Shown here in pieces: positions 1 to 49,246 of a stretch of DNA of 49,246 bases (position 1 is the stretch's first letter; every line of letters begins with the position of its first letter). Origin of the DNA: an uncultured Acetatifactor sp. (GTDB lineage: Bacteria > Bacillota > Clostridia > Lachnospirales > Lachnospiraceae); contig CAKRRS010000013.1 in the NCBI GenBank assembly GCA_934394665.1, forward strand, positions 1-49,246, in the 5' to 3' direction. The notes beneath the pieces were generated by a model, which saw only the letters and a program-made list of their open reading frames with translations, was not told the DNA's origin and made no database searches. Position numbers and translations under genes: made by a program.

Positions 1-28
1 AGCGATGTCAGCGTTTCTTATATACTGC

Positions 29-72
29 CACGGCTACGGCGACTTTAGACCAATTACTTCACTAACTTGCCA
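29..72 (-). repeat. Dispersed 3'-end element, copy A
   Basis: Read on the minus strand, this stretch begins 1 nt after the trhA stop with TGGCAAGTTA and ends with CGTAGCCGTG. Both words recur together at 5881-5906, and the first recurs at 5486-5503. It has no T-run hairpin, so it is not an obvious terminator. Function unknown. Confidence 0.4.
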
Positions 73-73
73 T

Positions 74-724
74 TTACGCTACATACAGGTACATAAAAAT
101 GAAATGACAAATACTTCCGCCCATGACAAACAGATGGAATACCTCATGGGATCCGAAAGCCTTATGCTTTGCGTTGAAAATAGGAAGCTTCAATGCATAG
201 ATAACACCCCCGACAGTATAAATGATTCCGCCGGCCAGTAACCACAGAAAAGCGGGCACAGACAAAGTCTTCAGCAAAGGTCCGAAGACGAGGATACATA
301 CCCATCCCATTGCAATATAAATCACAGAAGAAAACCATTTGGGACAAGTGATCCAACAGGCTTTGACGATCATGCCAAGTGCGGCAATTCCCCATACCAG
401 AGCCAGCAGAGTATATCCGAGCTTACCGCCCAATACGATCAGACATACCGGTGTGTAAGAACCGGCAATCAACACGAAGATCATCATGTGATCCAATTTG
501 CGGAAAATACGCAGGCTTCTGCCTGTGAGATCTACGGAATGATATGTGGCACTGGCGCCGTATAATAGAATCATACTTCCCATGAAAATTGCCATAGCCA
601 GGAAATCTTCCCGTCCGGACTGAATCCCCGTTTTTACTAACAGAGGGACAGCTGCAAAAACAGCCATCATCATGGCGATAAAATGAGTAATGGCACTGCC
701 GGGTTCTCTGATGGTGATCTGCAT
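74..724 (-). CDS. trhA: Hemolysin III / PAQR-family membrane protein (TrhA-like)
   Basis: 216 residues, the usual length of bacterial HlyIII/TrhA proteins, which are seven-helix inner-membrane proteins implicated in membrane-lipid homeostasis; the hemolysin name is historical. Visible family hallmarks are an early helix with HFIAMMMAVF, the S-x3-H motif in YGASATYHS, RKLDHMMIF-x-LIAGSYTP, and a C-terminal HEVFHLF motif; the conserved His residues form the predicted metal site. The ATG at 724 is chosen because GGGAGGAG lies 5-6 nt upstream; an in-frame ATG at 847 would add a charged 41-residue N-terminus with no ribosome site. It is preceded by a candidate promoter and repeated half-sites (890-952), so it is probably transcribed alone. 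Confidence 0.93.
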   Translation of the reverse strand: MQITIREPGSAITHFIAMMMAVFAAVPLLVKTGIQSGREDFLAMAIFMGSMILLYGASATYHSVDLTGRSLRIFRKLDHMMIFVLIAGSYTPVCLIVLGGKLGYTLLALVWGIAALGMIVKACWITCPKWFSSVIYIAMGWVCILVFGPLLKTLSVPAFLWLLAGGIIYTVGGVIYALKLPIFNAKHKAFGSHEVFHLFVMGGSICHFIFMYLYVA

Positions 725-889
725 AATAACTCCTCCCTTTATTTTCCGCCGGACCTTTGATGCCGGACTGACGGACGAGCGACGATTTTTGCCGGGCAAA
801 TCGTAATTCGCCCTGTAATCGTTAATTTTCGAAAATAGTATATGCACATGTGAAATAGAAAATACAGGACATATACAAGAGTACCGCTG

Positions 890-933
890 GATGTAGTTTT
901 AAAAACTACATCTAACAAAGCAAATACTACATC
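890..933 (-). promoter_or_regulatory. Triple ATGTAGT half-site cluster upstream of trhA
   Basis: GATGTAGT occurs twice in direct orientation on the minus strand (933-926 and 912-905, 21 bp apart) and once inverted (890-897). The last two form an 11-bp inverted repeat with a 1-nt centre. The first overlaps the candidate -10 and the dyad lies just past the predicted transcription start, the usual layout of a repressor operator. ATGTAGT resembles BlaI/MecI half-sites, but the arms point the other way round, so no regulator is assigned. Confidence 0.4.
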
Positions 934-952
934 ATGAAAAGGGAAAAGTCAA
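924..952 (-). promoter_or_regulatory. Candidate sigma-A promoter for trhA
   Basis: On the minus strand TTGACT (952-947), a 17-nt spacer, then TAGTAT (929-924). It sits 200 nt upstream of the trhA start and overlaps the ATGTAGT half-site cluster. Confidence 0.5.
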
Positions 953-981
953 TATATAATGTGATATCTGGGAAAAAAGTA

Positions 982-2712
982 TTAAAAAGAATCAGAGAGA
1001 ACCTTGTATATCTGGAGGTCTCCGGTATCTACAAGTAGTTCTGTGCTCGAAAGCAAACGTTCGTTGACAGACTGGTCAGCTGCAACATACCCTTCAGCAA
1101 TCTTATCCCATATAATATATTCGGGTATTTTATTGGAAAATAAATTCCAGTAAGTAAATAACTGAGTGTCTATTGTGGGTGTACTGATAGTAGAATAATT
1201 GCATACATCATAATTGCCCTGAAGATAAGCAATGGTTTTGTTACTTACGAGAAGGACTTTACTTTCGTCAGGAATATAAGCATGCAGGATCTCGTTTCTG
1301 AGATTATATTCATAACCATCGGAATAGCGACCGTAAATACCTGCCATAGGACCGGATTCTGCTTTTTGACGCGTAACAAATACAGTATCATGCCCATATA
1401 AGTGAGCAATATAAAAGCCTTTATGAAGTATGGCGATGCCGATGATACTATAAATTACGATCTTTTTCAAAAACAAGTGGTCTATCTGCGCTTTTTCAAA
1501 ATAATAATAAAAGAAAACAAGAATTCCAATCGTTACATATCCAATAGCTTCATAAAGTTGTGTATTGCTTGCTAAAAAGCTTGCAAAAAGAAGAAATAAT
1601 GAAGTGATGCATCCAAAGAAGTAGAGCGAAATATGTAATGCTTTTTTATCAGAAGTATTTTCTTTATAAAGACGGTGATAACGAAAGGCAAGAAAAAGTA
1701 AAAAGAAAGAGAATATTCCCGGAAAATTTAAACGTTTTTGCATACGATACCAGACCCAAAGCTGCTCTATAGCAAATGCGAAAATCAGGAAAAGCTCATA
1801 ATTATATTTTTTCTTCAATAGAAATTTGACAATATTTTGCAAAATCCAGGCAGCAAAGAAAGCAAGGATGACATAGGGAAGAAGATCTCTGAAGTAGGAG
1901 AGATTATTCATAATTTTATCGCAAAATGTGTCAGAGTGTGATCCGTCGGAAAACATTGCGGATACGCCGCTACAAAAATCAGAGAAAGACATATGTGATA
2001 AAAAATAGCATAACCATACAGCACCGCAGGCGAAACACGTTGATAAGTAGCATGCAATATTACGTAATATATGTTGTTGGGAAACAAAATAAATCCCTGT
2101 TGCTACAGGAATGACAACTAACAGGCAGGTGGGATAAGAGAGAATAAGAGCGGAAGTTAAAATCCCACTTAAAATGAGCCAGAAAATAGTTATATGATTG
2201 TCTGCTGTCTCAGTGTAAGAAAAATGCAGAAGACATAGAAACATAAGCGTGCTAAACCATAAGAGCATATTAGAAAAATCTGGGACAGCACTATTTTTCG
2301 GAATTGTATTATAATAAAAAATTGCAACAATGAAAGCTGTATTTGGTGTAGATATTTTTCGGAAGGTATGGTAAAGGAAAATACTGATGAGTAATTGTGT
2401 AAGACATCCTAGGAACCGAAGAAAGAGAACAGAATAGGAAAGACCACCTGTTATGTGAACAAAGATCCATAAAAAGGCAGCAGAAAAGAAAGCAGAAGTC
2501 TGATGAGGCTCCCACATTTCCAAAAACATTCTGTCTCCGCGCACCATCCGATATGCCATGGACACGGCATACTGTTCATCAATGTCAAAACCGAAAAATA
2601 AGATTTTGAAAGTAGCTGCCAGGGATGCGGCAAACAATAAATATTTCCAGGTATTATGCCATAATTTAGCAGAAAACGTTGTGCCGGTGACTGTTGTATG
2701 ATGATTACCCAT
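982..2712 (-). CDS. GT-C-like polytopic membrane protein, function unknown
   Basis: 576 residues, about a dozen hydrophobic segments. After the first helix it carries FDIDEQYAVSMAYR and, soon after, EMWEPHQTSAFF: an acidic pair in the first outer loop is typical of GT-C-fold lipid-dependent glycosyltransferases (ArnT, PMT and relatives). A soluble C-terminal part of about 120 residues (from GHDTVF onward) would face outside. The ATG at 2712 follows the stop of the 88-residue ORF by 1 nt, so the two are translationally coupled. Codon use is AT-rich compared with the neighbours. A role in moving sugars onto a surface polymer or lipid is an inference from fold only; the substrate cannot be read from sequence. 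Confidence 0.7.
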   Translation of the reverse strand: MGNHHTTVTGTTFSAKLWHNTWKYLLFAASLAATFKILFFGFDIDEQYAVSMAYRMVRGDRMFLEMWEPHQTSAFFSAAFLWIFVHITGGLSYSVLFLRFLGCLTQLLISIFLYHTFRKISTPNTAFIVAIFYYNTIPKNSAVPDFSNMLLWFSTLMFLCLLHFSYTETADNHITIFWLILSGILTSALILSYPTCLLVVIPVATGIYFVSQQHILRNIACYLSTCFACGAVWLCYFLSHMSFSDFCSGVSAMFSDGSHSDTFCDKIMNNLSYFRDLLPYVILAFFAAWILQNIVKFLLKKKYNYELFLIFAFAIEQLWVWYRMQKRLNFPGIFSFFLLFLAFRYHRLYKENTSDKKALHISLYFFGCITSLFLLFASFLASNTQLYEAIGYVTIGILVFFYYYFEKAQIDHLFLKKIVIYSIIGIAILHKGFYIAHLYGHDTVFVTRQKAESGPMAGIYGRYSDGYEYNLRNEILHAYIPDESKVLLVSNKTIAYLQGNYDVCNYSTISTPTIDTQLFTYWNLFSNKIPEYIIWDKIAEGYVAADQSVNERLLSSTELLVDTGDLQIYKVLSDSF

Positions 2713-2713
2713 G

Positions 2714-2980
2714 TTAATCTTCCTCTATCATCTGTATTTCCAAATAATCAAAATCGATGGATTCGATAAAACTATCCTGAGAAAATCGTGTCTTGTTATG
2801 ACGCTTAAAATCAGAAATATTGTTGTCCAGCCAAATAGGAGCGCCGAGATCAAACTGATGGCAGATCTCATCCAAAGCATGAAAGACTTTGTGTGTACGG
2901 GTGTCGTTGCTGTCATCGTCGATACAAATGTCTTTTAACATATGATTATTCCGGTATATTTTTGCCCACATACGAAACAT
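2714..2980 (-). CDS. Small conserved-looking hypothetical protein, 88 aa
   Basis: Soluble, acidic protein starting MFRMWAKIYRNNHMLKD and ending with an acidic tail; contains APIWLDNNISDFKRHNKTRF. I do not recognise a domain; it reads like the small hypothetical proteins (MR-W-KI-NHM-KD opening) seen in clostridia. The ATG at 2980 is preferred to the one at 3115 because AAGGAG lies about 8 nt upstream and the extension is a Trp-rich non-conserved-looking stretch. It is the first gene of a two-gene unit with the GT-C-like gene, separated by 1 nt, which suggests linked expression. Confidence 0.65.
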   Translation of the reverse strand: MFRMWAKIYRNNHMLKDICIDDDSNDTRTHKVFHALDEICHQFDLGAPIWLDNNISDFKRHNKTRFSQDSFIESIDFDYLEIQMIEED

Positions 2981-3168
2981 AGGGGATCTCCTTATCCATA
3001 AAAGCCATTCCGTTATAGAAAACCAAAGTATTCTTTGATTATAATAGGTAGTGATGATACCTGCAAGTGAAATAGCACAAAAGGTATGCCAACACCTATA
3101 AAATTGCCCAATCAATCTTAAAAAATAATAAAGGTTTTGTTAAAATTATACATTTTTGGAAGGAGATA

Positions 3169-3177
3169 TGCTATAAT
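3169..3177 (+). promoter_or_regulatory. Candidate extended -10 promoter for the alarmone synthetase gene
   Basis: TGCTATAAT is a full TG-N-TATAAT extended -10. No good -35 lies 17 nt upstream. The palindromic repeat at 3199-3227 falls just downstream, where a repressor could block it. Confidence 0.45.
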
Positions 3178-3198
3178 TATTTTAATTAGTGGTCGGAA

Positions 3199-3227
3199 GC
3201 AAATATTTGAAATAATCAAATATTTGC
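3199..3227 (+). repeat. Perfect 12-bp inverted repeat, possible operator
   Basis: GCAAATATTTGA (3199-3210), 5-nt spacer, TCAAATATTTGC (3216-3227). Each arm contains the self-complementary 10-mer CAAATATTTG, giving two palindromes 17 bp apart. It lies downstream of the candidate -10 and 66 nt before the synthetase start. It lacks a T-run, so an operator is more likely than a terminator. Confidence 0.5.
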
Positions 3228-3292
3228 GAAATATAGTAATATAGTGAATTTGTTATGGATAACGATCATGGCAGAGAGGATTGAGAGGGAAT

Positions 3293-3958
3293 ATGGAGTT
3301 TAAAGTGGAAAACGGGGACGGAATCGACAGCTGGAAGGAGGTTACACTGGTATACAGCGCAGCGCTGCGTCAGATGGAGACGAAAATGCAGATCCTGAAC
3401 GATGAGTTCCAGCATGTACATCAGTATAACCCAATCGAGCATATCAAGGCGCGCATCAAGACACCGGAGAGCATTGTAAAAAAGCTGAAACGGTATGGAC
3501 AGGAATCTACCATCGAAAATATGGTAAATTACATAAATGATATTGCCGGCATCCGGATTATTTGCTCTTTTACGTCAGATATTTATCGTATTGCAGACAT
3601 GATCCGGGATCAGAGGGATATCAAAGTGATCGCAGTGAAGGATTACATTACCTATCCCAAAGCCAGCGGATACAAAAGCTATCATATGATCGTGAGTATT
3701 CCGGTATATTTGTCGGATCGCACCGTGGATACCAAGGTCGAGGTGCAGATCCGCACGGTTGCCATGGACTTCTGGGCAAGCCTGGAGCACAAGATACACT
3801 ATAAGTTCGAGGGGGATGCACCGGAAAATATCAAAAACGAGCTGGTGGAATGTGCCAGAATGGTGTCCGATCTGGATGCCAGAATGCTGTCACTGAATGA
3901 AGAGATTCTTGCAATCAGTAAAAAGCGCGAAGAGGAACAGAAACAAAAAAACATTTGA
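3293..3958 (+). CDS. Small alarmone synthetase (RelA/SpoT synthetase domain only)
   Basis: 221 residues, the length of stand-alone (p)ppGpp synthetases of the YjbM/YwaC (RelQ/RelP) type, which transfer pyrophosphate from ATP to GDP or GTP in the cytoplasm. Family motifs are clear: IKARIKTPESIVKKLKRYG, DIAGIRIICSF, YPKASGYKSYHMIV and VEVQIRTVAMDFWASLEHKI. No HD hydrolase, TGS or ACT domain is present. The C-terminus ends in a charged helix rich in K and E. The ATG at 3293 is chosen over an in-frame TTG at 3281 because GAGAGGG precedes it. It appears monocistronic: a factor-independent terminator follows at 4007-4040. RelQ and RelP types cannot be separated safely here. Confidence 0.92.
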   Translation: MEFKVENGDGIDSWKEVTLVYSAALRQMETKMQILNDEFQHVHQYNPIEHIKARIKTPESIVKKLKRYGQESTIENMVNYINDIAGIRIICSFTSDIYRIADMIRDQRDIKVIAVKDYITYPKASGYKSYHMIVSIPVYLSDRTVDTKVEVQIRTVAMDFWASLEHKIHYKFEGDAPENIKNELVECARMVSDLDARMLSLNEEILAISKKREEEQKQKNI

Positions 3959-4006
3959 CTTTTGAAAAGAAAATTTGCTATTATAATTGCTGTCGAGTAG
4001 CCAAAA

Positions 4007-4040
4007 GGTGTAAATCCAGATAAGGATTTGCACCTTTTTT
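4007..4040 (+). terminator. Factor-independent terminator after the alarmone synthetase gene
   Basis: Stem GGTGTAAATCC / GGATTTGCACC (one G-U pair) with a 6-nt loop followed by six T. Confidence 0.85.
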
Positions 4041-4110
4041 GCGTGTACAATTTGAAATTGCCCCGGCTCTTGTAAATATAACAGTTTCACAACAGGAGGA
4101 GTAAAGAAAA

Positions 4111-5496
4111 ATGAGTGAAGCAGCAGAACAAAACAAATTGGGAAGCATGAAGGTGAACAAATTACTTCTGACCATGGGTCTTCCCATTATTTTATCAATG
4201 ATGTTACAGGCGGTATACAATATCGTGGACAGTGCATTTGTATCCAATATGCCGGAGACGGGAGAGCTTGCGTTGAACGCTCTGACGCTGGCATTCCCGG
4301 TGCAGATGCTGATGGTGGCTATCGGTATCGGGACCGGTGTCGGCACGAATGCCCTGTTAGCCATGAGCCTGGGACAGGGAGACAGAGAGAAAGCCAGCCG
4401 CGTGGCGGGAAATGCCTTGTTCCTCGCGGCAGTGATTTATGTGGTGTTTTTACTGTTTGGTATCTTTGGCGTAGACTTTTATGCCGGAACGCAGACAGCC
4501 AACTCCGTCATCCGGGAGATGACAGTGACGTATTTACGAATCTGCTGTACCTTGTCCATAGGGATTGTGTTTTTCTCTATTTTTGAAAAATTACTGCAGG
4601 CTACCGGACATTCCGGCTGTTCCACCATTGCCCAGATCACCGGTGCCGTGTTGAATATTATCCTGGATCCCATTCTGATCTATGGCTGGTGCGGCTTCCC
4701 TGCACTGGGGGTCAGCGGTGCCGCTTATGCCACGGTCATCGGTCAGATCGTATCTGCGGTCATGGGACTGGTGTTCCATCTGTGGAAAAACAGGGATGTT
4801 AAAAACGGACTGCATTACATGAGACCGGTCGGCGGCATCATCAAAGGAATCTATGCCATCGGTCTGCCTGCCATCATCGCACAGGCACTGATGTCTTTCA
4901 TGACCTACGGCATGAATATCATACTGGGCAGCATCGGGGAAAATGTAGTGACCGCTTATGGTCTGTATTACAAAGTGCAGCAGTTTATACTGTTTGCAGC
5001 CTTTGGATTGCGTGATGCAATCACACCGGTGGTATCCTTTAACTACGGAATGGGAAGCAGAAGCCGTGTCAAGGAAGGCATCCGTTACGGGCTGCTGTAT
5101 ACGATGGTGATTATGCTCATCGGCATGGCAGCCATTGAACTGCCGGCGGTGCCGCTGTCCGCAGTCTTTGGTCTGTCAGGAGAAACCCAGAGTATCTGCA
5201 TCAGCACTATGCGTATCGTATCTTTAAGCTTCCTGTTTGCCGGAATCAATGTGGCGTTCCAGGGAATTTTCCAGGCACTGGAGGGTGGATTGGAGTCATT
5301 GATTATTTCTGTGCTGAGACAATTTGTGCTGGTATTGCCGGTAGCATGGGGATTTGCACAGCTGGCAAAACAAAATTCTGACCTTCTGTGGACCGTGTGG
5401 CTGACCTTCCTGATTGCGGAAGGGGTATCCGCACTGGTAGCGGCTTTGTTTATGAAACGCATGGATCGCAGGGTGATATCAAAATTGGCAAGTTAG
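4111..5496 (+). CDS. MATE-family multidrug/toxin efflux transporter
   Basis: 461 residues with 12 predicted helices, standard for MATE exporters that use Na+ or H+ gradients to expel cationic compounds. The N-terminal half begins LLLTMGLPIILSMMLQAVYN-IVDSAFVS, the typical first-helix signature, and there is a second related half from about residue 230 (GIIKGIYAIGLPAIIAQALM), as expected from the internal duplication. ACAGGAGGAG lies about 9 nt before the ATG. It stands alone between the terminator at 4007-4040 and the hairpin array at 5508-5694. Substrate unknown. Confidence 0.94.
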   Translation: MSEAAEQNKLGSMKVNKLLLTMGLPIILSMMLQAVYNIVDSAFVSNMPETGELALNALTLAFPVQMLMVAIGIGTGVGTNALLAMSLGQGDREKASRVAGNALFLAAVIYVVFLLFGIFGVDFYAGTQTANSVIREMTVTYLRICCTLSIGIVFFSIFEKLLQATGHSGCSTIAQITGAVLNIILDPILIYGWCGFPALGVSGAAYATVIGQIVSAVMGLVFHLWKNRDVKNGLHYMRPVGGIIKGIYAIGLPAIIAQALMSFMTYGMNIILGSIGENVVTAYGLYYKVQQFILFAAFGLRDAITPVVSFNYGMGSRSRVKEGIRYGLLYTMVIMLIGMAAIELPAVPLSAVFGLSGETQSICISTMRIVSLSFLFAGINVAFQGIFQALEGGLESLIISVLRQFVLVLPVAWGFAQLAKQNSDLLWTVWLTFLIAEGVSALVAALFMKRMDRRVISKLAS

Positions 5497-5503
5497 CGAA
5501 AAC
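5486..5503 (+). repeat. Dispersed 3'-end element, copy C
   Basis: TGGCAAGTTAGCGAAAAC spans the MATE stop codon; TGGCAAGTTA-CGAAAAC recurs on the opposite strand at 5881-5906 and TGGCAAGTTA at 29-72. Confidence 0.35.
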
Positions 5504-5507
5504 ATAT

Positions 5508-5694
5508 CTGTGCCCCTCTTTTCAATTTCCGAGGGTACAGGTGAAACTTTTTGTTTCTCTGTACCCTTCCTTCCGATTTTTGAGGGTACAGGTGAGACTT
5601 TTTCTTCCTCTGTACCCTTCCCTTCTGACTTTTGAGGGTACAGGTGAGGCTTTTTCCTTTTCTGTACCCTTCCTTTCAAGATTTGTTGGCACAG
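5508..5694. repeat. Tandem array of three 51-52 bp hairpin units with degenerate ends
   Basis: Three units, each with GGGTACAG, about 18-19 nt, then CTGTACCC: arms at 5533-5540/5559-5566, 5584-5591/5610-5617 and 5636-5643/5662-5669. Within each loop GTGARRCTTTTT is conserved. A half-unit (CTGTGCCCCTC) begins the array and a decayed one (TTGGCACAG) ends it. The period is not a multiple of three and open frames over it on both strands are repetitive artefacts, so it is not coding. It lies just after the MATE stop. It could act as an mRNA 3'-end structure or be a clostridial extragenic repeat. Confidence 0.85.
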
Positions 5695-5824
5695 CAGAGG
5701 GGATCATATTTACATTACGCCCCATATTCGCAATGAGCCACGCTATTCATAAAATTCCCCATAAGATTGTCGGCAAAGGATGCCTCCAATCGTTTGTCTA
5801 TCGTGGCGTTTGCCGCATCACGCC

Positions 5825-5872
5825 AAAAAAGACAGTGCCCTGTGAGCAAGCTCCCGGTCACTGTCTTTTTTT
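5825..5872. terminator. Bidirectional terminator between MATE and yerB genes
   Basis: AAAAAAGACAGTG (5825-5837) pairs with CACTGTCTTTTTT (5859-5871); A-run on one side and T-run on the other allow termination from both converging genes. The rest of the 5497-5927 gap holds the hairpin array and a dispersed repeat; nothing else is visible. Confidence 0.85.
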
Positions 5873-5880
5873 CGCCTATG

Positions 5881-5906
5881 CACGGCTACGTTTTCGTAAC
5901 TTGCCA
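5881..5906 (-). repeat. Dispersed 3'-end element, copy B
   Basis: On the minus strand TGGCAAGTTACGAAAACG-TAGCCGTG, sharing its first word with copies A and C and its last word with copy A. It lies 22 nt past the yerB stop. Confidence 0.4.
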
Positions 5907-5927
5907 TTGAATCAACAAGCTTTTCCT

Positions 5928-7115
5928 CTAATGAAACGTAAAGGAGTCTCCGTCCTCCACGATGCAGATCATGGTCTTGCCGGTATTTAATACAACCTCA
6001 TCTCCGTTGTCATCATAATACCGTGTCGCGCCATAGTCACTGTTTTTCTCCCAGGTCACATGAATGCCGCGCCCATTTGTAAAAAACCAACCGTCCTGCG
6101 TGGTGTCGTGGCACTGGAATGCGAGATATCCTTCGCCTAACTCCTGATAATAGGTATTCTGCACCAGAATATTTTTAAAGGTCAGCTGTTCTCCGGTCAC
6201 AGCGTCGATATGAGGCCCGTCCGAACTGCCGGACAGATGCTGGGAACGATAATACAATCCGTCATCTTCATTAAATTCAAAATAGCAGCGCGTCAGCGGA
6301 TAGCATCCTGACAGATCAATATAAGTGGCATCCTTTGCCTTGGTGCCGTATTGCCCCAACGTATTAGGCTCTGCCTTGGTGGCAAAACGGAAATGATTCT
6401 CGTCGGACAATCCGCGGTAGCCCAGGGAATATCCCTTTTTCTCAATGACTCTGAGCAGACCATCACCGGAGGCATAGGCATTGTGGGGCATGCTGCGATC
6501 ATTGCTTCGGAAAAAAGCAGCCTCATCAGTACCGGAAGTGCCATCGATATCCTGGGTATCGGTTTCTGCCATCAGTTCGTTGATGAAAAACGGTCCACCG
6601 AAATGTACAATAAAAGCATCCCATTCAAATGCCCAGTAGGCATAATAATCACGAAGACTGCGGATATTACCGATCTTATCCAGATTCTGCCAGTCCTCAT
6701 ACACCGCCATCATACGTGTCATGCGATTCTCTACATTGGCCTCATAGAGAATGGAAGCTTTTGACAGGCTGTATTGCGGAAGCGCAGAACTTTCATTGGG
6801 AATCATGACGGCAATCGGCCTGGTAGCGGCCACATCTGCATCCACCCATTCATTGGTAAGCCGACTGCGAACCATGCCGTCTTTTGGCGGAACAGAGTCG
6901 TCCTCGACGATGATCGTCACGGGATCCGGCAGCTTTTCGCCGGCGGAATCCGTGGAAGACGAAGGACTGTCTTCCGGCAAAATCGGACTGATGATAGTAT
7001 TCGTACCTCCGGAACTTCCACATCCGGAGAGTGATACGGTGGCAGCAAGCAAAAGCGCAGCTGCGCCGGTCACAGACCACCGCTTTGATTTATGTTTCCA
7101 CATTCTGGTAACCAT
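5928..7115 (-). CDS. yerB: DUF3048 lipoprotein (YerB-like)
   Basis: 395 residues. A positively charged start, a hydrophobic run and the lipobox LSGC (Cys at about residue 32) mark a lipoprotein anchored on the outer face of the membrane. A Gly/Ser/Pro linker precedes the DUF3048 N-terminal domain (ATRPIAVMIPNES ... IGNIRSLRDYYAYWA ... FIVHFGG, roughly residues 95-240) and the DUF3048 C-terminal domain (about 280-395). YerB is of unproven function. The ATG at 7115 lies 9 nt after the upstream PAP2-like stop, so the two are probably co-translated; an in-frame ATG at 7103 is also possible and would only shorten the cytoplasmic tip. Confidence 0.9.
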   Translation of the reverse strand: MVTRMWKHKSKRWSVTGAAALLLAATVSLSGCGSSGGTNTIISPILPEDSPSSSTDSAGEKLPDPVTIIVEDDSVPPKDGMVRSRLTNEWVDADVAATRPIAVMIPNESSALPQYSLSKASILYEANVENRMTRMMAVYEDWQNLDKIGNIRSLRDYYAYWAFEWDAFIVHFGGPFFINELMAETDTQDIDGTSGTDEAAFFRSNDRSMPHNAYASGDGLLRVIEKKGYSLGYRGLSDENHFRFATKAEPNTLGQYGTKAKDATYIDLSGCYPLTRCYFEFNEDDGLYYRSQHLSGSSDGPHIDAVTGEQLTFKNILVQNTYYQELGEGYLAFQCHDTTQDGWFFTNGRGIHVTWEKNSDYGATRYYDDNGDEVVLNTGKTMICIVEDGDSFTFH

Positions 7116-7124
7116 GCCTTTCGA

Positions 7125-7589
7125 TTAAAGTACAACACTATAAATGATCACACCGCACAAAATACCTAACAACGCACCCATCAGAACCTGCAGGGGAGTA
7201 TGTCCCACGAATTCCTTCAGCTTGTCGTGCGCGGAGATCTCGCTGCGTCCCATATCTTCGAATACCTTCAGCATCTCGTTCAGTACCTGTGCCTGAATGC
7301 CGGTCTCTCTGCGGACACCCATGGCATCATACATGACGATAATCGCCAGAATCAGAGAAATGGCGAATTCAAAACTGCCGGCACCGTACTGATAACATAC
7401 TGCAGTCACCAAAGCACACACAGTCGCCGAATGGGAACTGGGCATACCGCCGCTGCCGACCAGACGCTCGGCAACGAATCTCTTGGATACGATCAGATGA
7501 ATGATTGTCTTCAATACCTGCGCCACCAGCCAGCCGCAGGCTGCAGTCAGGAAAATCGTATTACTGAAAAACTCTGTAAAAAAAGTCAT
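7125..7589 (-). CDS. Divergent PAP2 family protein (DUF212)
   Basis: 154 residues, full length for the DUF212 branch of the PAP2/VSP superfamily, integral membrane proteins related to lipid phosphate phosphatases. The family motif GSGGMPSSHSATVCAL is present and matches the PSGH-like SSHSA core; a later GHTPLQVLMGALLG helix carries the last conserved His. GAGG lies about 7 nt before the ATG at 7589. It is the first gene of a minus-strand pair with yerB. Substrate unknown. Confidence 0.9.
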   Translation of the reverse strand: MTFFTEFFSNTIFLTAACGWLVAQVLKTIIHLIVSKRFVAERLVGSGGMPSSHSATVCALVTAVCYQYGAGSFEFAISLILAIIVMYDAMGVRRETGIQAQVLNEMLKVFEDMGRSEISAHDKLKEFVGHTPLQVLMGALLGILCGVIIYSVVL

Positions 7590-7693
7590 AAATAACCTCG
7601 TTTCTTATAGGATACATCTCATATATTTCATTTCGATGATAAAATATATAAATCCAGTATAATCCAAAAAACAGAAAAAGTACAGTATTGACC

Positions 7694-7723
7694 TTGAAAT
7701 GATATGGAGGAGAATAGTATAAT
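7694..7723 (+). promoter_or_regulatory. Candidate promoter for the GtrB-like gene
   Basis: TTGAAA (7694-7699), 18-nt spacer, TATAAT (7718-7723), with the start codon about 150 nt downstream. The 285-bp divergent gap 7590-7874 shows nothing else beyond AT-rich sequence. Confidence 0.5.
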
Positions 7724-7874
7724 ACAATGTATACATGCCCCGAACATAGATACAGATAAGCAATAAAATTTTATAGTAGTTATGAAACAATGCCGGAACG
7801 GGCATGTAAAATGTGGAAAGTGAAGGCGCGAATTACAAGTACAGAAAATATCATCGGAATAAGGAGACTACCAA

Positions 7875-8804
7875 ATGAGTTTGTTGAGCGTGATCGTTCC
7901 CTGCTACAACGAGGAAGAAAGCGTTGCCTTGTTTTATCAGGAACTGACGAGGAATGATCCCTTTTTTAAGGAAAAAGATATTACACTGGAACTGCTCTAT
8001 ATAGATGACGGATCCAAGGACGGCACGGTACGGGAAGTGAAAAAGCTGATCGAACAGGATTCCAGAGTGCATATCATCTCTTTCTCCAGAAATTTCGGAA
8101 AAGAAGCCGCAATGTTTGCCGGACTGGAAAAGTCTAAAGGAGATTATGTGGTAATGATGGATGTGGACTTGCAGGATCCACCTTCTCTGCTGCCGGAGAT
8201 GTTCGAGTGGATCTGGCAGGGATATGATTCCGTGGCGACCCGTCGTGTGACCAGAAAGGGAGAACCCCCGATCCGCAGCTTTTTTGCCAGAAGATTCTAT
8301 AAGCTGATGAAGAGAATCTCCCAGACGGAAATGATGGACGGTGCCAGAGACTATCGCCTGATGACGAGGCAGATGGTCGATGCGATTTTATCCATGAGAG
8401 AATATAACCGTTTTACCAAAGGGATCTTCGGCTGGGTCGGATTTAAGACCAAGTGGCTGGAGTACGAAAATGTAGAGCGTGCCAAGGGCGAGACCAAGTG
8501 GAATTTCTGGAAATTACTGGTGTATTCGTTGGACGGAATTACCGCTTTTTCCACGGCCCCACTTTTGATTGCTTCCTTTGTGGGTGTGCTGTTCTGCGTC
8601 ATTGCATTCTTGATGATCCTATTTATTATTGTGCGTAAACTGATCTTCGGCGATCCGGTGTCCGGCTGGCCTTCTCTGGTATGTATCATCCTGATGACCA
8701 GCGGCGTGCAGTTCTTCTGCACCGGTATTTTGGGACAGTATCTGGCAAAAGCGTACATGGAAGTCAAACGACGTCCTATTTATTTAGTAAAAGAAGAAAT
8801 CTAG
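7875..8804 (+). CDS. GT2 polyprenyl-phosphate sugar transferase (GtrB/CsbB/DPM1-like)
   Basis: 309 residues. An N-terminal GT-A domain begins LLSVIVPCYNEEESV, has the nucleotide-binding DDGSKDGT, the RNFGKEAAM motif and the metal-binding DVDLQDPP; two C-terminal helices (about residues 230-262 and 268-292) anchor it. This is the layout of enzymes that transfer a sugar from UDP- or GDP-sugar to undecaprenyl phosphate on the inner face, feeding GT-C enzymes outside. AAGGAG lies 8-9 nt before the ATG. A strong terminator follows, so it is monocistronic. A GT-C partner could be any of the polytopic proteins in this window, but none is adjacent on the same strand. Confidence 0.9.
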   Translation: MSLLSVIVPCYNEEESVALFYQELTRNDPFFKEKDITLELLYIDDGSKDGTVREVKKLIEQDSRVHIISFSRNFGKEAAMFAGLEKSKGDYVVMMDVDLQDPPSLLPEMFEWIWQGYDSVATRRVTRKGEPPIRSFFARRFYKLMKRISQTEMMDGARDYRLMTRQMVDAILSMREYNRFTKGIFGWVGFKTKWLEYENVERAKGETKWNFWKLLVYSLDGITAFSTAPLLIASFVGVLFCVIAFLMILFIIVRKLIFGDPVSGWPSLVCIILMTSGVQFFCTGILGQYLAKAYMEVKRRPIYLVKEEI

Positions 8805-8828
8805 GATAGAACGGCGGATTTCGTATAT

Positions 8829-8870
8829 AAAACGATTCGGTGTAATAAAATATGTCACCGAATCGTTTTT
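8829..8870 (+). terminator. Terminator after the GtrB-like gene
   Basis: AACGATTCGGTG (8831-8842) and CACCGAATCGTT (8856-8867) form a perfect 12-bp stem ending in a T-run. Confidence 0.9.
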
Positions 8871-8871
8871 C

Positions 8872-8905
8872 ATGTTACAAAAATGGCTAAAATGTAACAT
8901 TTTTG
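8872..8905 (+). repeat. Second hairpin behind the terminator
   Basis: ATGTTACA (8872-8879) and TGTAACAT (8893-8900) are an 8-bp inverted repeat followed by TTTTG; possibly a back-up terminator or an operator for the next gene. Confidence 0.4.
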
Positions 8906-8970
8906 CTATCTTCACAATTTCTTGACGGTAAAATGTCTTTTCAAAAATCGACGGCTATGGTACTATTTTT

Positions 8971-8998
8971 CTGTCAGTCACTGTAGGGGAGCAATACT
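8971..8998. repeat. Upstream arm of a long inverted repeat around the Spo0A-like gene
   Basis: Aligned with the reverse complement of 9446-9471, 25 positions match with three single- or two-base gaps; the core CTGTAGGGGAG / CTCCCCTACAG is perfect. The arm ends 26 nt before the TTG start. Confidence 0.7.
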
Positions 8999-9023
8999 CG
9001 ACAAGTATAAAGGGGGACTTGTT

Positions 9024-9401
9024 TTGGATATTGTAGCAGTTAAAGATTCCGAATTGGAAAGATACGTAACCAATATCATGTTGGAGATAGGGGTGCCTGC
9101 ACACTTGAAGGGTTATCACTATTTACGTGATGCAATTATTTTGTCAGGGAAAGACATGGAGGTGGTAAGCAGCGTTACCAAGCTGCTGTATCCCACAATC
9201 GCGAAACATTTCAAGACCACAGATCAAAAAGTGGAACGTGCGATCAGGAACGCAATCGAAGTATCCTGGGCACGCGGAAATGTGGAGACATTCGAAAAAA
9301 TCTTTGGATATTCGATAGCTTCCGGAAGGACCAGACCGACGAACAGCGAGTACATCGCCCGTATCGCCGACAACATCCGACTGGACTACAAGGCTATGTA
9401 A
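9024..9401 (+). CDS. Stand-alone Spo0A C-terminal-domain DNA-binding protein
   Basis: 125 residues matching the effector domain of the sporulation regulator Spo0A: GVPAHLKGYHYLRDAIIL, then SVTKLLYPTIAKHF and VERAIRNAIEVSWARGN, the recognition-helix segment, and PTNSEYIARIADNIRLD. No receiver domain with a phosphorylatable Asp is present, so it would not be controlled by a phosphorelay directly. The TTG start at 9024 is preferred because AGGGGGA lies 6-7 nt upstream; longer frames upstream lack a ribosome site and look non-coding. It is monocistronic, ends in a terminator and is bracketed by a long inverted repeat. 0A-box-like words (CGACAAG at 8999-9005, TTTCGACG at 9438-9444) are near both ends; autoregulation is only a suggestion. 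Confidence 0.85.
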   Translation: MDIVAVKDSELERYVTNIMLEIGVPAHLKGYHYLRDAIILSGKDMEVVSSVTKLLYPTIAKHFKTTDQKVERAIRNAIEVSWARGNVETFEKIFGYSIASGRTRPTNSEYIARIADNIRLDYKAM

Positions 9402-9445
9402 CATAATTTAATTGATTTAGACAGGGAGATTCATCGTTTCGACGC

Positions 9446-9471
9446 AGTATTCTCCCCTACAGACTGATCAG
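9446..9471. repeat. Downstream arm of the inverted repeat around the Spo0A-like gene
   Basis: AGTATTCTCCCCTACAG (9446-9462) plus ACTGATCAG (9463-9471), the partner of 8971-8998. Its TCTCCC (9451-9456) can instead pair locally with GGGAGA (9424-9429). It touches the first base of the terminator stem. Confidence 0.7.
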
Positions 9472-9516
9472 AGCCGCGCACCGGAAGGGAAAGTTCCCGG
9501 GGCGCGGCTCTTTTTT
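9471..9516 (+). terminator. Terminator after the Spo0A-like gene
   Basis: GAGCCGCGC-ACC and GGG-GCGCGGCTC form a GC-rich stem followed by six T. Confidence 0.92.
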
Positions 9517-9551
9517 GTGAAAACACTTCCTGCCGGGAATAGCGGTTAAGT

Positions 9552-9580
9552 TTGTCTTTTTAACATTAATATGATAGTAT
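9552..9580 (+). promoter_or_regulatory. Candidate promoter at the head of the polysaccharide locus
   Basis: TTGTCT, 17-nt spacer, TAGTAT, about 70 nt before the first start codon of the long + strand series. Confidence 0.45.
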
Positions 9581-9650
9581 ATCTTTAAGTAATTTTATGG
9601 TAGAAAAATCATTCATAGAAAGTATAGATACTTGGGGACAGGAAAACAAA

Positions 9651-10700
9651 ATGACTTTTCGAATATCAGATATTATGATCGGGGGGAGCCTGGTCATCAT
9701 CGGGTTTGCGGAAATCGCCCATCTGGCAGGCTGCCTGTCAGGGTGGTCTTTTTTGAGTGTAACGGATCTGCTGCTGGCGGAAACTGTGATTATGGCGCTT
9801 GCAGCATGCGTGGCAAAATGGATATGCACGCGCAGCGCAAAAAAAGCGGCTGGAATGAAATGCAATGAGATGCGGTCGAAGTTATCGGAAAATGGAACAG
9901 AATCCGGGGATGTGCAAAACGATACGGAGAAAAAAACAACATGGATGTTGAATGGCATACTAGCTTTCCTGATACTGTTGCAGCTCTTGCGGATCGCAAC
10001 CGGTGACAGGGCATGGCTGACCGGTGATATGACATTGGAGACGGTGAATACCTTCCTTAAGGAAAATGCGATTTACAGCGTGAATCCGTTGACCGGTGGG
10101 GCGTATGCCGCAGGGATGTCCTTCCGACTGAAGTTATTATGTCTGCCGACATTATACGGCGCAATCAGCCGCTTTAGCGGTATTGCACCGGAGATTGTGG
10201 TATATCGGCTGATTCCCTGCATTACCTTGCTCCTCGGATATTTCGCCTATGGCAGACTGGGAAATGCGATTTTCAAAGGAAATTCCCTGAAAATCCGGAC
10301 ATTTTTGCTGGTGGTGGGAATACTGTTTTGTACAGGAGCCTATATGCCGGGCGTGGACGGCTTTGATTTGTTTTACGGTGGATTCCGCGGCGTGACGATT
10401 CGGGCGATTGTGCTGATTCCGTACCTGGTCGCCTGCCTGATGGACAGAAAATATTTCGGCGTACTTCTCTGCATTCTGGCGGAAGACTGCATGGTCTGGA
10501 CTTTGTATGGCGCAGGGGTATGCCTGCTGATCACAGTGGCGTGGATCGTATTGCAGAAATTGATTCAGATATCTGTGCGAAAGCAGCCGGCAGGAAAAGT
10601 GACAACAGATGAAGCAACGACAGATGTATCGGCAGAGAAAATGCCGGCAGACAAAGTAGAAAACTCTGACAGACAGCATGGAGAGGAGGACACAGAATGA
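9651..10700 (+). CDS. Multi-pass membrane protein, DUF6077-like
   Basis: 349 residues with about eight hydrophobic segments, a charged linker after the second (RSAKKAAGMKCNE) and a hydrophilic C-terminal tail rich in Ala, Asp and Lys. A loop with TGDMTLETVNTFLKENAIYS followed by NPLTGG resembles the first outer loop of DUF6077-type proteins, a GT-C-like group found in clostridial cell-surface loci; this family call is from memory and is tentative. The ATG at 9651 (GGGACAGGA about 8 nt upstream) is preferred over the ATG at 9597, which has no ribosome site. Its stop overlaps the next start by 4 nt (ATGA), so the two proteins are made together. Confidence 0.65.
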   Translation: MTFRISDIMIGGSLVIIGFAEIAHLAGCLSGWSFLSVTDLLLAETVIMALAACVAKWICTRSAKKAAGMKCNEMRSKLSENGTESGDVQNDTEKKTTWMLNGILAFLILLQLLRIATGDRAWLTGDMTLETVNTFLKENAIYSVNPLTGGAYAAGMSFRLKLLCLPTLYGAISRFSGIAPEIVVYRLIPCITLLLGYFAYGRLGNAIFKGNSLKIRTFLLVVGILFCTGAYMPGVDGFDLFYGGFRGVTIRAIVLIPYLVACLMDRKYFGVLLCILAEDCMVWTLYGAGVCLLITVAWIVLQKLIQISVRKQPAGKVTTDEATTDVSAEKMPADKVENSDRQHGEEDTE

Positions 10701-11767
10701 AGACACTTCTGCAGTCCGCTCTGACCGGCTGGACGACTTACACACAACAAGGAAAATTCGTGGCATTGCTGCTGGTGGCAATCGTGTATCTGGGCCGGCG
10801 CTTGCTGGCGAAAAACGGGGATAAGGCTACAGCACCCGCGATAAAAGACAATCCTAAATTAACCGGTTTATACATTTATGCGATACTGATCACTTTAGGC
10901 TGTATCTTCCCTGTGACGGCACTGATCCTCATGAAATATCAGACCGCGTTCTATTCTTATGTATGGATCTGGGCGGCAGTACCGCAGACAGCGCTGATCG
11001 CCTGGGCAGGGACGGAATTTTTGTGTGATTTGTGGAAAAACGTGGACGGTACAACAACCGAAATCGGCAGCGGAAGCCCACGGCACAAAAGTAAAGTACG
11101 ACATAGTGGGAAAATGAGGACAAACAGGATACTGTGTAATAGCATAGTCACGTTACTTCTTCTGGGAATCGTGTTCTTGAGCGGTAATCCGGTATCGGAC
11201 ACAGCACAGACGCAGACGACACGGATCCCCATTCCGGTATTGGAGAAACAACTGCAGCACAAACAGGAACCTTCCGCATGGGAAATGCTGGAAATGCTGT
11301 CTGTCTATCATGATATGGAAAATAATAATACGGCAAAAGGCACTCAGGATTACACGATCTGGGCGCCGAAAGAGGTGATGGCAGCTGCCAGAGCATTCAG
11401 CGCACACATCCGTCCGGTATATGGCAGAAGTATCTGGGATGCTTCCCTGGGAAGCTATTCTTTTGATACGTATGCCACGTGGCAGGAAGACCTGTATCTG
11501 TGGATGAGCAATTTAGAGGACACCGGAGAGACAGAATACCTGCGCACGGATGAAGTGACGCAGACGCCTGGAACGACAGAAACAGCCGGAGAATCGGGGG
11601 GCAGGCGGATTGATTTTGCTGCATGCCTTGACAGCGCACAGACAGCCGGAGTAGACTACATCTTATTGCCGGGAGATCTGTCTGAGGAGACGCTTACGGA
11701 ACTTGGCGAGGCAGCAGGCACCAAGCTGCAGGCGATCGGAGCATATTATCTGATTGTGCTTTTGTAG
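10697..11767 (+). CDS. Membrane protein with large exported C-terminal domain, unknown
   Basis: 356 residues. Helices lie near residues 20-37, 55-80, 90-108 and 150-166, followed by about 190 mostly hydrophilic residues that would be extracellular if the last helix exits. I recognise no domain; the C-terminal GVDYILLPGDLSEE ... YYLIVLL segment resembles the end of the soluble domain of GT-C/DUF6077-type proteins. With its overlapping neighbour at 9651-10700 it may represent one ancestral GT-C protein split into two chains: the first has the catalytic-type loop, the second the last helices and exported domain. That reading is inference. Confidence 0.6.
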   Translation: MKTLLQSALTGWTTYTQQGKFVALLLVAIVYLGRRLLAKNGDKATAPAIKDNPKLTGLYIYAILITLGCIFPVTALILMKYQTAFYSYVWIWAAVPQTALIAWAGTEFLCDLWKNVDGTTTEIGSGSPRHKSKVRHSGKMRTNRILCNSIVTLLLLGIVFLSGNPVSDTAQTQTTRIPIPVLEKQLQHKQEPSAWEMLEMLSVYHDMENNNTAKGTQDYTIWAPKEVMAAARAFSAHIRPVYGRSIWDASLGSYSFDTYATWQEDLYLWMSNLEDTGETEYLRTDEVTQTPGTTETAGESGGRRIDFAACLDSAQTAGVDYILLPGDLSEETLTELGEAAGTKLQAIGAYYLIVLL

Positions 11768-11874
11768 GTTGCCATTGCGTATCGTACGGGAATTACGGTG
11801 CCTGAAAATTATGCAATTTGTGTGGATATATGCAATTTTGCGCATTCTATGAATGGCGAAAACGACTGCAATAT

Positions 11875-11926
11875 GTGCTTATAACGAGTGCTTATAACGA
11901 ACGCATACCACGAGTGCACATAATGA
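11875..11926 (+). repeat. Four tandem 13-bp repeats upstream of a GT2 gene
   Basis: GTGCTTATAACGA occurs twice exactly (11875-11887, 11888-11900), then two decayed units at 11901-11913 and 11914-11926. They end 44 nt before the GT2 start. The 202-bp gap also has TATGCAATTT twice (near 11812 and 11829). Confidence 0.7.
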
Positions 11927-11969
11927 TTTATGGATAAGTAAGATAGCTTAGAAATATAAGGAAGAAACA

Positions 11970-12731
11970 ATGGAACAGGATCTGATCAGTATCGTGATAC
12001 CGGTATACCGGGCAGAACAATATATCGAAGAGACCATGGATTGTGTGCGTGCGCAGACCTATCCACACTGGGAGCTGCTTCTGGTGGAGGATTGCGGCCC
12101 GGATCGCAGCAGGGAAGTGATCGAGGAGTATATCAAAAGAACCGGCGACGACAGGATCCGTCTGCTGACCCACCCTACGAATCTGGGTGCGGCGAGAGCG
12201 AGGAATCTGGGCGTGAATGAGGCAAAGGGCCGGTATCTGGCCTATCTGGATGCGGATGACCTCTGGACACCGGACAAGCTGGAAAAAGAGCTTGCCTTCT
12301 TAAAAGAAAAACAGGCTGCTTTTGTGTTCACCGGTTATGAATTCGCCGATGAGAACGGTAAGGGAACCGGTAAGATCGTCCGCGTACCGGAGACAATCAC
12401 TTACAAAGAAGCTCTGAAAAATACGACGATCTTCACCAGTACAGTCATGTTTGACATGGAAAAACTGCCCAAAGAGCAGCTGCAGATGCCACTGATCAAG
12501 AGCGAGGACACGGCGCTGTGGTGGAAAATACTGCGGCAAGGTACTGTGGCTTGTGGTTTGAATGAAAATTTGGTAAAATATCGGAGAGCAGGGAAATCCC
12601 TGTCATCCAATAAACTGGAAGCTTTGCGCAGAATCTGGAATCTGTACCGCAAAGCGGAAGGCATGTCGATACCGGCCAGTGCGATGCATTTTTGCTTCTG
12701 GGCAGTAAATGCGGTAAAACGCAGAGTATAG
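11970..12731 (+). CDS. GT2 glycosyltransferase (TuaG-like)
   Basis: 253 residues, a single GT-A domain without membrane helices. Motifs in order: LISIVIPVYRAEQYIEETMD, LLVEDCGPDRS, NLGAARARNLGVNEAKGRY, the metal-binding LDADD and a C-terminal SEDTALWWKILR with the probable catalytic acidic pair. The pattern is that of TuaG-type enzymes of teichuronic acid and capsule loci, which add a sugar from a nucleotide donor to the lipid-linked chain in the cytoplasm. AAGGAAG precedes the ATG. It lies 28 nt before the PGT gene. Donor sugar cannot be read. Confidence 0.9.
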   Translation: MEQDLISIVIPVYRAEQYIEETMDCVRAQTYPHWELLLVEDCGPDRSREVIEEYIKRTGDDRIRLLTHPTNLGAARARNLGVNEAKGRYLAYLDADDLWTPDKLEKELAFLKEKQAAFVFTGYEFADENGKGTGKIVRVPETITYKEALKNTTIFTSTVMFDMEKLPKEQLQMPLIKSEDTALWWKILRQGTVACGLNENLVKYRRAGKSLSSNKLEALRRIWNLYRKAEGMSIPASAMHFCFWAVNAVKRRV

Positions 12732-12758
12732 GAAGTATAGAAGCAGGAGGAGTTTGTC

Positions 12759-14207
12759 TTGGATACAAACGGCAATTATTATGTGAACAGACTGCGCAAG
12801 AGGGAATCCTTTAAGCGCTTGATCAATATAGGACTTTCGGCAATCTGCCTGTTTTTGGAAATCGCAATTTTTGCGTATATGTGGCAGTTTTATTTCCAGT
12901 TTGAACTGGTAGATCCGCTGCAGAAAATCTGGTATCGTGGTTTCCTGTTGGAAAACGGCATCTACAGCGCGATTTTGATCTTTTTTTCTGTGACCTACGG
13001 TGGCATGCGCCTGGGGTATATGAAAAATTCGGAGATCATCTTTTCCCAGGTGTTTGCAACCCTGATGGCGGATGTGCTGATCTACGCAGAATTGTGTATG
13101 ATGGCGCGCAGCATCTTCCCTCCGAAGATGTTCCTTGTGATGGTGGTGATGCAGATCGTAGCGGTGATCATCTATGCAAACATTGCCAACAAGATCTACC
13201 GGACGGCATTTCCACCCAGAGAGCTTTTGCTGATCCACGGGGATCGTCCGATTCAGGATATTGTCAATAAGTTTGAGAGCCGTAAGGATAAATACAAGAT
13301 CACCAAATGCGAGAACATCCACAAAGGTGTCACCGAGCTGTGCTGGGAGATCCTGGACGATTATAAAAATGGTGTGATCACGGCTGTGGTGATCTGGGAT
13401 ATTAATGAGAAGGATCGCAACACGATTCTGAAATTCTGCTATGCCAGATCCATTAGAGTCTATGTCATGCCAAAAATATCAGATGTTATTTTGGTGGGAT
13501 CCGAGGAACTGCATGTATTTGATACACCGATTTTGCTGACCAGAGAGTATTCCCTGAGCATGGAGCAGCGGTTTATCAAGAGATCGATAGATGTCATCTG
13601 CTCTTTGATTTTACTGGTGATTACATCACCGCTGATGCTTTTGACCGCACTTGCCATCAAACTGTATGACGGCGGTCCGGTGCTGTACAAGCAGGTACGA
13701 TGCACGATCGGGCAGAAGAAATTCTATATCATGAAGTTCCGCAGTATGCGCACCGACGCGGAAAAAGACGGTGTGGCGAGACTGGCGCAGAAGGGAGACA
13801 AACGTATCACTCCCGTGGGCAAGGTAATCCGGAAATGCCGTCTGGACGAGCTGCCCCAGCTGATCAATATTCTCCGCGGAGACATGTCTTTCATCGGCCC
13901 CAGACCGGAGAGACCGGAGATCATTGCACAGTACATGGAAGTCATGCCGGAGTTCGCTTTTCGTATGAAAGTAAAAGCAGGCCTGGCGGGATTTGCCCAG
14001 GTATACGGCAAATACAATACTTCTCCGTATGATAAATTAAAACTGGATCTGACTTATATCGAGAATTATTCTGTATGGCTCGATCTGAAACTGATGCTTC
14101 TGACGCTGAAAGTACTGTTCTGGCCGGACAGCACCGAAGGCGTGGAGAGCGAACAGGTAACGGCGTTCAAGGCAGAGTACGACGGCCGTGCCGAGAAGGA
14201 AGACTAA
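12759..14207 (+). CDS. Large polyisoprenyl-phosphate hexose-1-phosphate transferase (first PGT)
   Basis: 482 residues. About four N-terminal helices, a cytoplasmic Rossmann-like region (about 150-260) and a C-terminal bacterial sugar transferase domain starting KRSIDVICSLILLVI with the re-entrant helix, KFRSMRTDAEKDG, RKCRLDELPQLINILRGDMS and FIGPRPERPE. This WbaP/WcaJ-type enzyme loads a sugar-1-phosphate onto undecaprenyl phosphate to start the repeat unit. The start is TTG at 12759 with AGGAGG 8 nt upstream; no ATG fits as well. It is 15 nt before the Wzz-like gene. It is one of three PGTs in the window. Confidence 0.93.
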   Translation: MDTNGNYYVNRLRKRESFKRLINIGLSAICLFLEIAIFAYMWQFYFQFELVDPLQKIWYRGFLLENGIYSAILIFFSVTYGGMRLGYMKNSEIIFSQVFATLMADVLIYAELCMMARSIFPPKMFLVMVVMQIVAVIIYANIANKIYRTAFPPRELLLIHGDRPIQDIVNKFESRKDKYKITKCENIHKGVTELCWEILDDYKNGVITAVVIWDINEKDRNTILKFCYARSIRVYVMPKISDVILVGSEELHVFDTPILLTREYSLSMEQRFIKRSIDVICSLILLVITSPLMLLTALAIKLYDGGPVLYKQVRCTIGQKKFYIMKFRSMRTDAEKDGVARLAQKGDKRITPVGKVIRKCRLDELPQLINILRGDMSFIGPRPERPEIIAQYMEVMPEFAFRMKVKAGLAGFAQVYGKYNTSPYDKLKLDLTYIENYSVWLDLKLMLLTLKVLFWPDSTEGVESEQVTAFKAEYDGRAEKED

Positions 14208-14221
14208 CCGGAGGTAGACGT

Positions 14222-15367
14222 GTGGAAGTAAGCTATGGTAAGGATGCTTTTGATCTGCGGCTGACGGTGCTTCGCCTGTGCCGCAATCTATGGAAAATAC
14301 TGGCCGTGACGGTAGTGGGAACATTACTGTCCGGCGGCGGTTATTATGTCAAAAACGTGTTGCTGCAGCCCGACCCCGGGTATGCGGCTTCTTCCACTTA
14401 TAAGGTAGAATATAAAGAGAACCCGAATGCGGCCGGCGCTTACTATATTAACGAGGCTACCTGGAACAGCCTGCTCCATACGGGAGAATTCCTGGATGGT
14501 GTGGAAAGGCATCTGCAGGAGGCAGCAGCGCAGGGAGATGCGAACGCTTCGGAATTACTTGCGATGGCCAGAGAGCAGTGGATCTGTGCCCTGTCGGCGG
14601 CACTGCCTTCGGATTTCAGTATCCCGGTGACGAAAGCTTCGACGCAGAAACCGGAGACCAGTATCACACTGGCACATGCTGTGGAAGAAACGATGTGCAA
14701 TGAATTCGCAGAGACCATCGTAGAAATCGAACGGATCAAGGTGCTGGATCACGGGGACACTGCGGAAGCGGTAGTGCCGGATGTACGTCCGGTGAGGGCG
14801 GTCATTCTGGCAGCAGTTCTTTCCCTGTTTTTCGCAGTAGTGATCTTCCTGCTGTGGGAGATCTCGCAGGATAGTATCTGGCTGCCGGCCACTTTGCGCA
14901 GAAGATATGGACTGGTGAACCTCGGGACTGTGGAAAGTGCAGGATTTGCGGAAAATCTGAAGTATGTGCTGGAGAGGGTGTTAACAGGAAATCCGGAAGC
15001 AAATACAGAGTGTGCAGTCGGGAATAAGGGAACTCTCAGGGTGGCTGTCTGTGGCGCACTGGCAGAGGTTGATCCGCAGGAAGTCGTAGCGAAACTACAG
15101 ACATTGCAGAAGGAATCCTTGGATGCTTCTGCCACCTACATTGCGGTTCCTTGTCCACTTCTCAGTCCGGAAAGCGCAGAAGTACTGCGCAGCGCGGATG
15201 CCGTGCTGTTGGCAGTGCCTGCCGGAGCACATGCAGGCAGACAGCTCGAAGCGGTACTGGAATACCTGGCAACACAGGAATGCAGCGTGGACGGTGCACT
15301 CTTGTGGAATGCGGATGAACGACTGATCCGAAGTTATTATTTTCTTAAGCAAGGAGAGCAGGCATGA
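14222..15367 (+). CDS. Wzz/CapA-type co-polymerase fused to a degenerate BY-kinase-like domain
   Basis: 381 residues. Helix 1 at about 24-43, an exported region (44-190) with SSTYKVEYKENP, helix 2 at about 192-213, then a cytoplasmic domain (225-381). The two-helix plan is that of chain-length regulators. The C-terminal part runs like a BY-kinase of the CpsD type (LGTV near its start, late segment EVLRSADAVLLAVPAGAH followed by a QLEAVLEYL helix) but has no Walker A Gly-Lys-Ser/Thr loop: the equivalent is VAVCGALAEVDPQEVV; the Walker A' Asp is also absent and there is no Tyr cluster at the end. GTG at 14222 with GGAGG upstream is chosen; the longer frame overlaps the PGT gene. Its stop overlaps the next start by 4 nt. 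Confidence 0.8.
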   Translation: MEVSYGKDAFDLRLTVLRLCRNLWKILAVTVVGTLLSGGGYYVKNVLLQPDPGYAASSTYKVEYKENPNAAGAYYINEATWNSLLHTGEFLDGVERHLQEAAAQGDANASELLAMAREQWICALSAALPSDFSIPVTKASTQKPETSITLAHAVEETMCNEFAETIVEIERIKVLDHGDTAEAVVPDVRPVRAVILAAVLSLFFAVVIFLLWEISQDSIWLPATLRRRYGLVNLGTVESAGFAENLKYVLERVLTGNPEANTECAVGNKGTLRVAVCGALAEVDPQEVVAKLQTLQKESLDASATYIAVPCPLLSPESAEVLRSADAVLLAVPAGAHAGRQLEAVLEYLATQECSVDGALLWNADERLIRSYYFLKQGEQA

Positions 15368-16161
15368 AAGTAGAAGTACTGGCATCGGTAATGAATGCTT
15401 CCCTTCCGGAAACCGTACAACATATGAACCTGCAGTCCGATGCGGTGATCATCAATCAATGCGACAGACTCGGGCAGGGGGAAATGCAGATATCCCAGAA
15501 AAACGGAGAGACACGAACGATCCGTTTCTATAGTTTCCCGGAGCGTGGCATTGGCAGAAGCCGGAATGAAGCCATCCTTCGGGCGAGAGGGGACATCTGC
15601 CTTTTTTCGGATGCAGATATCGTATACGAGGACGGATACGAAGCGGCGATTCTGGCAGAATTTGAGAAAAATCCGCAGGCAGACATGATCATTTTCAATA
15701 TTGAAGTCGAGGAAGCACGGCGTACCTATCACATTACGAAGCGGAAACGGGTTCGTTGGCATAATTGCGGCCGCTACGGCGCAGTCAGTTTTGCCGTGCG
15801 GAAGGAGAGTCTGTTAGCCTCCGGAATCACTTATTCCCTGTTGTTTGGCGGCGGTGCCAAATACAGCAACGGCGAGGACAGCCTGTTCCTGACAGAATTC
15901 ATCCAAAAAGGATATAAAGTCTACACGGCGCCGGTGACCATCGGCAGAGAGGAAGCCGGGGAATCCACCTGGTTCCAAGGCTATAATGAGAAATTCTTCC
16001 ATGACAGAGGCGTGTTGTACCACTATCTGTACGGCCGTTTGGAATGGCCACTGGCACTGCGCTTCCTATATGCACATCGTGGAACCTTATGCACTGACGT
16101 GTCCCTGAAACAGGCAAAACAATGGATGCGCGACGGCATCCGTGAAGCGAAATGCCGTTAA
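15364..16161 (+). CDS. GT2-like glycosyltransferase
   Basis: 265 residues, soluble. An atypical N-terminus (MKVEVLASVMNASLPET) is followed by GIGRSRNEAILRARGDIC, the metal site FSDADIVYEDGY, and a C-terminal YSNGEDSLFLTEFIQKGY with the likely catalytic Glu-Asp. The GT-A core is therefore intact although the usual IPVYN opening is missing. It starts inside the Wzz-like stop (ATGA overlap), so translation is coupled. A 308-bp purine-rich gap follows. Confidence 0.82.
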   Translation: MKVEVLASVMNASLPETVQHMNLQSDAVIINQCDRLGQGEMQISQKNGETRTIRFYSFPERGIGRSRNEAILRARGDICLFSDADIVYEDGYEAAILAEFEKNPQADMIIFNIEVEEARRTYHITKRKRVRWHNCGRYGAVSFAVRKESLLASGITYSLLFGGGAKYSNGEDSLFLTEFIQKGYKVYTAPVTIGREEAGESTWFQGYNEKFFHDRGVLYHYLYGRLEWPLALRFLYAHRGTLCTDVSLKQAKQWMRDGIREAKCR

Positions 16162-16469
16162 ACCTCAAATTTTGACCTTCAAATAGCAAGAAATTCTACT
16201 ATTTTTGCTGTTTTAGGGCATTTTTCAGGAATTCTGAATATAAGAGAATAGAAGAAAACGAACAAAATTGAAAAGAGTAGAGAAGAAACAAAAAGAAATA
16301 AACAGAATTAAAAAAACAGAGAAGAAACAAAAAGAAATAAAAGAAACGGACAGAATTAAGTAGAGAAGAAACTCAAAAGAAGCCAATAGAATCAAAAGGC
16401 TTAATAAGATCGAAAAAGAAATCGAAAAATAACAAAATTGGAAAAGAATCAGAAAGGAGGAGACAAAGC
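16162..16469 (+). repeat. Purine-rich gap with 39-bp direct repeat
   Basis: Between two + strand genes. AGAGAAGAAACAAAAAGAAA followed by TAAA occurs at 16279-16302 and again, exactly, at 16318-16341; a shorter copy starts at 16362. The whole 16240-16460 stretch is nearly all A and G on this strand. At 16184-16212 a weak hairpin (AGCAA ... TTGCT) precedes it. No ORF and no convincing promoter is visible. Confidence 0.65.
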
Positions 16470-17621
16470 ATGGAGAGCAGCGCCATGGTATATATCATAT
16501 TGACAGCTATTGTGGTTGCGTTCGGATGGCTGGTGCGTAACGGTGACTATGTGGCTGTGCGTCTGCCCGGCAGGAAGAATCAGGTACTGCCCACGACAGC
16601 AACTGCGTCAACCGGCTGCGACAGGCAGCGGGCGTGCAACCGTGTCGCAGAATTCGCCATCTTTGCCCTCCTGTCCGGCGTCTCCGCCTGCCGTATCGCC
16701 GTGGGCGGCGATTACTGGGTCTACTGGCTGAAATTCCAGCTGATCGATCAGGGGAGACACGTCTCCTATGAAAAAGGCTTCGTGTGGCTGGTAAAATTCT
16801 TCCACCTGATCTTCGGTGAGGGCTCGTATCTCCCGATTTTCGGCTTCTTTTCTCTGATCACGGTATTTTTCTTCCTGAAAGCCTTGCATGATCAGGCGTC
16901 CTGGTATGTATTTTCCCTGTTCCTGCTGATGACGCAGGGATTTTACTTTAACAGTATGAATTCGGTGCGATACTATTTCGCGCTGGCACTGGCAATGTAT
17001 GCACAGAAATATGTACTGCGTGGAGAATACGGGAAATTCATTCTCTGGGTATTGCTCGGATGTACGATTCACAAATCCATTTTGCTGGTGATTCCGGCGT
17101 ATATTGTCGTAGATCTGCTGTCGCGCGTACACCTGAAAAAATGGCATTATGCGTTGGGCGGCATACTGGTATTGTCCCTGATCTTCGGACAGGATCTCTA
17201 CCGGAGCATCATTTTCAAGTTCTATCCGTATTACAAAGACTCCATGTTTGACAACGGACAGCTGTCCTATGTGAATATCGCGAAATGCCTTGCTGTGATG
17301 GTCTTGTGCCTGATTTTTTGGAAGGACAGTATCCGGGATAACCGCAGAAACCGGTACTATTTCTACCTGAATCTGGCAGGACTGCTGCTGTATGCCTGCG
17401 GTTCCTTCATTCCGGAGGTGTCCCGTGTGGCATATTATTTGATCCAGTCACAGATTTTCCTGATTCCCTGCGTCCTGAAGGATGCGAAAAAAGGGTGGTT
17501 CCGGAACCTGTGTATTGCTAGCGTTGTGGCAGCGTATTTGGTGTATTTTGGGATGCTGCTTAAGGGAATGTATGATGTGGAGATCCGCCTGCTCCCGTAT
17601 CTGAACTGGATTTTTAATTAA
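16470..17621 (+). CDS. EpsG-family polysaccharide polymerase (Wzy-like)
   Basis: 383 residues with about ten helices. The EpsG signature sits in the first third: CRIAVGGDYWVYWLKFQLID, matching the R-x3-G-x-D-Y pattern of the family, followed by FNSMNSVRYYFALALAMYA and IHKSILLVIPAY. EpsG proteins are thought to polymerise lipid-linked repeat units of exopolysaccharide outside the membrane. AAAGGAGGAG lies about 8 nt before the ATG. A hydrophilic insertion (about residues 30-55, VRLPGRKNQVLPTTATAST) separates the first two helices. Confidence 0.85.
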   Translation: MESSAMVYIILTAIVVAFGWLVRNGDYVAVRLPGRKNQVLPTTATASTGCDRQRACNRVAEFAIFALLSGVSACRIAVGGDYWVYWLKFQLIDQGRHVSYEKGFVWLVKFFHLIFGEGSYLPIFGFFSLITVFFFLKALHDQASWYVFSLFLLMTQGFYFNSMNSVRYYFALALAMYAQKYVLRGEYGKFILWVLLGCTIHKSILLVIPAYIVVDLLSRVHLKKWHYALGGILVLSLIFGQDLYRSIIFKFYPYYKDSMFDNGQLSYVNIAKCLAVMVLCLIFWKDSIRDNRRNRYYFYLNLAGLLLYACGSFIPEVSRVAYYLIQSQIFLIPCVLKDAKKGWFRNLCIASVVAAYLVYFGMLLKGMYDVEIRLLPYLNWIFN

Positions 17622-17652
17622 TTAAAAAGAATGATATTAGAAAGGAACTGAC

Positions 17653-19302
17653 ATGAAGGTACTCTGGGTCTGCAATATCATGCTTCCGGCGATCGCCGAA
17701 GCACTTCATAGAGAAGCTTCCAACAAGGAAGGCTGGTTGTCCGGGCTGTTAGCGCAGGTGGCGGCAGAGGACGACAGCAATATCGAACTGGCGGTCGCAT
17801 TCCCGGTACCGATGGATGACACGGAAATTCCCTGGAAATTCTGTGTGGAGTTGTCAGGAGGGAACAGAGACACAGAAGGAATCAATGGGGCAGTCGCGGC
17901 GACATTGTTCTCAGAAGGGCAAAAACAGGAAAGGCTAACACAGGAAAAACTAACACAGACAGAACAGAAATGCAGAACAGCCAGTGCGAAGAAAACGTTG
18001 CAACGAGAAACGGATCGATACAATATCACGTGTTACGGTTTTCACGAAGATACCGTCCACGCAGACCGCTATCAGCCGACACTGGAGCCGGAACTGCAGA
18101 AGATCACAGAGGACTTTCAGCCGGATGTGATCCACTGTTTTGGTACAGAATATCCGCATACACTGGCAGTCTGCAAGACGTATTCTCACAAGGACAGGAT
18201 CCTGCTGGGGATTCAGGGAATCTGCACCCTGTGTGCCGAAGCGTATTTTGCAGATATGCCGGAGGAGGAGATTCGCAAAGTTACTTTCCGCGATCTGGTA
18301 AAACGGGATACCCTGCGTAACCAGCAGGAGAAATTCGTGCGGCGCGGTGTGATGGAGCGTGAAGCCGTCAGTCTGGCAGGCAATATCACCGGCAGAACCG
18401 CCTGGGACAAAAAGGTCACCGGTGGTTGGAACCCTGCGGCAAATTACTATTCCATGAATGAAACTTTGCGTGCAGGCTTCTACGAGGGCACATGGAAGCC
18501 GGAGACTTGCAAACCGCATTCCATCTTCGTCAGTCAGGGGGATTATCCCCTGAAAGGGTTGCATTATCTGCTAAAGGCGCTGCCACAGATACGGGCACAA
18601 TTCCCTGACGTACAGGTGTATGTCGCCGGAAATGATCTGACAGCATATCAGACATGGAAGCAGAAACTGAAAATATCGGCATACGGGCGTTACCTGCGGA
18701 GGCTCATCCGGGAGGGACAGCTCGAAGACAGCGTATATTTCCTGGGAAAACTGACAGCAGAACAAATGAAGGAGCGGTTTATAAAGAGTCATCTCTTCCT
18801 GTGCTGCTCTTCTCTGGAAAACTCGCCGAATTCTCTGGGAGAAGCGATGCTCCTTGGCGTGCCCTGCGTCAGCACGGAAGTCGGAGGAATTCCCAGCCTG
18901 TTTACCGGCGGAACTGACGGATTGTGGTGTGCCGGTCACAAACTTGCTTCCAAAGATAAAAATAACGCATGCAATTCAAATACGAAAATGAATGTAGAAT
19001 TGGAAAATATTGTAAATTCCTTGACAAAATCCGTTATCGAAATGTGGAGTAATCCGGAGAAACTGTTGGAATACTCAAAAAATGCAAGAGAACATGCAAG
19101 AAAAACCCACGATAAAGAGAAAAATTTTGCAAAATTGCAGGAAATTTATGCAAAGATAGCGAAAAGCACGTCAGGCACAGAAAACAATGGAAATGCGGAA
19201 GACGATGTAGATACAAAAAATACAGGAAATGCCAGAAATACAGAAAATGCTAGAAAAACAGGAAATACAAGAAATATAGAAGGGGTGGTGACGGACAAAT
19301 GA
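17653..19302 (+). CDS. GT4 glycosyltransferase with an Asn/Thr-rich tail
   Basis: 549 residues, longer than the usual 350-420 of GT4 enzymes. It has a GT-B fold: N-terminal domain from MKVLWVCNIMLPAIAEAL with a Gln/Lys/Thr-rich insertion near residues 95-120, and a C-terminal donor domain with FVSQGDYPLKGLHYLLKALP, a long CCSSLENSPNSLGEAML segment carrying the catalytic Glu region, and GVPCVSTEVGGIPSL. The last 45 residues are low complexity (repeats of N-T-G-N-A-R-N-T type) from A-rich DNA, probably recent slippage expansion. Its stop overlaps the next start by 4 nt. Confidence 0.87.
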   Translation: MKVLWVCNIMLPAIAEALHREASNKEGWLSGLLAQVAAEDDSNIELAVAFPVPMDDTEIPWKFCVELSGGNRDTEGINGAVAATLFSEGQKQERLTQEKLTQTEQKCRTASAKKTLQRETDRYNITCYGFHEDTVHADRYQPTLEPELQKITEDFQPDVIHCFGTEYPHTLAVCKTYSHKDRILLGIQGICTLCAEAYFADMPEEEIRKVTFRDLVKRDTLRNQQEKFVRRGVMEREAVSLAGNITGRTAWDKKVTGGWNPAANYYSMNETLRAGFYEGTWKPETCKPHSIFVSQGDYPLKGLHYLLKALPQIRAQFPDVQVYVAGNDLTAYQTWKQKLKISAYGRYLRRLIREGQLEDSVYFLGKLTAEQMKERFIKSHLFLCCSSLENSPNSLGEAMLLGVPCVSTEVGGIPSLFTGGTDGLWCAGHKLASKDKNNACNSNTKMNVELENIVNSLTKSVIEMWSNPEKLLEYSKNAREHARKTHDKEKNFAKLQEIYAKIAKSTSGTENNGNAEDDVDTKNTGNARNTENARKTGNTRNIEGVVTDK

Positions 19303-20570
19303 CAGATCACTATCGCATGATATTTGTATCCAACTACTTTAATCATCACCAGCAACCTTTCTGCGATGCACTGTATGAGCTGCTGGACGGAAGCTTCCTA
19401 TTCCTTCAGACCCAACCCATGGAAGAGGAACGGGTGAAGATGGGGTGGCAGGCACAGGAGAGACCATATGTGTCGGGATTGCACCGGACGGATGCAGATA
19501 CCATCAGTGATACGGATACAAAATCGAATTTTAGTGTTGCTACCAGTGACGAAGCGTTACGGCTGATCCAGGAAGCTGACGTCGTGATCTTCGGCGGATG
19601 CGATGACGAGAGTTATATCCATGACCGCCTGACAGCCGGAAAGCCGGTGTTCCGTTACAATGAAAGAATGTATAAGGACGGTCAGTGGAAAGCCGTTTCC
19701 CCCAGAGGGCTGATGCAGAAGTACAAAGATCACACCAGATACCGCAAAGCGCCGGTATATTTCCTGTGTGCCGGAGCGTATGTGCCCTGCGATTACGCAA
19801 TCATCCATGCTTATCCGGATAAAATGCTGCGTTTCGGTTATTTCCCGGAGACCAGAGCTTATGATGCCGGACAGCCTTTCGACCGCAAAAAGCCGGGCAG
19901 TATCCTGTGGGCGGCGCGTATGATCGACTGGAAGCATCCGGAACTGGCAGTGAAGACGGCAGCCTATCTGAAAAAAAGCCTGCTGGAGTTTCATATCAAT
20001 ATCATCGGCGGCGGAGAAATGGAAGAGGAGATGCGCCGGCTGGCACAGGAACTGGGCGTGACGGACGAAGTGACTTTTTTAGGTTACCGCAGCCCGGAAG
20101 AAGTGCGCAATGCGATGGAAGAGTCCCAGATCTATCTCGTCACCAGTGACCGCAAGGAAGGCTGGGGCGCGGTGGTCAATGAGGCCATGAACAGCGGCTG
20201 TGCCGTCGTGGCGGATCACATGACCGGCGCGGCACCTTACCTGATCCGTCAGGGAGAGAACGGTGTGATGTATCGCGACGGCTGCGAGGAAGAACTTTTC
20301 CGGACGGTAGAGGGACTGCTGAAAAATCCAGAAGAATGCAGGAGACTGGGAGAGGCGGCACAGCGCACCGTGGCAACGGAATGGAATGCGCAAACTGCCG
20401 CAGAACGACTGGTGAAATTGTGCGGAGAAATGCAGCTTTTCAAGGTAAATAAGTCGCCGGAAGCCGCGGCACCGGCATTGCCACAGTTATGGGATGATGG
20501 CCCCTGCTCCCCGGCACCGGTAATCCCGGAGAGACGGATGTATTCTGTGTGTATGCAAGCCGATACATGA
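19299..20570 (+). CDS. GT4 glycosyltransferase
   Basis: 423 residues, GT-B fold, no membrane helix. The N-terminal domain begins RMIFVSNYFNHHQQPFCDAL; the donor domain has GSILWAARMIDWKHPELAV, INIIGGGEMEEEMRRLA, VTFLGYRSPEEVRNAM and VTSDRKEGWGAVVNEAMNSG, in which the E-x7-E motif binds the nucleotide sugar. A hydrophilic Pro/Ala-rich tail of about 50 residues follows. It is coupled to the previous GT4 by a 4-nt overlap, and its stop lies within a hairpin, so this may end a transcript segment. Confidence 0.88.
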   Translation: MTDHYRMIFVSNYFNHHQQPFCDALYELLDGSFLFLQTQPMEEERVKMGWQAQERPYVSGLHRTDADTISDTDTKSNFSVATSDEALRLIQEADVVIFGGCDDESYIHDRLTAGKPVFRYNERMYKDGQWKAVSPRGLMQKYKDHTRYRKAPVYFLCAGAYVPCDYAIIHAYPDKMLRFGYFPETRAYDAGQPFDRKKPGSILWAARMIDWKHPELAVKTAAYLKKSLLEFHINIIGGGEMEEEMRRLAQELGVTDEVTFLGYRSPEEVRNAMEESQIYLVTSDRKEGWGAVVNEAMNSGCAVVADHMTGAAPYLIRQGENGVMYRDGCEEELFRTVEGLLKNPEECRRLGEAAQRTVATEWNAQTAAERLVKLCGEMQLFKVNKSPEAAAPALPQLWDDGPCSPAPVIPERRMYSVCMQADT

Positions 20571-20597
20571 TTCCTTACAGAAAATCATGTATTTGTT
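20563..20597 (+). terminator. Weak terminator overlapping the GT4 stop codon
   Basis: ATACATGATT (20563-20572) and AATCATGTAT (20583-20592) form a perfect 10-bp stem, followed by TTGTTT. The poor T-run suggests partial termination. Confidence 0.55.
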
Positions 20598-20723
20598 TAT
20601 CGAAAGAATAAATTCACATTGTAAGGTCTGCTGAATGACAGAAATATTTATGGGATTTTTATTGGATTATATAGGAGTTAGAAAGAAAGCTATAAAATTT
20701 TGCAAAAAGAAAAGAGGAACCCC

Positions 20724-21782
20724 GTGAGTAACGAAGCCAATACCCCCCTGATCAGCATCATCGTGCCGGTCTACAATATCATACCGTACCTGCCCCGGTG
20801 CGTGGAAAGCTTGCAGAGACAGACTTACCGCAATCTGGAGATCCTGCTCATCGATGACGGCTCCACCGACGATACCCCTGCACTGTGTGACAGACTGGCG
20901 GAGAGCGATGAGCGGATCCGGGTATTCCATAAAGAGAACGGCGGTCCTTCCTCCGCCCGTAATTTCGGTCTGGCGCAGGCGCAGGGAGATTATGTCGGCT
21001 TCGTGGACAGCGACGACTATGTAGATGCCGATATGTACGAACGCCTGTATCGGGCAATTGCCGAGACCGGCATGCCGATCGCCCAGGTAGGCAGAGATGA
21101 GATCGACAAAGACGGCAACATCCTGCCGAATATCTGCGAACCTGTTTCTAAGCAGCAGATCATTCCGGCGCAGGATTTTATGAAAGAACTGCTCATGCAC
21201 AGAGGAGACTGCTCTTTTTGCACCAAGCTGCTCAGGAAAGACTTGTTCCGGGTAGAAAACTTCCCGGAGGGTGCGCTCAATGAGGACTTCCATTTGCTGG
21301 TGAAGATGCTGACGCGCAGCGGCAACGGCAGTAACTGCGGCATCGAAGGCTCAGAGCCTACCGCAGTCCCCGGCATCGTATGCATCCCGGGGCAGGCTTA
21401 CCACGTGTTTTACCGCCCGGACAGCAATACCCGGGACAAGAACCGTTTCTCCCGTGTGTTTGCGGACAATATTGACAACGCCGATATGGTACTTGATCTG
21501 GTACAGCGCACCTGGCCGGAGCAAACGGAATTAGCACAGATTGCGTTCCGTTTCGGCATTTTCCAACGACTGGACTATATGCTGCACATCCCCATCGCAC
21601 AGATGACGGCAGACAATACCTTTTATCGAAACGTGGTAAAAAGTCTGCGGCGAGGATGGTGGCGAGCGATGAAAAATCCGTATCTGACGAAAAAGAACAA
21701 GTGTTATCATACATTATTTGCCATTGCGCCCAGGGGAATCCGGGTGCTGCACAGAAAAATCAAACGAATAGAAAACAACTAG
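20724..21782 (+). CDS. GT2 glycosyltransferase
   Basis: 352 residues. Full GT-A signature: LISIIVPVYNIIPYLPRCVE, LLIDDGSTDDT, GGPSSARNFGLAQAQGDY, the metal site VDSDDYVDADM and LNEDFHLLVKML as the probable catalytic acidic motif. About 110 C-terminal residues after the GT-A core form a helical, basic region that may sit against the membrane. GTG at 20724 is chosen because AGAGGA lies about 7 nt before it; the in-frame TTG at 20700 has no ribosome site. No membrane helix is evident. Typical of capsule and exopolysaccharide chain-extending enzymes. Confidence 0.9.
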   Translation: MSNEANTPLISIIVPVYNIIPYLPRCVESLQRQTYRNLEILLIDDGSTDDTPALCDRLAESDERIRVFHKENGGPSSARNFGLAQAQGDYVGFVDSDDYVDADMYERLYRAIAETGMPIAQVGRDEIDKDGNILPNICEPVSKQQIIPAQDFMKELLMHRGDCSFCTKLLRKDLFRVENFPEGALNEDFHLLVKMLTRSGNGSNCGIEGSEPTAVPGIVCIPGQAYHVFYRPDSNTRDKNRFSRVFADNIDNADMVLDLVQRTWPEQTELAQIAFRFGIFQRLDYMLHIPIAQMTADNTFYRNVVKSLRRGWWRAMKNPYLTKKNKCYHTLFAIAPRGIRVLHRKIKRIENN

Positions 21783-21857
21783 GGACCATCCGGGGATGCT
21801 GGGTGGAGAGTAACGGTTGTGTAAAAGTACTTATGAAGAAGGGATACAGAGCAGAAA

Positions 21858-23366
21858 ATGAAACTTTCAGAGAAATGGAACGCAAAACTGACGGAACGCA
21901 ACAAACTAATACTGATCAACATTGTATGCATACTGGCACTGGCGGTGATCCTGTGGCCGCTTTTGATAATCGCAAAATACGATTATCCGTCAGCGGACGA
22001 CTGGTCGTTTGGCGTAAATATGTATCGGGCAATGCAGGCGGGAGAAGGACTGCGTGGCGTATTCCACGCTATTTATCAGACACTGTCGCAAAATGCGTGG
22101 GAAGCCAGATTCTCGATTTTGATTCTGTCAGCGTTACAGCCGGCGGCATTCGGAGAACATTTTTACCGTATTACTCCGTATCTGATGATTGGTTCCGTCG
22201 TATTTTCCCAGTTGTTGTTTCTCGGAGAATGTATCAAGGATCCGAAGAAGGAGAACAGATGGCTCGTTCTGCCAATCGGTATTCCGGTGGCGATTCTCCA
22301 AGTTCTTTATTGTCCCTGCCCGGAGGAAAGCTTTTATTGGTACAACGGATCTGTGAACTATACTTTTGTGTATAGCCTGTCACTGATTTTGCTGACACTG
22401 TATCTCGAAATCGGGATCCGCGAGATAGGCAGAGTTAAGAGGATTTTGTTTACTGTTCTGGCATGCCTGCTCGCAATCTTGATCGGCGGTAATAATTTTG
22501 CAACCAGTGTATCTACCATGTGCCTGCTGCTGTGCCTGCAGATCGTTTTCCTCATCTGCCGCAAGGATGCATTTCGCAGAACCTGGCTCATAACATTACT
22601 GGAGACCCTCAGCGTAATAAAATGCGTCACTTCTCCGCTGACAGCGACCAGGCTGAACGGCAATTTCGGCGGCAGTGTGGCAAATACACCGATCATGGCG
22701 ATCCTGTTGTCCTTCGAGAGAACCTTTCTAAATATTATCAGTTGGACGAACCTTAAAACGTTGCTTGTACTGTTACTGATTCTTCCTTTCCTATGGAAGG
22801 CGGTGAGAAAAATGCAGTACACGTTCCGCCTGCCCGGCCTGTTCACAGCACTTTCCTTTGGCGTGTATGCTTCCCAGGCGACGGCTACAATCTATGTCGA
22901 CGGCACCATGGGCGGCGGCAGACAGGGGGCAATCCTCTGGTATTTCTATGTGCTGTGGATGGTAGCGAACGTGATGTATTGGTGTGGTTGGATTGCAAAG
23001 CGCGATACGATAGTCAAAAAAGCGGAGAAAACTGAAAAATACCTCCTGCGTTACTGCACCGTAACCGGAATCCTTCTGGCGGCAGCAGTCCTCTTCGGAA
23101 ACGTACAGAGCACTACCAGCTACCGTGCGTACCGCATGTGGAGAAACGGCTGGGCACAGGCCTACGGTGCCGGCTGGGAGGAACGCCTGAAGGTATTGAA
23201 AGATGATTCCGTGAAAAATCCGGTATTTACGCCGTTGAATTATGTGGAACTGCTTATGTATACGGATCTTCAGCCGGAAGGTGGGTATACCTGGGTCAAT
23301 GGTGCCTGCGCAGAATATTATGGCAAAGAATCTGTGACAGTGGTCGCACCGGGGCAGTCACAATAA
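21858..23366 (+). CDS. DUF6056-like polytopic membrane protein
   Basis: 502 residues with about eleven helices. The first outer loop carries YDYPSADDWSFGVNMYRAM, an acidic SADDW motif of the kind seen in DUF6056 proteins, a GT-C-like group common in capsule loci, and NAWEARFSILILSALQP. A tyrosine-rich exported C-terminus follows the last helix (YTDLQPEGGYTWVNGACAEY). Such proteins are suspected to decorate the polymer using a polyprenyl-phosphate sugar outside; the GtrB-like enzyme at 7875-8804 could supply such a donor, though this is speculation. The ribosome site before the ATG is poor (AAGGGA about 14 nt away). Confidence 0.72.
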   Translation: MKLSEKWNAKLTERNKLILINIVCILALAVILWPLLIIAKYDYPSADDWSFGVNMYRAMQAGEGLRGVFHAIYQTLSQNAWEARFSILILSALQPAAFGEHFYRITPYLMIGSVVFSQLLFLGECIKDPKKENRWLVLPIGIPVAILQVLYCPCPEESFYWYNGSVNYTFVYSLSLILLTLYLEIGIREIGRVKRILFTVLACLLAILIGGNNFATSVSTMCLLLCLQIVFLICRKDAFRRTWLITLLETLSVIKCVTSPLTATRLNGNFGGSVANTPIMAILLSFERTFLNIISWTNLKTLLVLLLILPFLWKAVRKMQYTFRLPGLFTALSFGVYASQATATIYVDGTMGGGRQGAILWYFYVLWMVANVMYWCGWIAKRDTIVKKAEKTEKYLLRYCTVTGILLAAAVLFGNVQSTTSYRAYRMWRNGWAQAYGAGWEERLKVLKDDSVKNPVFTPLNYVELLMYTDLQPEGGYTWVNGACAEYYGKESVTVVAPGQSQ

Positions 23367-23448
23367 AAGCTTGTACTTATAGGCAAAATTGATTAAAATA
23401 AGGTTGCGGCAATGATTGAGAAAAAAGATAACGAAGAGGTTAGAATAC

Positions 23449-25023
23449 ATGGAACTTACAATAAAGGGGAAGACAATTTCTATCTGGAGCAAAAAGAGAA
23501 TACTATATACGATCTGTTTCTTCCTGTTCTGCCTGATTGATCAGAGAACCAAAACAGGCTCCGGTAAGGACGGTGCCATTGAAGTCTTTCGCAATCTGAC
23601 CGGTGTGGTGATGGCGCTCATTATCTTCTCACATTACAAATGGGAAGAAATCGCGCCCCGTAAGCTGCCATATCTGCTCTGGACAGTGATTGGTGTGGCA
23701 GTGGGCGCAGTATATGTGATACTGGGACAGCCGTTACAGTATTTTGCGAATGGTCGTTTCGTAGCGGCACTGGATGTTTTGCTGTTTGGCTACATTCTGA
23801 TTCATACTTTTATCAGTGCTGTCATAGACAAAAAGCGTCCGCAAATCGACAAAAAGCTCATGAGTTTTTGGACGGTAATGATGCTTCTGATGATTTTCTC
23901 CAGAAGTGATTATATCTGGCCGTTTTGCTATTTTGTGATGTTTGGATGCTTTTATCTGACCGATTTTACAAAAGAAGAGCGGGAAGATCTGTTTCAGGGA
24001 GGATTAAATGGCATCATCCTGTCATTGTTTGCTTTTCAGGGATATTGCTGTATCTTCCGACCGTATGATCTTGTCCGATATACGGGTATTTATAACAATT
24101 CGAATATTAATGCATTATACTATGTTGTTGTCCTGGTAGCAATATTTACCAAGATTCTCTATGTAACCGGCAAACAGGCACATAAGTGTTGGAGAATCTT
24201 TTACTGGCTGGGAGCCGGAGTTGTGTACGCTTTTTTGTTTATGACAATCGGGCGTACCGCATGGCTGGTTTCTTTGTTATTGGGGCTGATCTTTCTGGCA
24301 TTTTATTGTGGGAGACATCATTTAAAAAAATTTATCACGAGTGGGTTGACATTGCTGCTATGTTTTCTGTTGATGTTCCCGGTGACCTTTGGATTGACCA
24401 GATATCTGCCACCGGTATTCCATCATCCCGTGTGGTTCTGGGGAGAATGGAGCGAACAGAGAGTGCATTCCTGGGATCCCTGGAATTCAGAAAAATATGT
24501 GGACATCGATGAGGTGATTAAAAATGCTGTGGGAAGGACGACGGAGATCACCGATAAGCTATTGGGGGAGTCCCCGTTTGTATTGCATGCAGTGGCACAG
24601 GAATCCTTGAAAGAAGAACCGGTTTTAAAGACAGAAGCAGAATATTATTCGGCGCTTCTGGTGAGAAAGACAATCTATACCCATTATCTGTCAGAATTAA
24701 ACTTGTGGGGACATACCCGGGATGACCAGGGATTTCAGCTTGGACCGTATTACTGGGTGGGACATGCACACAATATTTTCCTGCAGTATGCAACAGACTT
24801 CGGCGTGCCTATGGCGATTGTGTTTCTGGTACTGATAATTGCTGCCTGCGCAAAACTGTTGAAGGAGAGCAGAAACAGCAAAAATGTTGCAGCAATGTCC
24901 GCATTCCTGTTTGTGCTGATTCCCGTGACCTTCGGTATGCTGGAGTACTCCTGGGGAGTGGGCAGTCTGACGATCACCATGATGTTCCTCGCATGGAGAA
25001 AGGCAATTTGTGATGGAGAATAA
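23449..25023 (+). CDS. O-antigen ligase / Wzy_C-family membrane protein
   Basis: 524 residues with about twelve helices. Two family signatures are visible: a mid-protein helix with IGRTAWLVSLLLGLIF (the conserved Arg of the ligase/polymerase fold) and a late outer loop with VGHAHNIFLQYATDFGVPMA, which matches the H-x-H-N-x-F-L-Q motif of Wzy_C proteins; a large outer loop of about 120 residues precedes it. The ATG at 23449 is preferred (GAAGAGG upstream) over a TTG at 23416. It may polymerise repeat units or attach the finished chain to an acceptor; the two cannot be separated from sequence. It overlaps the next gene by 11 nt. Confidence 0.87.
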   Translation: MELTIKGKTISIWSKKRILYTICFFLFCLIDQRTKTGSGKDGAIEVFRNLTGVVMALIIFSHYKWEEIAPRKLPYLLWTVIGVAVGAVYVILGQPLQYFANGRFVAALDVLLFGYILIHTFISAVIDKKRPQIDKKLMSFWTVMMLLMIFSRSDYIWPFCYFVMFGCFYLTDFTKEEREDLFQGGLNGIILSLFAFQGYCCIFRPYDLVRYTGIYNNSNINALYYVVVLVAIFTKILYVTGKQAHKCWRIFYWLGAGVVYAFLFMTIGRTAWLVSLLLGLIFLAFYCGRHHLKKFITSGLTLLLCFLLMFPVTFGLTRYLPPVFHHPVWFWGEWSEQRVHSWDPWNSEKYVDIDEVIKNAVGRTTEITDKLLGESPFVLHAVAQESLKEEPVLKTEAEYYSALLVRKTIYTHYLSELNLWGHTRDDQGFQLGPYYWVGHAHNIFLQYATDFGVPMAIVFLVLIIAACAKLLKESRNSKNVAAMSAFLFVLIPVTFGMLEYSWGVGSLTITMMFLAWRKAICDGE

Positions 25024-26872
25024 ATACAATCCAAGAGTTCCGCTGCAACGGATCGCAGCACTGGTGATCATGGACATGATGTCCATTTTACTGGTGTCGT
25101 TTGCAGCGTTATATATTCGATACGATTTTTCGTTTCAGGATATTGATCCTATGTTTTTCAAACACTGCGAGAATCTGTTGCTTCCGAATATCATAGGAAC
25201 CTTACTTTTTTTTGTGATATGGAAGCTGTATCGCAGTGTCTGGCGTTATGCCAGTGCCAACGAACTGGTCAATATCGTAGGTGCCACTGCCTGTGCATCT
25301 ATAGCACAGTTTATCTATTGTAAGTTCACAGACAACCGGATGCCACGCAGCTATTCGGTATTGTATTTCTTCCTGCTGACACTGGCAATCAGCTGTATCC
25401 GTTTCGGGTACCGGATCCTGCGCATTATCAACAACAAGCGCCTGAATCTGGTAGGAAGGGATCACTGTGCCAATGTCATGATCATCGGTGCCGGCGCCGG
25501 AGGAGACATGATCCTCAAAGAGATCGAGAACAGCCGCTACTTAAGCATGCGTGCCAAATGTATCATCGACGATCAGCCGGGCTGCCATGGCAAACTGATG
25601 CGTGGTGTGCCAATCGTAGGCGGGCGGGAAAGCATTCTGGATGCCGTAGGGCAGTACAGCATTGATGAAATCATTTTTGCCATTCCCTCTGCCAGTGTAC
25701 AGACGAGAAAAGAGATCCTGGACATCTGTAAAGAGTCCGGCTGTAAATTGCGTACCATCCCCGGTACTTACCAGCTCATCAACGGAGATGTCTCCGTATC
25801 CAATCTGAAAGAAGTGGATATCGAAGACCTGTTGGGCAGAGAACCGATCCGGATCAATACCGAAGAAGTGCTGGATCACGTCAGCGGCAAAGTCATCCTC
25901 GTCACCGGAGGCGGCGGCTCCATCGGCAGTGAACTGTGCCGGCAGATCGCGGCACACCATCCGAAACAGCTGATTATCCTGGATATCTATGAAAATAATG
26001 CTTATGATATCCAACAGGAGCTGCTTCGCAAGTATCCGGAACTGAATCTTGCGGTGCTCATCGCTTCTGTGAGAAATGAAGAGCGCATCGACAGCATCTT
26101 CGAGACTTATCGCCCTAACATCGTATATCATGCGGCAGCGCATAAACACGTTCCCCTGATGGAGGACAGCCCTCACGAGGCGATTAAAAATAACGTATTC
26201 GGCACCTATAAGGTGGCACAGGCGGCAGACCGCTACGGTACAGACAAGTTCGTCCTGATCTCTACAGACAAAGCGGTGAATCCCACGAATATCATGGGCG
26301 CGTCCAAGCGCCTGTGCGAGATGCTGATCCAAACCATGAACTGCAGTTCCCGTACGAATTACGTAGCCGTCCGGTTCGGTAATGTACTGGGCAGTAACGG
26401 CAGCGTGATTCCGCTGTTTAAAAAACAGATTGCCGAAGGCGGTCCCGTGACAGTCACTCATCCGGACATCATCCGCTATTTCATGACGATTCCGGAGGCG
26501 GTATCTCTGGTACTGCAGGCAGGTGCCTATGCGAAAGGCGGCGAGATCTTCGTCCTGGATATGGGAGAACCTGTGAAGATCCTCGATCTGGCGACGAACC
26601 TGATCAAGCTGTCCGGTTACCGTGTCGGAGAAGATATTGAGATCAAATTCACCGGCCTGCGTCCCGGAGAAAAGATGTACGAAGAGCTTCTCATGAATGA
26701 AGAGGGCTTGAAGGAAACCGCGAACAAGATGATTTTCATCGGTAAACCGATCGAATTCGACGAAGAACAGTTCCGGGAGCAGTTGAAGGAACTGGAACAG
26801 GCTGCTGTGGATGAGACTTCGGATATCCGTGCGGAAGTGGAGAAGATCGTACCGACCTACCATCCGGTGTAG
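25013..26872 (+). CDS. CapD/PglF/FlaA1-type nucleotide-sugar 4,6-dehydratase
   Basis: 619 residues. Four N-terminal helices (to about residue 130), a first Rossmann-like region with MIIGAGAGGDMILKEI, and a C-terminal SDR domain with VTGGGGSIGSELCRQI for NAD(P) binding. The active site reads ISTDKAVNPTNIMGASKR: Thr-Asp-Lys is present and Met stands where classical SDRs have Tyr, as in PglF and CapD. The family converts UDP-GlcNAc to a 4-keto-6-deoxy sugar at the membrane. ATG at 25013 is chosen over the adjoining GTG; either lies inside the previous gene. No PglE aminotransferase or PglD acetyltransferase is found in the window; the next two genes are a PGT and an SDR fusion. Confidence 0.93.
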   Translation: MENKYNPRVPLQRIAALVIMDMMSILLVSFAALYIRYDFSFQDIDPMFFKHCENLLLPNIIGTLLFFVIWKLYRSVWRYASANELVNIVGATACASIAQFIYCKFTDNRMPRSYSVLYFFLLTLAISCIRFGYRILRIINNKRLNLVGRDHCANVMIIGAGAGGDMILKEIENSRYLSMRAKCIIDDQPGCHGKLMRGVPIVGGRESILDAVGQYSIDEIIFAIPSASVQTRKEILDICKESGCKLRTIPGTYQLINGDVSVSNLKEVDIEDLLGREPIRINTEEVLDHVSGKVILVTGGGGSIGSELCRQIAAHHPKQLIILDIYENNAYDIQQELLRKYPELNLAVLIASVRNEERIDSIFETYRPNIVYHAAAHKHVPLMEDSPHEAIKNNVFGTYKVAQAADRYGTDKFVLISTDKAVNPTNIMGASKRLCEMLIQTMNCSSRTNYVAVRFGNVLGSNGSVIPLFKKQIAEGGPVTVTHPDIIRYFMTIPEAVSLVLQAGAYAKGGEIFVLDMGEPVKILDLATNLIKLSGYRVGEDIEIKFTGLRPGEKMYEELLMNEEGLKETANKMIFIGKPIEFDEEQFREQLKELEQAAVDETSDIRAEVEKIVPTYHPV

Positions 26873-27030
26873 AGGATAAACGTAATGGGCAAACGTAAAC
26901 GTAATCCGACAAGTCCAAAACAGTGATAAGTGATATGATAAGCGATATAGGAAAAGACAGAACAGTACGAAGCATTGAGCAATATGATAATTGACGAAAT
27001 AAAAAGAAACGGATACGAGGGAGAAGCATT

Positions 27031-27681
27031 ATGACCACAGCCACACAGACTGACAAGCACATACGCAGATACACACCGCTTAAGAGGACGCTGGACATCC
27101 TCTTGAGCGGCATAGGCATCCTTGTGCTGTCACCGATTCTCCTGATCCTGTGTATTGCCATCAAACTGGATTCCCCCGGACCGGTTCTCTTCAGACAAAA
27201 GCGTGTGGGCATCCACAAGACGCATTTCCAGATCTACAAATTCCGTACCATGCGCACGGATACCCCGAAGGATATGCCGACACACATGCTGAACAATCCG
27301 GAACAATACATTACACATACCGGCAGATTTTTACGTAAGACCAGTCTGGATGAACTTCCGCAGATCTTCAATATCTTCAAGGGAGATATGAGCATCGTGG
27401 GTCCCCGTCCGGCACTGTGGAACCAATATGACCTGATCGCGGAACGTGATAAATACGGTGCCAATGATATCCTCCCCGGGCTGACCGGCTGGGCACAGAT
27501 CAACGGCAGAGACGAACTGGAGATTCCGGTGAAGGCAAAGTTGGACGGAGTTTATGTCAAAAAATACGGATTTGCTATGGATCTGCGCTGCTTTTTCGGT
27601 ACCTTTGTGAGCGTATTGCGCCAGGATGGTGTTGTAGAGGGCGGCACGGGCAGTAGGAAGCGCAATGAGGAAAATAAATGA
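27031..27681 (+). CDS. Small phosphoglycosyl transferase (EpsL/PglC-like, second PGT)
   Basis: 216 residues: a single N-terminal re-entrant helix (RTLDILLSGIGILVLSPILL) and the bacterial sugar transferase catalytic domain with KRVGIHKTHFQIYKFRTMRT, RKTSLDELPQIFNIFKGDMS and IVGPRPALWNQ. The Asp-Glu pair in LDELPQ is the catalytic dyad of monotopic PGTs. It is the short form without extra N-terminal helices, like PglC and EpsL, which use UDP-diNAcBac or related 6-deoxy sugars, consistent with the dehydratase directly upstream. GAGGGAGA lies before the ATG; its stop overlaps the next start by 4 nt. Confidence 0.92.
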   Translation: MTTATQTDKHIRRYTPLKRTLDILLSGIGILVLSPILLILCIAIKLDSPGPVLFRQKRVGIHKTHFQIYKFRTMRTDTPKDMPTHMLNNPEQYITHTGRFLRKTSLDELPQIFNIFKGDMSIVGPRPALWNQYDLIAERDKYGANDILPGLTGWAQINGRDELEIPVKAKLDGVYVKKYGFAMDLRCFFGTFVSVLRQDGVVEGGTGSRKRNEENK

Positions 27682-29321
27682 AAAAGATACTGATCTTAGG
27701 TGCCAATAGTTATATTGGCACCTCTTTTGAAAATTACATGCAGCAAAAATATCCGGACGATTATGAGATTCATACGACAAGCCTGCGCGGAGACGCCTGG
27801 CGGCAGGAAGACTGGAGCGGTTATGACAGCATCCTCAATGTCACGGGGAAAGCCCATGCGGATATCGCGCAGCTGTCGGAAGCACAGAAACAGGAATATT
27901 ATGCGGTGAACTGTGACCTGGCGGTCGAGGCAGCGAAAAAAGCCATAGAGGACGGTGCGATGCAATACATCTACTTCAGCAGTATCATCGTCTACGGTGA
28001 CAGCAGTAACAGCAGAAAGCCTGTCCGTATCACGGCACAGACGCCCCCCCATCCTTCCAATTTCTACGGCGACAGCAAATGGCAGGCAGAGCAGAAGCTG
28101 CAGGAATTGTTCCGGACTGCGGAGAAAACAACAAGGCATACACGGTTAGTGCTCTTACGTCTCCCTATGATCTACGGTCCCGGCTGCAAGGGCAATTATA
28201 AGACCCTGGTAAAGCTGGCACAAAAGCTTCCCCTGTTCCCGACCTATCATAATGAACGCAGCGTGCTTCATATCGATCATCTGGCGGAATACCTGCGGAA
28301 TCTGGTCGAACGTGGGGAGAGCGGACTGTTCCTGCCACAGGACGATACCTGCCGCAGCACGCCGGATATGGTCTTCGAACTGGCGGAAGCTGCCGGGCGA
28401 CGCATGTACCATGCGGCATGGATGAATCCTTTTGTACGATTGGCGTTTTACCTTCCGGGTAAGCCGGGAAGACTTGCAAGAAAAGCATTTGGTACGCTGG
28501 TAATCGATCATGAACTGAGTAAAAGCAGCCAAGGCAGCCAGTGCAACCAGAACGGTCATAAGCAAAAGCAGATATCCGCCGATCCCACCGTCAGTATCAT
28601 CACCGTGACCTACAACAGCGAGAAAACCCTCCGGCACACCATTGAATCCGTGCTGGCGCAGACCTATGCAAAAATCGAATATTGGATCATCGACGGTGCC
28701 AGCAGCGACCATACCGTAGAGATTGCGGAATCCTACCGGGCTGAGCTTGAGGCAAAAGGCATTCGCTATCATATCCTCAGCGAGCCGGACAACGGCATCT
28801 ATGATGCCATGAATAAGGGAATCCGCCATGCGACCGGAGAGATCATCGGTATCATCAACAGCGATGACTGGTACGAACTGGATGCAGTGCAGACCGTCGT
28901 AGAGACATTTCAAAACACCGGCTGCGACCTGATGTACGCTAACATCCGTATGTACAAAGCGGACGGCAGCAGCTTTGTCAAAAAAGCGAGGACGAGAAAA
29001 TTCCAGACCTCCAGAGACTGGAACCATCCGACGACCTTTGTCCGTGCGGAATGCTATAAAAAATACCCTTTCCGCAAGCTGGGCATCCATGATGACTACG
29101 GATTTTTTCTCCAAATGCGGAAACAGGGGAAGAAAATCGTTACTGTGGATCGAGTACTGGCGGACTTCCACATGGGCGGCGCCAGTAATCACAAGGATCT
29201 GAAAGCTGCCAAAAAGCGGATCCGGGACAGATATCTGTACTGCTATCGTATCAATGGCTACAGCAGATGGTACCTGATCGAGTGCGTGGCAATCGAGGCG
29301 GCAAAATTTCTCCTGGGATAA
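27678..29321 (+). CDS. SDR epimerase/reductase fused to a GT2 glycosyltransferase
   Basis: 547 residues with two domains. Residues 1-280 form an extended SDR: ILGANSYIG nucleotide-binding loop, FSSIIVYGDSS, and the catalytic Y130-x3-K134 in FYGDSKWQAE; a poly-polar linker of about 20 residues follows; residues 302-547 form a GT2 domain with VSIITVTYNSEKTLRHTIES, IIDGASSDHT, NGIYDAMNKGIRHATGE, and the metal site INSDDW. The SDR could reduce the 4-keto-6-deoxy product of the upstream dehydratase (to UDP-QuiNAc or UDP-FucNAc) and the GT2 could use a related sugar; both assignments are inference. The fusion is in frame with no internal ribosome site seen. Confidence 0.88.
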   Translation: MKKILILGANSYIGTSFENYMQQKYPDDYEIHTTSLRGDAWRQEDWSGYDSILNVTGKAHADIAQLSEAQKQEYYAVNCDLAVEAAKKAIEDGAMQYIYFSSIIVYGDSSNSRKPVRITAQTPPHPSNFYGDSKWQAEQKLQELFRTAEKTTRHTRLVLLRLPMIYGPGCKGNYKTLVKLAQKLPLFPTYHNERSVLHIDHLAEYLRNLVERGESGLFLPQDDTCRSTPDMVFELAEAAGRRMYHAAWMNPFVRLAFYLPGKPGRLARKAFGTLVIDHELSKSSQGSQCNQNGHKQKQISADPTVSIITVTYNSEKTLRHTIESVLAQTYAKIEYWIIDGASSDHTVEIAESYRAELEAKGIRYHILSEPDNGIYDAMNKGIRHATGEIIGIINSDDWYELDAVQTVVETFQNTGCDLMYANIRMYKADGSSFVKKARTRKFQTSRDWNHPTTFVRAECYKKYPFRKLGIHDDYGFFLQMRKQGKKIVTVDRVLADFHMGGASNHKDLKAAKKRIRDRYLYCYRINGYSRWYLIECVAIEAAKFLLG

Positions 29322-29397
29322 CCTGCCAACAGATCCTTCCGACCCGGAAACGGCAGGACAACCATAATTCAGTAAAACTATTTAGAGGCATATCGTA

Positions 29398-30606
29398 ATG
29401 AAAATATTACAGATCAATTCCGTCTGCGGCGTTACAGGAACAGGACGTATCGTGACGAATCTCTATGACGCGGCACAAAAGCAGGGGCATGAGTGTATCA
29501 TTGCTTACGGAGAACATAAATATCAGAACCACCCGGGAGACAGAAAAACGATAGAAATCGGAACGATGCGAGACTGTAACCTGCATGCGGCTGCTACGAG
29601 ACTATGGGATGCCCAGGGGTTCGCCTCACGCAGAGCGACAGAGGAGTTTTTGAAAAAAGTAGATGAATATGCACCGGATATCGTACACCTGCACAACTTA
29701 CATGGTTATTATCTTAATATTGATCTTCTGTTCCGTTATCTGAAACAGAAGCATCTGAAGGTGGTGTGGACATTACACGATTGCTGGTCTTTTACCGGTC
29801 ATTGCGTTCATTTTCTGGAAGTAGGATGTGATAAATGGAAGACGGAATGTGGGCATTGTCCGTTGACGAGGCAATATCCCGCCAGTCTGTTTGTCGACCG
29901 GTCTGCCAGAAACTACCGTAGAAAAAAAGAATTGTTTACCGGAATAGAGGATATGACATTGCTTGTGCCCTCCCATTGGCTGGAAAGCCGGGTGAAACAG
30001 AGCTTTTTGCAGGAGTATCCGACGAAAGTGATTTATAACGGAATTGATTTGGATACCTATCACCCAACAGCCGGTAACTTTCGTGAAAAATACGGATTGC
30101 AGGACAAATTTATTGTACTCGGAGTCGCCAATGTATGGGTGGAAAGAAAAGGACTTGCCACGTTCCTAAAACTGGCGGAGCATCTGGGAACAACAGCGAA
30201 AATCGTACTGGTAGGGCTGACCCGGGAGCAGATTCAGGCTCTGCCGGAAGGTGTTCTGGGATTGCCGAGGACGGATACACCCACAGAACTGGCAGAGATT
30301 TACACAGCAGCTGACGTGTTCGTCAACCCCAGCAGAGAGGAGACCTTCGGCCTGACCGTGGCAGAAGCCATGGCTTGCGGTACCTGGCCAATCGTCTATG
30401 CAGATACCGCCTGCGCGGAAGTCGTGGAACATGGCAAAGGACAGATTGTGACAGGAGACCTGCCGGAATTAGAAGCAGCGATCCGTAACTGTATCCAACA
30501 AGGTGTCCCCGGGGATATTGCGCCTGCAGCTGCAGTTTTCTCCGGAGAACGCTTTGGTCGTGAGGTTGTGAATATCTACGAGCAAAAAGCAGGAAAAGAA
30601 AGATAG
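29398..30606 (+). CDS. GT4 glycosyltransferase
   Basis: 402 residues, GT-B fold. It opens MKILQINSVCGVTGTGRIVTN, the loop binding acceptor, and has VHLHNLHGYYLNIDLL and WTLHDCWSFTGHCVHF, a Cys-rich segment (VGCDKWKTECGHCPL) that may hold a structural metal, VIYNGIDLDTYHPT and NPSREETFGLTVAEAMACG with the E-x7-E motif. This subtype, with the Cys cluster, is common among exopolysaccharide GT4 enzymes such as those related to colanic acid loci. AGAGG lies about 10 nt before the ATG. Sugar specificity unknown. Confidence 0.9.
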   Translation: MKILQINSVCGVTGTGRIVTNLYDAAQKQGHECIIAYGEHKYQNHPGDRKTIEIGTMRDCNLHAAATRLWDAQGFASRRATEEFLKKVDEYAPDIVHLHNLHGYYLNIDLLFRYLKQKHLKVVWTLHDCWSFTGHCVHFLEVGCDKWKTECGHCPLTRQYPASLFVDRSARNYRRKKELFTGIEDMTLLVPSHWLESRVKQSFLQEYPTKVIYNGIDLDTYHPTAGNFREKYGLQDKFIVLGVANVWVERKGLATFLKLAEHLGTTAKIVLVGLTREQIQALPEGVLGLPRTDTPTELAEIYTAADVFVNPSREETFGLTVAEAMACGTWPIVYADTACAEVVEHGKGQIVTGDLPELEAAIRNCIQQGVPGDIAPAAAVFSGERFGREVVNIYEQKAGKER

Positions 30607-30624
30607 GAATTAAGGGATAGCATC

Positions 30625-31779
30625 ATGAAAGTACTGTATATTACCAACATCCCCTCCCCTTATAAGGTGGATTACTATAATGAACTGGGAAAATATTGTG
30701 AACTCACGGCGCTGTTCGAGGCGGAGACTTCCACCGAACGCAGTGAGGAGTGGAAAAAATACCGTTTTGAGACTTTCGAAGGCATCATCCTGAAGGGAAA
30801 ACGTGTAAGCGTAGATACCGCCTTCTGCCCGGAAATCGTGAAATATCTGCAAAAAGGAAGGTATGATATCGTGGTATTGACAGTGCTGGCATCCCCCACA
30901 GCGCTTCTGGCGGTACACACCCTGCGCCGCAGGAAAATCCCGTACTACTACGAGGGAGATGGTGGATTCGCCGGGGAAGCATCCGGCATCAAAGCGACCC
31001 TCAAGCGTTATCTCATCAGCACTGCCGGGAAATGCTTCAGCAGTTCCAACGAGTTCGACCGGTACTGTATCACCTACGGCGCAAAGCCGGAAAATCTCAT
31101 CCGATATCCCTTCACCTCTGTGAAAAAGGCTGACTGCCTGACAGAGAGACTACCCGATGCAGAAAAACAGCGCAGAAAGCAGGAATTCGGCATCACGGAA
31201 AGCTGCGCTGTCATCTCCGTGGGACAATTCATTCCGAGGAAAGGAATGGATCTATTACTGGAATGCTGTAAAGATCTGCCGGAGCATGTGGGAGTCTATA
31301 TCGTAGGCGGCACGCCACCGGCAGAATATCTGGAAATCTGTGAGAAATACCGGTTACAAAAGGTTCATTTCTTGGATTTCATGCCCAAAGACCGGCTGAT
31401 GCGGTTGATGACGGCAATGGATCTCTTCGCCCTGTTTACCAGAGAAGATATCTGGGGACTGGTCATCAATGAGGCGATGGCGGCAGGACTGCCGGTGATC
31501 AGTACAGACCGCTGTATTGCGGCGTTGGAACTCATCCCGGGCAGGGGCACCTGTGAAAACGGGAAAGAAGACGCGGATGCGGGGATGATTGTAGAGAATG
31601 AGAACCTTGGACAGATGAAGGAAGCACTCCTGACACTGATACAATCCCCCGAGCTTCGGGAGAAGCTGTCGGAGAACGCAATCCATCGGATACAGAGCTA
31701 TACGATAGAAACGATGGCAGCAGAACACGACAGAATATTTCAGAAACTGAGTGCAGAGCGTCGGGAGCTTAGGAATTAG
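30625..31779 (+). CDS. GT4 glycosyltransferase
   Basis: 384 residues, GT-B fold. The N-terminal domain opens MKVLYITNIPSPYKVDYYNE and the donor domain has VISVGQFIPRKGMDLLLECC, VYIVGGTPPAEYLEICEKY and LFTREDIWGLVINEAMAAG with the E-x7-E nucleotide-sugar motif. Its N-terminal pattern (N-x-P-SPYKVDYYNEL) is shared with the GT4 at 42592-43719, so the two are likely paralogues. It lies 18 nt after the previous GT4, with AAGGGA before the ATG. Confidence 0.89.
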   Translation: MKVLYITNIPSPYKVDYYNELGKYCELTALFEAETSTERSEEWKKYRFETFEGIILKGKRVSVDTAFCPEIVKYLQKGRYDIVVLTVLASPTALLAVHTLRRRKIPYYYEGDGGFAGEASGIKATLKRYLISTAGKCFSSSNEFDRYCITYGAKPENLIRYPFTSVKKADCLTERLPDAEKQRRKQEFGITESCAVISVGQFIPRKGMDLLLECCKDLPEHVGVYIVGGTPPAEYLEICEKYRLQKVHFLDFMPKDRLMRLMTAMDLFALFTREDIWGLVINEAMAAGLPVISTDRCIAALELIPGRGTCENGKEDADAGMIVENENLGQMKEALLTLIQSPELREKLSENAIHRIQSYTIETMAAEHDRIFQKLSAERRELRN

Positions 31780-31823
31780 AGCGATACAGAACTATCGGAA
31801 GCATAGGAATACAGGAACAAAGC

Positions 31824-33341
31824 ATGAAACGAACACATAAATCGATCATCAACGTCATAGCCTCCGTCGGCACGAACGCCATCATCCTGATCACGGCGTT
31901 TATTGTCCAGAAAGCGCTGGTTGCTACTATGGGGGCAGATTATAACGGTATCAACGGACTATTTAGCAGCATTATCTCCATGATGTCACTGGCAGATCTG
32001 GGGATAGGGACCGCCATCATCTACCACATGTACCAGCCCGTGGCCGAGCGGAATACGGCAATGATCAACACCCTGCTGCATTTTTACAAAAAATGCTACA
32101 TCGTGATCTCCGGCGTCGTCCTCGCCATTGGTGTCGTCGTGGGGCTGTTCCTGCCGATGCTGGTGGGAGATGTGGACATCCCGGACAGCATTTACCTGAT
32201 TTATGTCCTGTTTCTCTTAGACTGCCTGTGCTCCTATTTCCTGGCGTATAAGAAATCATTGCTGTATGCGGATATGATGAATTATATCCCGGATACAATC
32301 TATTTCGTCACCTATCTGGTACAGAATGCACTGCAGGTCTATGTATTGATAGCGTTCCATAGTTTTATTCTCTTCCTCATCGTGAAGACGCTGGGGAAAA
32401 TCGTATCCAATCTGCTGATCTCTGTGTATATCAGCAGAAAATATCCTTTTACCCGGGAAAAACAGGTCGGCCCGGTACCGGAGGAGATCAAATCCGATAT
32501 CGTGACCAAGGTGAAGGGACTGTTGTGCCACAAGCTGGGAAAGATGCTCGTCACCGGCAGTGACAGCATCGTGATCACAGGTGTCCTGGGACTGGGCGTC
32601 ATGAACCTCTATACGAATTACCACCTGATCATCGGCGGAATTACTGCATTGTTAAACCGGATCTTCGAGACACTGACCAACAGTGTGGGCAACTTTTTGC
32701 TCGACAGCAGCAAAGAGCGCAACCGCGAGGTCTACCGGAAGATCGATTTCCTCAACTTCTGGTGCTTCGGATGCGTGGCAGTGGGCATGTATGCCGTGCT
32801 GCAGCCAATGGTCACCCTGTGGCTGGGGGAAGACTTCCTGTTCGACAAGACCGTGCTGTTCGTCCTCGTCGTGAACTTCTACATGGAAGGCATGCGGGCG
32901 AGCGTCAATACCTTCAAAGAGGCAGCAGGCATCTTTCATGAAGACCGCAGAATCCCATTGGTGGAAGCTGCCTTGAACCTGACCGTGTCCATTGTGCTGG
33001 CAAAGCTTATGGGGGCAGCAGGCGTATTCCTCGGCACCATCTTAAGCAGCCTCGTCGTCTACCTCTACAGCTATCCGAAATACGTGTGCAAGCCACTCTT
33101 TGGCATGCACTATAGTCAATATGTGGGACAGACCCTCAGACACCTGCTGGTGCTCCTGGCGATCCTGGGTGTGACGGAAGTATGCATCCGGCCCATGGCG
33201 GGCTGGAATCCCTGGCTCCGGATCCTGACAGGCGGCGTGGCGGCGGTCCTTGTCTTTCATGCAGTATTTTTACTGCTCTATGGGAAAAGTGACGAAATGA
33301 AATATTATGTGGGACTGGTGAAGAGTAAATTTTTGAGGTGA
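31824..33341 (+). CDS. wzx: Wzx-type lipid-linked oligosaccharide flippase
   Basis: 505 residues with about 14 helices, the pattern of the MOP-superfamily polysaccharide exporters. It begins SIINVIASVGTNAIILITAF and has MGADYNGINGLFSSIISMMS and, in the middle, VKGLLCHKLGKMLVTGSDSI, typical of the Gram-positive branch (VTNxxDxxxI type). Its job is to turn undecaprenyl-diphosphate-linked repeat units to the outer face. It is the only flippase seen in the window. CAGGAAC precedes the ATG. Confidence 0.92.
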   Translation: MKRTHKSIINVIASVGTNAIILITAFIVQKALVATMGADYNGINGLFSSIISMMSLADLGIGTAIIYHMYQPVAERNTAMINTLLHFYKKCYIVISGVVLAIGVVVGLFLPMLVGDVDIPDSIYLIYVLFLLDCLCSYFLAYKKSLLYADMMNYIPDTIYFVTYLVQNALQVYVLIAFHSFILFLIVKTLGKIVSNLLISVYISRKYPFTREKQVGPVPEEIKSDIVTKVKGLLCHKLGKMLVTGSDSIVITGVLGLGVMNLYTNYHLIIGGITALLNRIFETLTNSVGNFLLDSSKERNREVYRKIDFLNFWCFGCVAVGMYAVLQPMVTLWLGEDFLFDKTVLFVLVVNFYMEGMRASVNTFKEAAGIFHEDRRIPLVEAALNLTVSIVLAKLMGAAGVFLGTILSSLVVYLYSYPKYVCKPLFGMHYSQYVGQTLRHLLVLLAILGVTEVCIRPMAGWNPWLRILTGGVAAVLVFHAVFLLLYGKSDEMKYYVGLVKSKFLR

Positions 33342-33377
33342 TTATTTATCTGTGATGTCTGGAAGCAGCAGATTTTC

Positions 33378-33406
33378 TTGAGAAGCCAAAATGGATATGA
33401 TACAAT
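33378..33406 (+). promoter_or_regulatory. Candidate promoter for the SIR2-STAND gene
   Basis: TTGAGA (33378-33383), 17-nt spacer, TACAAT (33401-33406) with a TG one base upstream (TGATACAAT), in the 110-bp gap after wzx. It suggests transcription independent of the polysaccharide genes. Confidence 0.6.
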
Positions 33407-33451
33407 AAAAAATACCCAATAGGAAGCCAATGAGACAAGGAGGTGCATGGA

Positions 33452-36400
33452 ATGCCTGCAGTACCGGTGGAACACTATCCACAGCTGCTGTCCGCAGTGA
33501 TGCAAAGCGAAAAAATCGTATATTTATGCGGCGCAGGGGCATCCATGTCTCTGGGAGAGCATCAACTGAGCTGGACTAAGTGGCTCCTGGCAGGGAAGGC
33601 GTATCTGACGGAAACGGAACAGACCGAACTGGAACAGAGGATAGGTGACTGGACAACCGCAGAACTGATCGATGCGGCAACCTATCTGCTCGCCGGATTA
33701 AAGGCGTCGGGGAACTATCAAGACTTCATGGACCGGACGATTGCATCGGTACACCCGGTCAACAAAACCTTCTGCGAAGCACTGCAAAAAATCTGGCGCG
33801 CAGGAGATCTGATCACCACAACCAATTATGATATGCAGATCGAGGAAGCGGTAGGCGGCGCCGGTATCTCCTATACGACACCGGCGGATATCCTGTCCGT
33901 AATCCGCGCAAAAAGCGCAAACAAAGTGATTCACCTGCACGGACGCTATGACAGAGAAAGCGGTGCGGATGACATCATTGCGGACGGACCGCAGTACCAG
34001 AGCATTCTGGATAACAGCGGCGCGCAGTTTATACAGAATCTCCTCAGCACCTACCCCATTGTGATCGTCGGCTGCGGCGGAACCGTGGAAGATCCGAACC
34101 TGGCGGGATTCTTATCGTTTACGGCGGAGAAGCTGGGGACATCCGATATCCCCTATTTTTACCTGATGAAAAAGGGCGATACGGCACCACCATTGCCGGG
34201 GAATGCAGTGATCCTATTCTATGGAGACGACTATACAGATCTCCCGGAATTCTTGCAGGAGCTCTCGCTGCTACGATTACAGCAAAGAGTGGGATTAAGA
34301 CCACTGGTTTCTGTAAATCCTTATCAGGAGCGCAAACCGGTGACATCTGCGTTCGGAAGAATGCATTTCGCCAACGGATTTCTGAAATTTACCGGCAGAG
34401 AGACCGAACTGGCAGCCCTGAACCGGTTCCTGAAAGAGGAACCGGACTTCCTGTGGTGGACGATCCTGGGAGAAGGCGGTATGGGAAAAAGCCGTCTTGC
34501 GTTGGAATGGCTGCGAAAGCTCCCGGCGCACTGGTTTGGATACTTTGCCAAAAAGAATGCGGATGCCGTGTGTGACTTCCCACCGTTCACAGATACGGTA
34601 GTCATATTTGATTACGTACTGGGACAGGAACAGCCATGCGCGGAGACCATTGCTGCGTATCTGGAAAGCTTCGCAAATACGCCGTATAAACTCAGGATGC
34701 TTCTGCTGGAACGGCGGGAACAAACCACAGAAGACGACTGGCTGTTGCGTATGAAACGGGCGATGCCTTCCGGGGCAAGACTGGAATTCGAAGCCGGTAG
34801 CTACAGGGAACAACCCTTATCTCTGGGCGCACTGGGAGAACAGGATACACTGGAATATACGGAGAATTATCTGGAGAACTATCTCCCCCTGCTTAAGACA
34901 ACCGCATTTATCACAGACTGCCGCAACCACAGGCGAAGAACAGCAGAAGAGATCCAAAAGACTTACCATGATTCCATGGCACCGGATTGCGACCGCCCCC
35001 TGTATCTGAGCATCTATATTGAAGTATGGCTCAGCAAGGAGGGACACTTTCGGTTGAATTCCACGGAAGAGCTTCTGTCGGAATACCTGAACAAGGAGAA
35101 GAAACGCTGGAGTGTACAGCTGGGACGGGAAGACCTGGTGGATTCTTATCTGCGCATCCTGGCGGTGGCATGTGCGATCGACAGCTTCAACCTGACGGAC
35201 CGGCACGGAGATGACTATCTGGATGAAGACTGCCGGAAGCTGATCCGATATTTCGATGAGCAAAGCGCCCGTCCCGGGGCGGAGAACCTGTTCCGGGAAT
35301 TGTATACACGGATGGATACCTTGATAGAAAACGGAGACGATACAGAGGACTCCGTAATGGAACTATTGCGTGATCCGGAGAAACTGGAACGAAAAGGGAA
35401 GATAGAAGCGGCAGAGATGGTCCGGAGCTTAGGCGGAGAAGCGCGATTCGGGTATATGGCAAGCTATGTCAAACTGGATGCCAATCTGGACGAAATGTAT
35501 CTCTGGATGCTCGTCAATGCGGGAATCGCCACACCGGAGCAGGAGCAAAGGGCGCAGGAGCTCCATGAAGCCGAGCAGAAAAGAGTCGCGGCATTACCGC
35601 AGCATGCATGGATCGTGGAGCCGGTGTTCCCGGATATTATCAGAGAATATATCGTATCGTATGCTATCAATGAAAGAGATATCGAACGGTTCGCCAGACT
35701 GGCAAGAGCGAATTCCGTGATGGGACTGGCGCATTTCATTGCACTGGCACTGGAAGACTGGCCGGACAATCAGAAGCTGCAGAAGCTGGCGGTCACACCG
35801 CCGTCGGAGGTGCTGAACTATTTTGAATATTATGTGGGACTATTGCCGAATCTACGGGCGGTGAAAGACCTGTGGGCAGTAGAGGAAGCTTTACTGCAGA
35901 GCGAACCGTTATATGCCGGGCATGCATTGGAAGTATGGAGAAGGATCGCGATTACACTGACGGAACGGGGAGATATGGAACGACTGTATGAGAGCAGCGT
36001 ACGATTCCTGACCTATCTGCGGAAAACGGCGAAAAAGAGAACCATTACCAAAGAGGCAGTGGATGTCATGGAAGCATATTGTGTAGGATTGCACAATGCG
36101 GAAGAAGTGGAGAAATACAGCAGGCTGTTAGAACAGTGCAGTGAATTCGCCAAGGAACTGCGTGAACTTCCGGAGATCGGCGAATTCTGCTGCAGCAACT
36201 ATGCAAATTTGCAGCATCTGAAATTGTACGAAGACCGGAAAGCGGATCTGCAGCCGGAATGGGAACGGATCGCGGAACTTCTCCGACAGTGGGAGTATCC
36301 GGAGAACCTGTGTCGGTTATCTCTGGCAACGGCACAGGGGGCAATCCGGTATCTGGTGAAGAAACAGGATCTCTCAGGGTTGCAATATCTGCAAAGCCTG

Positions 36401-36874
36401 ACCCATACGATATATGGGAAAACAAACCTCTGTGAGGCAGCGGAAGCAGAGAGCCTGTGCATCGCCAATCTCGTAGCATTCCGGAAGAAAGCGGATCCAG
36501 AACAATACGAGATCATACAACAGTACCAAAAGGAATTCCCACAATCCAAGGCAATCCAAATGTCCTATGTCAGCGTAAGCGACCTATTTTATGCCCAAAC
36601 GGCGGATTACAAGAAAGTACCGGATGCTGTGCTGCGTCTCGCTAAGGAATGGGCAGAACGGTATCCGGAAGACATACAGTTCCCGGAGAGATATTTCGGA
36701 CTGCTGCTGTCCGGACTGTTCTACGCGCGAGCACATGATCTCAGAAATGAGCAGAGGAGACTGTTCCGGGAGCTGAAGCGGATCGCTGAAAACACGGATG
36801 ATTCGGAGTATGAAGAGCGAAGCCAGATGTTAGAAATAGTGCACAGCTTACAGGCACTTTATGGCTATCGCTGA
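33452..36874 (+). CDS. SIR2-STAND multidomain protein, probable antiphage defence (Avs5/DSR-like)
   Basis: 1140 residues in three parts. (1) SIR2 domain, about 20-275: LCGAGASM at 25-32, TTNYD at 123-127, HLHG at 161-164 with the catalytic-type His163, and a GCGGTVEDPNL segment; such domains cleave NAD+ in defence proteins. (2) STAND NTPase, about 310-560: GRETEL lead-in, Walker A GEGGMGKS at 340-347 and Walker B VVIFD at 383-387. (3) A long helical C-terminal half (about 600-1140) that looks like TPR-type repeats, the usual sensor of STAND proteins. No membrane segment. The ATG at 33452 sits 8 nt behind AAGGAGG. It is not a sugar enzyme and lies between wzx and a wzy-like gene; an own promoter precedes it. 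Confidence 0.85.
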   Translation: MPAVPVEHYPQLLSAVMQSEKIVYLCGAGASMSLGEHQLSWTKWLLAGKAYLTETEQTELEQRIGDWTTAELIDAATYLLAGLKASGNYQDFMDRTIASVHPVNKTFCEALQKIWRAGDLITTTNYDMQIEEAVGGAGISYTTPADILSVIRAKSANKVIHLHGRYDRESGADDIIADGPQYQSILDNSGAQFIQNLLSTYPIVIVGCGGTVEDPNLAGFLSFTAEKLGTSDIPYFYLMKKGDTAPPLPGNAVILFYGDDYTDLPEFLQELSLLRLQQRVGLRPLVSVNPYQERKPVTSAFGRMHFANGFLKFTGRETELAALNRFLKEEPDFLWWTILGEGGMGKSRLALEWLRKLPAHWFGYFAKKNADAVCDFPPFTDTVVIFDYVLGQEQPCAETIAAYLESFANTPYKLRMLLLERREQTTEDDWLLRMKRAMPSGARLEFEAGSYREQPLSLGALGEQDTLEYTENYLENYLPLLKTTAFITDCRNHRRRTAEEIQKTYHDSMAPDCDRPLYLSIYIEVWLSKEGHFRLNSTEELLSEYLNKEKKRWSVQLGREDLVDSYLRILAVACAIDSFNLTDRHGDDYLDEDCRKLIRYFDEQSARPGAENLFRELYTRMDTLIENGDDTEDSVMELLRDPEKLERKGKIEAAEMVRSLGGEARFGYMASYVKLDANLDEMYLWMLVNAGIATPEQEQRAQELHEAEQKRVAALPQHAWIVEPVFPDIIREYIVSYAINERDIERFARLARANSVMGLAHFIALALEDWPDNQKLQKLAVTPPSEVLNYFEYYVGLLPNLRAVKDLWAVEEALLQSEPLYAGHALEVWRRIAITLTERGDMERLYESSVRFLTYLRKTAKKRTITKEAVDVMEAYCVGLHNAEEVEKYSRLLEQCSEFAKELRELPEIGEFCCSNYANLQHLKLYEDRKADLQPEWERIAELLRQWEYPENLCRLSLATAQGAIRYLVKKQDLSGLQYLQSLTHTIYGKTNLCEAAEAESLCIANLVAFRKKADPEQYEIIQQYQKEFPQSKAIQMSYVSVSDLFYAQTADYKKVPDAVLRLAKEWAERYPEDIQFPERYFGLLLSGLFYARAHDLRNEQRRLFRELKRIAENTDDSEYEERSQMLEIVHSLQALYGYR

Positions 36875-36914
36875 CAATATGCCCGGAATATCGGTAAACA
36901 GGAAGGAAAATCAT

Positions 36915-38024
36915 ATGCTGGAATTACGAAAAAAACTGAGTAACTATCAGGAAGTCTTCTATCTGCTGTTCCTGCTCCCTATGACGGGCATGTCCTCTAT
37001 GGGAATTAATTCCGATGACAGGATCTATCTCTACGTATTTGCTGTGGCAATGTTGTTTTTATTACTTAAAATGGCGGTGACGGATTTTACCTGGAGAGAA
37101 ATCCTGGTCATGGCAGTGCTGACCCTATTATTCGGTGTGAATTTCCTGCGCAACGGCGAGAAGACGCTGATCCTGACCGTAATGGCAATCTTCGGGGCGA
37201 AGAACGTGGATCTCGATAAAGTCATGAAATATGCACTGTGGGAGAAAGCGGTGCTGACTGTGGGGACGCTGACGTTGGCGGCGACTGGGGTGATAGAGAA
37301 TGAAATAGTTTCAGTGCCTAAAAATTGGAAAATAGTTGAACTGCCGTGTTATGGATATTATCAACCTAATATGGCATTTGCAAATATTTTTGTAGTATTG
37401 CTATTGATAATTTTGATTTACAGAGACAAACTTAGATGGTACAGCTATATTATAGGTACAGGAATAATGTTTGTAGCCTACCAAATATTTATGTGTAGAA
37501 CAGGAATTTTAATGTGGATACTACTGTGTCTTATGATTTTTGGCTATGCATTATTTAGGTATTTTCATCTAGAAAAAGAATATTTATCTTTGCTTTTGCT
37601 GTTGCCTGTCGTACTTGTAGGGGTAACGTTAATTCTTCCGCCAATAGCACAGAATAATTTTGAGTTAGCTGTATGGTTTAATAAAATATTTACAGGACGT
37701 ATAGATCATATCAATCAAGTGTATGGGCAGATTTGGAAATTGTTGCTAGGACATGTTCCCAAGGAAGCTTTTGATAATATGTATTTTACTACATTATATA
37801 ACTATGGATGGATTCTTTTTACATTCAGTTTGGTTGCATACATTATTGGAATGTGGTATTGTATCAAAAAGGATCAAGATTATAATGTGATAGGTCTTGG
37901 GATTATGTCAGTATACGGTTTTATGGAACTATTACCGCTTAGCATATTGTGGAATTTGCCATTATTGTATCTTTCACAGATTTTGTTTCAGGGGAAAAAA
38001 TTGAGGAATGAACAATTACAATAA
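36915..38024 (+). CDS. Wzy-like O-antigen polymerase, mosaic gene
   Basis: 369 residues with about ten helices and no large soluble domain. The opening YQEVFYLLFLLPMTGMSSMG and the loop CYGYYQPNMAFANIFVV (with the P-N-x3-A pattern related to the H-P-N motif of Wzy proteins), followed by FMCRTGILMWILLC, suggest a repeat-unit polymerase. The first about 125 codons have the base composition of the genes to the left, the rest that of the AT-rich genes to the right, with an abrupt change near 37290. The ATG at 36915 (AGGAAGGA upstream) is chosen over the in-frame ATG at 36861, which overlaps the SIR2-STAND gene. It overlaps the next gene by 17 nt. Confidence 0.78.
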   Translation: MLELRKKLSNYQEVFYLLFLLPMTGMSSMGINSDDRIYLYVFAVAMLFLLLKMAVTDFTWREILVMAVLTLLFGVNFLRNGEKTLILTVMAIFGAKNVDLDKVMKYALWEKAVLTVGTLTLAATGVIENEIVSVPKNWKIVELPCYGYYQPNMAFANIFVVLLLIILIYRDKLRWYSYIIGTGIMFVAYQIFMCRTGILMWILLCLMIFGYALFRYFHLEKEYLSLLLLLPVVLVGVTLILPPIAQNNFELAVWFNKIFTGRIDHINQVYGQIWKLLLGHVPKEAFDNMYFTTLYNYGWILFTFSLVAYIIGMWYCIKKDQDYNVIGLGIMSVYGFMELLPLSILWNLPLLYLSQILFQGKKLRNEQLQ

Positions 38025-39429
38025 AAAATATCAGATCATAGAAAGCTATGGACTGTTTCTACTAGATGTTATTTGCATTACGATATCTTATGCATTAGCG
38101 TATATGATACGATTTCGAGAAGAAACATCACCATTAGGTAATCGAGAAATTGCGCAAATTTATTTGCCATTTCTTTTGATTTGTATGTTGAATAACTTTT
38201 TTACCAATGAATATAAACATTTTTTCCAGAGAGGCTATTATTATGAATTACTGCGAGTAATACGTTACAATGTAATCCTGTTCTTGGCAACGGGGGCGTA
38301 TATCTATGCATTTAGATTGGAATTGGAATTTTCTAGATTATTGTTAGGTTATTTCGTTGTTATCAATACTGTAGTTACTTACTTAGTGCGAATCGCGTTT
38401 AAAAACTATATGCGCAGATATTATAGTAAGAGCCGCAACAGCGATAAGGTTATGATTGTGACGACTGAAACGGAAGCGGAACATGTCATGGAACAGATTG
38501 CAAAGGATGCTGCGTGGAGTTATGAGGTTAATTCCATCGCTTTGATTGATTCAGAACATGTAGGCGAGAGCATCCACGGGATTCCTATCGTGGCGAAAGA
38601 AGAAAATGTCATTGATATTGCAAGACAGAGTGCAGTAGACGTGGTACTGCTCTATTGTCCTTATATGGACAATCGGAAACTGGAACTTTTAGTGCAGTCA
38701 TTCTTGGCAATGGGTGTAGTTTGTCACAACTGTGTGGAGCAGTTTGGGTTCGAAATTCCATGCAGAAGTGTAGGAAAATTTGCAGGAATGCCGGTGATGA
38801 CTTATGTCATGACGGAGATGGACTACCGCCGAATGATGATCAAAAGATTGGTAGATATTGTGGGCGGAAGTGTGGGCGTAATAATTACGTTACTGCTTAC
38901 TCCTTTTGTAGCATTGGCAATCAAATTTGAATCAAAAGGACCTGTATTCTTCTCTCAAGTACGCATTGGAAGGAACGGCAGGAGATTCAAGATGTACAAG
39001 TTTCGTTCCATGTATATTGATGCAGAAGAACGAAAAAAAGAGCTGATGGAGCAGAACGAAGTAAAGGGACTGATGTTCAAGATGGACAATGATCCAAGAA
39101 TTACTAAAGTGGGACGATTTATAAGAAAAACTAGTATAGATGAATTACCTCAGTTTTTTAATGTACTAAAAGGAGATATGAGTCTTGTGGGAACAAGACC
39201 ACCGACAGTAGACGAATTTGAGCAGTATAATATTTATTATCGAAGAAGACTTAGTATTACCCCTGGCTTAACTGGAATGTGGCAGGTTAGTGGGAGAAGT
39301 GATATTAAGGATTTTGATGATGTTGTAAAACTGGATTTAAAATATATTGATGAATGGTCTTTACGGCAAGATTTTAAAATTATATTACAAACAGTAGTGG
39401 TTGTATTGTTTGGCAAAGGTTCAAAATAG
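38008..39429 (+). CDS. Undecaprenyl-phosphate sugar phosphotransferase (third PGT), mosaic gene
   Basis: 473 residues. Five hydrophobic segments including the re-entrant one, a cytoplasmic Rossmann-like part (about 150-260, VMIVTTETEAEHVM) and the catalytic domain with KRLVDIVGGSVGVII, VRIGRNGRRFKMYKFRSMY, RKTSIDELPQFFNVLKGDMS and LVGTRPPTVDE. The GTRPPT form (in place of GPRPE) is typical of WbaP/EpsE-type enzymes of Gram-positive capsule loci, which usually load glucose or galactose. Base composition is AT-rich at both ends but about 50% G+C in the middle (about 38410-39110). It starts inside the wzy-like gene. Confidence 0.92.
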   Translation: MNNYNKKYQIIESYGLFLLDVICITISYALAYMIRFREETSPLGNREIAQIYLPFLLICMLNNFFTNEYKHFFQRGYYYELLRVIRYNVILFLATGAYIYAFRLELEFSRLLLGYFVVINTVVTYLVRIAFKNYMRRYYSKSRNSDKVMIVTTETEAEHVMEQIAKDAAWSYEVNSIALIDSEHVGESIHGIPIVAKEENVIDIARQSAVDVVLLYCPYMDNRKLELLVQSFLAMGVVCHNCVEQFGFEIPCRSVGKFAGMPVMTYVMTEMDYRRMMIKRLVDIVGGSVGVIITLLLTPFVALAIKFESKGPVFFSQVRIGRNGRRFKMYKFRSMYIDAEERKKELMEQNEVKGLMFKMDNDPRITKVGRFIRKTSIDELPQFFNVLKGDMSLVGTRPPTVDEFEQYNIYYRRRLSITPGLTGMWQVSGRSDIKDFDDVVKLDLKYIDEWSLRQDFKIILQTVVVVLFGKGSK

Positions 39430-39523
39430 AAAAATAGGGAGAGATTCTGCAAAGAGTTTCTATGAAACGGGATAAGTTTTTAACATTCTACAATAGAATA
39501 GCAGATTCAGTATACTAAAAAAT

Positions 39524-40297
39524 ATGTGTGATACTAAGTTTGAACATAAGGTAAATAAACAATTGATACCAGTATGCCCAATAATGGGAGTGGATATTGC
39601 TGCGATTAATATGGAATGGCTTTTACAATTTACGGAAGAAAATATCAGAGAGTTATCTGGTGACTATATGTGTGTGTCCAATGTACATACAACAGTAATG
39701 GCATATGAGAATAGTATGTATCGAAATATTCAAAACGGTGGGATTATGGCAATCCCTGATGGAGGACCACTTTCATCAGTTGGAAAAAGGCGTGGATATC
39801 GAGAGATGCAGCGAACAACAGGACCTTCTTATATGGAGATTATTTTAAGTAAATCTAAGGAAAAAGGCTATAAACATTTCTTTTATGGATCTACAGAGAA
39901 TACATTAGAAAAACTGAAGGAAGAACTACTGAAAAAATATTCAAATGCTCAAATTGTTGGTATGTACAGTCCACCATTTAGAAAACTAACTCAAGCAGAA
40001 GATGAGAAAATTATTGAGATGATAAATGCTAGTGGTGCTGATTTTATATGGGTTGGTCTAGGAGCACCAAAGCAAGAGCAATGGATGGCAGAACATCAGG
40101 GCAAGGTAAAAGGTTTTATGGTAGGAGTTGGCGCTGCATTCGATTATATGGCTCAAAATATTAAAAGAGCACCGGAATGGATGCAAAACATGAATTTGGA
40201 GTGGCTATATAGATTAATGCAGGATCCCAAGAGGCTTTTTACAAGATATCTTAAAACAAATTTTAAATTCATTTGGTGTATATTAAAGGGGAGATAA
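39524..40297 (+). CDS. WecG/TagA/CpsF-family glycosyltransferase (GT26)
   Basis: 257 residues, full length for GT26. Motifs are PVCPIMGVDIAAINM near the start, MCVSNVHTTVMAYENS, IPDGGPLSSVGKRRGY followed by RTTGPSYMEIIL, FYGSTENTLEKLKEEL and GLGAPKQEQWM, the latter being the conserved G-x-P-K-Q-E-x-W signature. Enzymes of this family add ManNAc or related sugars as the second residue on lipid-linked precursors; which is used here is not known. The C-terminal helix-rich tail (WLYRLMQDPKRLFTRYL) is the membrane-contacting appendage of the family. No good ribosome site is seen before the ATG. Confidence 0.92.
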   Translation: MCDTKFEHKVNKQLIPVCPIMGVDIAAINMEWLLQFTEENIRELSGDYMCVSNVHTTVMAYENSMYRNIQNGGIMAIPDGGPLSSVGKRRGYREMQRTTGPSYMEIILSKSKEKGYKHFFYGSTENTLEKLKEELLKKYSNAQIVGMYSPPFRKLTQAEDEKIIEMINASGADFIWVGLGAPKQEQWMAEHQGKVKGFMVGVGAAFDYMAQNIKRAPEWMQNMNLEWLYRLMQDPKRLFTRYLKTNFKFIWCILKGR

Positions 40298-41505
40298 TGA
40301 CAGATAAAAAAAATATACTTTTGGTTCATAATTATTATCAACTTCCAGGTGGAGAAGACACTGTAGTGAATAATGAAAAGAAGATGCTTGAAAATCACGG
40401 ATATAATGTTTTTCTTTATACCCGTGATAACAAGGAACTGCAAGGGATAAGTTTGATAGGAAAAATTTCTTTTGCAATAAATTTTCTGTTTAATTTTCGT
40501 ACATTTGTGGAAGTAAGAAAAATTATAAAACAATGTAATATTGATTTGGTTCATGTTCATAATACATTAAGTCTAGTAAGTCCCTCCGTTTATTATGCTG
40601 CATTATCAAAAAAAATCCCTGTTGTTAAGACAATACATAATTTTAGGCTTGTTTGTCCTAATGCACTTTTTTATAGGGATGGTAATATATGTGAAGATTG
40701 TATTACAAAAGGACTACATAGTGCGATAAAGCATAAATGCTATAGAAATAGTAGAATACAGACGATTGCATGTGTGCTAAACTTGAAAATTCATAGATTC
40801 TTAGGAATATATAAAAAGTTGAATTATATTTGTTTGACAGAGTTTAATAGAAAAAAATTATTGAGCGTAAAGGGTATTAGTCCCAATAATGTATACATAA
40901 AACCCAATTTTACAAAAGCAAATGATAGATATATGCCACTGAGAGAGCGTATGAAAAAATTTATATATGTCGGAAGAATTGAGAAAATAAAAGGAATTGA
41001 CATTTTACTCAATGCATGGTGTCAGCTTGAAGATAAAACAATAGAATTATTAATGTATGGGACAGGACCAGAACAAGATTGGTGCGAAGAATTTATTAAA
41101 GAAAATCATTTGAATATAAAAATGATGGGATATATTGACAATGATAAAATTAAAGATCAATTAGCTGAAAGTATCGCTTTAATATTTCCGTCAAAACTGT
41201 ATGAAGGATTTCCAATGGTAATCACAGAAGCTTTTTCGGTAGGAACTCCTGTTATTGCTAGCAAAATAGGAAATGCTAAATATATAGTAGACAATGGTGT
41301 TAATGGAATATTGTATGAGACAGACAACCACATGGAACTGGCAAACATTGTACAATACTATGGGAATATAGTCACTGAAGAGATGTGCCTGGCAGCAAAA
41401 GAAAAATATAAGAATTGCTATTCTATGGAATCTAACTACAAAATTTTAAATGATATATATAACAATGTTATACGAGGAAATATAATAAATGAAAATAGTT
41501 TATGA
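40297..41505 (+). CDS. GT4 glycosyltransferase
   Basis: 402 residues, GT-B fold. The opening ILLVHNYYQLPGGEDTVVNNE is typical of a capsule GT4 group; further motifs are VHVHNTLSLVSPSVYYA, a Cys-containing segment around ICEDCITKGLHSAIKHKC, FIYVGRIEKIKGIDILLNAW, LMYGTGPEQDWCEEFI and FPSKLYEGFPMVITEAF with the nucleotide-sugar E-x7-E type motif. The ATG at 40297 shares one base with the previous stop, and GGGGAGA precedes it. AT-rich codon use. Specificity unknown. Confidence 0.9.
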   Translation: MTDKKNILLVHNYYQLPGGEDTVVNNEKKMLENHGYNVFLYTRDNKELQGISLIGKISFAINFLFNFRTFVEVRKIIKQCNIDLVHVHNTLSLVSPSVYYAALSKKIPVVKTIHNFRLVCPNALFYRDGNICEDCITKGLHSAIKHKCYRNSRIQTIACVLNLKIHRFLGIYKKLNYICLTEFNRKKLLSVKGISPNNVYIKPNFTKANDRYMPLRERMKKFIYVGRIEKIKGIDILLNAWCQLEDKTIELLMYGTGPEQDWCEEFIKENHLNIKMMGYIDNDKIKDQLAESIALIFPSKLYEGFPMVITEAFSVGTPVIASKIGNAKYIVDNGVNGILYETDNHMELANIVQYYGNIVTEEMCLAAKEKYKNCYSMESNYKILNDIYNNVIRGNIINENSL

Positions 41506-42595
41506 TAAGAATGCTGTAACATTATTGTTTAAGCTTACCATATTATATATGATATTGGGGACTTCAGGAAGCGTTAAATATGCTATATCGTTTATTATTT
41601 TTGCTGCATTTTTTTTTTCAAAAGGAAAGGTATATATTAATAGGACTAAATGGAAATTTTTAATTCCGATAGTTACATTATTGATAATAGGCATATTACA
41701 ATTAGTATTTATAGAGGATATAAACTTAAAATTTTTTTTAAAACGTTTATTTTTAATGTGTTATCCCATGATATTAGGACTATTCATATTTGAAGTTGAG
41801 TCGCAATATAGCACTGAAACATTTATGAATATGCAATTTGTGGCGATTTGTATAACACAGATTTTAACGATAGGCTTTTCTGCAAATGATCTAATGGAAT
41901 CACAGTATGCATTCATTTTTGGAGCATACACTATATATTACTTATATATTAAAAAGAAAAAAATGTTATTTTTTTCTTTTTTAATGCTTGTTATTGCTAA
42001 CAAGAGAATAGCATTGGCAGGAGCAATAATATGTTTATTTATTTTAATCATTTATGATTTAGGGATACTCATACACAAAAAATATATTGATAAAATGATA
42101 GCAGTGGTAAGTCTTATTGCGACATATATATATATATATGCATGTAAGACTTATATTATCGAAGATGTATTTCGTAAACTTCATATCAATACAAATGGTC
42201 GAATTGATACTTGGAGAAATTTTAGGGATATATATTATATATCCCCCATTTTCAGAGGAGCTGGAATAGGAAAAGTAGGAATGGTGTTAAATCAATTAAA
42301 TATTCCAACATTTGAAATGTTGCACAATGACATTCTTACTTATTATATTGAAATAGGTTTCATTGGATTTGGAATATTTTTAGTAAGTCTATTTAACATG
42401 GGACAGGCTTGCAGCGAAAACAGAAAAAGGCTGGTAATAACATTAATTATAGTATATACATTGATTAACTATTGCACTGATAATATCAGTATATATATTA
42501 ACTATTGGACGCCGTTAAGTGTAATGATATTGTCTATTATAAATGCAAATATGAAAGGGGAAAAAGCTAATTCATATAAGCTGGAAAGAGTATGA
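41489..42595 (+). CDS. O-antigen polymerase-like membrane protein (second Wzy candidate of the AT-rich block)
   Basis: 368 residues, about ten helices, very AT-rich. There are a late outer-loop GAGIGKVGMVLNQLN and then MLHNDILTYYIEIGFIGFGIF, which matches the H-N-D-x-L-x-x-x-x-E-x-G pattern of the Wzy_C/O-antigen ligase fold, so polymerase or ligase is likely. GAGGAAA lies about 11 nt before the ATG at 41489. It overlaps the preceding GT4 by 17 nt and the following one by 4 nt. With 36915-38024 it makes two polymerase candidates in one block. Confidence 0.78.
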   Translation: MKIVYDKNAVTLLFKLTILYMILGTSGSVKYAISFIIFAAFFFSKGKVYINRTKWKFLIPIVTLLIIGILQLVFIEDINLKFFLKRLFLMCYPMILGLFIFEVESQYSTETFMNMQFVAICITQILTIGFSANDLMESQYAFIFGAYTIYYLYIKKKKMLFFSFLMLVIANKRIALAGAIICLFILIIYDLGILIHKKYIDKMIAVVSLIATYIYIYACKTYIIEDVFRKLHINTNGRIDTWRNFRDIYYISPIFRGAGIGKVGMVLNQLNIPTFEMLHNDILTYYIEIGFIGFGIFLVSLFNMGQACSENRKRLVITLIIVYTLINYCTDNISIYINYWTPLSVMILSIINANMKGEKANSYKLERV

Positions 42596-43719
42596 AGAAG
42601 AAAATTTTAATATTTCACAATACAATAGCCCCTTACAGAATAAAATTTTTTAATCAGCTTTCTGAAAAATTTGATGCTAAAATATGCTTGTATTATGAAA
42701 ATTTGAAGGACCAAAAATTTAATTATGACGATATTAGACGGCAATTTGATTTTTACCCTGATTATTTAGATGGCCATATTAAAGTGTTAAGTCGGGAAAT
42801 TTATACAGGGCATGTAAAGAGAATAAAAAAATATAGACCAGATATAGTAATGGTTCCAGAATATGGTGAGGCGTTATGGTGTGCTGTTTTATTAAAAATA
42901 ATAATGGGATACCAATATAAAATAGTGACAATATGTGATGATAGTCTGGATTATGCAGTGAACTGCAAAGGAATGAGGAAAAAATCACGCCAGATGGCAG
43001 TTAAATTTCTGGATGGAATAATATTGTGCAATGATGAAGCTAAACAGTGGTATGATCAGCACTATGATGTAAATACTTTTACATTTCCGATAATTCAGGA
43101 TGAGTGTGATTATCGATTTAATATAGATAATATAATAACAAATGCAGAAAAAATTAGAATAGAATATAATCTTACGGGTAAAAGAGCATTTTTGTATGTG
43201 GGAAGGATAGCACCAGAAAAAAATCTCGAATACCTTGTGGCTTCATTTATTGAGTATCATAAAAAGTACCCGGAAAATATGTTGCTAATAGTAGGAGGAG
43301 CAATAGAATCATGTAGACAATATTTAGACGAAATTCAGAATATTATACACAGTAATCATGCGGCAGATTATATTAAATGTGTGGGGCGTAAAGAAGGAGA
43401 CGAATTAAAGAGCTGGTACGCAGTAGGGCAAATCTTTGTATTGCCGAGCAAGTCAGAACCATTTGGAACAGTCGTTAATGAAGCGTTAATTATGGGCGAA
43501 TATGTTATGGTCTCTAAGCATGCGGGGTCTTGTTGTCTGGTTGATAAGGAAAATGGAGAAATTATTGATATAGATTGCAAGAATATAGATTTTACTAAAG
43601 TATCGGAAGAAGTACCTGTGTTAGGAGAGAGAATACAGAAAAGAGATAGTAAGATGAAACTCCATTTTGATGAGAGAATGGAGGAATGTGTTAAGTGGAT
43701 TGAATGGCTTGACAAATAG
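42592..43719 (+). CDS. GT4 glycosyltransferase
   Basis: 375 residues, GT-B fold. It opens ILIFHNTIAPYRIKFFNQLS, like the enzyme at 30625-31779, and has FLYVGRIAPEKNLEYLV, LLIVGGAIESCRQYLDEI and LPSKSEPFGTVVNEALIMG with the E-x7-E-type nucleotide-sugar motif. The 4-nt overlap at its start couples it to the polymerase-like gene. It lies directly before the GT11 and GT6 genes and so probably builds the acceptor backbone they decorate (inference). Confidence 0.89.
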   Translation: MKKKILIFHNTIAPYRIKFFNQLSEKFDAKICLYYENLKDQKFNYDDIRRQFDFYPDYLDGHIKVLSREIYTGHVKRIKKYRPDIVMVPEYGEALWCAVLLKIIMGYQYKIVTICDDSLDYAVNCKGMRKKSRQMAVKFLDGIILCNDEAKQWYDQHYDVNTFTFPIIQDECDYRFNIDNIITNAEKIRIEYNLTGKRAFLYVGRIAPEKNLEYLVASFIEYHKKYPENMLLIVGGAIESCRQYLDEIQNIIHSNHAADYIKCVGRKEGDELKSWYAVGQIFVLPSKSEPFGTVVNEALIMGEYVMVSKHAGSCCLVDKENGEIIDIDCKNIDFTKVSEEVPVLGERIQKRDSKMKLHFDERMEECVKWIEWLDK

Positions 43720-43736
43720 TCGAGGAGATGAATGCT

Positions 43737-44594
43737 ATGTTAATAATGTATTTTAATGATGGCTTGGGAAACCAAATGTTTCAGTTTGCTTTGTACGAGA
43801 AATTGAAACATTTGGGAAAAGATGTGGTTGTATATGACAATGATTTAAGAAAGAAAAGCGCATTGCATAATGGCCTGGAACTGGAAAGGGTTTTCGGACT
43901 CAAGTATGATAGAATTGAATATGATGATTTTAAAAAATATGATACAACCAATTTTGTAAATCACGTTGTACGAAAACTGTTATGGGAAAAAAAATATATT
44001 ATTTATGAGGAAAAACAGCTTTCGTATGATAATACCATATATGGATTGGATAATTGCTGTCTAAAAGGATATTGGCAGAGCGAAAAGTATTTTGAGGATA
44101 TAAAAGAAATAATAAAGACAGACTATACGTTTCCAGAGTTTACAGATCAGAAAAATATGGAACTGGCTCAAAGAATATCAACGACACAATCGGTTGCTGT
44201 TCATGTGAGGAGAGGAGACTATATTAGTAAGCAATATTACAATTCCTTTGGAGTAGTTTGCTCCGAGCAGTATTATGTCAATGCTTTACGTTTGCTTCAC
44301 AACCAAATTGGCGAATTTGAACTGTATGTATTTAGCAATGATATAGAGTGGTGCAAAGAGTTATTTAAAAATGAAAAAGCAACCTATGTCACAGGAAATA
44401 CAGGCAAAAACAGTTATCGTGATATGCAGCTTATGGCATTATGCAAACATCAAATTATAGCAAATAGCAGCTTTAGCTGGTGGGCGGCATGGCTTAATAA
44501 TAATCAGGATAAAATTATCGTAAGTCCTAAAACATGGATAAATGGACAAAATGTAAAGGATATATGGTGCAAAGAATGGATAAGAATAGATTAA
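43737..44594 (+). CDS. Alpha-1,2-fucosyltransferase family protein (GT11)
   Basis: 285 residues, usual GT11 length. Motif I is HVRRGDY (156-162), the GDP-fucose site; the start has FNDGLGNQMFQFALYEKL, the G-x-GNQ-F-QYA signature, and the end has IANSSFSWWAAWLN, as in FUT1/FUT2 and bacterial WbsJ/FutC relatives. GT11 enzymes transfer fucose from GDP-fucose to the 2-OH of a terminal galactose, making H-antigen-like ends. The ATG at 43737 is preferred (GAGGAG 8 nt upstream) over the one at 43728; both are in frame. GDP-fucose synthesis genes are not in the window. The next gene is a GT6 and overlaps by 19 nt. Confidence 0.93.
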   Translation: MLIMYFNDGLGNQMFQFALYEKLKHLGKDVVVYDNDLRKKSALHNGLELERVFGLKYDRIEYDDFKKYDTTNFVNHVVRKLLWEKKYIIYEEKQLSYDNTIYGLDNCCLKGYWQSEKYFEDIKEIIKTDYTFPEFTDQKNMELAQRISTTQSVAVHVRRGDYISKQYYNSFGVVCSEQYYVNALRLLHNQIGEFELYVFSNDIEWCKELFKNEKATYVTGNTGKNSYRDMQLMALCKHQIIANSSFSWWAAWLNNNQDKIIVSPKTWINGQNVKDIWCKEWIRID

Positions 44595-45364
44595 ATATAG
44601 CAATATTATATATTGCATTAGGAAAATATAGTGTATTATGGAAAGAGTTTTACGAGAGTTGTGAAAAATTTTTTTTGTTAGATGAAAATAAGCATTATTA
44701 TATATGGACGGACGATGAATCAATAAAATCATCAGAAAAAATTACGGTTATAAAACAACAGGATATGGGATGGCCGAAAAATACGTTGATGAGATTTTAT
44801 ATGTTCAATCAGAAAAAAGAGGAACTAGAAAAATATAATTATATATTTTTCTTTAATGCAAATCTGAAATTCCTTAAAGAAGTAGGGAACGATTTATTAC
44901 CCCAAAATGAACAGCTTTTGGTAACGTTACATCCAACTTACTATAAGGAAGAAAACCCTGATAAATATCCATACTACAGAAATCCGTCTTCAACGGCATA
45001 TATTCCCTATGGCAAAGGGCAATATTATGTTCAAGGAGCTTTGTTTGGCGGAAAAGGACAAGCTTTCTTAGAAATGACACAGTTATTGGAAAAAGCAACA
45101 CAGATAGACTTGGATAATGATATCATTGCAGATGTTCATGATGAGTCGCAGTTGAATAAATATATTGTGGATAGAAATGATTTAAAAGTGGTCGGACCTG
45201 AGTATATTTATCCGGAAGGGTATGACTTGGACATTGAACCGATAATATTAAGCAGGGACAAAAGCAAATATTTTGATGTTGAAACATTAAAGTATGGTAA
45301 ATCAAAAAAAGTGAAACACATCATTAAAAAAATAATACATATTTTTAAAAATAGGGAGAATTGA
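44576..45364 (+). CDS. GT6-family glycosyltransferase (ABO / alpha-1,3-Gal(NAc)T-like)
   Basis: 262 residues, the size of bacterial GT6 enzymes. It opens LNIAILYIALGKYSVLWKEF, has DMGWPKNTLMRFYMF (60s-70s), the sugar-nucleotide region YIFFFNANLKF with N94-A-N96 in place of the DxD metal motif, as in metal-independent bacterial GT6, LHPTYY, YYVQGALFGGK and HDESQLNKY (188-196), all counterparts of mammalian ABO transferase segments. The family adds GalNAc or Gal in alpha-1,3 linkage to a galactose, often fucosylated. ATG at 44576 fits family N-termini; the in-frame ATG at 44534 is less likely. It overlaps the GT11 gene by 19 nt, so the two are made together. Confidence 0.9.
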   Translation: MDKNRLNIAILYIALGKYSVLWKEFYESCEKFFLLDENKHYYIWTDDESIKSSEKITVIKQQDMGWPKNTLMRFYMFNQKKEELEKYNYIFFFNANLKFLKEVGNDLLPQNEQLLVTLHPTYYKEENPDKYPYYRNPSSTAYIPYGKGQYYVQGALFGGKGQAFLEMTQLLEKATQIDLDNDIIADVHDESQLNKYIVDRNDLKVVGPEYIYPEGYDLDIEPIILSRDKSKYFDVETLKYGKSKKVKHIIKKIIHIFKNREN

Positions 45365-46303
45365 ATGAAAAAGATTACTATAGTTACAGCCTATTTCGAC
45401 TGTAAAAGAGGGTACAGAGCAGAACAAAAGAGAACGGATAATGAATATATAGAATACTTTAAATTTTGGGCTCGTATGAAGAATGAAATGGTTATATATA
45501 CGGAGAAAAGATTTGAAGAAGCTATATGTAACGTTAGGAAAGCTTATGGGCTTGAGGATAAAACGCGAGTTATCATAATAGATAATATATACAAAATAGA
45601 AGAAGGCCTTTATGCTCAGATGAAGCAGGTGGAGGCTAATTCGAAATTTGTACAGTGGAGATACAGAAATAATGATATTTCAAATGAAGCAGACTATGAT
45701 TATATCATGCTGATGAAGTACTGGTGTATGGCTGACGCTGTAAAGTACTGTGAGAATGAGACAACGATTGCATGGATTGATTTCGGGTGGAATCATGGCG
45801 GACAAAAATTTGTAAGTTCAGAGGAGTTTAGTTACGAATGGAACTATGATTTTTCTGATAAAATACAATTATATTCGCTTACTGACCCCAAGAGTGATAC
45901 AGGAATAATTAGATTACAACAAATGACAGACAGCATTATGGGGGCAAATATAATATGTCCTGATAAAATGTGCGCTAGGTTATATGCGCATGTGTTGGAA
46001 GCAATGGAATCTTTGTTATCATTGGACTGCTATGATGACGATCAAATGCTATTACGCATGGCATATAAAAGGCATACAGAGGATTTTGAGGTAAATATAT
46101 CCGATTGGTTTTTGCCCTTAAAAGAATATGGAGGAGCACATTTAACGGTGAGAGTAGAGGAATCTAAGGAAACGGTTCCCATTTTGAAAAGAGTACGAAA
46201 TAAACTATATAAAATAATGCATGGCAAGAGCCAGGCGGATAGGGAATTTGAGGAAAGGTTATTAGGTGTATATGAAGCAGAGAACCGTAGTGGAAGAATC
46301 TAA
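45365..46303 (+). CDS. HtrL/YibB (WlaTC-type) putative glycosyltransferase
   Basis: 312 residues, soluble. The opening ITIVTAYFDCKRGYR, then EYFKFWARMKNEMVIYTE, VQWRYRNNDISNEADYDYIMLMKYWCMADAV and WIDFGWNHGG match the HtrL/YibB family (PF09612 as remembered), which includes the Campylobacter WlaTC-type proteins in lipooligosaccharide loci. The WIDFG segment may replace a DxD motif. A C-terminal basic helix follows (KRVRNKLYKIMHGKSQ). It begins 0 nt after the GT6 stop. Reaction unproven. Confidence 0.75.
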   Translation: MKKITIVTAYFDCKRGYRAEQKRTDNEYIEYFKFWARMKNEMVIYTEKRFEEAICNVRKAYGLEDKTRVIIIDNIYKIEEGLYAQMKQVEANSKFVQWRYRNNDISNEADYDYIMLMKYWCMADAVKYCENETTIAWIDFGWNHGGQKFVSSEEFSYEWNYDFSDKIQLYSLTDPKSDTGIIRLQQMTDSIMGANIICPDKMCARLYAHVLEAMESLLSLDCYDDDQMLLRMAYKRHTEDFEVNISDWFLPLKEYGGAHLTVRVEESKETVPILKRVRNKLYKIMHGKSQADREFEERLLGVYEAENRSGRI

Positions 46304-47297
46304 AATTAATAAGGTATATAAAAAAAACAGTATTGATATTGTAATAACACCGCATGCAGAATTTACAGGCTGTATGGCAGCTATGGTTCAGTCTATAGTT
46401 GATAACTCTAACGATGAATATAATTATGATATTGTTGTATTACATAAGGAAATTGATATAGAAGATATAGAATGCATAAAAAATATCCCTCAGCGGAAAG
46501 AGAATATAACAATAAGATTCTATGATGTTTCAACTATCATAGCAACAATCAAATTTTTCAAAACGGAAAATACGTATGCCACTACATATTTTCGCATTTT
46601 AATACCATATATAATGAATGAATATGAGCGTGTTTTATATATTGACGCAGATACAATTGTAGAAAGTGATTTGGTAGAATTATATCAACAAAATATTGAA
46701 GAATATTGCCTGGCAGCGGTGGCTGATTATGGCGGAAATTATCATTGCCTCGAAAAAGACAGTGAATTATTAAAATATAGAAAAAAAATATTAAATATGA
46801 AAGATCCTATGAAATATTTTAATGCGGGTATTTTATTGATGAATACACAAAATATTCGTACGAACTATGGAATGGAAGAACTTTTGTGCGCAGAAAATAA
46901 AGGTAAATTCAAACAAAAAGATCAGGATTTGCTGAATTATTTTTTCGCAGAGAAGACATTGTTTTTAGATTATAAATATAATATGCTGGTTACAATTAAT
47001 TTTGAAAAGAACCAGTATTTTAATCAGGAAGAAAAAGAAAGAATAAGAAAAGCTTTTGAAAATCCTTATATTATTCATTATGTGGGAAGATATAAGCCGT
47101 GGATATACAGATCAGTTCCTTATAGTGATGAATTCTGGAAATATGCAGAAAAAACACCCTTGATACAGAGAATCGAATCAGAGATGGGATACGATTTGGC
47201 GTATGAAAATTTACGGAAACAAATTCGACGAAATAAGGTGGGCATTAAACAGGTATTAAAACTTGTTGCTGAAAGTATAAAGGTGAAATTTAAATGA
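46272..47297 (+). CDS. GT8 glycosyltransferase
   Basis: 341 residues. GT8 GT-A layout: SIDIVITPHAEFTGCMAAMV at the start, TYFRILIPYIMNEYERVLYIDADTI with the metal-binding D-A-D, KYFNAGILLMNTQNI, KQKDQDLLNYFF and IIHYVGRYKPW, the last being the H-x-x-G-x-x-K-P-W motif of the family. These retaining enzymes use UDP-glucose, UDP-galactose or similar. The ATG at 46272 is preferred over GTG at 46266; either overlaps the preceding gene by about 32 nt. Its stop overlaps the pyruvyl transferase start by 4 nt. Confidence 0.91.
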   Translation: MKQRTVVEESKINKVYKKNSIDIVITPHAEFTGCMAAMVQSIVDNSNDEYNYDIVVLHKEIDIEDIECIKNIPQRKENITIRFYDVSTIIATIKFFKTENTYATTYFRILIPYIMNEYERVLYIDADTIVESDLVELYQQNIEEYCLAAVADYGGNYHCLEKDSELLKYRKKILNMKDPMKYFNAGILLMNTQNIRTNYGMEELLCAENKGKFKQKDQDLLNYFFAEKTLFLDYKYNMLVTINFEKNQYFNQEEKERIRKAFENPYIIHYVGRYKPWIYRSVPYSDEFWKYAEKTPLIQRIESEMGYDLAYENLRKQIRRNKVGIKQVLKLVAESIKVKFK

Positions 47298-48589
47298 AAA
47301 AGATATTGTTATTTACTGACCTAAATAAACTGGACCGCAGAGTGTTGGAACCATGTAATTATGAAACGCTCTGGAATGATTACTGTCAACAACAGGGAGG
47401 AAATACCGGAAACAAATTGTTTACATTAGCAGTAGAGAAGCTGCTATTAAGAGATGATGTGACATATCAGCACTATGACAGGACTATGACAAAAGATTAT
47501 ATTAATCATAATTTTGATATTGTCTTAATACCTATGGCCAATATATTGAATCCGCATCCTACAGTTAAGAGGGAAATGGAAGAATTGGCGCAGTTCTTTA
47601 ATGATATTAAAGTCAGAACCTATATAATAGGAATCGGTGCACAGGCTGCAACATATGATGATTTCGATAAATTGTGTAAAGAAATACGCGAGCCGGCCAC
47701 TCGATTTTTAAGTGCGATATACAATACGGGGGGAGAATGTGCTTTAAGGGGAGAATTTACGAATGAAGTATTTAAAGCTTTAGGATTTAATTCGGCAGTC
47801 GTAACAGGATGCCCATCTATATACCAGTTGGGACGGAATATTGAAATTAAAAAGAAGAAAATCAGAGAGAAAGAGTTTAAAGCCTCGTTAAATGGTGATG
47901 TATTATATTTACAAGAAGCCAATATCCTGAGGTATTTGAGAGCACAAAATGTGTTTTTTGTTGACCAGAATGAATTCATAGATATATTATATGATCCTAA
48001 GTATAATTTTACTATAGAACAGGTTATTAAAAAATATACTTTTGATGCGCTAAAAGCACTAACAGAAAAAAGAGTAAAATTATATTACGATATTCCAACA
48101 TGGATCAAGTTCTTTAAACAACAGGATATTGATTTTTCGTTTGGAAGCAGAATACATGGTAATATAATTGCATTATTGAGTGGTACTCCGGCTATGGTTT
48201 TTTGTAGAGATACAAGGACAAGAGAAATGGCAGAATTTTTTAAGATTCCGCATGTGGAAAAAGTAGACAAGCATACATCCTTATATGATTTATTTTGCCA
48301 GGCAGATTACGAGGAGTTTAATAGTAATTTTTCGACACACTATGATGCATATGAGAGATTTTACGTAGATAATGATATATTACCATCAATCGGTGAAGGC
48401 ATAGATAATTATAATAAATGGTACAATAATGTAAAATATGAAATGTTTGAAAGTGGTGCATTAGAAGACAATACTAAGAAAATTCAAGAAATTGTGTATA
48501 AGCATGCTATGGCTAGTCGATTGATAGATTCCAAGTATTATTATGGCAGGAAAGCAAAAAGGTTAATAAAAGATGGTAATTCAAGATAA
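47294..48589 (+). CDS. Polysaccharide pyruvyl transferase family protein
   Basis: 431 residues. The family pattern (PF04230) appears as NTGNKLFTLAVEKLLL near the start (the G-N-x-G-D/N region), VVTGCPSIYQLG in the middle, and FSFGSRIHGNIIALLSGTPAMVF, the conserved S-R-x-H-x-x-x segment with the catalytic His. Members move a pyruvyl group from phosphoenolpyruvate to a sugar hydroxyl to give a ketal with a negative charge on the glycan; some relatives are simply capsule-locus proteins of unknown reaction. It is coupled to GT8 genes on both sides (4-nt and 17-nt overlaps). Confidence 0.87.
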   Translation: MKKILLFTDLNKLDRRVLEPCNYETLWNDYCQQQGGNTGNKLFTLAVEKLLLRDDVTYQHYDRTMTKDYINHNFDIVLIPMANILNPHPTVKREMEELAQFFNDIKVRTYIIGIGAQAATYDDFDKLCKEIREPATRFLSAIYNTGGECALRGEFTNEVFKALGFNSAVVTGCPSIYQLGRNIEIKKKKIREKEFKASLNGDVLYLQEANILRYLRAQNVFFVDQNEFIDILYDPKYNFTIEQVIKKYTFDALKALTEKRVKLYYDIPTWIKFFKQQDIDFSFGSRIHGNIIALLSGTPAMVFCRDTRTREMAEFFKIPHVEKVDKHTSLYDLFCQADYEEFNSNFSTHYDAYERFYVDNDILPSIGEGIDNYNKWYNNVKYEMFESGALEDNTKKIQEIVYKHAMASRLIDSKYYYGRKAKRLIKDGNSR

Positions 48590-49246
48590 TAAGCATATAA
48601 ATATCGCCTTCGCTATAAACGAGGGATATATTCCTTATTTGGCAACAACAATAACATCAATTATTGAAAACAAAGAATCAAAAGAAACAATTCATGTATA
48701 TGTACTATTTACGGATATTAAGAAAGAATCCAGGGAGAATATCAAAAAAAAATTCTCTGAATATATGGATTTAATTATTGATTTTGTTGATGTCAATCAT
48801 ATGATTAGTGAAGTGGATTTTTTTGTTGCCGGATCAAAAGGGGAAGCGTATATTTCAAAGGAAACTTATTACAGACTGTTAATACCCTATTTGCTTCCAG
48901 AATTAAGCCAAATTATATATTTGGACGCAGATGTTTACGTCAATTGTGATCTTGGAGAACTGGCGCGCAAAGAATTGAATAATGTATATTTGGCAGCGGT
49001 TCCTGATATTGCGGACAATTGGAAATACATTGAGGATGGTAAAGAGAAGAAATACCGGGAAAGTGAATTGGGAATAAGCAACCAACTGGACTATTTCAAT
49101 GCTGGAGTAGAAGTAATGAATCTTCAGATGTTTAGAATGGAATATTCATTGAAAGACCTATTGGAGATGGCAGCGTCCCAAGAGTGGCATAAGCACGACC
49201 AGGATGTATTGAACAAGATTGCACATAATAAGTATTTAAAGCTGGA
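48573..49246 (+). CDS. GT8 glycosyltransferase, cut by the right edge
   Basis: Partial, 224 codons present, open to the last base. It begins MVIQDNKHINIAFAINEGYI and has TYYRLLIPYLLPELSQIIYL followed by DADVYVN with the metal-binding D-A-D, LDYFNAGVEVMNLQMF and HKHDQDVLN. The C-terminal H-x-x-G-x-x-K-P-W motif lies beyond the window. It starts 17 nt inside the pyruvyl transferase gene. It is related to the GT8 at 46272-47297 but not a tandem copy at DNA level. Confidence 0.9.
   Translation, partial: MVIQDNKHINIAFAINEGYIPYLATTITSIIENKESKETIHVYVLFTDIKKESRENIKKKFSEYMDLIIDFVDVNHMISEVDFFVAGSKGEAYISKETYYRLLIPYLLPELSQIIYLDADVYVNCDLGELARKELNNVYLAAVPDIADNWKYIEDGKEKKYRESELGISNQLDYFNAGVEVMNLQMFRMEYSLKDLLEMAASQEWHKHDQDVLNKIAHNKYLKL

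What the first reader, a model, noticed from the sequence alone, without database searches (positions are those of the whole stretch)
43737..45364. Adjacent GT11 and GT6 genes: a candidate blood-group A/B-like epitope made by the bacterium
Seen: a GT11 with HVRRGDY and a GT6 with the NAN variant motif overlap by 19 nt. Known: in animals, GT11-type FUT makes the H structure Fuc-alpha1,2-Gal and the GT6 ABO enzyme adds GalNAc or Gal to it; some bacteria carry isolated GT6 enzymes. Inference: the pair, made from one mRNA, would cap the polysaccharide with an A- or B-like trisaccharide. This could affect natural antibody responses, phage receptors and host glycan tolerance. GDP-fucose genes must be elsewhere.
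Basis: partly seen in the sequence, partly recalled or inferred. Interest (0 to 1): 0.82.

Follow-up and report, generated by a model that had tools for sequence, protein, structure and literature searches.

The report
Bacterial blood-group-like sugar gene pair
A gut-type bacterium carries, end to end, relatives of the two enzymes that build the ABO blood-group sugars in people; such enzymes were already known from a few bacteria, but the same two genes also sit together in other bacteria and in viruses of marine cyanobacteria, so the pair is probably not only a way of mimicking an animal host.

Summary
In detail: a GT11 gene (43737-44594) and a GT6 gene (44576-45364) overlap by 19 nt in a low-GC polysaccharide cassette of a Lachnospiraceae-like bacterium. 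Catalytic motifs are intact; the modelled GT6 matches BoGT6a (TM 0.85/0.91). Best reading: GT11 adds alpha-1,2-fucose to a galactose, then GT6 adds an alpha-1,3 sugar, as in E. coli O86. The donor triad Q-G-A with T at position 235 is nearer to human B (M-G-A, S) than to A (L-G-G, G) or BoGT6a (A-G-G), so UDP-Gal is favoured, not proven. Two BoGT6a ligand-contact residues near the acceptor are changed (T134P, W189V). The kind is known. The added finding is its recurrence: a GT11 lies within 2.5 kb of GT6 at 6 of 9 bacterial loci and for 111 of 145 distinct viral GT6 proteins. In three Lachnospiraceae-family genomes with both genes this is 3 of 3 GT6 genes, against 1 of 56 GT4 genes; gmd (GDP-fucose) is there in 3 of 3, and in 0 of 3 genomes with GT6 but no GT11. 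Cyanophages with the pair argue against host mimicry as its only purpose. Pocket residues do not separate paired from unpaired GT6s, and no activity was tested.

The parts
43737..44594 (+). GT11 (PF01531) putative alpha-1,2-fucosyltransferase, 285 aa (ORF can start at 43728); HVRRGDY and NSSFSWW motifs
   Evidence: AF2 model pLDDT 92.4; best PDB fold matches are GDP-fucose fucosyltransferases, weak over the whole chain
44576..45364 (+). [quoted passage not shown]
   Evidence: AF2 model pLDDT 93.8, top fold match BoGT6a 4cj8 TM 0.85/0.91
44576..44594 (+). 19-nt overlap of the two reading frames
36861..48589 (+). low-GC (about 0.28-0.36 from 37.5 kb on) polysaccharide cassette that holds the pair; upstream DNA is about 0.50
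38008..39429 (+). polyprenyl glycosylphosphotransferase (Bac_transf, PF02397), likely start of the repeat unit
39524..40297 (+). WecG/TagA-type glycosyltransferase (PF03808)
40297..41505 (+). GT4 glycosyltransferase (start uncertain; ORF listed from 40273)
41489..42595 (+). Wzy-like polymerase (PF04932, 36.8 bits, cut-off 31.7)
42592..43719 (+). GT4 glycosyltransferase directly before GT11
45365..46303 (+). HtrL_YibB-family protein (PF09612) directly after GT6
46266..47297 (+). GT8 glycosyltransferase (PF01501)
47294..48589 (+). polysaccharide pyruvyl transferase family (PF04230, 46.5 bits, cut-off 25.3)

Best explanation
The pair encodes two consecutive steps in building one branch of a surface polysaccharide repeat. 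GT11 transfers L-fucose from GDP-fucose in alpha-1,2 linkage to a galactose placed by an upstream transferase of the cassette (inferred from family). GT6, made from the next, overlapping frame, then transfers an alpha-1,3 sugar to the same galactose, giving a branched A/B-type trisaccharide. The donor is more likely UDP-Gal (B-like) than UDP-GalNAc (A-like). The lipid-linked unit is then flipped and polymerised (Wzy-like gene in the cassette). Shown here: families, intact catalytic motifs, fold, overlap, recurrence of the pair, and gmd in relatives that have both genes. Inferred: linkages, donor, acceptor, display on the cell.
For: Families over cut-off. GT6 is closest in the PDB to BoGT6a (E 6e-58) and next to human ABO transferases; model superposes on BoGT6a at TM 0.85/0.91, rmsd 1.6. 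Of 18 ligand-contact residues listed for BoGT6a (Table 2 of PMC3961637), 16 align and 12 are identical, including N95, H122, H190, D191, E192 and K231. The triad Q-G-A and T at the place of 235 compare with M-G-A/S in a GTB chain, A-G-G/G in BoGT6a; L-G-G and A-G-G give A, M-G-A and H-A-A give B activity in human enzyme constructs (passages of PMC6351642). A GT11 lies within 2.5 kb of GT6 at 6 of 9 bacterial loci with enough sequence: window, L001, L005, L006, L015, L016; GT4 control 1 of 56. gmd over cut-off in 3 of 3 genomes with both, 0 of 3 with GT6 only. The nearest relatives P0004 (GT6, 57%) and P0100 (GT11, 57%) are each listed with one contig of the same length, 25,370, so probably one contig. 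The GT11 partners of bacterial GT6s are not one clade (AU p 0.014), so the pair seems to have formed or been rebuilt more than once, which points to a shared pathway. Characterised GT6s BgtA and WbnI act on H-type acceptors (passages of PMC12723683).
Against: T134 of BoGT6a is P here and W189 is V, so the acceptor side differs; T134 is also lost in the other paired bacterial GT6s (7 of 7: 6 P, 1 A) while W189 is kept in 4 of 7. Pocket residues do not separate paired from unpaired GT6s, so the pocket does not by itself prove a fucosylated acceptor. 3 of 9 bacterial GT6 loci (L002, L007, L017) have no GT11, and their genomes hold none; two further GT6 scaffolds from faeces (L012, L013) show none in 7.7 and 9.1 kb. 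Q at 266 is found in none of the enzymes whose triads I saw described, and an A at 268 alone does not settle the donor (G-G-A serves a GalNAc enzyme). No GDP-fucose genes in the window ORFs scanned; no genome held. GT11 fold matches are weak over the whole chain (TM 0.43-0.51 in the listed top rows for fucosyltransferases) and no GT11 structure is found by sequence.
Confidence: 0.62

Rival explanations
1. GT6 acts on a galactose that is not fucosylated (alpha-Gal or Forssman-like product), and GT11 fucosylates another sugar of the same repeat; the two are neighbours only because both belong to one cassette.
For: GT6 genes without any GT11 in the genome exist (G264, G606, G002) with similar pocket residues. 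T134P and W189V change the acceptor side.
Against: Adjacency is far above that of GT4 genes in the same genomes and recurs in distant genomes and viruses in both gene orders (GT6 first in L015, L016). The position-122 histidine of BoGT6a is kept (91 of 94 listed homologues); the alpha-1,3-galactosyltransferase of mammals has other residues there (recalled).
Confidence: 0.22
2. The GT6 is A-like (UDP-GalNAc donor), or accepts both donors.
For: Closest solved relative BoGT6a uses UDP-GalNAc (PMC3961637). G-G-A enzymes, which also have A at 268, use GalNAc or both.
Against: BoGT6a and human A enzymes have G at 268 and G at 235; here A and T. Q is larger than the A, L or G at 266 of the GalNAc users seen.
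Confidence: 0.28
3. GT11 uses another GDP-sugar, such as GDP-colitose as WbgN of E. coli O55 does, so the product is only shaped like a blood-group sugar.
For: WbgN is an alpha-1,2-colitosyltransferase that also serves as an alpha-1,2-fucosyltransferase (passages of PMC12723683; its GT11 family is recalled). No GDP-fucose genes in the window ORFs scanned.
Against: Relatives with both genes carry gmd over the curated cut-off, though gmd also serves other GDP-deoxysugars.
Confidence: 0.12
4. The trisaccharide is made but then modified (for example by the pyruvyl-transferase-family gene 47294-48589) or buried inside the chain, so no blood-group epitope is exposed.
For: PF04230 gene over cut-off in the same cassette; HtrL_YibB and GT8 genes follow GT6.
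Against: Which sugar the pyruvyl transferase acts on is unknown.
Confidence: 0.3

Closest known systems
E. coli O86:B7 O-antigen unit: WbnK/WbwK (GT11) and WbnI (GT6)
   Same: A GT11 and a GT6 in one polysaccharide pathway; fucose alpha-1,2 first, then alpha-1,3-Gal, giving blood group B (passages of PMC4202792 and PMC4506291).
   Different: Gram-negative O-antigen; sequences could not be compared here (WbnI not reached, one search found no E. coli match). Direct adjacency of the two E. coli genes was not seen in the passages.
BoGT6a of Bacteroides ovatus (PDB 4AYJ, 4CJ8)
   Same: NXN motif, fold, 103 of 224 aligned residues identical, HDES catalytic stretch.
   Different: A-G-G triad and UDP-GalNAc donor; T134 and W189 kept there, P and V here.
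Human ABO transferase GTB
   Same: About 28-29% identity in the fold alignment, TM about 0.7-0.8; H-P-S-F-Y against H-P-T-Y-Y and M-G-A against Q-G-A.
   Different: Metal-binding DXD replaced by NAN; membrane anchor and Golgi setting absent.
Cyanophage GT11-GT6 pairs (S-8S55, B23, DSL-LC03, S-CAM9, P-SSM2 and others)
   Same: GT11 directly before GT6, frames overlapping by 1-4 nt in the three annotated records opened (L009, L010, L011); in P-SSM2 GT11 lies two genes upstream.
   Different: DXD-type GT6 with Q-G-C triad in 45 of 45 loci, 30-35% identical to the window GT6; marine or lake phages of cyanobacteria.

Membership tests
[quoted passage not shown]
   PF03414 128.2 vs 25 bits; NF041524 273.2 vs 250 bits
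[quoted passage not shown]
   Model pLDDT 93.8; 4cj8 TM 0.85/0.91
[quoted passage not shown]
   NAN, HDES, K at the place of K231
[quoted passage not shown]
   12 of 16 alignable contact residues identical; T10L, T134P, G157A, W189V changed
[quoted passage not shown]
   needs enzyme assay
CAZy GT11 alpha-1,2-fucosyltransferase | GT11 profile match over curated cut-off | tested here: met
   PF01531 119.9 vs 23.9 bits, profile positions 116-297 of 298 in the best stretch
CAZy GT11 alpha-1,2-fucosyltransferase | HxRRxD motif and GT-B fold of GDP-fucose enzymes | tested here: met
   H159, R161, R162, D164 invariant in 40 sequences; fold matches POFUT1, AtFUT1, NodZ, FUT8, weak over the whole chain. 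Naming HxRRxD as the fucosyltransferase motif is recalled
CAZy GT11 alpha-1,2-fucosyltransferase | GDP-fucose available in the cell | tested here: inconclusive
   None in window ORFs scanned, no genome held; gmd in 3 of 3 related genomes with both genes
E. coli O86-type blood-group polysaccharide pathway | GT11 and GT6 in one Wzx/Wzy-type cluster | tested here: met
   Pair beside a priming transferase and a Wzy-like gene; flippase candidate 31824-33341 is weak (WZX_like 37.4 bits, cut-off 300)
E. coli O86-type blood-group polysaccharide pathway | A or B trisaccharide in the polysaccharide | not testable with these tools
   needs NMR or antibody binding

The most novel reading that the evidence does not exclude
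The GT11-GT6 pair is a widely shared, repeatedly rebuilt two-step module for a fucosylated, alpha-1,3-capped galactose that exists independently of vertebrates: phages of marine cyanobacteria carry it as overlapping genes, and gut bacteria, including Lachnospiraceae, carry it in exchangeable surface-polysaccharide cassettes. ABO-like epitopes on gut bacteria would then be a by-product of an older contest over surface sugars between microbes and phages rather than tailored host mimicry.
Probability: 0.35. Interest if true: 0.75.

Novelty: new member of a known kind. Interest (0 to 1): 0.5.

Why it matters
If the product is B-like, a Lachnospiraceae-type bacterium would be a Gram-positive source of the epitope; in 2014 all known bacterial GT6 but one came from Gram-negative species (PMC3961637, introduction), and a survey of alpha-1,3-galactosyltransferase genes in gut microbiomes named mainly Enterobacteriaceae, Pasteurellaceae and Lactobacillus in its abstract (PMC6970434). 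GT6 is rare in this group (over cut-off in 4 of 397 genomes of the family), so such strains would be few and traceable. The wider point is testable: if GT6 next to GT11 predicts an H-dependent enzyme, gene order becomes a cheap guide to which microbes make ABO-like sugars, and the cyanophage pairs offer a case without any animal host.

Tried and rejected
Host mimicry as the sole purpose: set aside because cyanophages carry the pair. The pair as one co-inherited block: in the tree of GT11s with known context (23 rows) the GT6-paired ones needed 3 changes and at least 2 are forced, and holding the 7 bacterial partners together was rejected at AU p 0.0142 (all 15 partners: 0.0144). Limits: I dropped the long rows L244 and L075 and the 23 rows of unknown context for that test, and the bacterial subset was named after the first tree had been seen; the 8 viral partners do form one group (100/100). 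In one search rows of unknown context were counted as not paired. Two earlier quick trees used cut-down domain pieces for the phage GT11s and are not relied on.

Pocket signature for pairing: looked for and not found; paired and unpaired bacterial GT6s share the same residues at the tested places, except H190 being D in L002.

Reaching WbnI: no match in E. coli genomes by distant DNA search. Papers by Brew 2010, Tumbale and Brew 2009 and Thiyagarajan 2012 are not held, so earlier notice of the GT6-GT11 neighbourhood in them cannot be ruled out. Searches for print on the pairing listed no paper whose seen text states it for cyanophages; I saw listings and passages only, plus named sections of PMC3961637 (4, 15 and part 1 of 14) and part 1 of 5 of PMC6970434.

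Counts with misses: weak GT6 matches under the cut-off in G150, G1073 and G1083 were not followed. Viral counts rest, where 80 of 243 and 80 of 297 relatives were kept; the seeds were GT6s that already have a GT11 near by, so the viral share is not an unbiased estimate. A viral scan with the window GT6 itself found nothing. The thresholds of the GT4 control were read off after the fact and rest on 3 GT6 genes (at 5 kb 3 of 3 against 4 of 56; at 10 kb 3 of 3 against 15 of 56; at 1 kb 2 of 3 against 1 of 56).

Full report
Setting. The window is a run of polysaccharide genes from a bacterium of the Lachnospiraceae kind: of 120 listed homologues of its DUF3048 lipoprotein only two carry an organism name, uncultured Acetatifactor and Lachnospiraceae bacterium, and it has a Spo0A C-terminal domain (167.5 bits, under the 200-bit cut-off). 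No genome is held for it. From about 37.5 kb to the last gene the G+C content falls from about 0.50 to 0.28-0.36, as in an exchangeable serotype cassette. That part holds a priming transferase, a WecG-type transferase, two GT4 genes around a Wzy-like gene, then GT11, GT6, HtrL_YibB, GT8 and a pyruvyl-transferase-family gene, all on the + strand.

The observation. GT11 and GT6 are there, intact and overlapping by 19 nt if GT6 starts at 44576. The NAN motif is the ordinary bacterial state: 89 of 94 listed homologues have it.

GT6. Sequence (E 6e-58) and fold (TM 0.85/0.91, rmsd 1.6) put it next to BoGT6a, the B. ovatus enzyme that makes an A-like product, and then next to human ABO enzymes. Of 18 residues that the BoGT6a paper lists as touching ligands (Table 2 of PMC3961637), 16 align and 12 are identical; changed are T10L, T134P, G157A and W189V. 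Against a GTB chain the acceptor stretch is H-P-T-Y-Y for H-P-S-F-Y, and the donor triad Q-G-A for M-G-A; BoGT6a has H-P-G-F-Y and A-G-G. In human enzyme constructs L-G-G and A-G-G give A, M-G-A and H-A-A give B, and G-G-A gives both (passages of PMC6351642). I therefore favour UDP-Gal, with the reservation that Q at this place has not been tested in anything I saw. Q-G-A is common in the family: 22 of 94 homologues. P for T134 is found in 62 of 94 and V for W189 in 44 of 94, so these are traits of a large subfamily rather than decay of this gene.

GT11. Closest relatives are nine proteins at 55-62% beyond the 99% self-match. The model is confident (pLDDT 92.4); its best PDB fold matches are GDP-fucose enzymes POFUT1, plant FUT1, NodZ and FUT8, with TM-scores of about 0.4-0.5. 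No GT11 structure is found by sequence.

How often the two go together. Bacteria: GT6 is rare. Over the cut-off it is found in 4 of 397 genomes of the family of G001, 2 of 391 of its class (one of them G001 again) and 1 of 398 of the phylum of G002 (G002 itself). Among nine bacterial GT6 loci with enough sequence, six have a GT11 within 2.5 kb: the window, L001 (2316 bp away, as the last domain of a fused protein), L005, L006, and the Bacteroidota records L015 and L016, where GT6 comes first; three do not, L002, L007 and L017, and their genomes hold no GT11 at all. Two faecal scaffolds labelled phage, L012 and L013, have GT6 without GT11 in the stretch held. In the three genomes with both, 3 of 3 GT6 genes but 1 of 56 GT4 places lie within 2.5 kb of a GT11 (Fisher p 0.0001, with only three GT6 genes and thresholds looked at afterwards). 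A gmd gene over its curated cut-off is found in those 3 genomes and in 0 of the 3 without GT11.

Viruses: all 45 loci found with the GT6 of cyanophage S-8S55 have a GT11 frame directly before GT6. With three further scans, 145 distinct viral GT6 proteins were gathered: 111 have a GT11 within 2.5 kb (83 of these within 100 bp), 10 farther off, and 24 none in the stretch held, some of them cut short. At 50% identity they form nine clusters, of which eight have at least one member with a GT11 within 2.5 kb; the two large clusters, with 135 of the 145, differ: 103 of 106 frames in one, 51 of 96 in the other. Two of the seeds already had a GT11 near by, and two scans were capped at 80 loci, so these shares are not estimates for all viruses. 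The large-cluster phages have a DXD-type GT6 and triad Q-G-C in 45 of 45 loci. Annotated records show the overlap of 1-4 nt in DSL-LC03, S-8S55 and B23, and GT11 two genes upstream in P-SSM2.

History. GT11s next to bacterial GT6s are mixed with GT11s that stand elsewhere in the same genomes; one clade for the bacterial partners is rejected at p 0.014, with the limits told under Tried and rejected. The viral partners form one group. So the pair was assembled or reshuffled more than once in bacteria, which suggests that selection keeps the two steps together.

Judgement. It is a new member of a known kind, since E. coli O86 makes blood group B with a GT11 and a GT6, and H. mustelae and B. ovatus have A-type GT6s (passages of PMC4202792, PMC12723683, PMC4506291). 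What the tools add is that the pairing is a recurrent module, present in phages of marine and lake cyanobacteria, which makes vertebrate mimicry at most one of its uses. Whether that was noted before in papers not held here I cannot say. The pocket does not tell paired from unpaired GT6s, nothing was assayed, and the fucose supply of this organism is unknown.

Noticed in passing
L020-L064, L009-L011, L014: Cyanophage-type viral contigs carry GT11 directly before a DXD-type GT6 (45 of 45 loci of one scan), often with a nucleotide-sugar epimerase gene before them in annotated phages; a candidate phage-encoded ABO-like glycan step.
   Followed up: partly
window 33443-36874: SIR2-like domain (PF13289, 44.3 bits) with a weak AAA match and a weak ThsA-like PADLOC match, lying between two polysaccharide gene blocks; looks like a defence-type protein inside the capsule region.
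   Followed up: partly
P0023: A protein named for the anaerobic fungus Neocallimastix californiae is 48% identical to the window GT6 over 91% of its length with NAN and Q-G-S motifs; looks like transfer from gut bacteria to a gut fungus.
   Followed up: no
L002 and P0030, P0035 and similar GT6s: A GT6 subfamily with D in place of the active-site H190 (27 of 94 homologues) and C-G-A triads; the one genome examined (alphaproteobacterial MAG G002) has no GT11 and no gmd.
   Followed up: partly
window 12759-14207, 27031-27681, 38008-39429: Three priming sugar transferases (PF02397) in one window, the third in the low-GC part: probably more than one polysaccharide system side by side.
   Followed up: no
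window 8922-9401: Spo0A-like frame that matches only the DNA-binding half of the profile (positions 142-261 of 262, under the cut-off), next to polysaccharide genes.
   Followed up: no
L001 5604-7691: A fused protein with a GT2-like N part and a GT11 C part, 2.3 kb before GT6 in a Lachnospiraceae MAG.
   Followed up: partly
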